The notes under the pieces are model-generated. The model did no database searches, had not been told where the DNA came from, and worked only from the letters and a program-made list of their open reading frames with translations. Both the position numbers and the translations under genes were made by a program. Of a DNA stretch of 64,000 bases, positions 1 through 64,000 are shown piece by piece. The stretch spans positions 372,001-436,000 of the forward strand of contig NZ_PRLE01000002.1 of assembly GCF_003287495.1 (NCBI RefSeq). The letters are read 5' to 3'. How positions within the stretch are numbered: the first letter of the stretch is position 1; every line of letters begins with the position of its first letter. The stretch is from Faecalibacterium prausnitzii (GTDB lineage Bacteria; Bacillota; Clostridia; Oscillospirales; Ruminococcaceae).

Positions 1-36
1 AAAATCAAGGCCTAAATCAACCAAAAGCTACACGCC

Positions 37-76
37 CCCGGGTGTCCTGCAAAACAGGGCTCCCGGGAAATTTTTT
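37..76 (+). terminator. Rho-independent terminator of the upstream operon
   Basis: A 13-bp stem with one mismatch and one wobble (37-49 with 55-67) closes a CAAAA loop and is followed by a T run at 71-76. It lies just before the rpoB promoter, so it most likely ends an upstream operon (often rplJ-rplL in this order, which is inferred and not visible). Confidence 0.85.
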
Positions 77-98
77 GCACCAAAATGCGAAAAATGGC

Positions 99-127
99 TT
101 GACAGCAAGGCTTTTAGGGAGTATACT
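99..127 (+). promoter_or_regulatory. Sigma-A promoter of rpoB-rpoC
   Basis: TTGACA at 99-104 and TATACT at 122-127 are separated by 17 bp, close to the ideal housekeeping promoter. It sits between the upstream terminator and rpoB. Confidence 0.9.
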
Positions 128-133
128 AAACCA

Positions 134-323
134 GTATCACATAATGGCCTAGTGCGCCAAAAAGGGAGTTTGCGTGGAGCGAGCTTGGAGGACCGAACCG
201 AAAAGTTTGTGAAAAACGCCGAACTTCTCCGCGGGGCGTGGGTCGGATTATGTGTGTCTGCTCAAAATTCGACCTGCGTTATTGCAAATCCGTAGAGTAT
301 AAAAGTAAGGAGTGGTTGATTTT
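134..323 (+). other. Long untranslated leader of rpoB
   Basis: About 190 bases separate the predicted transcription start from the rpoB ATG. Segments around 194-200 and 240-246 (CCGAACC and GGGTCGG) could pair, so the leader may fold, but I do not recognise a known leader RNA and see no open reading frame with a good ribosome site. Confidence 0.35.
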
Positions 324-4166
<3,843 letters not shown>

Positions 4167-4293
4167 ATCCTGAACAAAGCTGTTTTTTGCCTGGCGCGGC
4201 GCGCGTGCTGCGTGCCGCGCGGGCAGGGAACAGAGGATTGCAAAGCCGCCTGTTATCATCGAGACAACTAGAGATTAAGAAAGGGTTCGTTTC

Positions 4294-7869
<3,576 letters not shown>

Positions 7870-7905
7870 GCGCTGCGTTCCCCTGAAACCGAATCCATAA
7901 ACGCG

Positions 7906-7945
7906 AAGCCGCTTCCACTGAGAAATTCGTGGAGGCGGCTTTTTT
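7906..7945 (+). terminator. Terminator of rpoBC
   Basis: A 13-bp stem (7906-7918 with 7929-7941, one G-T wobble) with loop TGAGAAATTC runs directly into a T tract. Confidence 0.9.
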
Positions 7946-7967
7946 GATCGGAAACAAACCGCTCAGG

Positions 7968-8005
7968 CCGCGCTTTGGCGCGGTCAGCTCCCCTGTTAGG
8001 GGAGC
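7968..8005 (+). repeat. Palindromic intergenic repeat, copy A
   Basis: Two adjacent hairpins, CCGCGC/GCGCGG (7968-7983) and GCTCCCC/GGGGAGC (7987-8005), lie between the rpoC terminator and the rpsL promoter. The second hairpin resembles AGCTCYCC...GGRGAGCC units at 16629-16730 and 24587-24637. Confidence 0.55.
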
Positions 8006-8059
8006 CGAATGGATGAAAAGAAAATTCGGCGAATAAAACAAAAAAATCTTGGAAAAACT

Positions 8060-8088
8060 GTTGACATTCCGAATCAAAGCGAGTATTA
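8060..8088 (+). promoter_or_regulatory. Promoter of rpsL
   Basis: TTGACA at 8060-8065 and TATTAT at 8083-8088 with 17-bp spacing. The rpsL-rpsG-fusA group therefore has its own start separate from rpoBC. Confidence 0.88.
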
Positions 8089-8174
8089 TATAACTGTTGC
8101 GCGTCCCTACGGGGATAGTGTGACAAAAAAGTCGGGACAAGCCCGATGTGCATTATTAAGAAAGGAGAAACAAA

Positions 8175-8603
8175 ATGCCTACTTTTAACCAGCTTGTACG
8201 CAAAGGCCGTCAGGTCCTGGAGACCAAGAGCACTGCTCCTGCACTGCTGAAGAGCTACAATTCTCAGAAGAAACAGTATTCTGATCTGAATAGCCCCCAG
8301 AAGCGTGGTGTCTGCACCGCTGTCCGTACCATGACCCCGAAGAAGCCTAACTCTGCTCTGCGTAAGGTTGCCCGTGTTCGCCTCACGAATGGTATTGAGG
8401 TCACCTCTTACATTCCCGGTATCGGCCATAACCTGCAGGAGCACTCCGTCGTGCTGATCCGTGGCGGCCGTGTTAAGGACCTGCCCGGTGTGCGTTACCA
8501 CATCATCCGTGGTACCCTGGATACCCAGGGTGTGGCAGGCCGTAACCAGGCCCGCTCCAAGTACGGCGCGAAGCGTCCTAAGGCCGGTGCTGCGAAGAAG
8601 TAA
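8175..8603 (+). CDS. rpsL: 30S ribosomal protein S12
   Basis: S12 lines the decoding centre of the small subunit. The 142-residue product has the conserved core [28 protein letters not shown] and [17 protein letters not shown]. Lys56 and Lys101 correspond to the streptomycin-contact lysines 42 and 87 of the Escherichia coli protein, so the allele looks sensitive. Residues about 21-40 are an insertion relative to E. coli S12, normal for Clostridia. AAAGGAG at 8161-8167 sets the ATG. Confidence 0.98.
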
Positions 8604-8762
8604 TTAAGGAACGAACCGCCATAAACGGCTTTCCATTATATAAATAACAAGTCTGCAATGCAGATGGGCAACAGTTTATGTAAGGTCAGCTCTTTGTGAC
8701 ACAACGGGAGTTTTATTACTTTCGAGTACCGATGATATCATTCTGTGAAGGAGGGAAGAAAG

Positions 8763-9233
8763 ATGCCTAGAAGAGGTAACATTGCTAAGCGCGATGTCTT
8801 AGCTGATCCTATTTACAATTCCAAGATGGTCACTCGTCTGGTCAACAGCGTGATGCTGGATGGCAAGAAGGGCGTCGCTCAGAAGATCGTTTATGAAGCT
8901 TTCTCCATGATTCAGGAGAAGACCGGCAACGATCCTCTGGAGACTTTCGAGAAGGCGATGGAGAACATCATGCCCAGCCTCGAGTGCAAGACCCGCCGCG
9001 TTGGTGGCGCGAACTACCAGGTTCCTCTGGAAGTGAGCCCCGCCCGCCGCGAGACCCTGGGCCTGCGCTGGCTGACTGCTTACAGCCGCAGCCGTGGTGA
9101 GAAGACCATGGCACAGCGTCTGGCTGCTGAGATCATGGATGCTGCCAACAACACTGGTAACGCCGTGAAGAAGCGCGAGGATACCCACAAGATGGCCGAG
9201 GCCAACAAGGCTTTCGCTCATTTCCGTTATTGA
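8763..9233 (+). CDS. rpsG: 30S ribosomal protein S7
   Basis: S7 nucleates assembly of the 30S head by binding the 3' major domain of 16S rRNA. The 156-residue product matches the family throughout ([20 protein letters not shown] at the start, [16 protein letters not shown] in the middle, [20 protein letters not shown] at the end). AAGGAGG at 8748-8754 fits ATG 8763; the upstream in-frame codons lie inside that ribosome site. It follows rpsL after 159 bases that hold a small hairpin near 8650 but no clear terminator, so read-through is expected. Confidence 0.98.
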
Positions 9234-9257
9234 TCTGTTCTGTAGGAGGTTAATTTC

Positions 9258-11384
9258 ATGGCTACTCCCAGAGAAGTTTCTCTTCAGATGACGAGAAATA
9301 TCGGCATTATGGCCCATATTGATGCTGGTAAGACGACGACTACCGAGCGTATTCTGTACTACACCGGCATCAACCACAAGATCGGCGAAGTTCACGACGG
9401 CGGCGCTACCATGGACTGGATGGTCCAGGAGCAGGAGCGTGGTATTACCATCACCTCCGCAGCCACCACTTGCTACTGGAGCCATTCTGAGACCCAGAAG
9501 GACCCCGTTGCATTTAAGAAGAACCGTCACCGCATCAACATCATCGACACCCCGGGCCACGTGGACTTCACTGTTGAGGTCCAGCGCTCCCTGCGCGTTC
9601 TGGACGGTTCTGTGACCGTTCTGGCCGCTAAGGGTGGTGTCGAGCCGCAGTCTGAGACCGTTTGGCGTCAGGCTGACGAATACAAGGTTCCCCGTATGGT
9701 GTACGTCAACAAGATGGATACCATGGGTGCCGACTTCTTCCGCTGCATCAAGATGCTGCATGATCGTCTGCACGCCAACGGCGTTGCAATTCAGCTGCCT
9801 ATCGGCCAGGAGGATACTTTCCGTGGTATCGTTGACCTGGTTGACATGAACGCTGAGGTCTACTACGACGACATGGGCAACGACATGCGCTGTGAGCCCA
9901 TTCCCGAGGATATGGTCGAGCAGGCTGAGGAGTATCGCAACATCCTGATCGAGGCTGTTGCTGAGAACGACGAAGAGCTGATGGAGAAGTATCTCGAGGG
10001 CGAGGAGATCACCAAGGCTGAGCTGAAGGCCGCTATCCGCAAGGAGACCATCGCCAACACTCTGGTCCCCGTTACCTGCGGTTCTTCCTACAAGAACCGT
10101 GGTGTCCAGAAGCTGCTGGACGCCATCGTGGATTATATGCCCGCACCTACTGATGTCGAGGACATCAAGGGTGTGAATCCTGAGACCGAAGAGCAGGAGA
10201 CCCGTCCGTCTTCCGACGACGCTCCGTTTGCCGCTCTGGCCTTTAAGATCGCTACCGACCCGTTCGTTGGTAAGCTGGCATACTTCCGTGTTTACTCCGG
10301 CAAGGTTGAGGCAGGTACTACTGTCTACAACTCCGTGAAGGACACCAAGGAGCGTATGGGCCGCATCCTGCAGATGCACTCCAACCACCGCAAGGATATC
10401 GACTGCTGCTACGCAGGTGATATCGCTGCCGTTGTCGGTCTGAAGAACACCACCACTGGTGATACTCTGTGTGATGAGAATCATCCCATCATTCTGGAGT
10501 CCATGAAGTTCCCCGAGCCCGTTATCCGCGTTGCCATTGAGCCTAAGACCAAGGCCGGCAACGAGAAAATGGGCATTGCGCTGGCAAAGCTGGCCGAAGA
10601 GGACCCCACCTTTAAGACCTACACCGATGAAGAGACCGGCCAGACCATCATTGCTGGTATGGGCGAGCTGCACCTGGAGATCATTGTTGACCGTCTGCTG
10701 CGTGAGTTCAAGGTTGAAGCAAACGTGGGTGCACCCCAGGTTGCTTACCGTGAGACCATCCGCAAAGAGGCCAACCAGGAGACCAAGTACGCACGTCAGT
10801 CCGGTGGTAAGGGCCAGTACGGTCACGTCAAGATCAAGATCGAGCCCAACGAGCCCGGTAAGGGTTACGAGTTCGTCAATGCCATCGTTGGCGGCGCGAT
10901 CCCGAAGGAATACATCCCGGCTATCGACAACGGTATCCAGGGTGCTATGAAGTCCGGCGTTCTGGCAGGCTATCCTGTCGTTGACGTCAAGGTCACCCTG
11001 TGGGATGGTTCTTATCATGAGGTCGACTCCTCTGAGATGGCGTTCTCCATTGCGGGTTCTATGGCATTCAAGGATGCTATGCGCAAGGCGGATCCCATCA
11101 TCACCGAGCCTATCATGAAAGTTGCTGTCATCGTTCCCGACGAGTATCTGGGCGATGTGATCGGCGACCTGAATGCTCGCCGTGGTCAGATCCAGGGCAT
11201 GGAGGCAATGGCTGGCACCCAGCGTGTCAACGCGTTCGTTCCTCTGGCTCAGATGTTCGGCTATGCCACCGACCTGCGTTCCAAGACTCAGGGCCGTGGC
11301 CAGTATGTCATGGAGCCGTCTCACTACGAGCCGGTGCCCAAGAACATTGCCGACCAGATCATTGCTGGCCGCACCAAGGGCTGA
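9258..11384 (+). CDS. fusA: Translation elongation factor G
   Basis: EF-G is the GTPase that drives tRNA-mRNA translocation. The 708-residue product has GTP-binding motifs AHIDAGKTT (residues about 19-27), the DTPGH switch-II motif and NKMD. Domains II to V follow, with the [10 protein letters not shown] and [18 protein letters not shown] signatures. AGGAGGT at 9244-9250 precedes the ATG and the gene lies 24 bases after rpsG, so it belongs to the rpsL operon. Length is standard. A hairpin after the stop (11405-11436) likely ends or attenuates the transcript before tuf. Confidence 0.98.
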
Positions 11385-11404
11385 TCGTTGAAAAACGGAT
11401 AATG

Positions 11405-11438
11405 ATTTTGCCGGGGTAGTGTAACTCCGGCAAAATTT
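11405..11438 (+). terminator. Terminator between fusA and tuf
   Basis: A 12-bp stem (11405-11416 with 11425-11436, one wobble) has A-rich and T-rich bases at its foot. The T run after it is only three bases, so termination may be partial. Confidence 0.6.
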
Positions 11439-11451
11439 CCTGTAAAAGCAC

Positions 11452-11480
11452 TTGATTTTACAGGGCAAATTTAGTAGAAT
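11452..11480 (+). promoter_or_regulatory. Promoter of tuf
   Basis: TTGATT at 11452-11457 and TAGAAT at 11475-11480 with 17-bp spacing, 75 bases before the tuf ATG. Confidence 0.7.
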
Positions 11481-11555
11481 AGTTTTGCAATGCAATTCTG
11501 TATGTGCAGGACTGTTGTAACCAATATCAAAACCTAATTAAGGGAGGATATTCCA

Positions 11556-12761
11556 ATGGCTGAAAAGGCAAAGTTCGACCGTTCTAAGCCGCATGTTAAC
11601 ATCGGCACCATCGGTCACGTTGACCACGGCAAGACCACTCTGACCGCCGCTATCACCAAGTATCTGGCACTGAAGGGCGACGCAGACTTCATGGATTATG
11701 CCAACATCGATAAGGCTCCCGAGGAGCGCGCTCGTGGTATCACGATCAACTCCGCTCACGTTGAGTATCAGACCGACGCTCGTCACTACGCTCACGTTGA
11801 CTGCCCGGGCCATGCTGACTACGTTAAGAACATGATCACCGGTGCTGCTCAGATGGACGGCGCTATCCTGGTCGTTGCTGCTACCGATGGTCCCATGCCC
11901 CAGACCCGTGAGCACATCCTGCTGGCTCGTCAGGTCGGCGTGCCTTATATCGTCGTGTTCATGAACAAGTGCGATATGGTCGACGACGAGGAGCTGCTGG
12001 ATCTGGTCGAGATGGAGATCCGTGAGCTGCTGAGCGAGTATGACTTCCCCGGCGACGATACCCCGATCATCCGTGGTTCCGCTCTGAAGGCTCTGGAGTC
12101 CACCTCCAAGGATCCTGATGCACCCGAGTATGCTTGCATCAAAGAGCTGATGGACGCTGTTGACTCCTACATCCCCAACCCGGATCGTGAGGAGGACAAG
12201 CCCTTCCTGATGCCCATCGAGGATGTCATGACCATTTCTGGCCGTGGTACCGTTGCTACCGGTCGTGTTGAGCGTGGTGTTGCCAAGGTTGGCGATGCTA
12301 TGGAGATCGTCGGCATCAAGCCCGATCGTCTGACCACCACCATCACCGGCCTGGAGATGTTCCGTAAGTCTCTGGACTTCGCTGAGGCTGGCGATAACAT
12401 CGGCGCTCTGCTGCGTGGTGTTGATCGTACCCAGATCGAGCGTGGCCAGGTTCTGGCTAAGCCCGGCACTGTGCACCCCCACAAGGTCTTTGAGGCTCAG
12501 GTCTACGTCCTGACCAAGGACGAGGGCGGCCGTCACACCCCGTTCTTCTCCAACTATCGTCCTCAGTTCTACTTCCGTACCACCGACGTGACCGGCATCA
12601 TCACCCTGCCGGAAGGCACCGAGATGTGCATGCCTGGCGATAACGTCATGATGCACGTTGAGCTGCTGACCCCCGTTGCTATGGAAGAGGGCCTGCGTTT
12701 CGCTATCCGTGAGGGTGGCCGTACCGTTGGTTCTGGCGTCGTCGGAAAGATCATTGAGTGA
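11556..12761 (+). CDS. tuf: Translation elongation factor Tu
   Basis: EF-Tu delivers aminoacyl-tRNA to the ribosome. The 401-residue product carries GHVDHGKT at 20-27, the effector region around [17 protein letters not shown] and NKCD, then the two beta-barrel domains ending in [18 protein letters not shown] strong AGGGAGG site precedes the ATG. It has its own promoter and a strong terminator, so it can be expressed apart from fusA. Only one tuf copy is visible in the window. Confidence 0.98.
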
Positions 12762-12806
12762 TTTTGACCCTGTGCGCCTGTTCTAAGGCAAAAGGTTAAA
12801 CTTACA

Positions 12807-12845
12807 AAGAGTCTTCCCATTCCGGAGAGTGGGAAGGCTCTTTTT
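12807..12845 (+). terminator. Terminator of tuf
   Basis: A 13-bp stem (12807-12819 with 12830-12842) followed by a T run. Confidence 0.9.
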
Positions 12846-12873
12846 GCGTCCCCGGGGGATTTACTGCAAAAAT

Positions 12874-12919
12874 AAAGAGTGCTGCACGGCTTTCAAACGA
12901 GCTGTCAGCACTCTTTTTT
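12874..12919. terminator. Bidirectional terminator between tuf and the PfkB kinase gene
   Basis: AAAGAGTGCTG at 12874-12884 pairs perfectly with CAGCACTCTTT at 12906-12916. T runs follow on the plus strand and, as A runs, on the minus strand, so it can stop the convergent kinase transcript. Confidence 0.85.
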
Positions 12920-12937
12920 ACTTTATGGGAGATGGAT

Positions 12938-13870
12938 TCAGTCCACAACAGGAATATCCAGCCCGAATTCCAGAGGGCGGAAGCGGGGACAGACATTGTC
13001 CGAGGTGCAGATGACCGAGGCAGCCAGACGGCTGCCGATCTCACAGGACTGGGCCGGATTTTTGCCGTAGGTCAGGCCAATGACCGTGCCGGCAAAGAAC
13101 GAATCGCCTGCGCCGGTGGTGTCAATGACGTCTACCTTTTTGGCGGGGATAATACCACTCTCACCGTTGTGGCTGGCGTAGACAGCGCCCTGACCACCCA
13201 TGGTGACCACCATGCAGGGGATATTGGCACTGTGGACATTGGCGGCCAGAACTTCCCGCATCTGAGTGGGGCTCAGGTGGTCGTAATCGTCCGAGAAGAG
13301 GAGCCCGGCTTCCTGCTGGTTGCAGACGAAGCAGTCGATCTGCTGCAGGAAATCCCGGCGCTCCATGGCAATGCTCATGTTGGAGACTGCCGCAAAAACT
13401 TTTTTATTGTACTTTTTGGCAAAGCGGAGCACCTGCTTGACGGTATCTTTTTCGAGATCCAGCTCCAGCGCAATGCTGTCACAGTCCTTGAAGATCTCAT
13501 CGCCCTTTTCTTCCAGCAGGCGGGTGAGGGGGCTGGTGTCCGGCCGCTTGGAGATGGCGGCGCAGACGTCGCCGTCGTTGTCAAAGACAGCCAGCCAGGT
13601 GCCCATACCATCCGGTACCGTCCGGATGTACTTCGTGTTGACCTTGTGGGCCTTCAGCTTGTTGATGACATCCTGGCCGATGCCGGTGTCGTCTACCAGA
13701 CTGACGAACGTGGGCCGCAGCTCCACATTGGCAATGTCTTCCGCCACGTTGCGGCTCACACCGCCGTGCACTTGCTCTACCCGGCCGGCATTTCGTCCGC
13801 CCGGGATATAGGTGGAGAGGGGATAGCCCTTGATGTCCACAAACACCGCGCCAATTACAACGATTCCCAT
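12938..13870 (-). CDS. PfkB-family carbohydrate or nucleoside kinase
   Basis: A ribokinase-fold sugar or nucleoside kinase of 310 residues. Seen in the protein are the N-terminal substrate signature with GGVSRNVAEDIANV (residues about 37-50) and the C-terminal signature DTTGAGDSFFAG. The Asp of GAGD in that signature is the catalytic base. The family uses ATP to phosphorylate a hydroxymethyl group of the sugar. The pattern is compatible with pseudouridine or adenosine kinase relatives, but substrate cannot be read from sequence. It is transcribed alone from a good minus-strand promoter (13908-13936). It ends at the bidirectional terminator shared with tuf. Confidence 0.9.
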   Translation of the reverse strand: MGIVVIGAVFVDIKGYPLSTYIPGGRNAGRVEQVHGGVSRNVAEDIANVELRPTFVSLVDDTGIGQDVINKLKAHKVNTKYIRTVPDGMGTWLAVFDNDGDVCAAISKRPDTSPLTRLLEEKGDEIFKDCDSIALELDLEKDTVKQVLRFAKKYNKKVFAAVSNMSIAMERRDFLQQIDCFVCNQQEAGLLFSDDYDHLSPTQMREVLAANVHSANIPCMVVTMGGQGAVYASHNGESGIIPAKKVDVIDTTGAGDSFFAGTVIGLTYGKNPAQSCEIGSRLAASVICTSDNVCPRFRPLEFGLDIPVVD

Positions 13871-13907
13871 AGTGTTTTCCTTTCCTGTTCCGATTCAGAT
13901 TATCTTT

Positions 13908-13936
13908 ATTGTATCGGGTTTGCAGGGCGGGGTCAA
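13908..13936 (-). promoter_or_regulatory. Promoter of the PfkB kinase gene
   Basis: On the minus strand TTGACC and TACAAT are spaced by 17 bp. The -10 context CCGATACAATAAAG is nearly the same as in the lipoprotein promoter at 41248-41277. Confidence 0.8.
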
Positions 13937-13950
13937 GAGCAAAGGGCAGC

Positions 13951-13983
13951 AAAAAGCACGCGGAGCCCAAAGGCCCCGCGTGC
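13951..13983 (-). terminator. Terminator of the small membrane protein gene
   Basis: GCACGCGGAGCC (13956-13967) pairs with GGCCCCGCGTGC (13972-13983). The minus-strand transcript then runs into five Ts (A run at 13951-13955). Confidence 0.88.
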
Positions 13984-13998
13984 GGTGGGAATCAGAAT

Positions 13999-14211
13999 TT
14001 AGCTGTCCATATGCTGCTCCACAAAGTTATCTACCATTTTATCCAGCTGGCAGATCGCGTGCTCGGCACCTTTGGCCAGTTTGCGGGCGGTGCGCTTGAC
14101 CTGCCGCTGGTTCTGGGTGGCGGCCATGGTGCCCACGGCGCCCAGTGCGGCTCCGGCAGCCATGCCCACCAGCAGGGAGCCGGTGGGGCTGGAATGAGAT
14201 GTGTTTTTCAT
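13999..14211 (-). CDS. Small YtxH-like membrane protein
   Basis: A 70-residue product with one glycine- and alanine-rich hydrophobic segment (residues about 12-31, GSLLVGMAAGAALGAVGTMAA) followed by a basic, helical tail. This resembles YtxH/general-stress type small envelope proteins, a weak likeness based on shape only. GAGAGGAGAG precedes the ATG. It is monocistronic, with its own strong terminator. No function can be assigned. Confidence 0.7.
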   Translation of the reverse strand: MKNTSHSSPTGSLLVGMAAGAALGAVGTMAATQNQRQVKRTARKLAKGAEHAICQLDKMVDNFVEQHMDS

Positions 14212-14305
14212 GGGGACTCTCCTCTCTGTTCACAAATTTTTCAGGCGATGTTCCTAGTATTTCCGCCAAAGAATCCACTATGCGCTTTTTTTGCGCAGGA
14301 AAATG

Positions 14306-14314
14306 TGGTATACT
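14306..14314 (+). promoter_or_regulatory. Extended -10 promoter of the pyridoxal kinase family operon
   Basis: TGGTATACT is an extended -10 element. No good -35 lies 17 bp upstream (the stretch is T-rich), which is common for extended -10 promoters. It would start the pdxK-trmL-DegV transcript. Confidence 0.6.
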
Positions 14315-14389
14315 GTATCATACGCTGATAAAATCGGCTTGGTGTGTGCACCGTGCCGGGCAGCGCATTCTGCGAAGGAGGCTTCTTTT

Positions 14390-15223
14390 TTGCTGAAATT
14401 GACGGAACCGAAGAAAGTTCTCTGCATCCACGACCTTTCGGGGGTGGGGCGGTGCAGCCTGGCAGTCATCCTGCCGGTGCTGTCGGTCATGGGCGTGCAG
14501 CCTGTGGCGCTGCCCACCGTGGTGCTCTCGACCCATACGGGCGGGTTTGGCACCCCGGCCCGGCTGGACGGCTGTGATTACGGCATGGCCGCGCTGGAGC
14601 ATTACCGGGAGCTGGGACTGGAATTTGACTGTATTTATACCGGATACCTCGGCGGCGAGGCGCAGACGGCGATTGCGGAAAAAGCCTTTGACCTGTGGCC
14701 TGCGGCCAAGAAAGTGGTGGACCCGGTGATGGGGGATAACGGCAAGGCCTACTCCACCGTGACCCCGGAATTCATCGACCGGATGCGGACCCTCTGCCAG
14801 CGGGCAGACCTGATTCTGCCCAACGTGACAGAAGCCGGGCTGCTGCTCCGGAAAGAAACGCTCCCGGAGAATTTCGACGAGGCTGGGGCCCAGGCTTTGG
14901 CCGACGAGCTGACCACGCTGGCCCCGGATGCCATCGTTACCGGGGTGGCCATGGGAAAGTACATCGGCTGCGCGGGTGCGGGCCGGGACCGTTTTGTCAT
15001 CAAAAAGCTGCACATTGAGCGGAGCTTCCCCGGCACGGGAGATCTGTACGGGGCAGTGCTCATCGGCTCGCTCATTCAGGGCAATGTCATGAGCGCGGCG
15101 GCGGACAACGCGGCGGAGTTCGTCTCCCTGGCCATCCAGAAGACGCCCGCCGACCAGGATACCCGCTTCGGCGTCTGGTTTGAGCCGTTGCTGCCCCGCC
15201 TGTGCCCGCTGCGGGAGTTTTAA
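14390..15223 (+). CDS. Pyridoxal/pyridoxamine kinase family protein
   Basis: A ribokinase-fold kinase of 277 residues related to PdxK/PdxY, which phosphorylate B6 vitamers for salvage to pyridoxal phosphate. Visible are the N-terminal CIHDLSGVGRCSL segment, the PTVVLSTHTGGF active-site region, DPVMGDNGK, and the catalytic GTGDLYGAVL motif near residue 220. I chose TTG at 14390 because GAAGGAG at 14374-14380 is 9 bases upstream; the longer in-frame version starts inside the promoter. It heads a tight run with trmL (12 bases) and the DegV gene (7 bases). Confidence 0.85.
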   Translation: MLKLTEPKKVLCIHDLSGVGRCSLAVILPVLSVMGVQPVALPTVVLSTHTGGFGTPARLDGCDYGMAALEHYRELGLEFDCIYTGYLGGEAQTAIAEKAFDLWPAAKKVVDPVMGDNGKAYSTVTPEFIDRMRTLCQRADLILPNVTEAGLLLRKETLPENFDEAGAQALADELTTLAPDAIVTGVAMGKYIGCAGAGRDRFVIKKLHIERSFPGTGDLYGAVLIGSLIQGNVMSAAADNAAEFVSLAIQKTPADQDTRFGVWFEPLLPRLCPLREF

Positions 15224-15235
15224 GGAGGCAAGCCA

Positions 15236-15742
15236 ATGGAACATAAACCGACGCTGAATATCGTTCTGGTAGAGCCCCGCATCCCCCAGAACACCGGCAA
15301 TGTGGCCCGCACCTGTGCCTGCACGGCCTGCCGGCTGCATCTGGTGGGGCCTATGGGCTTTGCCATTGATGACAAAAAGCTCAAGCACGCCGGGCTGGAT
15401 TACTGGCACTACCTCGACATCCATTACTATGATGGATTGGAGGATTTTTTTGCCAAGAACGAGGGCCCGTTTTACTACTTTACCACCAAAGCGCCTCAGC
15501 GCTACACCGATGTGGCCTACCCGGACGGGGCGTATCTCGTCTTCGGGCGGGAGGACGCGGGCCTGCCGGAGGCTTTGCTGGCGGCCAATCAGGAGCACTG
15601 CGTCCGGATGCCCATGCGGGACACCTGCCGCAGCCTGAACCTTTCCAACAGTGTGGCGGTGGGCGTGTATGAAGCCCTGCGTCAGTGGGATTTCCCGGAG
15701 CTGCTGGACCATGGCCACCTGCGCGACTATGAATGGAAATGA
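15236..15742 (+). CDS. trmL: tRNA (cytidine(34)-2'-O)-methyltransferase
   Basis: A SPOUT-fold RNA methyltransferase that 2'-O-methylates the wobble base of leucine tRNAs. The 168-residue product has the three SPOUT blocks. These are PRIPQNTGNVARTC near the start, LVFGREDAGLPE in the middle and the knot motif RSLNLSNSVAVGVYEALRQ near the C-terminus. Length matches the TrmL/CspR subgroup. AAGGAGG lies upstream. The stop is 7 bases before the DegV start, so the two are co-transcribed. Confidence 0.93.
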   Translation: MEHKPTLNIVLVEPRIPQNTGNVARTCACTACRLHLVGPMGFAIDDKKLKHAGLDYWHYLDIHYYDGLEDFFAKNEGPFYYFTTKAPQRYTDVAYPDGAYLVFGREDAGLPEALLAANQEHCVRMPMRDTCRSLNLSNSVAVGVYEALRQWDFPELLDHGHLRDYEWK

Positions 15743-15749
15743 GGAAACT

Positions 15750-16622
15750 ATGAGCAAAATTGCAATTTTGACCGATTCCTCCTGCGATATCCCGCAGGAG
15801 CTGGCCGAGAAGTACGGCATTGACATTATGGGCTTCCACATTCTGCTGGACGATGTGGACTATGTGGAGCGGGAGAGCTGTACCAACATTGAATTTTATG
15901 ACAAGATGCGCGCTGCCAAGGGCATCCCCTCCACGGCGGCCATCACCCCCATCCAGTTCTGTGAGCAGTATTGCAAGTATGTGGACGAGGGCTACACGGA
16001 TGTCATCCATGTGCCCATCAACAAGTCTGGCTCCTCCACCTACAACAACGCTGTGATGGCACAGGGAATGCTGCGGGAAGAGCGCCCGGAGCACCACCTG
16101 AAGATCCACCTCATCGACCCCCACACCTACTCCATGGTGTTTGGCTGGTATCTGTGTGAGATGGCCCGCAAGCTGCGCAACGGCGCGGAGATCCCCATGG
16201 TCATCCACGAGTTTGAGGACAGGATGAACCGGATGGAGATCATCCTGGGACCCTACAGCCTCAAGCAGATGAAGAAGAGCGGACGCATTTCCGCCGCCGC
16301 CGCTGTCATGGGCGAGCTTATGGGCATCCGGCCCATCATCACCCTCATCGACGGCAAGACCAAGGTGGAAGGAAAAGTGCGCGGCGACGACAAAGTGGTG
16401 CCTGCGATGATCGAGCTGTGCAAGAAGCGTGCTGGGGATGTGGAAGACTTTGATTATATGATCGGTCACACCAACATCCCGCAGGCGGCAGAGCTGGAAA
16501 AGGCCTGCAAGAAAGCCTTTGGCAAAGACCCGCTTATCACCTTTACGCTGGGCGGCGTCGTTTCTGCCAACACCGGCCCCGATACCCTGGCGCTGGTGTA
16601 TGTGGGCCACGCAAGAGACTAA
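15750..16622 (+). CDS. DegV family fatty-acid-binding protein
   Basis: DegV/FakB-type proteins bind a single fatty acid and present it to the FakA kinase. The 290-residue product starts MSKIAILTDSSCDIP (family hallmark). It contains the STAAITPIQF segment, the substrate loop VPINKSGSSTYNNA and the GPYSLKQMKKSGRISAAAA motif with the conserved Ser/Arg. The ATG at 15750 is preceded by GAGGAAAC. The longer frame start (15651) lies inside trmL and is not favoured. It ends the operon at the branched terminator 16629-16735. Confidence 0.9.
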   Translation: MSKIAILTDSSCDIPQELAEKYGIDIMGFHILLDDVDYVERESCTNIEFYDKMRAAKGIPSTAAITPIQFCEQYCKYVDEGYTDVIHVPINKSGSSTYNNAVMAQGMLREERPEHHLKIHLIDPHTYSMVFGWYLCEMARKLRNGAEIPMVIHEFEDRMNRMEIILGPYSLKQMKKSGRISAAAAVMGELMGIRPIITLIDGKTKVEGKVRGDDKVVPAMIELCKKRAGDVEDFDYMIGHTNIPQAAELEKACKKAFGKDPLITFTLGGVVSANTGPDTLALVYVGHARD

Positions 16623-16628
16623 AAATAC

Positions 16629-16735
16629 GCCCTCTCCGTCTCGCAAATGCTCGACAGCTCCCCCAAAGAGGGAGCCAGGTCTTGCCTCTCCCTTTGGGAG
16701 AGGTGCGGAGCAAAGCGAAGCGGAGAGGGCTTTTT
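16629..16735 (+). terminator. Branched palindromic repeat (copy B) acting as terminator
   Basis: Outer 10-bp stem GCCCTCTCCG (16629-16638) with CGGAGAGGGC (16721-16730) followed by five Ts. Inside are two more hairpins, GCTCCC/GGGAGC (16657-16675) and CCTCTCC/GGGAGAGG (16685-16702). The inner units match the palindromic repeats at 7968-8005 and 24587-24637. Confidence 0.8.
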
Positions 16736-16736
16736 G

Positions 16737-16765
16737 TTGCATTCTCATCATTTTTATGCTATAAT
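16737..16765 (+). promoter_or_regulatory. Promoter of queT
   Basis: TTGCAT at 16737-16742 and perfect TATAAT at 16760-16765 with 17-bp spacing and a TG extension (TGCTATAAT). Confidence 0.88.
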
Positions 16766-16795
16766 TCTCTCTGCTGTGCCTGGGGCACAGCTCCA

Positions 16796-16900
16796 AAGAG
16801 CAACTTAGGATTTTAGGCTCCCCGGTGTGTCTCGAACCACGCCGGGCCAAACCCGCAGGAACTGGCGGTCCCTGCGCGGTCAAAATTCATTCCGCCGGAG
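16796..16900 (+). promoter_or_regulatory. preQ1-III-type riboswitch upstream of queT
   Basis: The leader holds a 9-bp hairpin CCCGGTGTG/CACGCCGGG (16821-16829 with 16838-16846). Next comes a CCAAACCC linker, then a helix CTGGCGG/CCGCCGG (16862-16868 with 16892-16898). That helix takes in the GGAG ribosome site of queT (16897-16900). The order, the AGGATTTTAGGCTC segment and the GCGGTCAAAATTCAT loop match my memory of the class III preQ1 aptamer, described from Faecalibacterium and close relatives upstream of queT. Binding preQ1 would be expected to hide the ribosome site. The class assignment is from recall, not a model search. Confidence 0.85.
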
Positions 16901-16906
16901 TAGTAT

Positions 16907-17428
16907 ATGAAAAATAATGTTTCCGTCCGCAAACTGGCCCGCTGCGCGGTGGTGGCAGCCCTGTACGTTGTGCTCTGCATGGCGCTGCAGCCGCTCTCTT
17001 ACGGTGCCGTGCAGGTGCGTGTGGCCGAGGCTCTCTGCCTGCTGCCCGTGTTTGGCGCGGAGTATATTGCAGGTGTGGTGCTGGGCTGCTTCCTGGCAAA
17101 CCTGCTGGGCTCCACCATCGTGGATGTCATCCTTGGCACGCTGGCAACGCTGCTGGCCTGCGTGGTGACCTACAAGCTGCGCAATGTCCGCATCGGCGGG
17201 CTGGCAATCCCGGCCTCGCTGCCTCCGGTGGCGTTCAATGCCGTCATCATCGGCATTGAGATCGCGGTGCTCTTCCCGGAGCCGGGCTCCTCGGCTCCGC
17301 TCTGGCTGGCCTGCGTGTCCAACGGCATCTCGGTGGGCATCGGCGAGCTCATCAGCTGTACCGTGCTGGGTGTGCTGCTGGTGAAGATCATTGAATCCAA
17401 CACCGCCCTGAAAAAGATTTTTGAGTAA
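16907..17428 (+). CDS. queT: Queuosine precursor transporter QueT
   Basis: QueT is an S component of an energy-coupling-factor (ECF) transporter for queuosine precursors such as preQ1. The 173-residue product is almost entirely hydrophobic, with about five to six membrane segments. It has the family start RKLARCAVVAALYVVLCMALQPLSYGAVQVRVAEAL and the VFGAEYIAGVVLGCFLANL stretch. ECF modules are not adjacent and would be shared. The preQ1-III-type leader directly upstream supports the ligand. ATG 16907 lies 6 bases after the GGAG locked in the riboswitch helix. Confidence 0.93.
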   Translation: MKNNVSVRKLARCAVVAALYVVLCMALQPLSYGAVQVRVAEALCLLPVFGAEYIAGVVLGCFLANLLGSTIVDVILGTLATLLACVVTYKLRNVRIGGLAIPASLPPVAFNAVIIGIEIAVLFPEPGSSAPLWLACVSNGISVGIGELISCTVLGVLLVKIIESNTALKKIFE

Positions 17429-17450
17429 GCCCTCACAAAAGGAGGAAGCC

Positions 17451-18104
17451 ATGCAGCCAAACGGAATCATCTTCTGGGACTGGAACGGGACCCTGCTGGA
17501 CGATGTGGATTTCACCCACGGGTGCCTGAACTGGATGCTGGAAACGCACGGCTACCCCCAGCGGTATGACCTTGCCGAATACCGGGAGATCTTTGGTTTC
17601 CCCATTGAGGAATATTACCTCCGCGCCGGGTTTGATTTTGCCCGGCACCCCTACCCGGAGCTGGCTGCCCGGTTTATGGAGCACTATAACGCCGGAGTCG
17701 AGCGGCATTGCCCTGCCATGGCAAACGCCGCCGCCACGCTGGCAGAGCTCCAGCGCCGGGGCTGGCAGCAGGCTGTGCTTTCCGCCTCCCGCCGCGATTA
17801 CCTGATCGAGCAGGTACGCGCGCGGGGTCTTGAGGACTATTTTACCGAGTTGCTCGGTCTTCAGGACATTTACGGCGTGAGTAAGGTGCAGGTGGGCAAA
17901 GACTGGCTCCGGAACAGCGGGGTGGACCCTGCCGCCTGCGTGATGGTGGGGGATACCACCCACGATGCCGAGGTGGCGGCTGCCATGGGGACAAAATGCG
18001 TCCTCTGCACCAGCGGGCATCAGTCCCGCGCCCGGCTGGAGGCCGTGTGCGCCCATGTCATCGACGACATAAGCCAGCTGCCCGGGGTGCTGGAAACCCT
18101 TTAA
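17451..18104 (+). CDS. HAD superfamily hydrolase, phosphoglycolate-phosphatase-like
   Basis: A 217-residue haloacid-dehalogenase-fold phosphatase. Motif I is DWNGTLLDD (residues about 10-18), where the first Asp is the nucleophile. The usual second Asp of DxDGT is Asn, a variant also seen in other HAD proteins. Motif II (VLSASRRD), motif III Lys (SKVQVGKD) and motif IV (VMVGDTTHDAEVA) follow, with a helical cap in between, as in Gph-like enzymes. AGGAGG lies 6 bases before ATG 17451. It follows queT by 22 bases and may be under the same riboswitch control. Substrate unknown. Confidence 0.88.
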   Translation: MQPNGIIFWDWNGTLLDDVDFTHGCLNWMLETHGYPQRYDLAEYREIFGFPIEEYYLRAGFDFARHPYPELAARFMEHYNAGVERHCPAMANAAATLAELQRRGWQQAVLSASRRDYLIEQVRARGLEDYFTELLGLQDIYGVSKVQVGKDWLRNSGVDPAACVMVGDTTHDAEVAAAMGTKCVLCTSGHQSRARLEAVCAHVIDDISQLPGVLETL

Positions 18105-18124
18105 AAAACAGAAGACAAAAACCG

Positions 18125-18168
18125 ACAGCGTCCGCGCTTTGCAAAGAGTACGGGCGCTGTTTTGTTTT
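18125..18168 (+). terminator. Terminator of the queT-HAD unit
   Basis: ACAGCGTCCG (18125-18134) pairs with CGGGCGCTGT (18151-18160), followed by TTTGTTTT. Confidence 0.85.
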
Positions 18169-18252
18169 GGAAAAGATGCGGCAAAGAGACGCCGATGGGA
18201 ATGATTTTACAGAAAGTTCATTCAAAACACCGGAAAAACAGGGGAGTTGGAT

Positions 18253-18281
18253 TTGACGGCTCTGCGGGTTTGGTGTATCAT
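18253..18281 (+). promoter_or_regulatory. Promoter of secA
   Basis: TTGACG (18253-18258) and TATCAT (18276-18281) with 17-bp spacing. Confidence 0.8.
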
Positions 18282-18305
18282 ATATCTGTATGTTAGTTTT
18301 CCGCG

Positions 18306-18330
18306 CGGGCAGGCTTCTGCCCGGATTTTT
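18306..18330 (+). promoter_or_regulatory. Possible attenuator hairpin in the secA leader
   Basis: CGGGCAG (18306-18312) pairs with CTGCCCG (18317-18323) and is followed by GATTTTT inside the 5' leader of secA. It is terminator-like but short; whether it regulates secA is inference. Confidence 0.4.
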
Positions 18331-18349
18331 GATAGACGAGGTGTGATCA

Positions 18350-21190
18350 ATGTCCCTTGCTGAAAAACTCTTTGGCAGCTTCTCGGACCGAGAGCTGAAA
18401 AAGATCAACCCCCTGACCAAGCAGGTGCTGGCACTGGAGCCCAAGTATCAGGCCATGTCCGATCCTGAGCTGCAGGCCCAGACCCCGGCCTTGAAAGAAA
18501 AACTGGCTGCTGGCTCCACGCTGGATGAGATCCTGCCGGATGCTTTTGCCGTCTGCCGTGAGGCTGCTTGGCGTGTGCTGGGCATGAAGCATTTCCCCGT
18601 GCAGGTCACGGGAGGCATCGCCCTGCACCGGGGCGACATCGCTGAGATGCAGACCGGTGAAGGCAAAACGCTGGTGGCAACCCTGCCCGCCTACCTGAAC
18701 GCTCTGACCGGCGAGGGTGTGCATATCGTTACCGTCAACGATTACCTGGCCAAGCGCGACAGCGAGTGGATGGGCAAGCTCTACCGCTGGCTGGGCCTGA
18801 CCGTGGGCCTCATCGTGCAGGGGCTGGACGGCGATGCCCGCCGCCGTGCTTACAATGCCGATATCACCTACGGCACCAACAACGAGTTTGGTTTTGACTA
18901 CCTGCGCGACAACATGGTGACCTACAAGGACAACATGGTGCAGCGCGGCCATGTGTATGCCATCGTCGATGAGGTGGACTCCATCCTCATTGATGAGGCC
19001 CGCACGCCGCTGATCATTTCCGGCCGGGGCGAGGACTCCTCCAGCCTGTACACCCAGGTGGACCGCTTTGTCCGCACCCTGCGCAAGAGCGTGGTGGTGG
19101 AGCTGGAAGACAAGGTGGAGACCGATGAGCAGGCCGATGGCGATTACGTCGTGGACGAAAAGCACAAGACCTGCACCCTGACGGCCAAGGGCATCAAAAA
19201 GGCCGAGGAGTATTTCAAGATCGAGAACCTGGCCGCCGCCGAGAACATGACCCTGGCCCACCACATCGACCAGGCCATCAAGGCTTACGGCGTCATGCAG
19301 CGGGATATCGACTATGTGGTCAAGGACGGCGAGGTCATCATCGTCGATGAGTTCACGGGCCGTCTGATGATCGGCCGCCGGTACAACGAGGGCCTGCACC
19401 AGGCCATTGAGGCCAAGGAGGGCGTCAAGATCGCCGCCGAGAGCAAGACGCTGGCCACCATCACGTTCCAGAATTACTTCCGCATGTACAAGAAGCTGGC
19501 CGGTATGACCGGTACGGCCAAGACCGAGGCCACCGAGTTCACCGAGATTTACGGCCTGAACATCGTCACCGTGCCCACCAACCGCCCCAACATCCGCAAG
19601 GATTACCCGGACGCCGTGTACAAGACCGTCAACGGCAAGTACAAGGCGGTCATTGAGCAGGTGATGGAGTGCCATAAGAATGGCCAGCCGGTGCTGGTGG
19701 GTACCGTCAGCGTGGAGAAGAGCGAGACGCTGGCCAAGATGCTCCAGCGCTACACCCGGGATTTCAACGTCCTGAACGCCAAGAACCACGAGCGTGAAGC
19801 GGAGATCGTGGCGCAGGCCGGCAAAAAGGGTGCCATCACCATCGCCACCAACATGGCAGGCCGTGGTACCGATATCATGCTGGGCGGCAACGCCGAGTTC
19901 ATGGCCAAGGCCCAGATGCGCAAGGAGCACTTCTGTGAGAATCTGCTCAACCCCGAAAAGCCTGAGGACGCCGACCCCAGCGCCGTGGAGCTGCTGCTGA
20001 CCGAATCCGACGGCCACGGGGAAACCACCGACGAGAATATTCTGGCAGCCCGCAAGCGGTTTGAGGAGCTGTACGCGCAGTACAAGCCCGCCATTGAGGC
20101 CGAGGCCGACGAGGTGCGCAAGGCAGGCGGCCTGTTCATCATCGGCACCGAGCGGCACGAGAGCCGCCGCATCGATAACCAGCTGCGCGGCCGTGCCGGC
20201 CGTCAGGGCGACCCCGGTGCTTCCCGGTTCTACCTGAGCCTGGAAGATGACCTGATGCGCCTGTTTGGCGGCGACCGTGTGGCGGGCTTGATGGATACCC
20301 TCAAGATCGACGAGGACACCCCCATCGAGAACCGAATGATCACCAACACCCTCGAAAGTGCCCAGAAGAAGCTGGAGGGCCGCAACTTTGAGATCCGAAA
20401 GAACGTGCTGAAGTACGACGACGTCATGAATCAGCAACGCGAGATCATCTACGGCCAGCGCCACAAAGTGCTGGACGGCGAAGACATCTCCGCCGAGATG
20501 CACAAGATGCTGCGGGAGAACATCGACTCTTCCTGCGCCCAGTTCCTGGCGGGCGATGTCAAGGATGAGTGGGACTTTGGTGCTCTCCGCCGTCACTATC
20601 AGGGCTGGCTGACCACCGATGCCGACTTCCATTACACGGTGGAGGATTATGACAGCCTGAGCCGCGAGGGCATCGCCGATCTGCTGTATGACCGCGGCAT
20701 GGATGTCCTCAACGATAAAGAGCAGCGCTACGGTGCCCCCCTCATGCGGGAGCTGGAGCGTATCTGCCTGCTCAAGTGTGTAGACCGCCAGTGGATGGAC
20801 CATATTGATAATATGGATCAGCTGCGGCAGGGCATTGCGCTGCGCGGCTACGGCCAGAAAGACCCCGTGGTCGAGTACCGCATCGAGGGCTTTGATATGT
20901 TTGACCAGATGGTGGATTCCATCCGGGAGTCCAGCATCAAGATGCTGCTGACCATCGAGGTGCGGAAAGCCGGTGCCGCTCCCAAGCGGGAGCAGGTGGC
21001 CAAGCCTACCGGAGAGGGCTTTGTGCCCGGCAACGGTGCTCCCGGTGCCAAGGGTGCCCCCAAGGGCCAGCCGGTGCGGGTCATCAAGATCGGCCGGAAC
21101 GACCCCTGCCCCTGCGGCAGCGGCCTCAAATGGAAAAAGTGCACCTGCGCACAGTACCATCCGGACGGAGCGGGTAACACGCAGGAGTAA
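18350..21190 (+). CDS. secA: Preprotein translocase ATPase SecA
   Basis: SecA is the ATP-driven motor that pushes preproteins through SecYEG at the cytoplasmic membrane. The 946-residue product has Walker A TGEGKT at 102-107. The Walker B/DEAD-like [21 protein letters not shown] follows, then the preprotein cross-linking domain. The second motor half ([35 protein letters not shown]) and the helical scaffold come after it. A C-terminal zinc tail has Cys920-Pro-Cys922 and KWKKC. Length and zinc tail mark the main SecA1. It is monocistronic between its promoter and the perfect hairpin at 21203-21232. Confidence 0.98.
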
Positions 21191-21202
21191 CATAAGATCA
21201 TC

Positions 21203-21232
21203 CGCCCTCTCAGCTGCCTGAGAGGGCGTTTT
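21203..21232 (+). terminator. Terminator of secA
   Basis: A perfect 10-bp stem CGCCCTCTCA/TGAGAGGGCG (21203-21212 with 21219-21228) followed by TTTT. Confidence 0.9.
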
Positions 21233-21251
21233 GCAAAGGAGCGATGTTTGG

Positions 21252-22469
21252 ATGATGAAGCCGAATGAATTGCTGGAGGAAGCCAAGACCCTGCAGCCTC
21301 AGCTGCAGAAATGGCGGCGGACGATCCACCGCAACCCGGAGGTGGGCTTTGACCTGCCCAAGACCAAGGCGCTGGTCAAGCAGGCCCTGACCGAGATGGG
21401 TTATGCGCCGCAGGACTGCGGCAGGGCGGGTGTCCTCGCGCTGGCCGGGGGAAAGCGCCCGGGCAAGACCATCCTGCTCCGGGGCGATATGGACGCCCTG
21501 CCCATCTTTGAGGAGTCCGGAGAGGTGTTTGCCTCCGAGGTGCCGGGCAAGATGCACGGCTGCGGCCACGATATGCACACGGCCATGATGCTGGGTGCGG
21601 CAAAGCTGCTGAAAGAGCACGAGGAGGAGATCGAAGGCACCGTCAAGCTGGAATTCCAGCCGGCCGAAGAGATTTTCCAGGGCTCCCCGGATATGATCTC
21701 CAACGGCCTGCTGGAAAACCCGAAAGTGGACGCGGCGGTCATGTTCCATGTGCTGGCCGGGATGCCTCTGCCTCTGGGCGAGGTGCTGGTGCCGGGCGGC
21801 GGCATCACCATGGCAAGCTGTGAGCAATACCACATTGTGGTGCACGGCAAAGGCGGCCATGGTTCCATGCCGGAAAACTGCATCGACCCCATTACGGCCG
21901 CGGCCCATATCCACATTGCATTGCAGGAGATCAACGCCCGGGAACTCTCCCAGAATGATTTTGGCGTGCTGACCACCGGGCGGTTTGCGGCGGGAGCTGC
22001 TTCCAATGTCATCCCGGACACCGCCGAGATGTGGGGCACCATCCGCACCACCGACCCCGACAACAAGACCGGGGCGTTCATCCGGCAGCGGATGACGGAG
22101 ATTTCCGAGGGCGTGGCAAAGACGTTCCGCTGCACAGCGGAGGTGGAGTTCTCGGACTACTGCCCCTGCATGATGGTGGACAAGGCCCTGGCACAGGATG
22201 CCATGACCTATATGACCGACCTGCTGGGGAAGGGTGCCATGGATATGGCCCCGCTCACGGGTGGAAAACCTGGCGGCGGCAGTGAGGACTTTGCATTCGT
22301 GAGCCATGAGGTGCCCACGGTGAGCATGTTTTTGGCCTGCGGCAGCCCGGAGCGGGGCTACCGCTACGGCCAGCACCACCCCAAAGTCCGGTTTGATGAC
22401 AGCGTCCTCTGGGAGGGCAGCGCGGCGTACAGCTACTTTGCGCTGCGCTGGCTGGAGGGACACCGGTAA
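21252..22469 (+). CDS. M20D-family metal-dependent amidohydrolase
   Basis: A peptidase M20D-type amidohydrolase of 405 residues, the family of N-acyl-amino-acid and hippurate hydrolases and IAA-amino-acid conjugate hydrolases. Metal ligands are visible in RGDMDALP, GKMHGCGHDMHTAMMLGAAKLL, FQPAEE and near the C-terminus in GSEDFAFVS. The dimerisation domain GKGGHGSMPENCIDPI lies between. ATG 21252 is 10 bases after AAAGGAG; a TTG 21 bases upstream is inside the terminator. The exact amide substrate cannot be told. It precedes the LytTR regulator by 36 bases and may share its transcript. Confidence 0.92.
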   Translation: MMKPNELLEEAKTLQPQLQKWRRTIHRNPEVGFDLPKTKALVKQALTEMGYAPQDCGRAGVLALAGGKRPGKTILLRGDMDALPIFEESGEVFASEVPGKMHGCGHDMHTAMMLGAAKLLKEHEEEIEGTVKLEFQPAEEIFQGSPDMISNGLLENPKVDAAVMFHVLAGMPLPLGEVLVPGGGITMASCEQYHIVVHGKGGHGSMPENCIDPITAAAHIHIALQEINARELSQNDFGVLTTGRFAAGAASNVIPDTAEMWGTIRTTDPDNKTGAFIRQRMTEISEGVAKTFRCTAEVEFSDYCPCMMVDKALAQDAMTYMTDLLGKGAMDMAPLTGGKPGGGSEDFAFVSHEVPTVSMFLACGSPERGYRYGQHHPKVRFDDSVLWEGSAAYSYFALRWLEGHR

Positions 22470-22505
22470 GCCGAAAAACAGGAAGTGTGAAAAGGAGGAG
22501 CAGCC

Positions 22506-23216
22506 GTGCTGAAGATCGCGGTGGTGGAAGACCAGACCGAGGTGCGGGAGAGCCTGTGCCAGTTCATCCGGCAGTACGCCGGGGAGCAGGGCCTGCAGGC
22601 GGAAGTGGAACCCTTTGCGGACGGGGCCATCATTGCTGAGGGGTACCAGCCCGGGTATGACATCATTTTTCTGGATGTGGAAATGCCCCGGCTGGGCGGC
22701 TTCGGGGCGGCGGAGCGCATCCGTGCGGTGGACCCGGATGTGGTGCTGGTGTTCGTGACCAACATGGCCCAGTACGCCATCAAGGGGTACGAGGTGGACG
22801 CGCTGGATTATGTGCTCAAGCCGGTCAGCTATGGGGCGTTCTGCACCAAGCTCTCCCGGGCCATCCAGCGGGTGCAGCGCCGCAAGGGTGGGCAGGTGGC
22901 CCTGCAGCTTTCGGGCGGCGGGATGCAGTTGCTGGACACCGGCGATATCCTGTATCTGGAGACCCGCAACCGGATGCTCTACTACCACACCGCCACCCAG
23001 GAGTACGCGGTGCGGGGGAGCCTGGCCGGGGCTGAAAAGCAGTTGGCTGCCTACCACTTTGCCCGGTGCAACCAGTGCTATCTGGTCAACTTGCAGTACG
23101 TCCGGGGCGTGGAAAATGATTTTGTGCAGGTGGGGGACGCCCGCCTGGAGATCAGCCGTCGCCAGAAAGCCGCCTTTATGACGGCGGTGGCCTCCTATCT
23201 GGGAGGTGTGCTGTGA
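22506..23216 (+). CDS. LytTR-family response regulator
   Basis: A 236-residue AgrA/LytR-type regulator. The receiver domain (1-120) has the acidic pair in VVEDQTEV, the phospho-acceptor Asp57 in IIFLDVEMP and the conserved Lys in YVLKPVSY. Residues about 135-230 form the LytTR DNA-binding domain (TGDILYLETRNRMLYYHT, FARCNQCYLVNLQYVRGV). The start is GTG 22506, seven bases after AAGGAGGAG. It overlaps the sensor kinase gene by four bases (GTGA), so the two are translationally coupled. Confidence 0.93.
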   Translation: MLKIAVVEDQTEVRESLCQFIRQYAGEQGLQAEVEPFADGAIIAEGYQPGYDIIFLDVEMPRLGGFGAAERIRAVDPDVVLVFVTNMAQYAIKGYEVDALDYVLKPVSYGAFCTKLSRAIQRVQRRKGGQVALQLSGGGMQLLDTGDILYLETRNRMLYYHTATQEYAVRGSLAGAEKQLAAYHFARCNQCYLVNLQYVRGVENDFVQVGDARLEISRRQKAAFMTAVASYLGGVL

Positions 23217-24502
23217 TCGTTGTCGGCAGGCATGTGTTTTTTCGGGCGGTGCTGCGGTGGGGCGCGGCGCTGGCGTTCTGCTACCCGCTCAAGCACCGGG
23301 AACGGTTCTGGCTCCGGGCCGTGGAGCTGCTGCTGTCCCTGATGGCCCTGACCTGGCTGCTGGACCCCATGGCCCAGAGCAACTCGCTGGTGCAGCTGCA
23401 GGTCTCCCTGCTGGGAATGTACATCGGCTTTTTTATCCTGCTGGGTGCCATGATCTATGCCTGTGTGGAGATCGACAAAAAGAGTGCCCTCTACTGCGCG
23501 GTGTGGAGCCTGCTGACGGCCCAGACGGCTTACGAGGGCTGGAACCTCTTTGAGCTGCTCTGCGCGGTGAAAAGCCATCCGCTGAATATAAACAGTGTCC
23601 CGGTCAAGCTGCTGCAGGTGCTGACGGGTGTGGTGTTCTATGGAGTCATCTGCGGGACACTGGCCCGGAAGATCCCGGACAAAGGCGTGTACCACATCGG
23701 GCCCCGGCAGCTGGCCAGCGCGTTTTTTATGGGGATTATGTTCATGCTGCAGGCGGCGCTTTTAAGCAGTGCCCAGGCGCTGGACTGGCCCATGAGTGTT
23801 GTGGGCACCACCCTCATCGGGCAGCTTTACTTTTTGACGCTGCTCTATCTGCAGACGGAACTGTTCAAAAAATCCGACCTCCAAAAGGAGATGGAAACAC
23901 TGAATCTGCTCTACGAGCGGCAGCGCCAGCAGTATCAGGTGGCGCGGCAGAACGTGAACATCATCAACAAGCGCTGCCACGAGCTGCGGGTGCAGATCGC
24001 GGCCCTGCGCAAGCTGGCCCCGGACGCGGTGCCGCGGGAGACGCTGGAGGAGGCGGAGAACGCCGCCCGCCTCTACGACGCCGGGGCGAACTCCGGCAAC
24101 GAGGTGCTGGACGTGGTGCTCACCGAGAAGACCCTGCTCTGCCAGTCCCGGCGGGTGCAGCTCAATGCAGTGGCCAACGGCAGCTGCCTGCAGGGCTTTG
24201 AGCCCGGCGACCTGTACGCCCTGTTTGCCAACGCGCTGGACTACGCCATAGAGGGAGCCGTGCGGACGCCCGACCCGGCCCGGCGGAACATCGACCTGCT
24301 GGTCTGCGTGCGGCAGAGCTTTATCGTCATCAACGTCATCAGCCCGGCTCGGGAGCCGGAGGCTGCCGCGACCCGTACCGAGGCCTACGAGCTGAAAGTG
24401 CTCCGCCGCATCGTGCAGAAATACAGCGGCACCCTGACCACGGAAACGCAGAACGGCTTTTTTGCCATCAAGATCATTTTCCCGCTGAAGCAGGGAGAGT
24501 AA
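23213..24502 (+). CDS. GHKL-domain sensor histidine kinase, AgrC-like
   Basis: A 429-residue membrane sensor. The N-terminal half (residues 1-220) has about six hydrophobic segments. A coiled linker follows (about 225-260). Then comes the phospho-acceptor region INKRCHELRVQIAAL, whose His is the likely site, and a HATPase_c_5-like domain with the N-box LYALFANALDYAIEGA. This is the AgrC/NatK layout that pairs with LytTR regulators. No signal-peptide pheromone gene or AgrB-like protease is next to it, so the stimulus is unknown. It ends at the terminator 24520-24570. Confidence 0.9.
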   Translation: MIVVGRHVFFRAVLRWGAALAFCYPLKHRERFWLRAVELLLSLMALTWLLDPMAQSNSLVQLQVSLLGMYIGFFILLGAMIYACVEIDKKSALYCAVWSLLTAQTAYEGWNLFELLCAVKSHPLNINSVPVKLLQVLTGVVFYGVICGTLARKIPDKGVYHIGPRQLASAFFMGIMFMLQAALLSSAQALDWPMSVVGTTLIGQLYFLTLLYLQTELFKKSDLQKEMETLNLLYERQRQQYQVARQNVNIINKRCHELRVQIAALRKLAPDAVPRETLEEAENAARLYDAGANSGNEVLDVVLTEKTLLCQSRRVQLNAVANGSCLQGFEPGDLYALFANALDYAIEGAVRTPDPARRNIDLLVCVRQSFIVINVISPAREPEAAATRTEAYELKVLRRIVQKYSGTLTTETQNGFFAIKIIFPLKQGE

Positions 24503-24519
24503 AACAAAATAATGAAAAC

Positions 24520-24570
24520 ACAGCGATATGCGGACTCTGACAAAGAGAATGCGTATCGCTGTATTTTTAT
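24520..24570 (+). terminator. Terminator of the LytTR/GHKL operon
   Basis: ACAGCGATATGC (24520-24531) pairs with GCGTATCGCTGT (24551-24562), one wobble, followed by ATTTTTAT. Confidence 0.85.
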
Positions 24571-24586
24571 TGTTTGGAAGCGTCCT

Positions 24587-24637
24587 TGCCCTCTCAGGCG
24601 CTTGCGCGCCAGCTCTCCCAAAGGGAGAGCCTCTGGC
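24587..24637 (+). repeat. Palindromic intergenic repeat, copy C
   Basis: Holds GCTCTCCC/GGGAGAGC (24612-24619 with 24623-24630) and a preceding GCCCTCTCAGGCGC segment that resembles the left arm of copy B at 16629. The rest of the 343-base gap contains only the GH2 promoter. Confidence 0.6.
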
Positions 24638-24752
24638 GATTCGCAACGTTTGTTGGATACAACTGATTGTGAAAGTTGCACAATGATTTTGCTTTGGATT
24701 TGGAAGCGAAAAACCGAATATCCTCTCAAAACGACCACTTTTCGCAACCATC

Positions 24753-24780
24753 TTGCAAAAAATATTTGCTTTGATAAAAT
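24753..24780 (+). promoter_or_regulatory. Promoter of the glycoside-use locus
   Basis: TTGCAA (24753-24758) and TAAAAT (24775-24780) with 16-bp spacing in an AT-rich stretch upstream of the GH2 gene. Confidence 0.55.
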
Positions 24781-24845
24781 ACTGACGAACGAAAACGAAC
24801 GGAATGAATCCCGTGAAAATACGACCAAGTTTAAGGAGACGGCTT

Positions 24846-26768
24846 ATGCGCAAAATTGTCCGACTGATGAAAAACTGGCAGTTCATCGGCCCGGAGGGGA
24901 ACACCACTGCCGTGGACCTGCCCCACACCTGGAACGCCATCGACGGCCAGGACGGCGGCAACGATTACTGGCGGGGCACCTGCGTCTACCGCACCCGTTT
25001 TGCGGCTCCGGCCTTTGAGGAGGTCAGCCAGCAGGTGTGGCTCCAGTTCGAGGGCGTGAACGCCAGCGCAAAAGTCGTCTTGAACGACACCGAGGTCTGT
25101 GTGCACGACGGCGGCTATTCCACGTTCCGCGCCAACATCACCACCCTGCTGCGAGAGGAGAACATCCTGACCGTGGAGGTGGACAACAGTGTCAACGACC
25201 ACGTTTACCCCCAGAAAGCCGACTTCACGTTCTACGGCGGCATCTACCGTGACGTGAGCCTGCTGGTGGTCCATAAAGATCACATTGCACTGGGCCATTA
25301 CGGCGACACCGGCGTGAAAGTGACGCCCACTCTGTGCAAGGATCACACCGCCGACATCCGGGTGGAGACCCGCCTCGAGGGCGAGGGCACCGTCCGCGTC
25401 ACCCTGAATGACGCCGAGGGCAACACCGTGGCCGCCGCCGAGGGCAAAGACGTCACCATGACGCTGGCACACCCCCACCTGTGGGACGGCGTGAAAGACC
25501 CCTACCTCTACACCTGCGTGGTGGAGCTCGAGCAGGGCGGGGAAGTGGTGGACACCGTTTCCACCCGCATGGGCGTCCGGAGCTTCCGGGTAGACCCCAA
25601 GAAAGGCTTCTTCCTCAATGGCCGCTCTTACCCGCTCCACGGCGTCTCCCGCCATCAGGACCGCAAGGGTCTGGGCAATGCCATCAGCCGGGAGATGCAC
25701 GATGAGGATATGACTCTCATCCGGGAGCTGGGTGCCAACACCATCCGGCTGGCCCATTACCAGCACGACCAGTACTTCTACGACCTGTGCGATGAGTACG
25801 GCATGGTGGTCTGGGCTGAGATCCCCTATATCTCCGAGCACCTGCCCAATGGCCGCCAGAACACCATCGACCAGATGGAAGAGCTGATCTACCAGAACTA
25901 CAACCATCCCTGCATCGTCTGTTGGGGCGTCTCCAATGAGATCACCATTTCCACCAAGGATAAGGCCGACATGCTGGACAACCACCACATGCTCAACGAC
26001 CTGTGCCACAAGATGGACCCCACCCGCCTGACCACGCTGGCCTGCTACGCCATGTGCGGCCCGTTCAACCCGGTGGCCCACATCACCGATCTGGTGAGCT
26101 GGAACCTCTACCTGGGCTGGTATGTGCCGGGGCTGTTCCTCAACGACCTATGGCTCAACTTCTTCCATCTGGTGTATCCCAACCGGGCGCTGGGCTTCTC
26201 GGAGTACGGCGCGGAGGGAATGCCCAACCTCCACAGTGAGCACCCCCGCCGGGGCGACCACACCGAGGAGTATCAGGCAAAATACCACGAGTACATGCTC
26301 CGCTGCTTCGACCGTCACCCCTGGATGTGGTCCACCCACGTCTGGAACATGTTCGATTTTGCAGCCGACGCCCGTGACCAGGGCGGCGAGCCGGGCATGA
26401 ACCATAAAGGTCTGGTCACGTTTGACCGGAAGACCAAGAAAGACAGCTTCTACCTCTATAAGGCATGGTGGAGCGATGAGGCGTTCGTCCACATCTGCTC
26501 CAAGCGGTTTACGGACCGCACCGCCAGCGAGATCGAAGTCAAGGTCTACTCCAACCAGAAGACCGTTGCCCTGTTTGCGGACGGCCAGAAGATCGCGGAG
26601 CAGACCGGCGAGCATGTTTTCACGTTCAAAGTGCCGCTGAACGGCGAGGTCAAGCTGCAGGCTGTGGCAGGGGAGTGCATCGACACGGCATCGTTCCGTA
26701 AGGTGGATACCCCCAACCCCGGCTACAAGCTGATCAAGACCAAGTCCAAGAGCGCCAACTGGGTGTAA
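24846..26768 (+). CDS. Glycoside hydrolase family 2 (beta-galactosidase/beta-glucuronidase type)
   Basis: A 640-residue GH2 retaining glycosidase. Order of domains: sugar-binding jelly roll (about 10-165), immunoglobulin-like domain (165-265), TIM barrel (265-end of the catalytic part). The acid/base is Glu365 in WGVSNE and the nucleophile is Glu453 in GFSEYGAEG. No signal peptide is seen, so it is cytoplasmic and acts on sugars brought in by a transporter. ATG 24846 is chosen because AAGGAG is 7 bases upstream. The short length fits single-barrel beta-galactosidases or beta-glucuronidases; I cannot decide between them. It is followed by the GH3 gene after 78 bases and the GPH symporter gene further on. 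Confidence 0.9.
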   Translation: MRKIVRLMKNWQFIGPEGNTTAVDLPHTWNAIDGQDGGNDYWRGTCVYRTRFAAPAFEEVSQQVWLQFEGVNASAKVVLNDTEVCVHDGGYSTFRANITTLLREENILTVEVDNSVNDHVYPQKADFTFYGGIYRDVSLLVVHKDHIALGHYGDTGVKVTPTLCKDHTADIRVETRLEGEGTVRVTLNDAEGNTVAAAEGKDVTMTLAHPHLWDGVKDPYLYTCVVELEQGGEVVDTVSTRMGVRSFRVDPKKGFFLNGRSYPLHGVSRHQDRKGLGNAISREMHDEDMTLIRELGANTIRLAHYQHDQYFYDLCDEYGMVVWAEIPYISEHLPNGRQNTIDQMEELIYQNYNHPCIVCWGVSNEITISTKDKADMLDNHHMLNDLCHKMDPTRLTTLACYAMCGPFNPVAHITDLVSWNLYLGWYVPGLFLNDLWLNFFHLVYPNRALGFSEYGAEGMPNLHSEHPRRGDHTEEYQAKYHEYMLRCFDRHPWMWSTHVWNMFDFAADARDQGGEPGMNHKGLVTFDRKTKKDSFYLYKAWWSDEAFVHICSKRFTDRTASEIEVKVYSNQKTVALFADGQKIAEQTGEHVFTFKVPLNGEVKLQAVAGECIDTASFRKVDTPNPGYKLIKTKSKSANWV

Positions 26769-26846
26769 GCCCGGGCGGATTCCCCAAGGCAAGCGCCGCC
26801 TTTCCCACAAAGCCGGCTATTGTATAAATAAAAAGGAGGAGAACCC

Positions 26847-29800
26847 ATGAAGAACAAGAAATCCAAGGTGGGTTTATGGTCTGCTCTGACTGCCATCACC
26901 GCGGTCCTGACGATCGCGGCCATCGTTGGCAATATCATTGCAAACCAGTACGCCACCACCATCAACGTTGCTCTGAATGCATCGACCTATCAGATCATTC
27001 ACGACAGCAGCAACACCGAGGATACCGAGTATTTCAAAAAAGGCTTTGCTTCCGATGAGGAGCGTGAGGCTTATGAGGCTGAGCTGTGCGCTCAGGTCGA
27101 GGCCGAGGGCGCAGCCCTGCTGAAGAACCAGAACGCTGCCCTGCCTCTGGCACAGGGCGCCAAGGTCAGCCTGTTCGGCCACGGTTCCGTGGACCTGATG
27201 TACGGCGGTACCGGTTCCGGCTCTGTCGATACCAGCAAGGCTCCCAACTTCAAGCAGGCTCTGGAGTCCCAGGGCATCTCCGTCAACGAGACCCTGTGGA
27301 ACCTGTACAGCTCTGACTCCATGATGAGCAAGTACAGCCGCATGACCCCTGCTTCCATCTCCGATACCCTGGAGGCGAACACCCAGTATGCGGTCAACGA
27401 GGCTCCCTGGAGCGCTCTGTCCAGCGCTGAGAGCAGCTTTGCCGAGTACGGCGATGCCGCCATCGTGGTCCTCTCCCGTTCCGGCGGCGAGGGTGCTGAC
27501 CTGCCCAGCGGTGAGAATGGCACCAACGACAGCTGGATCTCCGGCCAGGAGGGCGACGGCAACTATCTGGCTCTCTCCGCGGAGGAGCTGGAGCTGCTGC
27601 AGAACCTCAAGGCTCTGAAAGACAACGGCACCTTTAAGTCCATCATCGTCCTGCTCAACAGTTCCAACGCCATCGAGCTGGACTTCCTCAACCCCGAGAT
27701 CTGCGGTGAGGATTACGGCATCGACGCTGCCATGTGGATCGGCGACGTGGGCCAGACCGGCATCAACGGTGTGGCACAGCTGCTGTCCGGCGCGGTGACC
27801 CCCTCCGGCTCTCTGGTTGATACCTACCTGTACGACAACATGGCAAACCCCGCCATGTACAACTTCTACACCCAGGCTTACCCCAACGCGGCAGAGTACA
27901 ACCTGCTGACCGAAGGTGCCGACGTGCAGGGCATGTACAGCGTCTACCAGGAGGGCATCTACCTGGGCTACCGTTACTTTGAGACCCGTTACGAGGATGT
28001 GGTCATGGGCACTGCGAACGCGGGCGACTATGACTGGGCCAAGACGGTTGCTTATCCGTTCGGCTACGGCGACAGCTACACCGATTTCACCTACAGCAAC
28101 TTCAATGTCACCGAGTCTGACGATGCCTTTGACATCAGCCTGACCGTGACCAACTCCGGCAAGACCTATTCCGGCAAGGAGACCGTGCAGGTCTACTTCC
28201 AGTCTCCCTACACCGATTACGACAAGGCCAACGGCATTGAAAAGGCTGCAGTCGAGCTGGCTGGCTTCGCAAAGACCGATGTTCTGGCTCCCGGCGCTTC
28301 TGAGACCGTGAACATCACCGTCAAGAAGAGCGAGCTGCGCACCTACGATGCCAACAAGGCCAAGACCTACATCGTGGACGCTGGCGACTACTACTTCACC
28401 GTGGGCACCGACTCCCACAACGCCCTGAACAACATCCTGGCTGCCAAGGGCTACACCGTGGAAAACACCAACGGCCGCATGACCGCCGATGGCGATGCTT
28501 CTCTGGTTTACACCTGGAACAACCCTGCTCTGGATACCACCACTTACGCTGTCAGCGCCAACGGCACTGCCATCACCAACCTGTTTGATGAGTCCGACCC
28601 CAACAAGAGCAGCGACGCTCCCGGCTCCGTGACCTGGATGAGCCGCTCTGACTGGACCGGCACCATCCCCACCGCTCCCGCACAGCTCACTGCCAACGAG
28701 ACTCTGGCTGCGGACCTGGCATTCACCCAGTACGACGGCAGCCTGGCCGACAGCGTCGAGATGCCCACTCTGGGTGCCAAGAACGGTCTGACCCTGGCTT
28801 CCATGATCGGCAAGGACTTTGATGATCCCGAGTGGAATACCCTGCTGGATCAGCTGACCTATGACGAGATGGTCAACACCATCACCCTGGGCTTCCACAA
28901 CACGGCCGCTGCCGCCTCCATCGGCAAGACGGCTACCAAGGACGAGAACGGTCCCCAGGGCCTGACTGCTGCCCTGACCGGCGGTGCGTCCGCTATGTGC
29001 TACACCTCTGAGGATGTCATGGCTGCTACTTTCAATGTAGACCTCATCAACGATGTGGGCCGCTGCATTGGCGAGGACTGCCTGGCCATGGGTTACTCCG
29101 GCCTGTACGGCCCCGGCATCAACATGCACCGCACCGCTTACTCCGGCCGTAACTTCGAGTATTACGCGGAGGATCCGTTCATTGCTGGCACCATCTGCGC
29201 TGCCGAGGTGCAGGGCATCCAGTCCAAGGGCGTGTACGTCTACCTGAAGCACGTTGCCCTGAACGACTCCGAGACCAGCCGCCGCGGCGTGAACACCTGG
29301 CTGAACGAGCAGACCGCCCGTGAGATCTATCTGGAAGTGGCCGATAAGGCCATTACCGATGGCGGCGCGTGGGATGTCATGACCGGCTTCAACCGCTGGG
29401 GCGCTACCTGGTGCGGCGCAAACCAGAACCTGCTGACCGGCTTCCTGCGTGAGGAGCTGGGGATGCGCGGCATGTGCATCACCGACTTCTCTGGTTCCAG
29501 CCAGTACATGGATCTGGTGGACGGCCTGATCGCCGGTTCCGATATCTGGGACAGCCCCATGCCCAAGATCCACACCACCAAGGCTGCGAACTATGAGAAC
29601 GACGCTTACATCGTGACCCAGATGCGCAACGCAATGCATCACATCCTGTACACCGTCGTCAACTCCAACGCCATGAACGGCTGGGCATCCACCGATACCC
29701 TGAAGACCGTTACCCCCTGGTGGCAGACAGCGATCTATGCACTGATCGCTGTGCTGGCTGTGCTGACCGTGCTCTGCGCATGGCAGCTCAGCAAGGCCCT

Positions 29801-29852
29801 CAAAGCCAAGAAGAGCGCTGTGAACACCGCTCCCGCGGCGGACCAGCAGTAA
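26847..29852 (+). CDS. Domain-permuted, membrane-anchored glycoside hydrolase family 3
   Basis: A 1001-residue GH3 enzyme with unusual order. An N-terminal hydrophobic segment (about 10-33) is followed by the domain that is normally C-terminal (VEAEGAALLKNQNAALPLAQG, about 72-95). A fibronectin-like domain comes next (about 430-560). Last is the normally N-terminal barrel, with LKHVALND and the nucleophile Asp880 in MCITDFSG. A second hydrophobic segment sits at the C-terminus (about 952-980) before a lysine-rich tail. The two anchors suggest the catalytic part is outside the membrane. Permuted GH3 proteins are known in gut Clostridia; the likely activity is beta-glucosidase-like, not provable here. 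Confidence 0.9.
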   Translation: MKNKKSKVGLWSALTAITAVLTIAAIVGNIIANQYATTINVALNASTYQIIHDSSNTEDTEYFKKGFASDEEREAYEAELCAQVEAEGAALLKNQNAALPLAQGAKVSLFGHGSVDLMYGGTGSGSVDTSKAPNFKQALESQGISVNETLWNLYSSDSMMSKYSRMTPASISDTLEANTQYAVNEAPWSALSSAESSFAEYGDAAIVVLSRSGGEGADLPSGENGTNDSWISGQEGDGNYLALSAEELELLQNLKALKDNGTFKSIIVLLNSSNAIELDFLNPEICGEDYGIDAAMWIGDVGQTGINGVAQLLSGAVTPSGSLVDTYLYDNMANPAMYNFYTQAYPNAAEYNLLTEGADVQGMYSVYQEGIYLGYRYFETRYEDVVMGTANAGDYDWAKTVAYPFGYGDSYTDFTYSNFNVTESDDAFDISLTVTNSGKTYSGKETVQVYFQSPYTDYDKANGIEKAAVELAGFAKTDVLAPGASETVNITVKKSELRTYDANKAKTYIVDAGDYYFTVGTDSHNALNNILAAKGYTVENTNGRMTADGDASLVYTWNNPALDTTTYAVSANGTAITNLFDESDPNKSSDAPGSVTWMSRSDWTGTIPTAPAQLTANETLAADLAFTQYDGSLADSVEMPTLGAKNGLTLASMIGKDFDDPEWNTLLDQLTYDEMVNTITLGFHNTAAAASIGKTATKDENGPQGLTAALTGGASAMCYTSEDVMAATFNVDLINDVGRCIGEDCLAMGYSGLYGPGINMHRTAYSGRNFEYYAEDPFIAGTICAAEVQGIQSKGVYVYLKHVALNDSETSRRGVNTWLNEQTAREIYLEVADKAITDGGAWDVMTGFNRWGATWCGANQNLLTGFLREELGMRGMCITDFSGSSQYMDLVDGLIAGSDIWDSPMPKIHTTKAANYENDAYIVTQMRNAMHHILYTVVNSNAMNGWASTDTLKTVTPWWQTAIYALIAVLAVLTVLCAWQLSKALKAKKSAVNTAPAADQQ

Positions 29853-29915
29853 GCTCCAAGTAGATTCTTTTCATCTTCTTTTCATTTCCCCAAGGATCCC
29901 CCGCAAGAAACCCAA

Positions 29916-29961
29916 GGCAGCCTGTCCCCCCAACAAAAGGCGGGCAGGCTGCCGCTTTTTT
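29916..29961 (+). terminator. Terminator between GH3 and the symporter gene
   Basis: GGCAGCCTGTCC (29916-29927) pairs with GGGCAGGCTGCC (29942-29953, one wobble) followed by a T run. The symporter start is only 22 bases after it, so read-through or a promoter inside the GH3 3' end must supply transcription. Confidence 0.85.
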
Positions 29962-29982
29962 AGAAAAAAGGAGACACCGCAA

Positions 29983-31548
29983 ATGGGTGAACAAACCGCA
30001 AAGGCGCCGGGCCTGAACCGCGCCAAAACCTACCAGCTGGTGCTGTTTCCGCTGAACAACGGCGCGACCAACGTGTACTATGTGCTGGTGCTTTCCTACA
30101 TCGCTACTTTCGGCAGCAAGGTGCTGGCCCTCTCCATGCTCTTTGCCTCGGTCATGGTCACGGGGATGCGCCTGTTCGACGCCATCACCGACCCCATCAT
30201 CGGCGCGCTGATGGACCGCACCAACGGCAAATTCGGCAAGTTCCGGCCGTTCATGGTCATTGGCAACCTCATCATGGCGGCCAGCATCCTGGCGCTGTAC
30301 TGCCTGACCCCCCTCATCCCGGCCAGCGCCATGGCTCTGCGCTACGTGGCGTTTGTGGCTCTGTACGCGGTCTGGGTCATCGGCTATACGTTCCAGACCA
30401 GCTGCACCCGCTCTGGCCAGACCGTGTTGACCAACGACCCCAAGCAGCGCCCCCTGTTTACCATCTTCAACACGGTGGGCAGCCTGCTGGGCATGGGTGC
30501 CATGCAGTTCTTTGCCCCCATCCTGGCCAAGAACTATGAGGGCGGCTACGCTTCCGCCGGGTTCTTCCGTACCCTGGCTCCTGTGGGCATCGTCATCTCC
30601 ATTCTGCTCACCCTGCTGGCCGTTATCGGCATCTGGGAGAAAGATCAGCCCAAGTACTTCGGCATCGGCGGCGAGAAGACCGAGAAAGTCAAAGTCTCCG
30701 AGTATATCCAGATCATCAAGAACAATAACCCCATGCAGCGGCTGATGGTGGCCGGTGCTGGCTGCAAGCTGGCACTTTCCATCGCCACCAACACCACCGT
30801 GCTCTGTATGCTGTACGGCTGCATGATGGGCAATTACGACGGCCTCTACCTGCCCATGATGGTGCTGGGCTATGTGTTCAGCGTGCCCTTCTTCCTGCTC
30901 ACCGTCCGCACCAGCCAGAAGCAGGGCCAGAAAGCCAGCCTGATGAAGTATGTCTCCGTGGCGTTCCTCTGCTACATCGGCGTGCTGGTGTTGCTGCTGC
31001 TCTGGGGCAAGAGCGATGCGTTCACCCTGTCCATCATGGGCGAGAACGGCCTGTCCATCAATCTGTACACCATCCTGTTCATCGCGTTCTTCGGCATCGG
31101 CTATGGCGCTTACTACGCAACGGCTGATATGCCCATCCCCATGGTGGCCGACTGCTCCGACTACGAGACCTACCGCTCCGGCAACTACATCCCGGGCATC
31201 ATGGGCACCCTGTTCAGCCTGGTGGACAAGCTGGTCTCCAGCCTGTCCGCTACCGTTGTGGGTGTTGCAGTCAGCTTCATCGGCCTCGAAAGCCTGCCCA
31301 CCCAGTACGACCCCTACACCCCCGGCATGAACCGGGTGGTCATCGTGCTGTTCTGCATCATCCCCATGGTGGCATGGGCTGCCACCCTCATTGCCATGAA
31401 AGGCTACAGCCTGACCGGCGAGAAGATGAAAGAGATCCAGGCTGTCAACGCCTGCCGCCGCGACGCCGTGGCCAACGGTATGAAGCTGGAGGACGCCATG
31501 ACCAAGTGGCAGACCCTCGACCAGCTGCCAGCCGAGTACCGCGGCTGA
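29983..31548 (+). CDS. GPH-family (MelB-like) sugar:cation symporter
   Basis: A 521-residue major-facilitator protein of the glycoside-pentoside-hexuronide:cation symporter family, with about 12 membrane segments. The family hallmark is at the start of the transmembrane core (FDAITDPIIGALMDRTNGKFGKFRPFM, about residues 66-92), matching the MelB cation-site helices and the loop GxxxDRTxxxxGKxRP. AAAAGGAG lies before ATG 29983. Placed after GH2 and GH3 genes, it probably imports the glycosides those enzymes cut; the ion (sodium or proton) and sugar are unknown. Confidence 0.92.
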   Translation: MGEQTAKAPGLNRAKTYQLVLFPLNNGATNVYYVLVLSYIATFGSKVLALSMLFASVMVTGMRLFDAITDPIIGALMDRTNGKFGKFRPFMVIGNLIMAASILALYCLTPLIPASAMALRYVAFVALYAVWVIGYTFQTSCTRSGQTVLTNDPKQRPLFTIFNTVGSLLGMGAMQFFAPILAKNYEGGYASAGFFRTLAPVGIVISILLTLLAVIGIWEKDQPKYFGIGGEKTEKVKVSEYIQIIKNNNPMQRLMVAGAGCKLALSIATNTTVLCMLYGCMMGNYDGLYLPMMVLGYVFSVPFFLLTVRTSQKQGQKASLMKYVSVAFLCYIGVLVLLLLWGKSDAFTLSIMGENGLSINLYTILFIAFFGIGYGAYYATADMPIPMVADCSDYETYRSGNYIPGIMGTLFSLVDKLVSSLSATVVGVAVSFIGLESLPTQYDPYTPGMNRVVIVLFCIIPMVAWAATLIAMKGYSLTGEKMKEIQAVNACRRDAVANGMKLEDAMTKWQTLDQLPAEYRG

Positions 31549-31581
31549 GGGCTGACCCCTTGATCCCATAAAACCAGAAAG

Positions 31582-31628
31582 GCACCGCGCTCTGTTTCCC
31601 GGAAACGGGGAGGGGCGCGGTGCTTTTT
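31582..31628 (+). terminator. Terminator of the symporter gene
   Basis: A perfect 9-bp stem GCACCGCGC/GCGCGGTGC (31582-31590 with 31615-31623) holding an inner GTTTCC/GGAAAC hairpin, followed by five Ts. Confidence 0.88.
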
Positions 31629-31636
31629 GGTTCAGC

Positions 31637-31665
31637 TTGCACTTTGCCCGCAAAAACACTATACT
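31637..31665 (+). promoter_or_regulatory. Promoter of the YesM/YesN-like operon
   Basis: TTGCAC (31637-31642) and TATACT (31660-31665) with 17-bp spacing. Confidence 0.8.
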
Positions 31666-31707
31666 AAAGAAAATGCGAAACGGACAAAACAGCGGGGAGG
31701 GGAGAAG

Positions 31708-33177
31708 ATGGCAGAGCAACGGGTGCGGGGACTTTCGCTGCGGCGGAAAGTGACCGGCTGGCTGGGGGCGATTCTGGCCGTGACGCTGGTGTCCATCGGG
31801 ATGGCTACCGCTGTGGGGCGGTGGACCAGCACCGCCTTTGACGCGATGCTGGCCGATAACAGCGCCTGTTACACCGTGCAGGATGCGCTGGCGGCGGAGA
31901 CCAAGGCGTTCTCCCGGATGGTGCGGGAGCCCTCGCAGGAGAACACGGAGGAGTATCAGACGGCCTGCGAGATCACCGAAGCCAGCCTGGCGGAGCTGCC
32001 CTTTGATTATGAAAAGATCGGCGAGGAGCGCTACGCCCGCACATGGAACCTGCTGCAGGGCTATGCGGGCTACCAGAAGTACCGGGACGCCTTTTTGCAG
32101 ATGGCCCCGGCGACGGAGACCTATGTGGACCAGATGTACCGGGTGATGGAATTGCAGGATTACCTCTCCGAGTACGCCCTCCGGCTGACGCAGGCCACAT
32201 TGGAGCAGGAGAACGCCGCTTACAGTGCACAGGCCGACCAGCTGGAGCAGCTGCCCTGGGTGTATCTGGGGCTGTTCCTTATGGCGCTGGCATTGATGCT
32301 GGTGCTGCTGGATCTGCTGTCCCGGGCCGTGGTGCGGCCCCTGCTGGCGCTGGCGCGGGCTTCCCGCAGCATCGCGGACAACGATTTTTCCGGGCAGGAT
32401 CTGCCGGTCCACAGCCAGGATGAGGTGGGGCGGCTGACCGGGACGTTCAACCAGATGAAGCACGCCATGCAGGAGCATCTGGCTACCCTGAACGCCCTCC
32501 ACCGGGAGGAAGTGCGGAATCTGGCCCTGGAAAAAGACCTGGATCACACCCGAATGGAGATGCTCAAGAGCCAGGTGAACCCGCATTTCCTCTTCAATAC
32601 CCTGAACATGATCTCCTGCATGGCCCGGCTGGAAGACGCCGAGACCACCGACAAGATGATCGTCAGCCTGGGCAACCTGTTCCGGCACAACCTGCGCACC
32701 AAGCAGCAGGAGGTGACGCTGGAAGAGGAGCTGGACGGGCTGGAAGATTACATCTACCTCCAGCAGATGCGGTTTGATGGACGCATTACCGTGGAAAAGC
32801 AGATCTTGGTAGACCCGGCGCGGGTGCGGCTGCCGTCGTTTACATTGCAGCCCGTCATTGAGAACGCGTTCTCCCACGGGCTGAAAGCCTGCGAGGAGGG
32901 CGGGCGCATCCTGCTGCGGGTCTGGCGGCAGGGGAGAATGCTGTACGTTACCGTGGCCGACAACGGCAAAGGAATGACGGAAGAGGAACTTGCCGCTCTG
33001 AGCGAAAAAATGCGGCAGAGCGAACAGACCGGAAAGAGCATCGGACTGGGAAATATCTTCCGGCGGGTGTCCATGCTCTACCCGGATACCGGAAAAATGC
33101 AGGTGTTCAGCCGGGCGGGACATGGCACCGTCATCCGGTTTGAGATCCCTCAGGGAGAAGAGGAGGAACGGGCATGA
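31708..33177 (+). CDS. Sensor histidine kinase, YesM/LytS-like
   Basis: A 489-residue membrane kinase. TM1 lies at about 14-36 and an extracytoplasmic helical sensor region follows. TM2 is at about 188-212, then a HAMP domain (RAVVRPLLALARASRSIADNDF). The His_kinase block has His293 in VNPHFLFNTLNMIS and a HATPase domain follows (VIENAFSHGLKACEEGG, VADNGKGM, GLGNIFRRVSMLY). GGGGAGGGGAG precedes ATG 31708. It overlaps the regulator gene by four bases (ATGA). Such pairs usually control nearby sugar or solute uptake genes, here possibly the TRAP transporter downstream. Confidence 0.92.
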   Translation: MAEQRVRGLSLRRKVTGWLGAILAVTLVSIGMATAVGRWTSTAFDAMLADNSACYTVQDALAAETKAFSRMVREPSQENTEEYQTACEITEASLAELPFDYEKIGEERYARTWNLLQGYAGYQKYRDAFLQMAPATETYVDQMYRVMELQDYLSEYALRLTQATLEQENAAYSAQADQLEQLPWVYLGLFLMALALMLVLLDLLSRAVVRPLLALARASRSIADNDFSGQDLPVHSQDEVGRLTGTFNQMKHAMQEHLATLNALHREEVRNLALEKDLDHTRMEMLKSQVNPHFLFNTLNMISCMARLEDAETTDKMIVSLGNLFRHNLRTKQQEVTLEEELDGLEDYIYLQQMRFDGRITVEKQILVDPARVRLPSFTLQPVIENAFSHGLKACEEGGRILLRVWRQGRMLYVTVADNGKGMTEEELAALSEKMRQSEQTGKSIGLGNIFRRVSMLYPDTGKMQVFSRAGHGTVIRFEIPQGEEEERA

Positions 33178-33962
33178 AGTGCAAGCTGCTGGTGGCGGAG
33201 GATGAGCTGATCGAGCGGAAAGTCCTTTGCAAGACGCTGCAAAAGTATCTGGGCGACCTGATTGTCCTGTACGAGGCCCGCAACGGGCGGGAGGCGCTGG
33301 AGCTGTTTGCCCGGGAGGCCCCGCAGGTGGTCATCCTGGACATTGAGATGCCCGGCTACACCGGGCTGGAAGTGGCCCGCAAGATCCGGGAGACGGACAA
33401 GAACTGCGGCATCCTCTTCCTGACCGGATATGATAAATTTGCCTACGCCAAGCAGGCCATTGCGGTGCGGGCGCTGGACTACCTGCTCAAGCCCTATAAG
33501 GAGCAGGAGCTGGTGTTTGCGGTAGAGGACGCCATCCGGCAGGTGTCGGCCCGGAGCACGCCGCTGCCGCCACGGGCACAGCCTACGGCCCCGGCTGCCC
33601 CGCTCCACACCGAGGAAGAGGACGAGGATGTCCGCACCTCCATCATCCGGGCGGAGATGCTCTCGTTTATTGAAGCCCACTACCGGGAGGATATCTCGAT
33701 GCAGGACGCGGCAACAGCCCTGCGCTACTCGGATGCCTATTTCTGCAAGAGGTTCAAGCAGTGCTTCAAGGTCAACTTTTCGGCCTACCTCAACGAGTAC
33801 CGGGTGGGGAAAGCACGGCAGCTGGTGCTGGACCCCCGCCTCAGCCTGAAAGACGTGAGCACCGCCTGCGGCTATGCCGATGCCAACTATTTTACCCGGG
33901 TGTTCAAGCGGATCACCGGCAAGACCCCCTCGGAATACCGGCTAGAAAATTTAAACAACTAA
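33174..33962 (+). CDS. AraC-type response regulator, YesN-like
   Basis: A 262-residue regulator with a receiver domain (acidic pair in VAEDELIE, phospho-acceptor Asp56 in VVILDIEMPGYTG, Lys in YLLKPYKE). A proline-rich linker (about 125-150) joins it to an AraC double helix-turn-helix (MQDAATALRYSDAYFCKRFKQ then LKDVSTACGYADANYFTRVFKRITGKTPSEYR). It is translationally coupled to the kinase gene. It lies between two transport loci and may activate either; binding sites cannot be named from sequence alone. Confidence 0.93.
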   Translation: MKCKLLVAEDELIERKVLCKTLQKYLGDLIVLYEARNGREALELFAREAPQVVILDIEMPGYTGLEVARKIRETDKNCGILFLTGYDKFAYAKQAIAVRALDYLLKPYKEQELVFAVEDAIRQVSARSTPLPPRAQPTAPAAPLHTEEEDEDVRTSIIRAEMLSFIEAHYREDISMQDAATALRYSDAYFCKRFKQCFKVNFSAYLNEYRVGKARQLVLDPRLSLKDVSTACGYADANYFTRVFKRITGKTPSEYRLENLNN

Positions 33963-33970
33963 AGTGTGGC

Positions 33971-34018
33971 AAAGAACCGGAAGTACGTCTGATTTGGACG
34001 TGCTTCCGGTTCTTTTTT
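33971..34018 (+). terminator. Terminator of the YesM/YesN-like operon
   Basis: A 19-bp stem (33971-33989 with 33997-34015, one wobble) followed by a T run; among the strongest in the window. Confidence 0.92.
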
Positions 34019-34104
34019 GCCAGTTTCTTTCTCCTCGAAGACGAAAAAATTGTACTTGGATACAAGAATGACAAAATAGTCCTGCGGTTCACAAAAAATT
34101 CCCG

Positions 34105-34133
34105 TTTCGCGGCAAAGAACCCTTTGTTACAAT
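34105..34133 (+). promoter_or_regulatory. Possible promoter of the TRAP operon
   Basis: TACAAT (34128-34133) with a TG extension and a poor -35 (TTTCGC at 34105-34110) 17 bp upstream. A weak -35 is what one expects of an activator-dependent promoter, which would suit control by the adjacent AraC-type regulator (inference). Confidence 0.5.
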
Positions 34134-34174
34134 AAATTTACAAACCGTGAATCGAAAAAGGGAGGACACAACGC

Positions 34175-35206
34175 ATGAAGAGAAGAAGATTCCTGTCGCT
34201 GATGGGCACGGCCGCATTGGCAAGCGGCCTGCTGCTGACCGGATGCGGCGGGGGAGAGGCTGCGGATGACCGCCGGATCATCCGCATTGGCCATGTGCAG
34301 TCGGCCAACCACCCCGACCACCTGGGCCTGACCGCGTTTGCGGATTTTATCAATGAGAAACTGGGGGACAAGTACCGCGTGGAGGTTTACCCCAGCGAGC
34401 TGCTGGGCAGCCAGACCGAAATGGTACAGCTGACCCAGACGGGCGCCATCGACTTTGTGGTGGCCTCCAACGCCATCATGGAGACGTTCAGCTCCCAGTA
34501 CCAGATCTTCAACCTGCCGTATCTGTTCTCCAGCGAGGAGGCTTACCACGCCGCCATGGAGGACAATGAGGTCACCGACCCGATCTTCCTGACCACCCAG
34601 AAAGCTGGTCTGGAGACCGTTACCTGGCTGGACGCGGGCACCCGCAACTTCTACACCGTCAAGACCCCCGTCAACCAGCCCTCTGACCTGAAAGGCCTCA
34701 AAATTCGCGTCCAGCAGTCTCCCACCAATGTGGAGATGATGCGTTTGCTGGGCGGTACCGCCACCCCCATGGGCTTTGGTGATGTGTACACCGCCCTGCA
34801 GGCCGGCATTCTGGACGGCGCGGAGAACAACGAGCTGGCCCTGACCGACAACGGCCACGGCGATATCTGCAAGTATTACTCCTACGACATGCACCAGATG
34901 GTCCCCGACCTGCTGGTGGCGAACTACGAGTTCCTCTCCAACCTCTCGCCCGACGAGCGGGCCATCTTTGAGGAGGGCTTCCAGCTCATCAATCAGGTGG
35001 AGCGGGATGCCTGGGCCGCTGCCGTGGAAGAGGCGAAGAACAAGGCTGAGAACGAGCAGCACGTCAACTTCCTCTACCCGGATACGGCTCCGTTCCAGGA
35101 GGCCATGGCACCCCTGCACACCTCGGTGCTGGCTGCCAACCCCGAGCTGCAGTCGATCTATGACCGCATTCAGGAATACAACGCCGAATACGCGTCCGCA
35201 AACTAA
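34175..35206 (+). CDS. TRAP transporter substrate-binding lipoprotein DctP
   Basis: The extracytoplasmic receptor of a TRAP transporter, 343 residues. It has a basic N-terminus and lipobox LLLTGC, with lipid Cys24. The DctP-family landmarks are GHVQSANHPDHLGLTAFADFINEK, the conserved carboxylate-binding Arg segment LKGLKIRVQQSP and the YTALQAGILDGAENN motif. The family binds organic acids (C4-dicarboxylates, uronates, sialic acid and others) and the ligand cannot be read here. The run dctP-dctQ-dctM is tight (12 and 3 bases). Confidence 0.93.
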   Translation: MKRRRFLSLMGTAALASGLLLTGCGGGEAADDRRIIRIGHVQSANHPDHLGLTAFADFINEKLGDKYRVEVYPSELLGSQTEMVQLTQTGAIDFVVASNAIMETFSSQYQIFNLPYLFSSEEAYHAAMEDNEVTDPIFLTTQKAGLETVTWLDAGTRNFYTVKTPVNQPSDLKGLKIRVQQSPTNVEMMRLLGGTATPMGFGDVYTALQAGILDGAENNELALTDNGHGDICKYYSYDMHQMVPDLLVANYEFLSNLSPDERAIFEEGFQLINQVERDAWAAAVEEAKNKAENEQHVNFLYPDTAPFQEAMAPLHTSVLAANPELQSIYDRIQEYNAEYASAN

Positions 35207-35218
35207 GGAGAGGCCAAT

Positions 35219-35773
35219 ATGGAAAAATTTCGTACCGCGCTGAACAAGGCGCTTGAGCTTCTGGCTGGCCTGAGCATGGCGGTCATGGTCATCCTGACCA
35301 CCTATCAGGTCATTGCCCGTTATATCTTCAACTCTCCCTCCACCTGGTCGGAGGAGCTGGTCGGCTATCTGTTTGGCTGGAGCACCCTGTTTGGTGCCAC
35401 CATCGTTTCCGGTGAGCGCGGCCACATGAATATCCCCATTCTGGTGGACCGGATGAACCCCGGGATGCGCAAGGCGTTCCACATCCTGTGGGAGGTCGTG
35501 GCGTTCCTCTTCTCCGCCACCATCCTCGTCTTCGGCGGCTTCCAGGTCTCCAAACTGGCCATGGGCCAGCAGACCTCCTCGCTGGGCGTGGCAGTCGGCG
35601 TATTCTACTGGGTCATGCCCATCTGCGGCGTGGTTATCCTGCTGTATTCCATCCTGAACATCATCGGCATTGCCAACGGCACCATCTCGCTGGAGGTCGC
35701 CGATGAGGCTTCCGAGGCCATCGCCAAGGTCGAGGCCGAGAAAGCCGCTGCAAACGAAAAGAAGGAGGGCTAA
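35219..35773 (+). CDS. TRAP transporter small permease DctQ
   Basis: The 184-residue small membrane subunit with four hydrophobic segments. It carries the family pattern TTYQVIARYIFNSPSTWSEELVGYLFGWSTLFGAT near the start and a charged C-terminal tail. It bridges the receptor and the large permease. ATG 35219 follows AAGGAG by 9 bases. Confidence 0.92.
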   Translation: MEKFRTALNKALELLAGLSMAVMVILTTYQVIARYIFNSPSTWSEELVGYLFGWSTLFGATIVSGERGHMNIPILVDRMNPGMRKAFHILWEVVAFLFSATILVFGGFQVSKLAMGQQTSSLGVAVGVFYWVMPICGVVILLYSILNIIGIANGTISLEVADEASEAIAKVEAEKAAANEKKEG

Positions 35774-35776
35774 ACC

Positions 35777-37078
35777 GTGGCAATTCAAGCATTGTTGGTC
35801 ATTCTGGCAGTCCTGCTGGTGCTGCTGTTCCTGGGCGTGCCCATCTCGTACGCCATCGCCGTTTCTTCTCTGACGGCCATCCTCTCGTCCATTGACCTGA
35901 ACGTTGCCGTGCTGACGGCTGCCCAGCGCACGTTCGTGGGCATGAGCAAGTTCAGCCTGACCGCTATTCCGTTCTTCATCCTGGCGGGCAACATCATGAA
36001 CCAGGGCGGCATCGCAAAGCGCCTGGTGGATTTCGTCATGTCCATCCTGGGCAAGCTGCCCGGCGCGCTGCTCATCACCAACATCGGCACCAACGCCCTG
36101 TTCGGTGCCATCTCCGGTTCCGCTTCCGCCGCCGCTGCTGCCGTTGGCTCCATGATCCGCGACGGTGCCGAGGAGCAGGGCTATGACCCGGCTGTCACCG
36201 CTGCTACCAATGCGGCCTCCTCCTGCTCCGGCCTGCTGATCCCTCCCTCTAACGCCCTGATCACTTACTCGCTGGCTTCCGGCGGTACCTCCGTGGCTGC
36301 CCTGTTCATGGCCGGTTATGTCCCCGGCATCATCTGGGCTCTGGCCTGCGCCGTGGTCGGTGTCATCCTGGCCAAGAAGCTGGGCTATAAGGGGACCCCC
36401 GGCAAGTTCGATTGGAAGAACCTCGGCGTCTGCACCCTGCGCGCTCTGCCCTCCCTCTCCCTGATCATCGTGGTCATCGGCGGCATCGTGGGCGGCGTCT
36501 TCTCCGCCACCGAGGGCTCTGCCATCGCCGTGGTCTATGCTCTCATCCTGGCATTCTGCTACCGCTCCATCAACCTCAAGAGCCTGTGGAAGATCATTGT
36601 GGACTCTGCCAAGATGTCCGGCATGGTTGTCTTCCTGGTTGGCGTGTCCAACATTCTGGGCTGGGTCATGGCGTTCCTGCAGATCCCCGATGCCGTGGCG
36701 GCTCTGCTGCTGGGCCTGACCAACAACAAGTACATCATCCTCCTGATCATGAACGTCATCCTGCTGGTGTCCGGCACTTTCATGGATGTTACCCCGGCGA
36801 TCCTGATCTTCACCCCGCTGTTCCTGCCCATCTGCCAGAGCTTTGGCATGAGCACCATCCACTTTGGTATGATCCTCGTGTACAACCTCTGCATCGGCAA
36901 CATCACGCCCCCTGTCGGCAACGCGCTGTTCGTCGGCATCAAGGTGGGCCGTACCAGCCTGGAAAAGATCCTGCCTTACATGCTCATGTACTATGTCGCC
37001 ATCATTGGCGGCCTGCTGCTGGTCACTTACATCCCGGCAGTGTCCATGGCCCTGCCCCAGCTGACGGGCCTGGTGTAA
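35777..37078 (+). CDS. TRAP transporter large permease DctM
   Basis: The 433-residue ion-coupled permease with about 11 to 12 hydrophobic segments. The DctM signatures include PFFILAGNIMNQGGIAKRLVDF and AAAAVGSMIRDGAEEQGYDPAVTAATNAASSCSGLLIPPSN (landmarks cut for length). The conserved NLCIGNITPPVGNALFVG lies near the end. The start is GTG 35777 after GAAGGAGGG. It closes the TRAP operon at the terminator 37115-37150. It belongs to the inner-membrane solute uptake system driven by an ion gradient. Confidence 0.95.
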   Translation: MAIQALLVILAVLLVLLFLGVPISYAIAVSSLTAILSSIDLNVAVLTAAQRTFVGMSKFSLTAIPFFILAGNIMNQGGIAKRLVDFVMSILGKLPGALLITNIGTNALFGAISGSASAAAAAVGSMIRDGAEEQGYDPAVTAATNAASSCSGLLIPPSNALITYSLASGGTSVAALFMAGYVPGIIWALACAVVGVILAKKLGYKGTPGKFDWKNLGVCTLRALPSLSLIIVVIGGIVGGVFSATEGSAIAVVYALILAFCYRSINLKSLWKIIVDSAKMSGMVVFLVGVSNILGWVMAFLQIPDAVAALLLGLTNNKYIILLIMNVILLVSGTFMDVTPAILIFTPLFLPICQSFGMSTIHFGMILVYNLCIGNITPPVGNALFVGIKVGRTSLEKILPYMLMYYVAIIGGLLLVTYIPAVSMALPQLTGLV

Positions 37079-37114
37079 TGAGCGCATAACGGAACCATCT
37101 ACTTTCTTCTCCTG

Positions 37115-37156
37115 AAAAGGCGGCACTTCTGCAATCGAGTGCTGCCTTTTCCTTTT
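37115..37156 (+). terminator. Terminator of the TRAP operon
   Basis: AAAAGGCGGCACT (37115-37127) pairs with AGTGCTGCCTTTT (37138-37150, one wobble), followed by CCTTTT. Confidence 0.88.
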
Positions 37157-37290
37157 GTGTGCCGGAAAAAATTTTTGCCTGCCGGCCCGGGAAGCTGCAA
37201 TTTTTCAGTATGATGAACCGTATTTAAGAAAAAGAAACCAATTTTCAGTTGAAAGAAATGCGGTCCATTGCGAATAAGGAGGCTGCCGAT

Positions 37291-38091
37291 ATGAAACTAG
37301 CTGCTGATTACCGTGCTCTTGCCCGGGATGCCCTGCGTGGAAGATGGAAAACAGCGGTGCTGGCCGGGTTGCTCGCCAGTGCGCTGGGTGCCAATATTGT
37401 AAACGCAACCGAGAACATTACATCCAACGCGAACCGTGCCAACCAGAATTCCAACATCACGCCCGGCGGTTCCCTTGAGTTGTTTTCACAGGCCAACGGC
37501 GGCAGGCTGCTGGCAGTGCTGGTGGTCTGCATCGTGGTCTGGACCCTCTTCACCCTCGTGGTGGGCGGTGCCGTGCGGCTGGGATATGCCCGGTTCAACT
37601 TGAATCTGGCGGACGGAAAAGCGGCCGCTGTTTCGGACCTGTTTTCCCAGAAAGGCCGCCTGTGGGATGGCTTCTGCCTGAAATTTTTGCAGGGGCTGTA
37701 TGTGGCACTGTGGTCATTGCTGCTGGTGATCCCCGGCATTGTAAAATCCTACAGCTATGCAATGGCTCCGTACATCATGGCGGAACACCCTGCCCTGACG
37801 GCCAACGAGGCCATTACGGAATCGCGGCGGATCATGGACGGCAACAAATGGCGTCTGTTCTGCCTGGATTTCAGCTTCATCGGCTGGGAACTGCTCTGTG
37901 TCCTCCCGATGCTGGCCGGGTTTTCGTGGGTCGTGGCAGCTTTCTCCGATGCAGCGGCCATGGGGGTCGCCCTGGTGACGCTGCTGGCAGTTCCGCTGAG
38001 CGCGGGCTTTTTTGTAGTGCGCCCCTATGAGGAAGCCGCATGGGCGGTTTTCTACCGGGATATCACAGCGGCCGAGGCAGAAACCGAATGA
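37291..38091 (+). CDS. DUF975 family integral membrane protein
   Basis: A 266-residue membrane protein of the DUF975 family, function unknown. The basic amphipathic start (YRALARDALRGRWKTAVLAGLLASALG), a LFTLVVGGAVRLGYARFNLNLADG segment and VIPGIVKSYSYAMAPYIMAEHP fit the family. About five to six membrane segments are seen. ATG 37291 is selected because TAAGGAGG lies upstream; the in-frame start at 37249 has none. It is 36 bases before the U32-like gene and probably co-transcribed. Confidence 0.8.
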   Translation: MKLAADYRALARDALRGRWKTAVLAGLLASALGANIVNATENITSNANRANQNSNITPGGSLELFSQANGGRLLAVLVVCIVVWTLFTLVVGGAVRLGYARFNLNLADGKAAAVSDLFSQKGRLWDGFCLKFLQGLYVALWSLLLVIPGIVKSYSYAMAPYIMAEHPALTANEAITESRRIMDGNKWRLFCLDFSFIGWELLCVLPMLAGFSWVVAAFSDAAAMGVALVTLLAVPLSAGFFVVRPYEEAAWAVFYRDITAAEAETE

Positions 38092-38127
38092 CCCGAACCG
38101 GAAAGCAAAAGGAGTACGAAAGACGGA

Positions 38128-39027
38128 ATGAGAAACACTGCGATCTATCATCTCCCGGGGCTGTTTGAGTTTTACGAGCTGTACCGCCGGTTCCTGCCGC
38201 TGTTCCGGACACACCGGGAGTATTTCTACGATTGGTGCGAGATCGGTTCCCTCTACGGTGCCCCGGAAAACTGCCTCTGGGGTGGGGGACGCTTTTCCTG
38301 TGGGGAGTGTGATCCCCAGGCGATGATGGCCCTGCTGCGGGAATACGGCATCTCGGCCCGGCTGACATTCAGCAACTCGCTGCTGCGGGAGGAGCATCTG
38401 GCGGACGAGCGCTGCAACGCGCTTTGCAGGCTGCTGGCAGAAAGCGGCGGCCCGCGGAACGGCGTCATCGTCCATTCCGACCTGCTGGCGGGCTACCTGA
38501 AAGAGCACTACCCGCAGCTTTATCTCGTCTCTTCCACCACCAAAGTCCTCACGGAGTTTGAAGCGTTCCGGCAGGAGACGGCCCGGGAGGATTTTGCCTA
38601 TGTGGTGCCGGATTTCCGGCTCAATAAGGCCTTTGCCCAGCTGGAAACGCTTGCCCGGGCGGAAAAAGACAAGGTGGAATTCCTCTGCAACGAATGCTGC
38701 TGGACGGGCTGCAGGGACCGCAGGCGCTGTTATGAGGTGGTCAGCCGCCAGAACCTTGGGGAAGACTGCCCGGATCACCGCTGTGCCGCGCCCGACGCGG
38801 CGCAGGGGTACCGCTTTTCCAAAGCCATGCGGAGCCCGGCGTTCATCGGGGTGGAGGAGATCAAGGAAACCTATCTGCCCATGGGCTTTTCCAATTTCAA
38901 GATCGAGGGGCGGGGCCTGGGCAGCGCGCTGGTGCTGGAATTTTTGCTCTACTATCTGGTCAAGCCGGAGCACCAGCTGGAAGTCCGGGAAGAAATTTAT
39001 CTCGACAACATGCTGGACTTGTTTTGA
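38128..39027 (+). CDS. Uncharacterised U32-like TIM-barrel protein with cysteine cluster
   Basis: A 299-residue cytoplasmic protein I cannot name with confidence. The run FSNSLLREEHLADERCN, NGVIVHSDLLAGYLKEHYP and LYLVSSTTKV alternates strands and helices as in a barrel. The cysteine cluster FLCNECCWTGCRDRRRCYE (about residues 187-205) and the FKIEGRGLG segment recall peptidase-U32-like iron-sulfur proteins (UbiU/RlhA relatives). In that group such cysteines bind a 4Fe-4S cluster; here this is inference. AAAGGAG lies 13 bases before the ATG. It follows the DUF975 gene closely. Confidence 0.6.
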   Translation: MRNTAIYHLPGLFEFYELYRRFLPLFRTHREYFYDWCEIGSLYGAPENCLWGGGRFSCGECDPQAMMALLREYGISARLTFSNSLLREEHLADERCNALCRLLAESGGPRNGVIVHSDLLAGYLKEHYPQLYLVSSTTKVLTEFEAFRQETAREDFAYVVPDFRLNKAFAQLETLARAEKDKVEFLCNECCWTGCRDRRRCYEVVSRQNLGEDCPDHRCAAPDAAQGYRFSKAMRSPAFIGVEEIKETYLPMGFSNFKIEGRGLGSALVLEFLLYYLVKPEHQLEVREEIYLDNMLDLF

Positions 39028-39043
39028 CCGCCTGCGTGCAGGG

Positions 39044-39072
39044 TTGAAGACTGGAGCCGGTTTGCGTATAAT
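39044..39072 (+). promoter_or_regulatory. Promoter of the nitroreductase gene
   Basis: TTGAAG (39044-39049) and perfect TATAAT (39067-39072) with 17-bp spacing. Confidence 0.85.
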
Positions 39073-39129
39073 GGATAGGAAACCGGGGACAGCTGTCCCC
39101 CAGATGAGAACATCAGGAGGGAAATCAAG

Positions 39130-39642
39130 ATGGAATTTACACAGGTCGTGGAAAACCGCTATTCCTGCAAAAACTTCAGTGGCCGTAAGGTGGAGGCGGA
39201 AAAGCTGCAGGTCATTCTGGAAGCAGGCCGGGTGGCCCCCACTGCGAAAAATTTACAGGAGCAGCGGGTCTATGTCGTCCAGTCCGAAGAGGGGCTGAAA
39301 AAGATCGACGCTGTAACGCCCTGCCGTTATGGCGCTCCCACCTGCCTGGTGGTGGCCTTTGATAAAAACCATGTGTTTACTTACCCCGGCGAGAAGCGGG
39401 ATTCCGGCGTGGAGGATGCTTCTATTGTAGCCACGCACATGATGCTGGCCGCCGCCAACGCAGGAGTGGACAGCTGCTGGCTGAACTTCTTTGACCCGGA
39501 CAAGGCAGCCAAAGAGCTGGGCCTGCCGGAAAATGAGGAAGTGCTGATGATCCTGGACCTGGGCTATGCAGCCGAGGGCGTTGGCCCACTGCCCAACCAC
39601 GCCTCCCGCAAGCCTCTGGAGGAAACGGTGGTCTACTGCTGA
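39130..39642 (+). CDS. Nitroreductase family flavoprotein
   Basis: A 170-residue FMN-dependent nitroreductase-fold protein. Visible are the family start VENRYSCKNFSGRKVEAEKL (FMN phosphate contact Arg/Ser region) and LEAGRVAPTAKNLQEQRVYVV. The ASIVATHMMLAAANAGVDSCWL segment and LDLGYAAEGVGP near the end follow. The short length fits the smaller group of NAD(P)H-dependent oxidoreductases. Substrate unknown. It is monocistronic, ending at the hairpin 39702-39740. Confidence 0.9.
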   Translation: MEFTQVVENRYSCKNFSGRKVEAEKLQVILEAGRVAPTAKNLQEQRVYVVQSEEGLKKIDAVTPCRYGAPTCLVVAFDKNHVFTYPGEKRDSGVEDASIVATHMMLAAANAGVDSCWLNFFDPDKAAKELGLPENEEVLMILDLGYAAEGVGPLPNHASRKPLEETVVYC

Positions 39643-39701
39643 GGAAGACTGCCCGGAACAAACCGACCGGTCTGATTTGAAATTCAGCATTTTGTATCTG
39701 G

Positions 39702-39749
39702 AATCACGGCCTTTATCGTGCTATGATAGAGGCCGTGATTTTTATTTTA
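39702..39749 (+). terminator. Terminator of the nitroreductase gene
   Basis: AATCACGGCCT (39702-39712) pairs perfectly with AGGCCGTGATT (39730-39740), followed by TTTATTTT. The next gene starts only 20 bases later. Confidence 0.82.
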
Positions 39750-39769
39750 AGATGAGGTGGAAAGAACCC

Positions 39770-40441
39770 ATGAACTCAAAATCTCTGCCGCTGTTCCGCG
39801 GCGAACTGGCACTGTGCATTGCCGTGCTGATGAACAGCTTTGGCGTGGTGCTGATGCTCTATTCCGGGGCGGGCATTTCGGCTATTTCCAGTGTGCCCTT
39901 TGCCTTTTCCGAGGTGTGGCCCGTGCTCACGCTGGGCACCTGGACCTACCTGTTCCAGGGGTGCCTGGTGCTCAGCCTGATGCTGCTGCGCAAAAAGTTT
40001 GTGCCCAGCTACCTGTTCAGCTTTGTGGTGGGCTTTGTATTCGGCAAGCTGCTGGATGTGCATGAGGCATGGATCAACGTCCTGCCCTACAACATTCCCA
40101 TGCGGGTGGTGTATTTTGTGGTGAGCTACTGCCTGATCAGCCTGGGCATTGCGCTCTCCAACCGCTGCAAGCTGCCTATCGTCCCCACGGACCTGTTTCC
40201 CCGGGAGCTGGCCGATATTACGGGCATTCCGTACCCCAAAATCAAAATTGGCTTCGATGTCATCTGTCTGGCAGTGACGGCAGGCCTGACGCTGGGTTTC
40301 CTCCACCATCTGGAGGGCCTTGGCATCGGCACCATTGCGGCGGCGTTTACCATGGGCAAGGCCATTGGCTTTGCGGGGGATGTGCTGGATAAGCACTTCC
40401 GCTTTGGAACGTACAAGACGCTGAAAAAAGAAAGCTGCTGA
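39770..40441 (+). CDS. YczE/YitT-like integral membrane protein
   Basis: A 223-residue membrane protein with about five hydrophobic segments, resembling the YczE/DUF6198 type. It has NSFGVVLMLYSGAGISAISSVPFA, FGKLLDVHEAWIN, ISLGIALSNRCKLPIVPTDLFPREL and a glycine-rich end GLGIGTIAAAFTMGKAIGFAGD. Function is unknown, although relatives are annotated as membrane proteins of unknown role. ATG 39770 follows GATGAGGTGG at a wide spacing; the upstream frame overlaps the nitroreductase gene. The stop overlaps the relic of another membrane protein. Confidence 0.8.
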   Translation: MNSKSLPLFRGELALCIAVLMNSFGVVLMLYSGAGISAISSVPFAFSEVWPVLTLGTWTYLFQGCLVLSLMLLRKKFVPSYLFSFVVGFVFGKLLDVHEAWINVLPYNIPMRVVYFVVSYCLISLGIALSNRCKLPIVPTDLFPRELADITGIPYPKIKIGFDVICLAVTAGLTLGFLHHLEGLGIGTIAAAFTMGKAIGFAGDVLDKHFRFGTYKTLKKESC

Positions 40442-40569
40442 TCCAGCCCAACGCCAGCCTGACGAAGATCGGTCTGGCGGCCCCCGTCTCCACGGCGGTG
40501 GGCGTGGTGCTGAACATCGGCTTCTTCCTCTATCTCAACAAGAAGCTCCAGAATAAACCGGAACAGTAA
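40436..40569 (+). pseudogene. 3' relic of a membrane transporter, possibly MATE family
   Basis: In the frame ending at TAA 40567-40569 the bases encode LIQPNASLTKIGLAAPVSTA followed by VGVVLNIGFFLYLNKKLQ. This looks like the last membrane segment and tail of a MATE-type efflux protein. There is no start or upstream body; the reading frame is replaced by the YczE-like gene. It is likely the scar of a deletion that fused the two loci. The family assignment is weak. Confidence 0.45.
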
Positions 40570-40580
40570 AATAAAAAGCA

Positions 40581-40621
40581 AAAAGTCAGGCTCTCCATTT
40601 TACCGGAGAGCCTGACTTTTT
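40581..40621. terminator. Bidirectional terminator between the YczE-like and lipoprotein genes
   Basis: A perfect 15-bp stem (40581-40595 with 40606-40620), A run on the left and T run on the right, so it can stop both the plus-strand and the convergent minus-strand transcript. Confidence 0.92.
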
Positions 40622-40677
40622 CTGTTACACAGGGGAATGCGGGATATCTTGAGGAGAAAAGAATCTTCTGGATAAAA

Positions 40678-41151
40678 TCAGGTCTTGGAAGTATCGATAG
40701 CCACCGAGATGGCGATGTAAGTCTGGCCGTCAACCGTCCGGACTACCACACCGACATCGCTCCATTTGTCCATATAGTGGCTGTTGATGCTGGTGTCGGT
40801 TTTGATAAGTTTTGCGAGGTCCGTATTTTTGTAATCACACTTGGCAATGAATGTGTAACCGAATTTGCCATTTTTTAAATCAGTATGGGATTTGAATGTA
40901 AAAGAAGAACTGAGCTGGCCCCATTTTCCACTGATGGCAGCACCCAGGTCCTGATTGGCTATTTTGCGGAGCTCGCTGCTGTTTTGCAATTTGGCGGAAT
41001 TGACGGGACGGTTCTGATTGATGGCGGCCATCACGGCAGTTTCCGCCTGTGCATCTGCGGAGGTAGAGCCACCGCCGCCGCAGGCTGTCAGCAGGGACAA
41101 GGCGAGAACGCCCACTAGAAGAAGAGCGGCCAGTTTTTTCAGGTGTTTCAT
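40678..41151 (-). CDS. Uncharacterised lipoprotein
   Basis: A 157-residue exported lipoprotein. A basic start, a hydrophobic core and the lipobox LLTAC are seen, with the lipid Cys at about residue 24 followed by GGGGSTS. The mature part begins with a repeat-poor segment (AVMAAINQNRPVNSAKLQNS) that slightly recalls the start of CAP/SCP-type secreted domains. It is too short for a whole domain, so I leave it unassigned. The gene is alone, with a good promoter and a shared terminator. Confidence 0.8.
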   Translation of the reverse strand: MKHLKKLAALLLVGVLALSLLTACGGGGSTSADAQAETAVMAAINQNRPVNSAKLQNSSELRKIANQDLGAAISGKWGQLSSSFTFKSHTDLKNGKFGYTFIAKCDYKNTDLAKLIKTDTSINSHYMDKWSDVGVVVRTVDGQTYIAISVAIDTSKT

Positions 41152-41247
41152 TGTAAATGCCTCCTGTTGTTTTCAGAATTTTTGTTGTCATTTTTGGGGT
41201 GCAGGAATGATCATCGGCACGTCCAGATCAGGTGCCGTTCTGGCTTT

Positions 41248-41277
41248 ATTGTATCGGACCGCATGGGATTCTGTCAA
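41248..41277 (-). promoter_or_regulatory. Promoter of the lipoprotein gene
   Basis: On the minus strand TTGACA and TACAAT with 18-bp spacing. Confidence 0.8.
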
Positions 41278-41400
41278 TTGCGAAATTGTATGAAAATCAA
41301 AAAGAAATTTCGTTAAAATCAATGAAGATACGATCATTCTATGAACAATTTGTGAAGAATAGACCGGGCTTCGCAAAGGATCTTTGCTTGGAATAAACGA

Positions 41401-41430
41401 GACCTCCGGCAATCTCGCCGGAGGTCTTTT
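41401..41430. terminator. Hairpin after the pyruvate-kinase-like operon
   Basis: A perfect 10-bp stem GACCTCCGGC/GCCGGAGGTC (41401-41410 with 41417-41426). On the minus strand it follows the pyruvate-kinase-like gene and runs into TCGTTTATT, a modest U tract; TTTT follows on the plus strand. The other bases between 41278 and 41447 hold nothing I recognise. Confidence 0.7.
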
Positions 41431-41447
41431 CATCGCATCATAAAAAT

Positions 41448-42398
41448 TTACAGCGCGGTCTGTGCGGTCTTGACAAGGTATTCCATGGCCTGCACGGGGT
41501 ACTGCCCGGCGGCGGTCTCGCCCGTCAGCATCAGGCTTGCGGCCCCGTCCAGTACGGCATTGTAGATGTCGCTGACCTCGGCGCGGGTGGGGACCGCCCG
41601 GGTCTGCATACTGTCCAGCATCTGGGTCACGACCATGAAAGGCACGCCCGCGGCCCGGCAGAGGGAGGCCAGCTGCTTCTGGCAGCGGGGCAGCTCCCAC
41701 AGGGGCATGGCGTTGCCCAGATCGCCCCGGGCGATAACGACCTGATCCACCAGCGGCAGAAACTCCGGCAAAGTACGGACACCGGCAAGGTTCTCAATTT
41801 TGGCAAAGATCTGGATCTGCCCGGCGTGGGCATCTTCCAGCGCGGCCCGCAGGGTGCGGATGTCTTCAGCGCTTCGCACAAAGGGGAGCATGACACCTGT
41901 GACACCGCAGTCGGCGGCGACGCGCAGGTTCTGCAGGTCTTCATCGGTCAGGGTAGGGGAGGAGACCTCCACGCCCGGCACCGCGATGCTCTTCCGGCTC
42001 TGGAGCAGACCGCCCCGCAGTACGGTGCAGTGGAGAGCAGTGTCCACAGCGTTCACCCGCAAAAGCAGCTTGCCGTCGTCCAGCAGCAGCTTCTGCCCCG
42101 GGGTTATGGCGTCCAAAAGGCAGGCCGGGCAGGGAATGCCGCCCGTACCCAGAAACACCTGCTGCCCCTCGGAGAGCGTCAGCGGGGACGCCAGCCGCCC
42201 GATGCGCAGCTCCGGGCCCTGTAAGTCGATCAGGAGGGTGCGGATGCCTGCTTTCTGGATGAGCTCCAGCCAGTCGGCGTGCTCGGCCAGTGAGCCGTGA
42301 GAAAGGTTCATCCGGAGGCCGGTCATTCCGGCGCGGACCATCTGCTGTAACGTGGAAAGCTCCGCACAGGCCGGGCCGATGGTTCCATAAAAATCCAT
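41448..42398 (-). CDS. Short pyruvate-kinase-like protein lacking the C-terminal domain
   Basis: A 316-residue protein covering only the barrel and B domains of pyruvate kinase, which normally has about 470 residues or more. Preserved are GTIGPAC and LRMNLSHG (usually RLNFSHG). The B domain includes LLLDDG. The catalytic Lys is in IFAKIEN, the metal ligand Glu/Asp in IARGDLG, and the TQMLDSM and PTRAEVSDIYNAVLDGAASLMLTGETAAG stretch is intact. The C-terminal effector domain is absent, with no sign of frameshift at the stop. Whether it is a working pyruvate kinase or a specialised relative is open. It is the last gene of a minus-strand run after the ThrE pair. Confidence 0.85.
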   Translation of the reverse strand: MDFYGTIGPACAELSTLQQMVRAGMTGLRMNLSHGSLAEHADWLELIQKAGIRTLLIDLQGPELRIGRLASPLTLSEGQQVFLGTGGIPCPACLLDAITPGQKLLLDDGKLLLRVNAVDTALHCTVLRGGLLQSRKSIAVPGVEVSSPTLTDEDLQNLRVAADCGVTGVMLPFVRSAEDIRTLRAALEDAHAGQIQIFAKIENLAGVRTLPEFLPLVDQVVIARGDLGNAMPLWELPRCQKQLASLCRAAGVPFMVVTQMLDSMQTRAVPTRAEVSDIYNAVLDGAASLMLTGETAAGQYPVQAMEYLVKTAQTAL

Positions 42399-42419
42399 AA
42401 TAATGCTCTTCTTTCTGTG

Positions 42420-42881
42420 TTATTTTGCGGGGTTGTGCCCCGTGAGCAGGGCATTCAGCTTGCGGCTGAGATCGGCCAGGCACCAGGCAATGGCCATGCC
42501 GCCTGCAATGCCGAATGCGGCTAAAAAGGTCTGCTCGCCATAGTGCTCCGCGGCCAGCAGATTGCTGGAGACCACTGCGTTCATGCAGTAATACAGGGTG
42601 CTTCCGGGGATGAGGGGGACTGCCGCCGTGATGAAAAACGGGGTAGAGGGGGCGTTGTACCACCGGGCCATAAACTCGGCGTAGAGGGCCGCGCAGACAC
42701 CGCCCACAAGGTTGGCCAGGAACGTGCCGTGTACCGCGGGCGCGGCCAGCAGATAGGCCAGCCAGGCCAGCAGCCCGCCCACGCCTGCCGCAGGCAGATA
42801 GCGGCGGTTGAGGTGGAACAGCAGCCCGAACCCGATGGAGCCCAATGCCCCGCTGAGGAGCTGGATGATCGTCTGCATCAT
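42420..42881 (-). CDS. Threonine/serine exporter, ThrE_2-type subunit (DUF3815)
   Basis: A 153-residue protein with four to five membrane segments, matching the small half of the split ThrE exporter family (GFGLLFHLNRRYLPAAGVGGLLAWL, FFITAAVPLIPGSTLYYCMN with the conserved PGS). In one-chain homologues this half is fused to the larger one. The start overlaps the end of the upstream gene by four bases (ATGA), so the halves are co-translated. Confidence 0.88.
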   Translation of the reverse strand: MMQTIIQLLSGALGSIGFGLLFHLNRRYLPAAGVGGLLAWLAYLLAAPAVHGTFLANLVGGVCAALYAEFMARWYNAPSTPFFITAAVPLIPGSTLYYCMNAVVSSNLLAAEHYGEQTFLAAFGIAGGMAIAWCLADLSRKLNALLTGHNPAK

Positions 42882-43645
42882 GCGGCACCTCCCATCAGCC
42901 AGATGGCTGCCATCATGCCAAGTGCCAGCATGGCCGCCAGCAGAACGGCCTCCACCAGCCGGAGCGAGCCTGAGATGATATCACCCAGCAGGATATCCCG
43001 GATGGCGTTGGTAAACGGAATGCCGGGCACCAGCAGCATGATGACGCCGATGAGTACCATGTCCGCATGGAGCAGCGGGCAGACCCGGCAGCACAGCAGA
43101 GAAGCCATGCCGCTGAGGAACGACGCAATGAACTGGAACGCTACACCGTTCAGGCAGAACGGGGCAAGCCACCGCTCCATCCAGCAGATGAACACTGCAA
43201 CCCCGCCCGCCAGCACGCCGTCCCACAGGCTCCCGCCAAAAAAGACCGCAAAGCTGGCCGCCGCCAGCACGCTTCCCGCCAGATGGAGCCGGGGCTCCCC
43301 GGGCTGTGCCAGAATGGTACTGAGCTGCTGCTGGAACTCCTCCACCGGAGGCTTTTCGGCGCAGATGCGGCGGCTCAGGGCATTGAGCTGTTCCAGCTCC
43401 AGCAAGTCGTTGCCGGTGCTTTTGCGCAGGCGGCGGGTCTGGGTCTGGGGCGGCAGGCCCGGCATGGTCAGCGTGACCACGATGCTGGATGTGATGACAA
43501 AGATATTGACCTCCTCAGCCCCGTATGCCGCCGCAATGCGGTTGAGGGTGTCCTCCACCCGAAACACCTCGGCCCCGCTGTTCTGCAGCGCTTCCCCCAT
43601 TTTGATGAGGACGCAGAGAAACTGACTGACCTCTGCTTCGCTCAT
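42878..43645 (-). CDS. Threonine/serine exporter, ThrE N-terminal type subunit (DUF1212)
   Basis: A 255-residue protein: a soluble N-terminal part (MGEALQNSGAEVFRVEDTLNRIAAAYG, residues about 16-42, family hallmark) and about five membrane segments including MLLVPGIPFTNAIRD (conserved PG and D). The start is ATG at 43645 (reading leftward) because AGAGGGGTGG lies before it; the longer frame has no ribosome site. It acts with the overlapping small subunit as an amino-acid or small-acid exporter. Confidence 0.88.
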   Translation of the reverse strand: MSEAEVSQFLCVLIKMGEALQNSGAEVFRVEDTLNRIAAAYGAEEVNIFVITSSIVVTLTMPGLPPQTQTRRLRKSTGNDLLELEQLNALSRRICAEKPPVEEFQQQLSTILAQPGEPRLHLAGSVLAAASFAVFFGGSLWDGVLAGGVAVFICWMERWLAPFCLNGVAFQFIASFLSGMASLLCCRVCPLLHADMVLIGVIMLLVPGIPFTNAIRDILLGDIISGSLRLVEAVLLAAMLALGMMAAIWLMGGAA

Positions 43646-43696
43646 AAGAACCACCCCTCTCTGTGGGCAGGGGAGCGCCCCGCCCGGTACCTCTCT

Positions 43697-43725
43697 ATCA
43701 TAGCACAGAATGGCCCAAAAGGGAA
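43697..43725 (-). promoter_or_regulatory. Possible promoter of the ThrE operon
   Basis: Minus-strand extended -10 TGCTATGAT with a poor -35 17 bp upstream. Confidence 0.4.
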
Positions 43726-43783
43726 ATCCTGCGGCAAAAAGTGCACAGCAGAACAAACCTTGCAAAAAACTTTGCAAAAACAG

Positions 43784-43812
43784 TTGACAATCCCATCCTC
43801 ACCTGATATAAT
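43784..43812 (+). promoter_or_regulatory. Perfect consensus promoter of the tRNA-Ala gene
   Basis: TTGACA (43784-43789) and TATAAT (43807-43812) with 17-bp spacing: an exact consensus, as expected for a stable-RNA gene. Confidence 0.95.
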
Positions 43813-43845
43813 TACTAGCGTCGTCACGGACGACAACAAACATCT

Positions 43846-43918
<73 letters not shown>

Positions 43919-43925
43919 TACCGAG

Positions 43926-43960
43926 GCACTTCACGAGAAATCGCGAAGTGCTTTTTATTT
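43926..43960 (+). terminator. Terminator of the tRNA gene
   Basis: GCACTTCACG (43926-43935) pairs with CGCGAAGTGC (43942-43951, one mismatch) followed by TTTTTATTTT. The following 230 bases up to the flavodoxin gene hold no gene I can support. Confidence 0.9.
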
Positions 43961-44190
43961 TGTCAGCAAGCAAGTGTATCACGATTCTCCAAATACTGTG
44001 CAAGATCAAAGTGGAAGTTCGCAGGAATGTTCAGGATGCAGCACTTATAATAGGAACATTCGCCGGAAAGTATCTGGAGCCAATCAAACACAATATGCAC
44101 AAAATCACTGAGATTCATCAAAATCAGTTTCCCGAAACCTAATTGCAAGCATTATAATTTCAGAGAGCCAATGGCTCCAAAGGAGAAGCT

Positions 44191-44682
44191 ATGAGTTACG
44201 CAATCGTATACAGCAGCAAAACAGGCAACACAAAATTACTGGCAGACGCTCTGCACAGTTACCTGCCGCAGGCAGATTGCTGTTATTTTGGCAGCCCGAA
44301 CCCTGCCGCCATGGAGGCGGACACCCTTTATGTGGGTTTCTGGACGGATAAGGGAAAAGCGGATGAAAGCTCTTCGGACTTTTTGAAGCAGCTGCGGGGA
44401 AAGCAGGTGTTTTTGTTTGGTACTGCTGGTTTTGGCGGCAGCGAAGAATATTTTAACAAAATCCTGAAAGCCGTGCAAAAAGAGCTGCACAGCAGCAATA
44501 CGGTAATCGGCAGCTTCATGTGTCAGGGAAAGATGCCGATGTCAGTACGCCAGCGATATGAGAACATGAAAAAACAGCCGCTTCATCTGCCCAATCTGGA
44601 CGCCATGATCGAGAATTTCGACAAGGCTCTTTCTCACCCGGATGCGGATGATCTGGAGCGGCTGAAACAGGCTGTAAAATAA
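44191..44682 (+). CDS. Flavodoxin-like protein
   Basis: A 163-residue flavodoxin-fold protein. The FMN phosphate loop SSKTGNT is at residues 8-14, and later segments VGFWTDKGKADESSSDFL and FLFGTAGFGGSEEYFN form the flavin-ring loops. The C-terminal helical tail (QRYENMKKQPLHLPNLDAMIENFDKALSHP) matches the flavodoxin group common in gut Clostridia rather than classic electron-transfer flavodoxin. AAGGAG lies upstream of ATG 44191. Its redox partner is not adjacent. Confidence 0.88.
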   Translation: MSYAIVYSSKTGNTKLLADALHSYLPQADCCYFGSPNPAAMEADTLYVGFWTDKGKADESSSDFLKQLRGKQVFLFGTAGFGGSEEYFNKILKAVQKELHSSNTVIGSFMCQGKMPMSVRQRYENMKKQPLHLPNLDAMIENFDKALSHPDADDLERLKQAVK

Positions 44683-44734
44683 GCCCCAACAGTCCTCTCT
44701 TGATGCACCCATATAGAATCAATCAAAAAATGCA

Positions 44735-44763
44735 TTGACGGAAGACGAGAGATGCGATATACT
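44735..44763 (+). promoter_or_regulatory. Promoter of the ZIP transporter gene
   Basis: TTGACG (44735-44740) and TATACT (44758-44763) with 17-bp spacing. Confidence 0.85.
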
Positions 44764-44810
44764 CTCCTTGCAGTTATACATAACTAACCAGCTGACAAGG
44801 AGTTGATTCA

Positions 44811-45590
44811 ATGACAGATGCATTTTATGGGATTCTGATCCCGTTTCTGGGCACTTCGCTGGGGGCGGCCAGCGTGTTCTTCCTCAAAAAATCGCTGGGA
44901 GACTACATCCAGCGGGCGCTTACCGGATTTGCAGCGGGCGTGATGGTGGCGGCATCCATCTGGAGCCTGCTGATCCCTGCGATGGACCAGTCAGAAGCCC
45001 TCGGCAAGCTGGCGTTTTTCCCGGCGGTGGTGGGTTTCTGGATGGGGATCCTGTTTTTGCTGCTGCTGGATCATATCATCCCACACCTGCACCGGAACAG
45101 CCAACAGGCTGAGGGCCCCCACAGCCAGCTGCAGCGCACCACCATGATGGTGCTGGCCGTTACGCTGCACAACATCCCGGAGGGCATGGCAGTGGGGGTG
45201 GTTTACGCAGGGTACTTATCCGGGACAGCACAGATCACGGCGGCCGGTGCGCTGGCTCTTTCGCTGGGCATTGCCATCCAGAACTTCCCGGAGGGAGCCA
45301 TCATCTCGATGCCCCTGCGGGCAGAGGGCATGAGCAAAGGCCGGGCGTTCTGGGGCGGTGTGCTGTCCGGCGTCGTGGAGCCCATCGGTGCAGTGCTGAC
45401 CATTCTGGCGGCGAGCGTCATCGTGCCGGCTCTGCCGTATCTGCTCAGTTTTGCCGCAGGTGCCATGCTGTATGTGGTGGTGGAAGAGCTCATCCCGGAA
45501 ATGTCGCAGGGCGAGCACTCTGATATCGGCACTGTGCTCTTTGCGGTCGGGTTCAGCCTGATGATGGTTCTGGATGTGGCGCTGGGCTGA
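44811..45590 (+). CDS. ZIP-family divalent metal transporter
   Basis: A 259-residue membrane protein with eight hydrophobic segments of the ZIP (GufA/ZupT-like) family, which moves zinc and related metals into the cytoplasm. The metal-site helices carry TLHNIPEGMAVG (His-Asn-x-x-Glu) and IQNFPEGAIIS (Gln-Asn-x-x-Glu). A histidine in LLLLDHIIPHLHRN sits in the loop before them. Single-gene unit with its own promoter; the stop is 20 bases from the convergent sigma-factor fragment. The metal cannot be fixed from sequence. Confidence 0.93.
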   Translation: MTDAFYGILIPFLGTSLGAASVFFLKKSLGDYIQRALTGFAAGVMVAASIWSLLIPAMDQSEALGKLAFFPAVVGFWMGILFLLLLDHIIPHLHRNSQQAEGPHSQLQRTTMMVLAVTLHNIPEGMAVGVVYAGYLSGTAQITAAGALALSLGIAIQNFPEGAIISMPLRAEGMSKGRAFWGGVLSGVVEPIGAVLTILAASVIVPALPYLLSFAAGAMLYVVVEELIPEMSQGEHSDIGTVLFAVGFSLMMVLDVALG

Positions 45591-45609
45591 AAGGCAATGA
45601 ACCCGATCG

Positions 45610-45972
45610 TTAAGAGTGCCACGCTTTGCGCAGCTGCTCCAGTGCATGGGTCTCAAGCCTGGAAACGTAACTTCTGCTGATCTGCAGCAGCTGTGCAGTT
45701 TCCAGCTGGGTGAGCGGCGGCTGGCCGGCCATGCCGTAGCGCAGCAAAATCAGCTTCCGCTCCCGGGCAGGCAGCCCCTCAATGAGCTGGCGCAGGCGGG
45801 CAGCTTCTTCCTGACGCTCACAATTTTCTTCCATGCAGAAACTGTCCTGCAAAACGTCGGAAAAGGTGAGGGCGGTGTCCTCTTTTCCGGCTTCCAGCGT
45901 TTCCTGCAAAGAAACCGTCGTTCCGCCCCGCCGCAGCCGCCGGAAATGCATCCGGAGTTCATTCGCTATCCT
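45610..45972 (-). pseudogene. sigK: 3' half of a SigK-like sporulation sigma factor, split by an inserted element
   Basis: The minus strand encodes the C-terminal ~118 residues of a sigma-70-family factor: IANELRMHFRRLRR (end of region 2.4), then region 3, then region 4. Region 4 ends TQLETAQLLQISRSYVSRLETHALEQLRK, with the SRSYVSR pattern typical of SigK rather than SigE (SQSYISR). The reading frame loses homology just upstream of IANE, at the CIENE position where the skin element splits sigK in Bacillus subtilis and Clostridioides difficile. The residues before it come from the recombinase gene read in another frame. The 5' half must lie beyond the other end of the element. Precise excision could restore the gene; otherwise it is dead. 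Confidence 0.85.
45955..45972. other. Left attachment junction of the sigK-inserted element
   Basis: On the minus strand GATAGCGAATGAACTC spans the junction. AATGA serves both as the end of the recombinase gene (its TGA stop at 45959-45961) and as Asn-Glu codons of the sigma factor. The exact crossover bases are not visible without the right end. Confidence 0.65.
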
Positions 45973-47668
45973 CTCCCAACGGATACATAGGTTGCTCAAC
46001 AGGGGGCAAATCCGCTTCTCCATCCTCCGCAAAGAGGTAAACATAGGCGTTTTTGCCGTCCCAGACCACCTTTTTGACGATGGTGCGCAGCAGGCGGCGT
46101 TTTTCCTCCAGCGTGGCAGAATCCACTGCGCTGGCAAACGATTCGATCATTTCCTGATGGAAGGCAAACTCCTGATGCAGCATCCGGCTCTGTTCGGTGA
46201 GGGCTTTCAGCTCGGCAAGGCGCAGCTGCTGTGTCTCGCTCTCCTGATGGAGTGCGTCAATCTGCTCCATGACGTACTTCGCGGACGTGTCGCTGGCGAC
46301 AGACAGGGACTCCACTAGACGCTTGATGCGCTCTTCCGTCTCGGTGTGTTTTTCCCGGAGCAGTGCCAGCTCTGCGTCGTAGCCCTCCTTGCTGCCGCTG
46401 ATGACCCTCTTGGTCTGCGCCAGCAGCCGGGTAAGGGTCTCCTTGTCGGCGGAGAGCTTGCGGATCTCCTCGATGATCTTGGCGTCCAGCGTGTTGCCGT
46501 TGCAGTTTTTCATAGAGCAGACGGTGCCGTGGCTGCGCTCCTTGGTGGAGCACATGTAGGTGTAGATTAGTTCGCCGTCCGCATTCTTGCGGTTAGTCAG
46601 CTTCGGGCGCATATAATCGCCGCATTCGCCGCAGCGCAGAAGCCCGGACAGCAGCGCCACGTTGCTGCGCGGCCTGCGGTAGCTCTTGGATTTGTTAACA
46701 TCCAGCATGGCCTGCACCCGCACCCAATCGCTGCCCGCGATGATGCCGGGGTGCTTGCCCACCGCCACGATCCATTCCTCCATGGGGCGGATCTGGTTCG
46801 CCTTGCCGGGGCGCTGGAGGGTGCGGTTGTATGCCATGACACCGTGCTCGCCGTCGAATTCTGCACGCTCGGCAAACAGGTCAACATTATTTTCTTTCAG
46901 ATACTGATACGCTGTCTCGTCGGCGATCATATAGACCGGGTTCGTGAGAATGCCCCGGATGGCAAAGCGGGTGAACTGCTTGCCGCGCTTCGTGACGCAG
47001 CGGTGCTCCAACAGGTACTGGTCGGTCTTGCTGAGAGAGCCGGTTTCCATGAACACGGAGAAGATCGTCTTGACCAGCTGGATTTCCTCCGGGATGGGTT
47101 TGAGCTTGCAGGCTTTTTTCACCTTGCCGTCCACCGTCACGCTGGACAGGCTTTCTGAGGCATAGCCCGTGGGCGTTGTGCCGCCCAGCCAGCGTCCGGT
47201 CTTGGACAGCTCGTGCATGTTGTCCCGGATGCGCTCGGCGATGGTCTCCCGCTCCAGCTGGGAGAACACGGACGCAATGTACATCATGGCGCGGCCCATG
47301 GGCGAGGATGTGTCGAACTGCTCACGGATGGAGATGAAGTCGATGTGCCGGTCGCCCAAATCCTCGATGAGCTTCGCAAAGTCACCGATGTTGCGGCTGA
47401 TGCGGTCAAGGCGGTAGACCACGATGGCGGCAAATTCAATCTTCTGCGAGTCCTTCATCATTTTCTTGAACTGCGGGCGCTCCAGATTGCCGCCGGAAAA
47501 GCCCTCGTCCTCGTAGACCAGCACGTTTTCCGACGCATCCTCGCCAAAGTGCATGGCGATGTACTGGCGGCACAGCTCGATCTGGTTCTCGATGCTCTCG
47601 CCCTTGCCGGTGAATTTGGACTTGCGGGAGTAGATAACGTATTGCTTCGGCGTATCTTTCGTTTTCAT
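45959..47668 (-). CDS. Large serine recombinase (SpoIVCA-like integrase/excisionase)
   Basis: A 569-residue large serine recombinase. The resolvase domain starts YVIYSRKSKFTGKGESIENQ, with the catalytic Ser in SRKS. It continues with VYRLDRISRN and MGRAMMYIASVFSQLERE (conserved Arg residues). The recombinase domain follows (GRWLGGTTPTGY). A zinc-ribbon has LLRCGECGDY and a second Cys pair after MCSTKE. A coiled-coil lies at about residues 440-500. Such enzymes catalyse site-specific integration and excision, and SpoIVCA, which excises skin from sigK, is one. Here the gene ends inside the sigK junction, with its stop codon overlapping sigK codons. ATG 47668 has a weak ribosome site (GCGAGGTG). 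Confidence 0.95.
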   Translation of the reverse strand: MKTKDTPKQYVIYSRKSKFTGKGESIENQIELCRQYIAMHFGEDASENVLVYEDEGFSGGNLERPQFKKMMKDSQKIEFAAIVVYRLDRISRNIGDFAKLIEDLGDRHIDFISIREQFDTSSPMGRAMMYIASVFSQLERETIAERIRDNMHELSKTGRWLGGTTPTGYASESLSSVTVDGKVKKACKLKPIPEEIQLVKTIFSVFMETGSLSKTDQYLLEHRCVTKRGKQFTRFAIRGILTNPVYMIADETAYQYLKENNVDLFAERAEFDGEHGVMAYNRTLQRPGKANQIRPMEEWIVAVGKHPGIIAGSDWVRVQAMLDVNKSKSYRRPRSNVALLSGLLRCGECGDYMRPKLTNRKNADGELIYTYMCSTKERSHGTVCSMKNCNGNTLDAKIIEEIRKLSADKETLTRLLAQTKRVISGSKEGYDAELALLREKHTETEERIKRLVESLSVASDTSAKYVMEQIDALHQESETQQLRLAELKALTEQSRMLHQEFAFHQEMIESFASAVDSATLEEKRRLLRTIVKKVVWDGKNAYVYLFAEDGEADLPPVEQPMYPLGEDSE

Positions 47669-47711
47669 GGCGGCACCTCGCGTGATGTTGTATCGTTAGG
47701 TTGACAGGTAT

Positions 47712-47739
47712 ATTATATCGGATTGGAATCCATTTGAAA
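47712..47739 (-). promoter_or_regulatory. Possible promoter of the recombinase gene
   Basis: Minus-strand TTTCAA and perfect TATAAT with 16-bp spacing. The -35 is weak. Confidence 0.5.
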
Positions 47740-47844
47740 AGGTACCCAAGGGAAGAATCCGAAAATTTCTGCGGATAGGCAGAGGTTTTCGCGTGCTGAT
47801 TGTGCCAGTTCGGAGGGCATCACTCATGTGCATCGAGAAAATGA

Positions 47845-47873
47845 TTGATGGAATGAGCGATGGGTGCTATACT
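47845..47873 (+). promoter_or_regulatory. Promoter of the Fic gene
   Basis: TTGATG (47845-47850) and TATACT (47868-47873) with 17-bp spacing, 31 bases before the ATG. Confidence 0.7.
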
Positions 47874-47903
47874 ATGGATAACAACCAACACTGCGAGGTG
47901 CGT

Positions 47904-48888
47904 ATGAAAAAGAAACAACCTCCGTTTCAAATCACAAATAAAATCATTGATGATGTTGCAGAAATTTCAGAGCTGACCGGAAGGCTTTCCGCCCACGATC
48001 ATCTTTCAAGCAACCCCAATCTGCGCCGCACCAATCGGATCCGAACCATTCACGGCTCCCTTGCCATCGAGCAAAACACCCTGAGTCTGGAACATGCTTG
48101 CCGTTCTGAACGGCAAGCATGTTCTGGCTCCGCCCAAGGACATTGCCGAGGTCAAAAACGCCTATGAGATTTACGAGCGGCTGGACGAGCTTGACCCCTA
48201 CTCCGTAGACGGCCTGCTGACTGCTCACGGTATCATGACTCGCGGACTTGTGGAGGAATCCGGCATGTTCCGCACAAGGCCCGTTGGTGTCGTAGATCAT
48301 GAGGGACATGTCCTGCATTTCGGCAAGCTGCCCCAGTATGTGTCTGATTTGGTCATGGAGCTGTTGGATTGGGCAAAGCACAGCGACTTGCATATGTTGA
48401 TCCGAAGCTGCATGTTCCATTATGAACTGGAACTGATCCATCCCTTTGCAGACGGCAATGGCCGTGTTGGACGGCTCTGGCACACGTTGCTGCTCTCCAA
48501 ATGGAATCCTGTGTTTGCATGGCTGCCGGTCGAGTCCATCATCCACGACCATCAGCAGGAATACTACGATGCCATCAATGCCAGCAACGATGCAGGCGAG
48601 TCCACCGCGTTCATCGAGTTCATGCTCTCTGCCATCAAAGCATCGCTCATCGACGCCATCCATACGAGTGATACAATGAGCGATGGAAAGATGGACAAGA
48701 AAACTCTGCGCTGGCAGAAGATTGAGCAGTTCTTGCAGACGCATGAGTATATCATGAACGCCGATGTGCGGGAGCTGTGTGGGGTGTCGGCAGCGACGGC
48801 CAATAGAATTTTGGCGGGGTCGGTGAAAGACGGTAAACTGTCAAAACGCCAAGAGGAAAATCATTGGGCTTACAAAATAAATTTGTGA
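47904..48888 (+). pseudogene. Fic-domain AMP-transferase gene with a frameshift
   Basis: Two overlapping reading frames together make a ~327-residue class II Fic protein. The first frame (47904-48092) gives the N-terminus with the inhibitory-helix pattern SLAIEQN (S/T-x-x-x-E). The second (from 48094) gives the Fic core with HPFADGNGRVGR at about residue 180 and a C-terminal winged-helix part (DVRELCGVSAATANRILAG). In relatives LSLEQ is followed directly by xxAVLNGK, so about two bases are missing after GAAC at 48090-48093. The break lies in a perfect 16-bp inverted repeat. Translation from ATG 48094 would give a Fic core without its inhibitory helix, but there is no good ribosome site and the ATG is inside the hairpin. 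Confidence 0.85.
48090..48124. repeat. Perfect 16-bp inverted repeat at the Fic frameshift
   Basis: GAACATGCTTGCCGTT (48090-48105), loop CTG, AACGGCAAGCATGTTC (48109-48124). The arms are exact complements, inside a coding sequence, with no T tract and not in a place for a terminator. Confidence 0.95.
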
Positions 48889-49152
48889 CTTTGCCACTAA
48901 AGTATAAAGATGAGGAAACAACAAAGACACGCATTAGCGTAATTTCAAACGAAAGAAATATTGTGAAAAACCAAGTCAAAGCCACGAATGTCAATGGCGT
49001 TCATACTCAGAAGTGTTCTGCAGAAACGCGCAGACGCACATTTTTGTGCGATCAAGGAGTTTTAGAGGCACTGCCCCTAACAAGAGGAGCCAGATTTTCG
49101 TGAAGGACTCCGTAGCGTAGGCAAAACGGAGTTATTAGCACTGGTAACAGAA
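48889..49152. other. Gene-poor gap after the Fic gene
   Basis: AT-rich stretch with no supported gene. Short reading frames here lack ribosome sites and recognisable content. Confidence 0.5.
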
Positions 49153-49854
49153 TCATTCACCAACATATTTCTTCAAGCGCTTATATAATTGCTGCACAGG
49201 AACAAGTTCTTCTGATGGGCCAATATTGGCTAGTTTATCAAGCACACCACTGTGCTGAAATTTTGTTATCAATGCGAAATATGGACATCTATGAATCTCC
49301 ATCAGCAAGGAAATCAACTCTGCATCTAGATACTTTCCAAACAGACTGATAAGCAACTCAATTTCATCCCGCGCGTCCTCAACGTGCTTATTAACGATCC
49401 AATACGTAGGCACTGAAATCAGTTTTGAGTTAGCGTCGATAAACTTATAACCCAAATCTCCCTTCGGGTCAATTCCATCAAGCAGTTTTTTCAATTCATC
49501 TTCCGAAATTTCATCAAATCCCAATTCTCTCCCTGTTTTCTGCCGATACATTCTTTCGTAGGGGTCACCAATCAATGTCAGGATTTTACTGACGGAAAAT
49601 GATACGGTCGGTTTCACACGTTCATGTTCTCGACACTCAGGTAGATAGATTTGAAAATAACAGAAGATGCAGTTTGCTATGATAGCTAAGCCAAGTGTAT
49701 CGAGCAGGGTAAATAACGCTCCTGCAAAAGGAAACCATTCTGGTAGGTCAGCAGTAAAAACATAAACGAGAGCGATTATTACAGATAGAACCGTCAATAT
49801 GAATAATGCTTTGTATCGACGAATAAATCCCTCTATTATCTTAAAGCGAAGCAT
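49153..49854 (-). CDS. Two-TM membrane protein with helical cytoplasmic domain, unknown
   Basis: A 233-residue protein I do not recognise. Two hydrophobic segments are clear (about 15-33 LFILTVLSVIIALVYVFT and 44-68 AGALFTLLDTLGLAIIANCIFCYF). A soluble, charged, mostly helical part of ~165 residues follows (YERMYRQKTGRELGFDEISEDELKKLLDGID; HVEDARDEIELLISLFGKYLDAELISLLMEIHR). I start it at ATG 49854 because GAGAGGAG lies upstream. It stands alone between the Fic gene and the HipA-like locus. Two-TM proteins with a soluble domain are a common build for membrane effectors in bacterial immunity, but nothing here proves that role. Confidence 0.65.
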   Translation of the reverse strand: MLRFKIIEGFIRRYKALFILTVLSVIIALVYVFTADLPEWFPFAGALFTLLDTLGLAIIANCIFCYFQIYLPECREHERVKPTVSFSVSKILTLIGDPYERMYRQKTGRELGFDEISEDELKKLLDGIDPKGDLGYKFIDANSKLISVPTYWIVNKHVEDARDEIELLISLFGKYLDAELISLLMEIHRCPYFALITKFQHSGVLDKLANIGPSEELVPVQQLYKRLKKYVGE

Positions 49855-50044
49855 TAATATTCTCCTCTCATGGACGCAATCAGTAAAATAGAATATTTTC
49901 CAAAGCGCGATTTGACAAAAGATCAAATCGCGCTATTCCTATGACCCGGATTATAAATCCCAAACGGTGAGAGAAAACGGAAAATATGATGGTGGTTATC
50001 GTATACTGTTTCGTTTAGGGCCATAATGGGGGTATAACTCATAT

Positions 50045-50860
50045 TTACTGCCAATTTCGTTTCAGAACCTCACTTTTCAGATACATCGTACTCTTTTCCG
50101 ATGTTTTGATCGGGTGGAGCTTTCCGCGTTTTGTCAGGTCGATGATATTCTGCCGGGAGCAGCCCAAGATCTCCGCCGCTTCCGCTGCGTTGATGACTCT
50201 GTGTGCAGCATAGTTCCGGAAGTCTTCCATTGTCAGCGGAACACTTTTGCCAATTCGATAGAGCATCGTATCCGAAACGGTCATGTTCACATCCCACGTA
50301 ACGCCGTATCCGCCCGTCTGCATCTGCACATGCTGAAAATAGTCCGGCTTCTTGAGAAGGATCTGAAACGCCTTCGTCTTTTCAAAGTGCTTCTGCAAAT
50401 CGCACTTCTTCACCGCGCCATCCCGGAAAAACACCAGCAGGCAATGATCCTCCAGCGGCAGCACATCTTCAATTCTCTTGGAGAAGCGCTTCGTAATTTC
50501 TTCCGGAAGCTCCTTCTCATCAATGGGAACGAGGTAGTAATCGTCCTGGGCGCATCGCCCCATCGCCAACATCAGAAGCGCATACTCGTCATATTCTTGC
50601 AGATGATTGTCACGCAAAATCTCGCCAATGTTCTGGCGGTCGGTTGGAACGATCCGCTGCTGAACCCAGATTTTGCTCCAATAGGAATTGACTGTGGTTT
50701 CTCCGCGCTTCACAAAGGAGTCCAGCAGCAGCGGTGTCTCCCATGCGGCTGCGTTCTCCGGCAGCTCAATGTAGAACCGCTTTTCCTGCTCGTAGTACAG
50801 GAGGTACGCCAGATCCTTCTGCTCCTGTGCTGATTCATCTCGAATGGCAAAAATCTTCAT
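50045..50860 (-). CDS. HTH protein with DUF2442-like middle, partner of the HipA-like kinase
   Basis: A 271-residue protein. Residues about 132-213 (EDVLPLEDHCLLVFFRDGAVKKCDL ... WDVNMTVSDTMLYRIG) look like a DUF2442 domain. Residues about 223-255 (INAAEAAEILGCSRQNIIDLTKRGKLHPIK) are an excisionase/MerR-type helix-turn-helix. The first 130 residues are unfamiliar. Its start overlaps the end of the kinase gene by 26 bases. By position it is the likely antitoxin and operator-binding repressor, although antitoxins more often come first in such operons. Confidence 0.7.
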   Translation of the reverse strand: MKIFAIRDESAQEQKDLAYLLYYEQEKRFYIELPENAAAWETPLLLDSFVKRGETTVNSYWSKIWVQQRIVPTDRQNIGEILRDNHLQEYDEYALLMLAMGRCAQDDYYLVPIDEKELPEEITKRFSKRIEDVLPLEDHCLLVFFRDGAVKKCDLQKHFEKTKAFQILLKKPDYFQHVQMQTGGYGVTWDVNMTVSDTMLYRIGKSVPLTMEDFRNYAAHRVINAAEAAEILGCSRQNIIDLTKRGKLHPIKTSEKSTMYLKSEVLKRNWQ

Positions 50861-51653
50861 ACGCGCACCACCTTTTCCAAATCATTTCCCATATCTTGTC
50901 CTGAAGCGTCTGCGAGAGCACGCCGTCCAGCCCTTCCATCAGTATCCGCCTGTCGCTATCGTGCAGCGGCGTCAGCTTTGGCATTTTATCCTTCGGAATG
51001 ATACGCAGGTTATCCCATGTGGACTTTGAGCCGATAAAGTTGTTGCAGGGCTTGTCGGCCATCACATCGAACGCAGCCGCCGCAGCATCATCCGGGCAGC
51101 TGCAAAGCAGAGAGAGGCCGTGGTCAAACAGGGGAGCCAGACGAATCGTCTTCTTTCGGCTGTTGCGCAGCACCTCAATATTGGCACCGTGGCGATCCCG
51201 GTTCAGGATCAGATAGTCTACGATCAGCATCTGATAAACATAGTCTTCCCATCCCATACGGATGCAGAAATCCAAAGCGGACTCATCCGGCAACGCTTCC
51301 AACTCTTTGTAGGCATCCAAAGCGGTCTTGGACTCACTCTTTGCCTTGAAATCCTCCGAAGCGCAGAGATAAACTTCGTGGGTTCTGCCATCCACCGAAA
51401 CATCTGCATGGATCAGCTGATAGGACAGATGAGGAATCCCCAACATCGTCAGCAGCCGGTCAACGATCAGCTCGTTCACGCACTCATGCCCGATGACTCC
51501 ACGCGCCTTATCGAAGTTCGAGAGCTTGTAATAGGTCTTCTTTCCGCCGAGTTCGGAGTATGCTTTCAGAAAAGAACCGGCAGTTCCGGAAGAATTGCGA
51601 TAGACTGACCACGACAAATACGTCAGGTCCTGCTTTTCTTTCATCAGCTGCAT
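50835..51653 (-). CDS. HipA-like serine/threonine kinase
   Basis: A 272-residue protein with the kinase core of the HipA_C/CtkA type. The catalytic loop is NRDRHGANIE at 151-160 (Asp153 base, Asn158 metal ligand). The metal-binding FDHG is at 176-179 in LAPLFDHGLSLL. The N-terminal glycine loop is weak (SSGTAGSFLKAY). Length is short compared with ~440 residues of HipA, lacking its N-terminal subdomain, as in CtkA-like kinases. HipA toxins phosphorylate tRNA synthetases and arrest growth; the target here is unknown. It is first in a two-gene operon with a promoter carrying two palindromic operators. Confidence 0.85.
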   Translation of the reverse strand: MQLMKEKQDLTYLSWSVYRNSSGTAGSFLKAYSELGGKKTYYKLSNFDKARGVIGHECVNELIVDRLLTMLGIPHLSYQLIHADVSVDGRTHEVYLCASEDFKAKSESKTALDAYKELEALPDESALDFCIRMGWEDYVYQMLIVDYLILNRDRHGANIEVLRNSRKKTIRLAPLFDHGLSLLCSCPDDAAAAAFDVMADKPCNNFIGSKSTWDNLRIIPKDKMPKLTPLHDSDRRILMEGLDGVLSQTLQDKIWEMIWKRWCAYEDFCHSR

Positions 51654-51673
51654 GTATACCTCACCTCAAGATT

Positions 51674-51702
51674 ATTATATCTTTTCGCTTGTCATACGTC
51701 AA
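51674..51702 (-). promoter_or_regulatory. Promoter of the HipA-like operon
   Basis: Minus-strand TTGACG and perfect TATAAT with 17-bp spacing; operator 1 covers the -35 and adjoining spacer. Confidence 0.85.
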
Positions 51703-51736
51703 GTTTATTTTGGTGTATAACTTGTCGTATGACAAG
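51688..51736. promoter_or_regulatory. Pair of palindromic operators
   Basis: Operator 1 CTTGTCATACGTCAAG (51688-51703) and operator 2 CTTGTCGTATGACAAG (51721-51736) share the half-site CTTGTC/GACAAG. Their centres are 33 bp apart, three helical turns. One overlaps the -35, the other lies upstream. Confidence 0.8.
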
Positions 51737-51758
51737 TTTATCCGATTTTATGCCACAT

Positions 51759-51797
51759 AAAACCGCCGCCCCGATTTGAAGTCAGGGCGGCGGTTTT
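51759..51797 (-). terminator. Terminator of the AAA/DUF4143 gene
   Basis: A perfect 13-bp stem (51759-51771 with 51785-51797), ending in TTTT on the minus strand right after the stop codon. Confidence 0.88.
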
Positions 51798-51798
51798 G

Positions 51799-53583
51799 TC
51801 AAGCAAGGTTTCGCAGATATTCTTCCACATTCTGATACTGAATGCCGTCTATCTCTTGGCTTTCCCCGCGATAGAGGACGAACTTTCCGGTGATCGGGCC
51901 ATAGCGGTGCTCGGTCTGGGCGCATTTTTGCTCGTCGATCAGATGGCGGCACTGCTGTGGGACAGCTTCCTCGCTGTGCTTGATCTCGAAAATCCGGCAG
52001 GAGCCTGCCTCCGGGTCAAATACCACCATGTCAAATTCGCCCACGGGGAATTGCAGGACAAACACCTGCTTCTTGGGGTTTGCCAGCTTGGTTTCCAGCA
52101 GGACGATGTCCTCCAGCATCCGCCCCTTGATCTCGGTCAGGATGCGCTGCTGCACAGCGGTGCGCTCTGTCAGAGACAGCGCGCTGAACGTTTCATCCAG
52201 CAGCAAACTGCGGATCAGCGCATCCGCCTGCGCATAGCGGAGTCCCGGCTGTGCGATCACCGTGCGGCTGGACTTCGTGCTGACATCCGGCAGGTGCAAC
52301 ACGTCGACCTCCCGCGTTAAGTCCAGCAAGTCCAGATACTCCTTGATCTCCGCCGCGTGAACATCGTCCAGTTTTACGGTTTGTTCCGCCTTGTTGCGGA
52401 TCTCCAGCAGCTTCCGCAGACTGTCGGTCACGGCAGCCAAATCCACGCGGTCGAGAATATCTGTAGGATTTGTGCGGTCACGGCGCAGGTTGCTGGCGGA
52501 AATGCCAAGGTCATGGGACTTCCAATCCTGCGCCAGCACCTCCAGCGTGAAGCGGTGGTTGATGTCCTCCACCACCCGGTTGATGGCGCTGGTCAACTCG
52601 CCCTTCTCGTATAAATCCCGCAGATGGCGGAAGTGCCCCTCGTACTGATAGCAGCGCAAGGAGTGCTGGATATTGCGGGCAATGGCGGTGTCCACATATT
52701 CGTCGGTGCTTTCCTTGCTGGCAAACGTGGAGGTCTCGTTGTAGTGAACGCCGCCGAGACTCATGGTGCCGCCGTAGCGGATATACTCGTCGATGCCATG
52801 GATGCCGAGGACAGATTCAAACTCGCGGTAAGGGATGAAGGTGGTATGCAGCAGGATGCAACGGTCATAGAGCTGTTCATCCTCGGTAAAGAGAAAGCCC
52901 AGCGAGTCCGTGCCGGAGAGCACGATCTTCATACCGCAGGCCGCAAACACATCAGAAAACAGCGCCGCGCCCTCGATGAAATCCTCCATCAGCGTCACCT
53001 CGTCGAGGAACACATAGCGAAAGCCCTGCGCTTCCAGCGCCTTGAGGTCACGGTTCACGTCTGCCAGCGTGTCTTTTGCGGTGATCTGAATGAACGCTGC
53101 CTTAGCAAGCTGCGTGTCGCTCATCTCCGCGAAAATCTGGCGGATCATGGTGGTTTTCCCCGTCCGGCGCAGGCCGTAGAGAATGAACACCTTGTCCTGC
53201 GGCTCACCGTATACAATGTCGTGCAGCTGCCGGAAGCACTCGCGCCTGCGATAGTCGCGAACAGATGCCGCAAAGGAACGCAGCGCCTCGCCGGTGCGGA
53301 CATTGGTGGTAAACGCAGAAAGGTTCGCAGGTTTTGCCTTGGGCAGCTGCTTTTTCAGCACCTTCAGCTCCTGCTCCAGCGCCTTCCGCCGCTCGATCTG
53401 GGTGCGGAAATTCTCCAGTTCGTCCGCAGGAATAAACTTCTCCCGCCGCTTTTTGTTCTCCGTCCAACGGTGGTAGAAATAGTCCTTGCCTCTGACGGTT
53501 TTCTTCGTAACAGAGCCAGCGGGCAAAGCAGAAATCTGCTGTTCCAGCTCCGCCGCCCGCGCTTGCATTTCGGATAACTCCAT
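51799..53583 (-). CDS. AAA ATPase with C-terminal DUF4143-like nuclease-fold domain
   Basis: A 594-residue protein. The first ~80 residues (LPAGSVTKKTVRGKDYFYHRW then a coiled coil) match the small DUF6788 type. The P-loop ATPase follows with Walker A GLRRTGKT at 137-144 and Walker B FLDE with Asp194-Glu195. Near the C-terminus FDMVVFDPEAG and IFEIKH give an Asp...Glu-x-Lys pattern of the PD-(D/E)xK fold seen in DUF4143 proteins. These ATPases are widespread in mobile islands and of unknown role. GGAGGT lies before ATG 53583. Its promoter overlaps a long inverted repeat, which suggests tight repression. Confidence 0.85.
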   Translation of the reverse strand: MELSEMQARAAELEQQISALPAGSVTKKTVRGKDYFYHRWTENKKRREKFIPADELENFRTQIERRKALEQELKVLKKQLPKAKPANLSAFTTNVRTGEALRSFAASVRDYRRRECFRQLHDIVYGEPQDKVFILYGLRRTGKTTMIRQIFAEMSDTQLAKAAFIQITAKDTLADVNRDLKALEAQGFRYVFLDEVTLMEDFIEGAALFSDVFAACGMKIVLSGTDSLGFLFTEDEQLYDRCILLHTTFIPYREFESVLGIHGIDEYIRYGGTMSLGGVHYNETSTFASKESTDEYVDTAIARNIQHSLRCYQYEGHFRHLRDLYEKGELTSAINRVVEDINHRFTLEVLAQDWKSHDLGISASNLRRDRTNPTDILDRVDLAAVTDSLRKLLEIRNKAEQTVKLDDVHAAEIKEYLDLLDLTREVDVLHLPDVSTKSSRTVIAQPGLRYAQADALIRSLLLDETFSALSLTERTAVQQRILTEIKGRMLEDIVLLETKLANPKKQVFVLQFPVGEFDMVVFDPEAGSCRIFEIKHSEEAVPQQCRHLIDEQKCAQTEHRYGPITGKFVLYRGESQEIDGIQYQNVEEYLRNLA

Positions 53584-53617
53584 AGCGCACCTCCTGTGAG
53601 ATACTATTCTATGCAGA

Positions 53618-53646
53618 ATTATACCCAACTATACCCTCAAAGTCAA
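53618..53646 (-). promoter_or_regulatory. Promoter of the AAA/DUF4143 gene
   Basis: Minus-strand TTGACT and perfect TATAAT with 17-bp spacing. Confidence 0.85.
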
Positions 53647-53664
53647 TGGTATAGTGGGGTATAA
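53619..53664. promoter_or_regulatory. Long inverted repeat operator over the AAA/DUF4143 promoter
   Basis: TTATACCCAACTATACC (53619-53635) and GGTATAGTGGGGTATAA (53648-53664) are complementary at 16 of 17 positions. They flank the promoter core. Each arm itself holds two GGTATA units about one turn apart. Confidence 0.75.
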
Positions 53665-53682
53665 TTATTTTCTCCGAGCTGC

Positions 53683-53779
53683 TTAGCTACTAATATTCAA
53701 AGCACTTTCCTCAGCGTCTTCCTTGGTATTATACTTTCCCAAGTGAAATACGAATGGTGCCTTTGGCATAACCATCATC
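53683..53779 (-). pseudogene. 3' relic of a cysteine desulfurase gene
   Basis: The minus strand reads DDGYAKGTIRISLGK, then after a one-base shift YNTKEDAEESALNISS and a stop. GTIRISLGxYNT is the C-terminal signature of IscS/NifS/DndA-type cysteine desulfurases. Only about 32 codons remain, so it is dead. Confidence 0.7.
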
Positions 53780-53813
53780 AAGCCTATATCAGTGAAAACG
53801 AACGACAACATGC

Positions 53814-53963
53814 ATGCTCAACCGTGTGCCCCTCAAAGGGAAGAAGGGCAAGCATACCCACGTCTTTATTGACGAGTTCCATGTGGTATTTGTGAATGAG
53901 TTCGCGGCGCAGTTCGTCAACTCTGCACGACGGCAGTTCCGTAAGCGCAGCGCACAACTCTGA
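53814..53963 (+). pseudogene. Relic of a VirB4/TraE-type conjugation ATPase
   Basis: A 49-codon stretch reads MLNRVPLKGKKGKHTHVFID and continues EFHVVFVNEFAAQFVNSARR then QFRKRSAQL and a stop. The HVFIDEFH Walker-B segment and the F-x-NSxxRQFRKR pattern are those of VirB4-like ATPases of integrative conjugative elements. No other part of the gene is present. It marks the former presence of a conjugation module at this site. Confidence 0.7.
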
Positions 53964-54142
53964 CGATAGCTTCCGCGTGAATCAGCACCCAGTTGGCATT
54001 ATGAAATTCTCGGCTACGGTGTGCTGAATCCGTAAGCCGGGTTCAGAGATACGAGTTCGGTCCCCCCTAATTTTTGGTCGCGTTTAAATGTCAACTAAAA
54101 CCGACAACTTCTGAAAAATATCGCGGAAATACCCCGATATCC
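53964..54142. other. Gene-free junction region before the BREX-like operon
   Basis: Nothing I recognise. Composition switches here from GC-rich to AT-rich. Confidence 0.45.
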
Positions 54143-54171
54143 TTGAATTATTCGAGACCTTGTGATAAAAT
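54143..54171 (+). promoter_or_regulatory. Promoter of the Xre/BREX-like operon
   Basis: TTGAAT (54143-54148) and TAAAAT (54166-54171) with 17-bp spacing, 69 bases before the regulator ATG. Confidence 0.7.
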
Positions 54172-54240
54172 ATTCATTGATACCTGTAAAAATGGGTGTA
54201 TTGCGCCCTGATTGGGATAAATGAGAAAGGACGATCGGCT

Positions 54241-54444
54241 ATGCGCGTGAGCTATGACAGACTTTGGAAACTGATGAAGAACAATAAAATGACAAAACGC
54301 GATCTTGCTCAAGCTGCCAGATTCAGTCAATACATGATGGGGCAATTTACCAAAAACGAGTATGTTTCCCTAAAAGAGATTGCGACTCTTTGTGGTATCT
54401 TCCATTGTGATATTGGGGATGTTGTTGAGATAATCGAGGACTAG
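54241..54444 (+). CDS. Small Xre-family regulator
   Basis: A 67-residue helix-turn-helix protein of the short Cro/C1 type (MRVSYDRLWKLMKNNKMTKRDLAQAARFSQ ... FTKNEYVSLKEIATLCGIFHCDIGDVVEI; the piece shown is split for length). The HTH covers about residues 17-50. Such small regulators often sit at the head of restriction and toxin-antitoxin operons. AAAGGA precedes ATG 54241. Only four bases separate it from the next gene, so it is the first gene of the BREX-like transcript and the likely local regulator. Confidence 0.88.
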   Translation: MRVSYDRLWKLMKNNKMTKRDLAQAARFSQYMMGQFTKNEYVSLKEIATLCGIFHCDIGDVVEIIED

Positions 54445-54448
54445 CTGT

Positions 54449-56629
54449 ATGAATAGTCAGCCTAAATGGGATATATACGAATCCGTAGTACTTTTAAACG
54501 GTTACCTCTTAGCTTGTAAAAAGAGTGAACCAAGAGCCTATATTATCAGGCGTGTTTCGGCGGACTTACGAGCCATGGCCATACATCGAGGGCGGAAGAT
54601 TGATGAGATTTTTCGAAATGAAAACGGTATATCTTATCAAATGCAAAGCATGGATTCTGCCTATAAAGGCCGAAAAATTTATGTTCCTGCAACTAAGCTG
54701 TTTCAAGAAACGGTAAGCTTGTATAGAAATCAAAACAGCAGATTTCAGGAATTGCTCAAGGAAGCAAGATATATGATTGAACATGACATTGCACACCCCG
54801 CCCTGAATGATACAGATGTATTTGTCGTAGATTTTAACGACTGCCCGGACATGTCGTTTGCGCGTGTAAACAGTCTCACATATAGAGGGCAGGCAATACT
54901 GATCCGTCCTAAATGGCGTGACCTTTATATAGCGCTTCTGAAAAAACTCTATGCTGATTATTCAAATGAAATTGATAGTGTAGTTGGAAAAGTGTATGGA
55001 AGAGCGTCAGCTCCGTTTGTTGGAAACTGTCATTCTATTTCTTTAATGCGTTCTCCGGGTGAATTCGCTCCTGACAGATATGTAGAACTAAACATATCCG
55101 CAACTACAGTCATTGTAAATATAAAAACTATGCTAGATATCTGCGGTACAAGTTACGAGGATGTCAACATCACTTACACCAAGAGCAATAAGGACCAAAT
55201 GGAAGCACTTTTAAATGTTCAAAATATTCGGACAGTTTTTTCAGCCGAGTTGCTTTCAATTGCGGGGACGATTATTTCTGATATCTTTCCGAATGGCCTT
55301 CGCAAGTCATCGCAAATTGCGAGAAAGAAATTTGCAGCTGCTTATAAAAATACTACAGGCAGAGACTTCCAAGACAATATAGATCTTGATGCACTTGCTC
55401 TTCAGGTTGGATTGGAGTATGAAGACAAGATATATGTTCCTTCTAAGGAAACGAAGGAATTTCTCAAGAAGTTAATCGATAATATTCGGGAACAAGAATA
55501 TCGTTTAGTGTATTACGAAGAACTGTACAACGCTTTTTCAGAACAGCTTTCTGCGGATAAGATTTTCTCGGCAGAGATGTTAAAAACGGTACTTGAGGCT
55601 GTTGCGCCTGAAATGGTTTTCTATAAGGCATATGCGTGCTTTTCAAAGAACGACTCTTTGGTTGATGACATAATACGTGCTTACGGGAATGATATATATA
55701 TCGACTACCAGGAGATAAAAAGTCGCCTGCCGTATGTTGACCTTTATCAGATTCGTTTGACCTGTTCCAGAAGCCCTGAGTTCGTCTCTATGGGCGACGA
55801 AGTATATGCTCTTTCTGGGAAAATATATTTGTCGAAAAACGATGTTGAAGCCGCAAGGAGAAGTATAGAAGAAGATATAACCGAAAATAACTTTTCCAAG
55901 CTTGGAAGCATTGATGTTTATGAAAGTGAATGCATGAATCCCGGCATCAATGCTTCTGCATTGCAGACGCTCCTGTTTGATAGGTATCTATCGGAAGATT
56001 ACGACAGGAAGCGCTCAATCATCACAAGAAAAGGCGCAGAAGTCCGAGTGTACGATGTGATGAAGAAGTTTTGCCTTGAACACGAGCAGATATCCGTTAA
56101 TGAGATAGAAGCATATGAACGGGATATCAGTGGTCGCTTCACATACGGATTAAGCGCCGCTTTTGACGGCATGATCAGAGTTGACAAAGAAACATTTGTG
56201 CATAACGATATGGTGTCTTTTGATGTCGAAGCAATCGACTACGCAATCTCGATGTATGTTCAAAATAGCGTGGTTCCTTTGGCTGACATTAAAAGTTTTA
56301 CTTCCTTTCCCTATGTTGAGGACTTCCCATGGAACTCTTTTCTACTAGACAGTTTTTGCAGTCATTACAGCAAAGAATTTCGTTCAATGGGCGGTCCTGC
56401 AAAGCAGGATATTATCGGCGCAATATACCCGATTCATATGACTTTTGACAACTACACATCTCTTCTGGCAAAAGCCGCCGCAGGTAGCGGATTGGAGCTG
56501 ACGGAGAAAACGATTGGAGACTTCTTTTCTGCCCATAAATACTGGTTGAGAAGGAGTAAGCTCAATGAGGTTTTAGCGACAGCTCAGGAAATGAGACTCA
56601 AGGAGGAACAATCCCTTGTACGAATATAA
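54449..56629 (+). CDS. Unrecognised 726-residue protein at the head of the BREX-like operon
   Basis: I cannot assign this large soluble protein. The first ~110 residues (WDIYESVVLLNGYLLACKKS, then VSADLRAMAIHRGRKIDEIF, FRNENGISYQMQSMDSAYKG) form a compact block that looks like a domain in its own right. The rest is helical and charged, with no P-loop, methylase (NPPY, DPPY) or nuclease motif that I could find, and no membrane segment. The gene starts four bases after the Xre gene. Its end overlaps the start of the BrxP-like gene by 14 bases, so the three are co-expressed. The AT-rich codon use matches the genes downstream. It may be an accessory BREX component, a regulator or a passenger. Confidence 0.6.
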   Translation: MNSQPKWDIYESVVLLNGYLLACKKSEPRAYIIRRVSADLRAMAIHRGRKIDEIFRNENGISYQMQSMDSAYKGRKIYVPATKLFQETVSLYRNQNSRFQELLKEARYMIEHDIAHPALNDTDVFVVDFNDCPDMSFARVNSLTYRGQAILIRPKWRDLYIALLKKLYADYSNEIDSVVGKVYGRASAPFVGNCHSISLMRSPGEFAPDRYVELNISATTVIVNIKTMLDICGTSYEDVNITYTKSNKDQMEALLNVQNIRTVFSAELLSIAGTIISDIFPNGLRKSSQIARKKFAAAYKNTTGRDFQDNIDLDALALQVGLEYEDKIYVPSKETKEFLKKLIDNIREQEYRLVYYEELYNAFSEQLSADKIFSAEMLKTVLEAVAPEMVFYKAYACFSKNDSLVDDIIRAYGNDIYIDYQEIKSRLPYVDLYQIRLTCSRSPEFVSMGDEVYALSGKIYLSKNDVEAARRSIEEDITENNFSKLGSIDVYESECMNPGINASALQTLLFDRYLSEDYDRKRSIITRKGAEVRVYDVMKKFCLEHEQISVNEIEAYERDISGRFTYGLSAAFDGMIRVDKETFVHNDMVSFDVEAIDYAISMYVQNSVVPLADIKSFTSFPYVEDFPWNSFLLDSFCSHYSKEFRSMGGPAKQDIIGAIYPIHMTFDNYTSLLAKAAAGSGLELTEKTIGDFFSAHKYWLRRSKLNEVLATAQEMRLKEEQSLVRI

Positions 56630-58895
56630 ATACGATGCCGAAACTGGCGGCATAATACTTACAGATACTACTTCACTTGTATCAAAAGAGCCGAGACCAG
56701 TCTATGCTCAGGAGCTTGATTATCTGGGCGTTGATGATTATCTGATATACGAGAAGCAGCAGGATGTCCCTTATATGTGGGCTGAGGCCGCGCGGTATAT
56801 CTACAAGGGAGAAGTCATTTTCAATACAAAGGGCGGCTCGCTTTACGAAAAGCCTACGCTGGAATTCGCAATGAAAGAAGAAAACGGTGAGAAGGTTCGT
56901 GTAATTCCAAACGGTACAGTTCTTGAGAAAATCGACATCTCCGCTATGGTAGAAGCGAACAGAGACTCGCTTGCAATTATAGAACAGATAACAGTCAAAA
57001 AAATCTATGATGTGTATAAGCGTCGGCAGAAATCACTTGATTGTTTCCATGTTGCCTTTTCCGGCGGCAAAGACAGCATAGTACTTCTTGAGCTTGTGAA
57101 AAAAGCATTGCCGAGAAGCAGCTATATGGTTGTATTCGGTGATACAAAGATGGAATTTCCGGATACATATGAACTGGTTGATATTGTCGAGAAGCAATGC
57201 AAAGAGGAGGGTATAAACTTCTACCGTGCGGCATCGCATTTCGAACCGGAAGAAAGTTGGCGTCTGTTCGGACCTCCCTCCAGGGTTCTTCGCTGGTGCT
57301 GTACTGTTCACAAGGCCGCACCTCAGACGCTGAAAATCCGTGAGGTTTTGGGAAAGAACGACTATGTGGGAATGGACTTTGTCGGAGTAAGAGCGCATGA
57401 AAGTGCCACTCGTGCCACTTATGACGAGGAAAATTTCGGGAAGAAGCAAAAAGGACAGTATTCCCATAACCCGATATTGGAATGGACATCTGCGGAAATT
57501 TGGCTGTACATCTTTTCGCATAACCTTCCGATTAATAACACCTACAAAAAAGGAAACTCCAGAGCAGGCTGCCTGTTTTGCCCGATGGGTGGCGGTAAAT
57601 CAGATAGCTTTAGATATCTTTGCTATAAGAATGAAATAGATAAATATACTGATATTATTAGAGATACCATTGCTGATAAAAATATAAACACATATATAAC
57701 AAATGGAGGCTGGATCGAACGTAAAAACGGAAGAGATATTATTGGCAATGAAACGAAGTACACTGAAGAGATAATTGGAGACAATCTTGTTATCACAATT
57801 AAGAATCCATCAACTGATTGGCATGAATGGATAAAGACGCTTGGCGAAGTTAGCTTTGAATATGATGTCGAGCAGATAAGTAACGGATTTAGAATTACCG
57901 TCCCAAAGCAATACGATAAAAGTAGCGAATGCAAGCTCTTCAAACAGGTGTTTCACAAAGCAGCATACTGTGTAAAGTGTGGGGTTTGCGAAGCAAATTG
58001 TAGAAACGGGTGTATTTCCTTTAAAGATGGATTGGTGATTACCAATTGCTTGCACTGTAAGCAATGTCATAATATAGATGATGGCTGTTTAGCTTATCAC
58101 TCTATGCAGTTACCAAAAAACGGAGGGAGAGTAATGAAGAGTATAAACACGTTTGCAGACCATGCCCCCAAAATTGAGTGGATCCAAAATTTCTTTGAAA
58201 AAGGAAATGAGTTTTTTACAGATAATACACTTGGTCCTATGCAAATTAGCATGTTTAAACGGTTTTTATCAGATGCAAAACTGGCTGAGAAAAACAAAAC
58301 AACCCAGTTTTACGATGTTGTAACGCGATTAGGGTGGGAGTCGGAGGAAGCGTGGGGATTGATACTTGTCCAACTGGCTTATCAAAATCCGCAAATAAAG
58401 TGGTATATTGATAATATGCCGATTAACGAGACATTTCCGCGTCAGTACCTTGAGGATAAACTTGTTGAAGCTGAAATCAGTCCGAAGGATGCAAAATCTA
58501 TTCTCAAGGCATTTAAGAGACTGACTGAAATTCCATTAGGATATGTCATCAACTTTGGAATAACGGAGAATTCTGGGCGTCAAATATCCTCTTTGCGACG
58601 CTGCAAGAGCACCTTATCGAGTAAGCTCGTTCTTCTCTATGCTCTGTATAGATATGCTGAGGCTTGCGAGGGATACTATCAGTTTAACCTGAGCACGCTG
58701 ATGGATGTAGCCATAGATTCCGTCGGTATCAGCCCGGTTAAGATATTCGGCTTTGAGCGAGATGAGCTGGAAGCAATGCTCAGAGGCCTTTCCGCAAAAT
58801 ACAATGACTTCATTGATGCAGACTTTACACACGATTTGGAGAAGATAGCACTGAGAGACTATCACACATCCGCAGATGTGCTCGATCTGTTTTAA
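56616..58895 (+). CDS. brxP: BrxP-like PAPS-reductase-family protein with ferredoxin-type cluster and DUF4007
   Basis: A 759-residue protein. A ~140-residue N-terminal part comes first, then a PP-loop PAPS-reductase domain with SGGKDS at 149-154 and later GCLFCPMGGGKSDS. A cysteine-rich region follows (YCVKCGVCEANC from Cys452, then CLHCKQC) like two 4Fe-4S ferredoxin motifs. The C-terminal ~220 residues fit DUF4007. The set matches BrxP of BREX type 4 and resembles DndC of phosphorothioation systems. PP-loop enzymes of this kind activate substrates with ATP; the role in BREX-4 is not settled. Start: TTG 56616, 9 bases after AGGAGG. The only alternative is a later in-frame codon without a ribosome site. 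Confidence 0.8.
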   Translation: MYEYKYDAETGGIILTDTTSLVSKEPRPVYAQELDYLGVDDYLIYEKQQDVPYMWAEAARYIYKGEVIFNTKGGSLYEKPTLEFAMKEENGEKVRVIPNGTVLEKIDISAMVEANRDSLAIIEQITVKKIYDVYKRRQKSLDCFHVAFSGGKDSIVLLELVKKALPRSSYMVVFGDTKMEFPDTYELVDIVEKQCKEEGINFYRAASHFEPEESWRLFGPPSRVLRWCCTVHKAAPQTLKIREVLGKNDYVGMDFVGVRAHESATRATYDEENFGKKQKGQYSHNPILEWTSAEIWLYIFSHNLPINNTYKKGNSRAGCLFCPMGGGKSDSFRYLCYKNEIDKYTDIIRDTIADKNINTYITNGGWIERKNGRDIIGNETKYTEEIIGDNLVITIKNPSTDWHEWIKTLGEVSFEYDVEQISNGFRITVPKQYDKSSECKLFKQVFHKAAYCVKCGVCEANCRNGCISFKDGLVITNCLHCKQCHNIDDGCLAYHSMQLPKNGGRVMKSINTFADHAPKIEWIQNFFEKGNEFFTDNTLGPMQISMFKRFLSDAKLAEKNKTTQFYDVVTRLGWESEEAWGLILVQLAYQNPQIKWYIDNMPINETFPRQYLEDKLVEAEISPKDAKSILKAFKRLTEIPLGYVINFGITENSGRQISSLRRCKSTLSSKLVLLYALYRYAEACEGYYQFNLSTLMDVAIDSVGISPVKIFGFERDELEAMLRGLSAKYNDFIDADFTHDLEKIALRDYHTSADVLDLF

Positions 58896-58908
58896 GAGGT
58901 GAAGGAGA

Positions 58909-61900
58909 ATGAAATATAGCGAATATTTTGAAATAGACAAAAACTACTATCCGGAAATTAACCCGGACTCCGTGAAAAATCCGGGCAATGAGTGGCAATA
59001 TACCTATCCTCATGAAACCTTTGTCGAGCTGCTTTCTTCTGTCGAGCTTATGCTCAGCAGGGAAAACACTGAGCTCAGAAAAGGTATTTGGATTGAGGGC
59101 TCATACGGCACCGGTAAGTCCAGAGTTGTGTGGGCACTGAAGAATTTATTGGAATGCTCCGAAAAGGAGTTTCGTGACTACTTTGAAAAAAATCACGATG
59201 AATTCAAAAAAGCCCCGGACTTAGAGGACAAACTTTTCGCACAAAGGTCGGGGAAAATTGTCACTGTGTTCCGCTACAACAGCGGTGAAATTACCACAAT
59301 TAAGAAGTTTATCACTGCCGTATTTGACAGCGTTTCCGATGCGCTTGATAAGGCAGGCATTGCATATAACGGCAACAAGACACTGCGTGGTAAAGTTGTC
59401 CAGTGGCTTTCAGATGATGCTAACAAAGCATATTTCAACGCTATTATTTCGATGCCGCAGTATCGCTCTCTGGGCAGCTTAAGCGGCAAAAACGCTGATG
59501 ACATTATAGCACAGTTAAACAATCCTTCTGCCAGTTCGGATGCGCTCCTCACTGATATTCTGCGTATAGGTGAAGAGAAAGGTATTAAACCGTTCAATAT
59601 TGAAATGCGGGATTTGAAGGACTGGCTCACAGACATTATTGAGAGCAACCAGTTAAAAGCAATCGTTTTTCTGTGGGACGAGTTTTCTTCCTTTTTCAAG
59701 AATAACCCGACTGCTTTGGATGTATTCCAGTCTTTAGCAGAGCTTGCAAACGACAAGCCATTTTATATGGTTATTGTAACGCATATGGCGGGCTCTTTCT
59801 TCTCGGATTCGGACAAGAGGACAAAAGATGCTTTCAACATTGTCTATGACCGTTTTGTACATAAAACAATTGAAATGCCTGATAACATTGCGTTCAGGCT
59901 TATTAAACACGCAATGAAAATAAAAGATGTCGCAAAAGATGAATACGAAGATTTCGCCGACGAGCTAACAAGCTACATGCCTTTCTCCAGAAAGGCGGTA
60001 TGCGAAGCTGTAAAGGTAGACGACGATGTGATGAAGGGCATCTTCCCCATTCATCCCATGGCCGCTCTTTTGCTGAAGCATTTTGCAAAGAACTTTGCTT
60101 CTAACCAGAGAAGCATGTTTAACTTTATTAAGAATAGCCAGTCTAATGATTTGCACGCATTTCAGTGGTTCATTGAGAACCATTCGCCTGAGGATAACGA
60201 AATTCTTACAATTGATTACCTTTGGGATTTCTTCTACGAAAAAGGCGGAGATGAAAACTCCGATACGCAGGGCAAGAGCAACCTAGATATTGCTATTGCA
60301 ACAATCCTTGATACATACCCCAGCAACGCCGCCAAGCTGAACCGTGAAGAACAGCGTGTTCTTAAAACTGTCCTTATGATGCAGGCAATCAGCAAAAAGA
60401 TGAATAACGGCGTGGAACTGTTGCGTCCGACAGTGCAGAACCTTGGACTTGCTTTTGAAGGCGACGATTCCATGGAGAACAACCGTGCTATCAATATTGC
60501 GAGAAATCAGCTCGTTCAGAAGAAAATTCTTTATATCGACACTAATGGCTCTGTTGAAGAATTTGCCGCTTCTGCCATTGCCGGAGATCAGGTGCAGATT
60601 GATGCAATTAAGGATCGTTTGCGTAAAGAAACCAAAACTGCAAAGCTCATCGATGACGGCGATTTGATGTCAGCGTTTACCTTTAATTCCGCTTTGCGTG
60701 CAAGATACAATTTCCAATATGCAACGGTAGATAATTTCAAAGTTACAGTCAACAGGATAAATAATATGCCGAAATCCTACAAGTTCAATGCGGTAATTTG
60801 CATCGCCAGAACCGAGGAAGAGCAAACAACCCTTCGTCTAAAGATAGCCGAAGCGGTACGGGATTCTGCTTATGCGGATATCATTTTCATTGATGCCACA
60901 TCCAATATTATGGGTGCAGATCGTTTTGAACAGTGGATTAGTGTTGCCGCTCAAACGGAGTACTGGAGGCCGAAAGACCCCCGTCTTGCCGACAATAAAC
61001 AAACAGATGTTAAACGTACTCTTGCAGACTGGAAGAATGATATTACGGGAGGAAAATTCACAGTTTACTTTGGGACTGACTTTAAAGAAAATGCTTCCAG
61101 TATGACTCTTCTCAAAGAAAAACTTGCAGCAGTCGTACTAAAAGTTTACCCTCTATCTTTTGACAATTGCAATGTTTCTGATCAGTTCTTTACAGATGCA
61201 AAGTATGCTGATGCTGCCAAAAAAGGCATTGCTATGGCAAAGACCGTCGACTTCACAAGACCCGGCATTTTCCAAGAGAAGTATGTAAAGGCTATGCTCG
61301 GAGATGCGCTTGGATTGAGCATTTTGAGGAAGTCAAGCCGCATCTGAGCATTTCCAAGCTCAAACTGAAGGTAAAAACCCTTATAGATGGAGTTTTTGAG
61401 AAGGATGTTCGTATTGCTATCAGTGACATCTTTGATTATTTGATGAAGGAAGGCTTTATGCCTTGCTCAATGTATGCATACCTTGCGGGGTTCCTTCTGA
61501 GTGATTATTCCGATGAGCCCTACAGATATGGTGTCGGTTCTGCGGGTGATGACGGTGGCAAAATGACTGCCGGAGAACTCGGGAATGACATCGGAGAGTA
61601 TGTTAAGAATAAGGTTTCTCCGATTAAAAACTACAAAGAGAAGTATATTGAAATAATGACGCCCGACCAGAAGGCCTTTGTTGATTTTGCAGCCAAGGCG
61701 TTCGGCATTGCGGAAAATCTTTCCGTAGAACAGGCCGCGTCAAAAGTCAGAATCAAGCTGAGAGATATCGGCTATCCCATCTGGTGCTTCAAGGCTATTG
61801 ACACAAACAGCTTGGAAGAATTTATTGACAAACTTGCGGAAATATCGAATTCGCAAAACGGCGGGAATGTCCCTACTCTTGCCGGTCAAATGGGTAAAAT

Positions 61901-63107
61901 GCTTCTTGCAGTACCTTCTTCCATTGACAATTTAGCTCAGCTCTTAACATCCGAAAATGGATATAAAGCAATGGGAGAATTTCTTCATGATTTTGAAGAA
62001 GGCCAGCTATTAACCTGTGCAGAGGCCATAGGGATCCCCGATGTTATGGCTGATGTTAAAAAGCAAATAGGTTCTGGCGAAGCAACATGGCTTTGGAATA
62101 TGGATACCGGATTAGAGGAATTGCGGAAGTTACTCGTCGACTACAAGATTATTCTCCAAAGCACTCAGTTGGGAATAAAGTCGGCATCCTTCTTTTCTTG
62201 CATGCAGGCATGGAAGGAATATACGCGTTATATTAAGTCTCCGGCGAGTGTGATCACCGCCAAATGTCCTGAGCTCATGTATTTCATTGGCTGTCTGAAA
62301 GACATTGCCGAAAATGGAGAGATTTCTCATGAAAAACACGAGAAATTCCTTGCAGAACTCACTGAAAAAGCTTCTATCATTTCCGCATTGAAGGAAGAAA
62401 AAATTGCAATTTTTAAAGAGACTTATTCTCTGTACTTAGTCGGCTTCAACGATGCAGAAGTTAGAAAAGTATACAATACGTTGCCTGCCTCTTCGTTTAC
62501 CGACGACAAGTCTACATTTGAAAAGAATGTTTCCGCAATTTCAGATGAAATTCGAAGCGAACAGGAACGATTCAGATTGCTTGAGCTTTGGGAAGAAAAA
62601 ACAGGCACCAAGAACGCCTATGAATGGAGTGAAAAGAACCGTACACCTATAAAGGCCATGGTTTCGGTAGATGAGCAAGTAAATGCATTTAAACTGTTTG
62701 ATGCCATAAATTACCCCAACACAGAAGCTTCTAAGGTGTCCGACGCATTGAGTTATCTGAAGAGTAATCCAGGATTCATAGCTTCACTTACGGATAAATC
62801 CAAAATCGATACAGCATTTATTCGCGTAATCGTAAAGAAGTACTATGCAATACTGACTGATTTGGACGCAGTAAGAGACCATTTGGAAAAGGTTATACCG
62901 AAGGCACCTTATTCATGGTATGGTGATCCCGCTGTATCTACCGAAATCGAAAAGCTTGCTAATTCCAAATACAGAACCGGTGGTAACTCTGTTGTCATGC
63001 AACGGATTGATAAAATGGATGCTGAAGAGGCAAAAAAATACTTGCGTAAACTTGTCCAGGAGGATGTTGAAGTAGGTATATCAATTATCAGCAAGGAAGG
63101 TATTTGA
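58909..63107 (+). CDS. brxC: BrxC-like P-loop ATPase, BREX type 4, interrupted by a frameshift
   Basis: Two reading frames make one ~1400-codon ATPase. The first frame (58909 to a stop at 61345-61347) has Walker A GSYGTGKS at 64-71 and Walker B FLWDEF with Asp257-Glu258. The second frame (from 61311) continues WIEHFEEVKPHLSISKLKLK and runs to 63107. At 61309-61313 the sequence CTTGG would read through if it were CTTTGG (Leu-Trp), so one T is probably missing. No slippery heptamer for programmed shifting is seen. Either the allele is broken, or this is a sequencing error. Family: BrxC/PglY-like ATPases of BREX; this position between brxP and pglZ is as in type 4. It is 13 bases after brxP and 1 base before pglZ. 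Confidence 0.8.
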
Positions 63108-63108
63108 T

Positions 63109-64000
63109 ATGAAATCAATTGCCGTTAATGAGGCCATAGAGAATATCAGCGAATACTTAGGCAGTGATAACATATATCCGTATTTTGTCTCTGTAAGCGG
63201 GAGCAATGAGTATCGGCTTCTTCTGCATCGTTTCGCATCATTAAAGAAGGTCAAGGTCAGTGAATTTTGCAGTGCAGACGCATATCCGGATCTCGACGGT
63301 TTTCTTGACGCGGTTAAGGAAGAACATAATGAAAAGCTGATTCTCGGTGTCGGAGAATATATTACCTGCGGAGGCAATATTGACATTCTATACAGTTTGA
63401 AAAATCTCCCCTCACCTAAGACCGTTGTATTATGCAGAGGAATAAAACAGGAACTTTCAAAACTCAACAATGCAGATCGTAAATTCAACGCGAGACGTTT
63501 CTGCTGCGTGGATTCCGAGCTTGACTTTTCTGTAATTTCAGTCGAATTTCCTATCGGACTACAATTGTGCGAAGGGTATAAGAATCTTATTTCTGTGCTC
63601 GAGGACGGTGCTAACGGCAATGTATATGTAAAAACCAGCTTAAATGTTGATCCGACAAGGAAGATTTCCTCTGCTTACGATGCAATACGTGAACAAGATC
63701 TTCATTTTGAACTTCCGGAAAATTGCTTGGATGACGAGCATTGGAGTGAGTTTTTGGAGAATCCAGACATTTCCGGTTCTTATGAGCTCACAAGTTGGAG
63801 GGAATATCTCAAGCTCAAATTGAACCCATCAGAAGCTAATGATTACCTGCGGGCAGTTGTGGCAACTTCTGTGAATTATTCAGCATACAAGAAGAATCTG
63901 TTCGATTTGATTCTCTCATATTCTCCGAAGAGCAAGGAATACGGCGTATTTTATCCTCAGAGAAAAGAACTGCTAAAGGCTGCACAAGACATGGGAATCA
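63109..64000 (+). CDS. pglZ: BREX PglZ-like protein, 5' part (cut by the window end)
   Basis: An open reading frame from ATG 63109 to the end of the window (297 codons seen), one base after the BrxC-like gene. Order (brxP, brxC, then this) and the start of the protein (YPYFVSVSGSNEYRLLLHRFA, LILGVGEYITCGG) fit the PglZ alkaline-phosphatase-fold protein of BREX type 4. The catalytic phosphatase motifs would come later and are not visible. A brxL gene is expected after it. Identification relies mainly on position. Confidence 0.65.
   Translation, partial: MKSIAVNEAIENISEYLGSDNIYPYFVSVSGSNEYRLLLHRFASLKKVKVSEFCSADAYPDLDGFLDAVKEEHNEKLILGVGEYITCGGNIDILYSLKNLPSPKTVVLCRGIKQELSKLNNADRKFNARRFCCVDSELDFSVISVEFPIGLQLCEGYKNLISVLEDGANGNVYVKTSLNVDPTRKISSAYDAIREQDLHFELPENCLDDEHWSEFLENPDISGSYELTSWREYLKLKLNPSEANDYLRAVVATSVNYSAYKKNLFDLILSYSPKSKEYGVFYPQRKELLKAAQDMGI

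Follow-up and report, generated by a model that had tools for sequence, protein, structure and literature searches.

Several mobile elements are known that occupy sigK or another sporulation gene. In the skin element of C. difficile, as described in PMC5025042, sigK is split, the gene of a large serine recombinase (LSR) lies directly upstream of the 3' half, the att half-sites form inverted repeats, and excision requires the LSR CD1231 together with the directionality factor CD1234. The B. subtilis skin element (spoIVCA), which interrupts the same gene, is presented as 48 kb long and prophage-like, with a core of only five bases, and the infectious phages phiS63 (C. perfringens) and MMB025 (Alicyclobacillus) are reported to integrate in sigK as well (PMC13141910). 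Another sporulation gene, gerE, is interrupted in Bacillus cereus ATCC10987 by the 28.6-kb gin element, described as having three recombinases and no phage genes (PMC5595907).

Here, we analyzed a window of 64,000 nucleotides from Faecalibacterium prausnitzii, corresponding to positions 372001-436000 of the 499,564-bp contig C12 in a 2.68 Mb genome of 19 contigs (G000), together with the adjoining segment C12:436000-450000 (L010) and a genus sample of 31 genomes (G-numbers). The element found at this locus is of an already known kind, i.e., skin-type and sigK-intervening, with a C. difficile-like architecture and no phage structural genes found. It shares with C. difficile skin the split gene, the position of the LSR gene and the inverted-repeat half-sites, but the cargo differs (type 4 BREX, MobC, and RepA_N genes), its SigK has a hydrophobic N-terminal extension that resembles a pro-sequence by eye and that is missing in C. 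difficile, and the candidate directionality factor is an HTH gene inside the 5' junction, where C. difficile has a 72-aa protein with its own promoter. In common with B. subtilis skin it interrupts sigK, although no prophage-like structural gene was found; in common with gin it intervenes in a sporulation gene without recognized phage genes, although the target and the number of recombinases differ; and unlike phiS63 and MMB025 it had no virion gene among the element proteins scanned. In the literature searched, which covered subscription journals thinly, no link between Faecalibacterium and a split sigK was found, only unrelated work appeared among the best matches on sigK in gut families, and no precedent was seen for such a host, such cargo, spread between genera, or an LSR whose presence goes with the state of sigK throughout a genus.

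Structure of the split gene and the element

The original prediction, that a SigK-like C-terminal half is broken at the skin site, that a serine recombinase gene starts there and that the 5' half lies beyond the window, was borne out at each point (Table 1). The C-terminal half is contained in an ORF at 45610-46137 (-), and the 5' half was found 27 kb away on the same contig and strand, at C12:445097-445288 in the Sigma70_r2 search (12 places in G000). The ORF of the 5' half starts with MIFPLLQFFASKFLLLALHLEAGSFPRPL and follows the SigK sequence as far as CIEN, beyond which it continues in element DNA. While the 5' half ends in ...CIENAIL and the 3' half begins with ...RIANELRMHFRR, joining them in silico at the common AATG core gives ...RCIENELRMHFRR... 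and restores a frame of 226 codons with no internal stop. The top NCBIfam model for the joined protein was SigK (NF004471; 6.6e-66, 221.9 bits, under its 252-bit cut-off). In silico rejoining also left sigK uninterrupted in G003, G013, and G016; the joined gene of G030 has a stop after codon 208, with an open LSR frame. A second intact sigK in G000, an objection that the prediction itself had anticipated, was considered and rejected: the SigK profile had 12 matches in G000, and among the stronger ones, which were listed and include both halves, the best full-length hit is the sigE next to sigG. The element targets conserved codons of sigK at the CIEN/E boundary, and its identity as an LSR element that intervenes in sigK and could, in principle, restore the gene is near certain.

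Table 1 Features of the G000 locus (plain positions refer to the window, L010 positions to the adjoining segment, C12 positions to the contig)
Feature	Position	Strand	Remarks
3' half of sigK (C-terminal SigK)	45610..45963	-	starts at recombination core AATG
Recombination core AATG, 3' (C-half) junction	45960..45963	-	flanked on the element side by GGGAGAGGATAGC
Element part inside the window	45960..64000	.	remainder at L010:1-9115
LSR, 569 aa	45959..47668	-	Resolvase, Recombinase and zinc ribbon domains
Sigma-70-like promoter upstream of LSR	47712..47740	-	TTTTCA-17-TATAAT, 10/12
Fic-family gene	47793..48888 (47793-48167; 48094-48888)	+	two overlapping ORFs in different frames; second ORF scanned
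Uncharacterized ORF	49153..49926	-	
DUF2442 protein with C-terminal HTH_17 domain	50045..50860	-	matches excisionase families; second candidate directionality factor
HipA_C-like ORF	50835..51653	-	weak match, under Pfam cut-off
AAA_14 ATPase	51799..53628	-	DNA 81-92% identical in L043, L045, L046, L048, L052, L089
Uncharacterized ORF upstream of BREX genes	54449..56629	+	no PADLOC, NCBIfam or PHROGs match
brxP (BREX type 4, PAPS-reductase-like)	56616..58895	+	
brxC	58909..63107 (58909-61347; 61440-63107)	+	two ORFs in different frames
pglZ (BREX-4 by NCBIfam)	63109..64000, continuing to L010:1272	+	open, 720 aa
brxL	L010:1285-2742	+	
NifS/DndA-like cysteine desulfurase	L010:2905-4083	+	
WYL-domain protein	L010:4094-5071	+	
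MobC/NikA	L010:6788-7117	+	
RepA_N	L010:7318-7641	+	
HTH protein, 183 aa	L010:8526-9077	-	just inside 5' junction, sigK direction
Matching core at 5' half	L010:9112-9115		
sigK 5' half	C12:445111-445441 = L010:9112-9442	-	outside window, same contig
ORF with sigK 5' half, 138 aa	C12:445025-445441 = L010:9026-9442	-	

Core to core, the element spans 27,151 bp and has a G+C content of 46.4% vs. 58.6% in the left flank. The stop codon of the LSR gene overlaps the sigK core, and the closest solved structure to the LSR by sequence is the TP901-1 integrase. Scanning the 401-bp region before this gene for promoters gave 2 sites vs. 0.7 expected in shuffles. The two element ends are inverted copies of each other with a common core; in the five elements for which both ends are present, they agree at 16-19 of 24 positions (16/24 in G000, where GGGAGAGGATAGC is the imperfect inverted match to the opposite end). 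The typical sequence in the genus is AATGCTATCCTCTCCCC... at the N-half junction and ...GGGGAGAGGATAGCAAATG at the C-half junction, from which G000 and G009 depart more than the others. In G013 the base following AA is T on the N-side but C on the C-side, so that the exchange must take place at AA. The element of G003 is reversed, its arms being exchanged and its LSR lying at the N-half; a palindromic core was rejected as the cause of both orientations, since AA seems to be the core dinucleotide, and the inversion must have some other cause.

Two proteins were retained as candidate directionality factors, picked solely by position (L010:8526-9077) or by domain (50045-50860). A homologue of the former, the HTH protein, lies directly after the N-half and in the direction of sigK in 9 of the 13 genus genomes with an N-half. 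That of G003 sits at the C-half and, as the element is inverted there, is not behind the sigK promoter, and at E ≤ 1e-15 none was found in G009, G016, and G028. The predicted gene order on the excised circle is LSR-attP-HTH. No excised copy turned up, the predicted attP pattern having 0 matches in viral_contigs.

A sigK promoter of C. difficile is reported to contain a CATATTAT box (PMC3789822), and in G000 a CATACAGT box begins 28 nt ahead of the start codon of the 5' half. In 28 of 32 sigK upstream sequences, which are related and partly drawn from the same genomes, a CATANANT box was located 27-57 nt upstream of the gene (shuffled: 2.1% each), the distances in G005 being 58 and 78 nt before residue 7. 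CATA alone was found upstream of sigK in all 32, with a chance expectation of 29.5%.

Cargo of the element

All four genes brxP, brxC, pglZ, and brxL, which we take to be the gene set of type 4 BREX, were recognized in the element by PADLOC and NCBIfam, and the activity of this system is uncertain because brxC is in two reading frames. The apparent break in pglZ was rejected as an artefact of the window end, its ORF being open throughout. Matches to MobC/NikA and RepA_N suggest an integrative mobilizable ancestry. No phage structural or lysis genes were detected when 12 element proteins were compared with Pfam, PHROGs or both. Of ten element proteins other than those just named, none matched a phage structural family, and one (50045-50860) matched excisionase families. 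For seven proteins of the BREX region the comparison was limited to PADLOC and NCBIfam, small ORFs being outside all scans. Where a PHROGs match had a named function, it was to a regulator, an excisionase, or a replication-type protein. The intervals of G002, G003, G013, G014, G028, and G030 have 11-22 kb in common with each other and at most 1.1 kb with that of G000, which has 1.7 kb in common with G015 and 1.0 kb with G016. The cargo of the G030 interval includes a ResIII/PLD helicase, a Fic protein, and an adenine deaminase.

Horizontal spread

The genome_contigs scan returned 415 relatives of the LSR, and the best 80 were kept as loci. A sigK half adjoins the LSR in 74 of these 80, being the C-half in 71 cases and the N-half in 3 (L066, L088, and L106, convergent with the LSR). 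Most C-halves (69) were identified by tblastn directly after the LSR, with matches beginning at query residue 95-110 (mostly 107-108), and two by eye (L094 and L116). Among the other loci, the contigs of L072, L108, and L115 stop at the core, L089 is truncated, L098 is at no recognizable sigK, and L043 (Hominifimenecus, Lachnospiraceae) is an element of ~5.4 kb between a tRNA gene (assigned by eye) and another gene.

The G000 LSR is 94-97% identical to six sigK-adjoining LSRs from Oscillibacter, Anaeromassilibacillus, Pseudoflavonifractor and others, whereas the SigK C-halves at these six loci are 38-42% identical to that of G000, from which we conclude that the element moves between genera. 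At the DNA level, the LSR gene has 86-93% identity with these loci and L043. When LSR and SigK-C identities were compared more widely (2,211 pairs, 67 loci), 65 of the 98 locus pairs with an LSR identity of at least 85% had a SigK-C identity of at most 70%. Phage records contained a single match to the LSR (38%), plasmids eight records, all below 60%, and viral_contigs 41 relatives, of which one was a partial match at 98% and three others exceeded 50%. The element is very probably mobile and not a prophage. Mini-elements were also observed in Lacrimispora.

Distribution within the genus

All SigK counts for the 31 genus genomes are taken from the matches listed. On this basis, a full-length SigK is present in 20 genomes (extending past the end of a contig in G010 and G025), an N-half in 13, a C-half in 7, and at least one half in 15. 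Both halves without a full copy were found in G000, G003, G013, G016, and G030, and these are exactly the 5 of 31 genomes with an LSR (E ≤ 1e-60, open frame). Fisher's test of LSR against full copy gave p = 0.0027 for all 31 genomes and p = 0.0021 for the 22 that are at least 90% complete, uncorrected for kinship. A full copy plus one half, with no LSR, occurs in G002, G009, G014, G015, G017, and G028, and N-terminal remnants of the LSR lie just upstream of the full sigK in G002, G027, and G028. Neither an LSR nor a full-length copy was listed for six genomes. G005, G007, and G022 have an N-half that leads into a sequence resembling an element end, but no C-half, full copy or LSR, and G011 has a C-half alone, at a contig end, with no LSR or full copy; these four are drafts with a completeness of 83-93%. 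In G020 (99% complete), searches for sigK (halves or full copy), the LSR and SpoIIID gave no match, and those for sigK and the LSR gave none in G026 either.

The comparison with an empty site, proposed along with the original prediction, worked out on one side of the element: G012, the nearest such site, has an intact sigK and 3,619 bp upstream that are 94.8% identical to the G000 flank, whereas the downstream flank of G000 matched neither G012 nor any other reference used. The upstream block lies inside the interval in G013, G014, G028, and G030, and these loci must therefore have been rearranged. In the five genomes having both, the N-half is 94-100% identical to the N-part of the full gene; copying of the N-half as a repair in every genome with a half and a full gene was nonetheless rejected, because the flanking block is rearranged in several of them. 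The dN/dS ratio of sigK (Nei-Gojobori) has a median of 0.168 over the 201 usable of 231 pairs, with medians of 0.121-0.197 for the split genes and 0.177 for full-full pairs; the full genes of G010, G021, and G025, which lie at a contig edge or lack a complete start, were excluded. These ratios show that sigK has been under purifying selection at some time, from which its present use does not follow.

Sporulation genes of the host

Faecalibacterium is usually described as non-spore-forming. The original prediction had adopted this premise, which agrees with the failure to detect alpha/beta-type SASP in any of the 31 genus genomes but not with the many sporulation genes that are kept. As the same SASP search was positive in 41 of the 61 genomes sampled from the family, the genus may not form ordinary spores. 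In G000, Spo0A and SpoIVA were found by search, spoIIGA-sigE-sigG were named by eye and gene order, and a SpoIVB-like ORF was seen by eye upstream of spo0A; SpoIVA is also present in G020, the only other genus member sampled for it. Within the genus, SpoIIID occurs in 29 of 31 genomes (28 above the cut-off), SpoVAC/SpoVAEB (SpoVAC/AE) in 28 of 31 and the GerA family, which may include SpoVAF-like proteins, in all 31. Genetically, G000 is not a clean non-sporulator.

For a group that contains Faecalibacterium and in which many phenotypes are unknown, PMC7924749 (2021) describes a spoIIIA operon that is kept without SpoIID and SpoIIB. A survey of gut Firmicutes reports an association of spo0A with predicted spore-formers, Faecalibacterium appearing in its main text only in a reference (PMC8340488), and a review counts F. 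prausnitzii among spore-formers in passing (PMC8953710). The formation of true spores in the genus seems conceivable, albeit doubtful.

Discussion

We consider it likely that a skin-type mobile element located at sigK spreads between gut Clostridia together with its cargo and is excised in mother-cell-like cells. A sigma-E-type promoter would drive the 5' half, the resulting transcript would continue across the junction into the adjacent HTH gene, and the LSR would be expressed from a vegetative promoter. The HTH protein or, alternatively, the excisionase-like protein at 50045-50860 could then make the LSR run attL x attR, upon which the element would leave as a circle and sigK would become whole in a terminal mother-cell-like cell, with the germ line retaining the element. 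The gene occupied would be one that is needed only by a cell about to die. Since the host appears still to need SigK, it would depend on this excision, for which we infer a developmental role; that the element is in fact excised in some cells of the genus is somewhat favored. Of the interpretations offered by the original prediction, a safe harbour for a parasite and a developmental switch are both supported and compatible with each other, while a decayed relic suits other genomes better, namely those with remnants (G002, G009, G014, G015, G017, G027, and G028) and G030 with the stop in its sigK.

Other explanations account for parts of these data. The sigK of an ancestral spore-former may have been split and sporulation lost afterwards, leaving undecayed halves that are never rejoined. 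The undetected SASP in all 31 genus genomes, the stop codon in G030, the missing sigK matches in G020 and G026, the four drafts with single unpartnered halves and the customary description of the genus as non-spore-forming would all be expected from such a history, but the element looks recently acquired (its LSR is 94-97% identical in other genera and its content is unlike that of the other genus intervals), sigK shows purifying selection, genomes with element traces and no LSR have a full-length sigK (the four drafts excepted), and hardly any genus genome lacks SpoIIID, SpoVA, or GerA-type genes, all of which makes it unlikely. We regard as quite improbable a purely parasitic element that uses sigK as a conserved, dispensable landing site and undergoes no developmental excision: a dispensable site should allow the loss of the LSR without another sigK, and the seven genomes with traces and no detected LSR listed above all have a full-length copy. 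The incomplete drafts G005, G007, G011, and G022, each with one half, have no such copy. In favor of a parasite are the clear mobility, the conserved target, the off-target insertion adjoining a tRNA gene in Hominifimenecus, and the defence cargo.

A SigK programme could also have been repurposed, for instance for envelope remodelling or for dormancy without true spores, with excision acting as its switch. This would explain why regulators, SpoIVA, SpoVA, and GerA-type genes are kept while SASP are undetected, but the combination of GerA-type and SpoVA genes suggests spores over another structure, and we find it not particularly likely. An assembly artefact or contamination that united two sigK fragments has a negligible probability even for a draft of 19 contigs, as both halves are on one contig of 499,564 bp, sigK is split at the same place in the single-contig genomes G003 and G030, the LSR adjoins a sigK half in 74 of the best 80 of 415 loci, and the upstream flank matches G012. 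Returning to developmental excision of a mobile element, we would extend it tentatively to the possibility that Faecalibacterium runs a SigK-dependent terminal differentiation (cryptic or SASP-less sporulation), into which a defence-carrying, horizontally mobile element would have inserted its own control: with its directionality factor directly behind the sigK promoter, transcription of the broken gene in the mother cell would trigger removal of the element, and lineages losing the LSR would survive only by regaining a whole sigK.

How the oxygen-sensitive Faecalibacterium passes between hosts is an open question. A split sigK that is workable only after excision would be a built-in recorder of entry into the late mother-cell programme, and amplifying the joined gene by PCR, or counting reads that span it, in culture or stool, would provide a simple DNA test for a spore programme. 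Beyond this genus, sigK is a recurrent landing site in gut Clostridia for a family of elements that spreads horizontally, and such a family can carry phage defence where the germ line keeps it and the dying cell discards it.

The 16S rRNA target of the Faecalibacterium FISH probe, with the probe sequence taken from PMC6546321, was found elsewhere in the family in 1 of 148 genomes, a control that is weaker than it looks because family drafts often have no 16S. It was absent from the G000 draft, which may lack 16S, and present in 9 of the 31 genus genomes; every one of the 8 single-contig genomes has it 5-6 times.

Integration outside sigK and possible excised forms

A mini-element in Hominifimenecus (L043) has the same large serine recombinase (LSR), ATPase and HTH ends as the sigK element of the F. 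prausnitzii genome studied here, and is an off-target integration: its neighbour is a tRNA gene rather than sigK, and its site shares only the AATG core with the sigK target.

The recombination core was the exact contig end in three assemblies (L072, L108, and L115), a break that a mixture of integrated and excised copies in the sequenced culture or sample would be expected to cause. A related LSR (39%) was also found in three C. difficile records of a plasmid collection (NZ_CP149669.1, NZ_CP149734.1, and NZ_CP149756.1; ~24 kb each); instead of being plasmids, these records may represent circles released by excision of an integrated element.

Rearranged and short loci

The Faecalibacterium genome G015 has a rearranged region, in which the sigK C-half matched the full sigK downstream at 87.6% and the C-half of genome G003 at 91.5% identity. 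The second SigK-C-like stretch of Sporomusa ovata lies ~5 kb past the LSR-adjoining one. In the window element, the brxC frame change may be a sequencing error, decay or a real frameshift.

Coordinates of individual features
Feature	Location	Remark
brxC reading-frame change	window 61280-61470	
Fic-family gene	window 47793-48888	two overlapping frames
sigK C-half and element arm	G015:C1:1085465-1112470	full sigK 26 kb downstream
Second SigK-C-like stretch, Sporomusa ovata	L093:12726-12956	
Mini-element, Hominifimenecus	L043:142-5536	~5.4 kb; adjoins tRNA gene

Across the 31 genus genomes, SpoVA, GerA-type and SpoIIID genes are retained almost throughout, despite no alpha/beta-type SASP gene being detected in any of them.

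Small sigK elements (~2.6–4.2 kb) were present in Lacrimispora and Clostridium sp. (L107, L109, and L118), with a cytochrome-b5-like ORF preceding the LSR and, in L109 and L118, an alpha-galactosidase-like ORF directly 3' of the sigK N-half (both ORFs named by eye).
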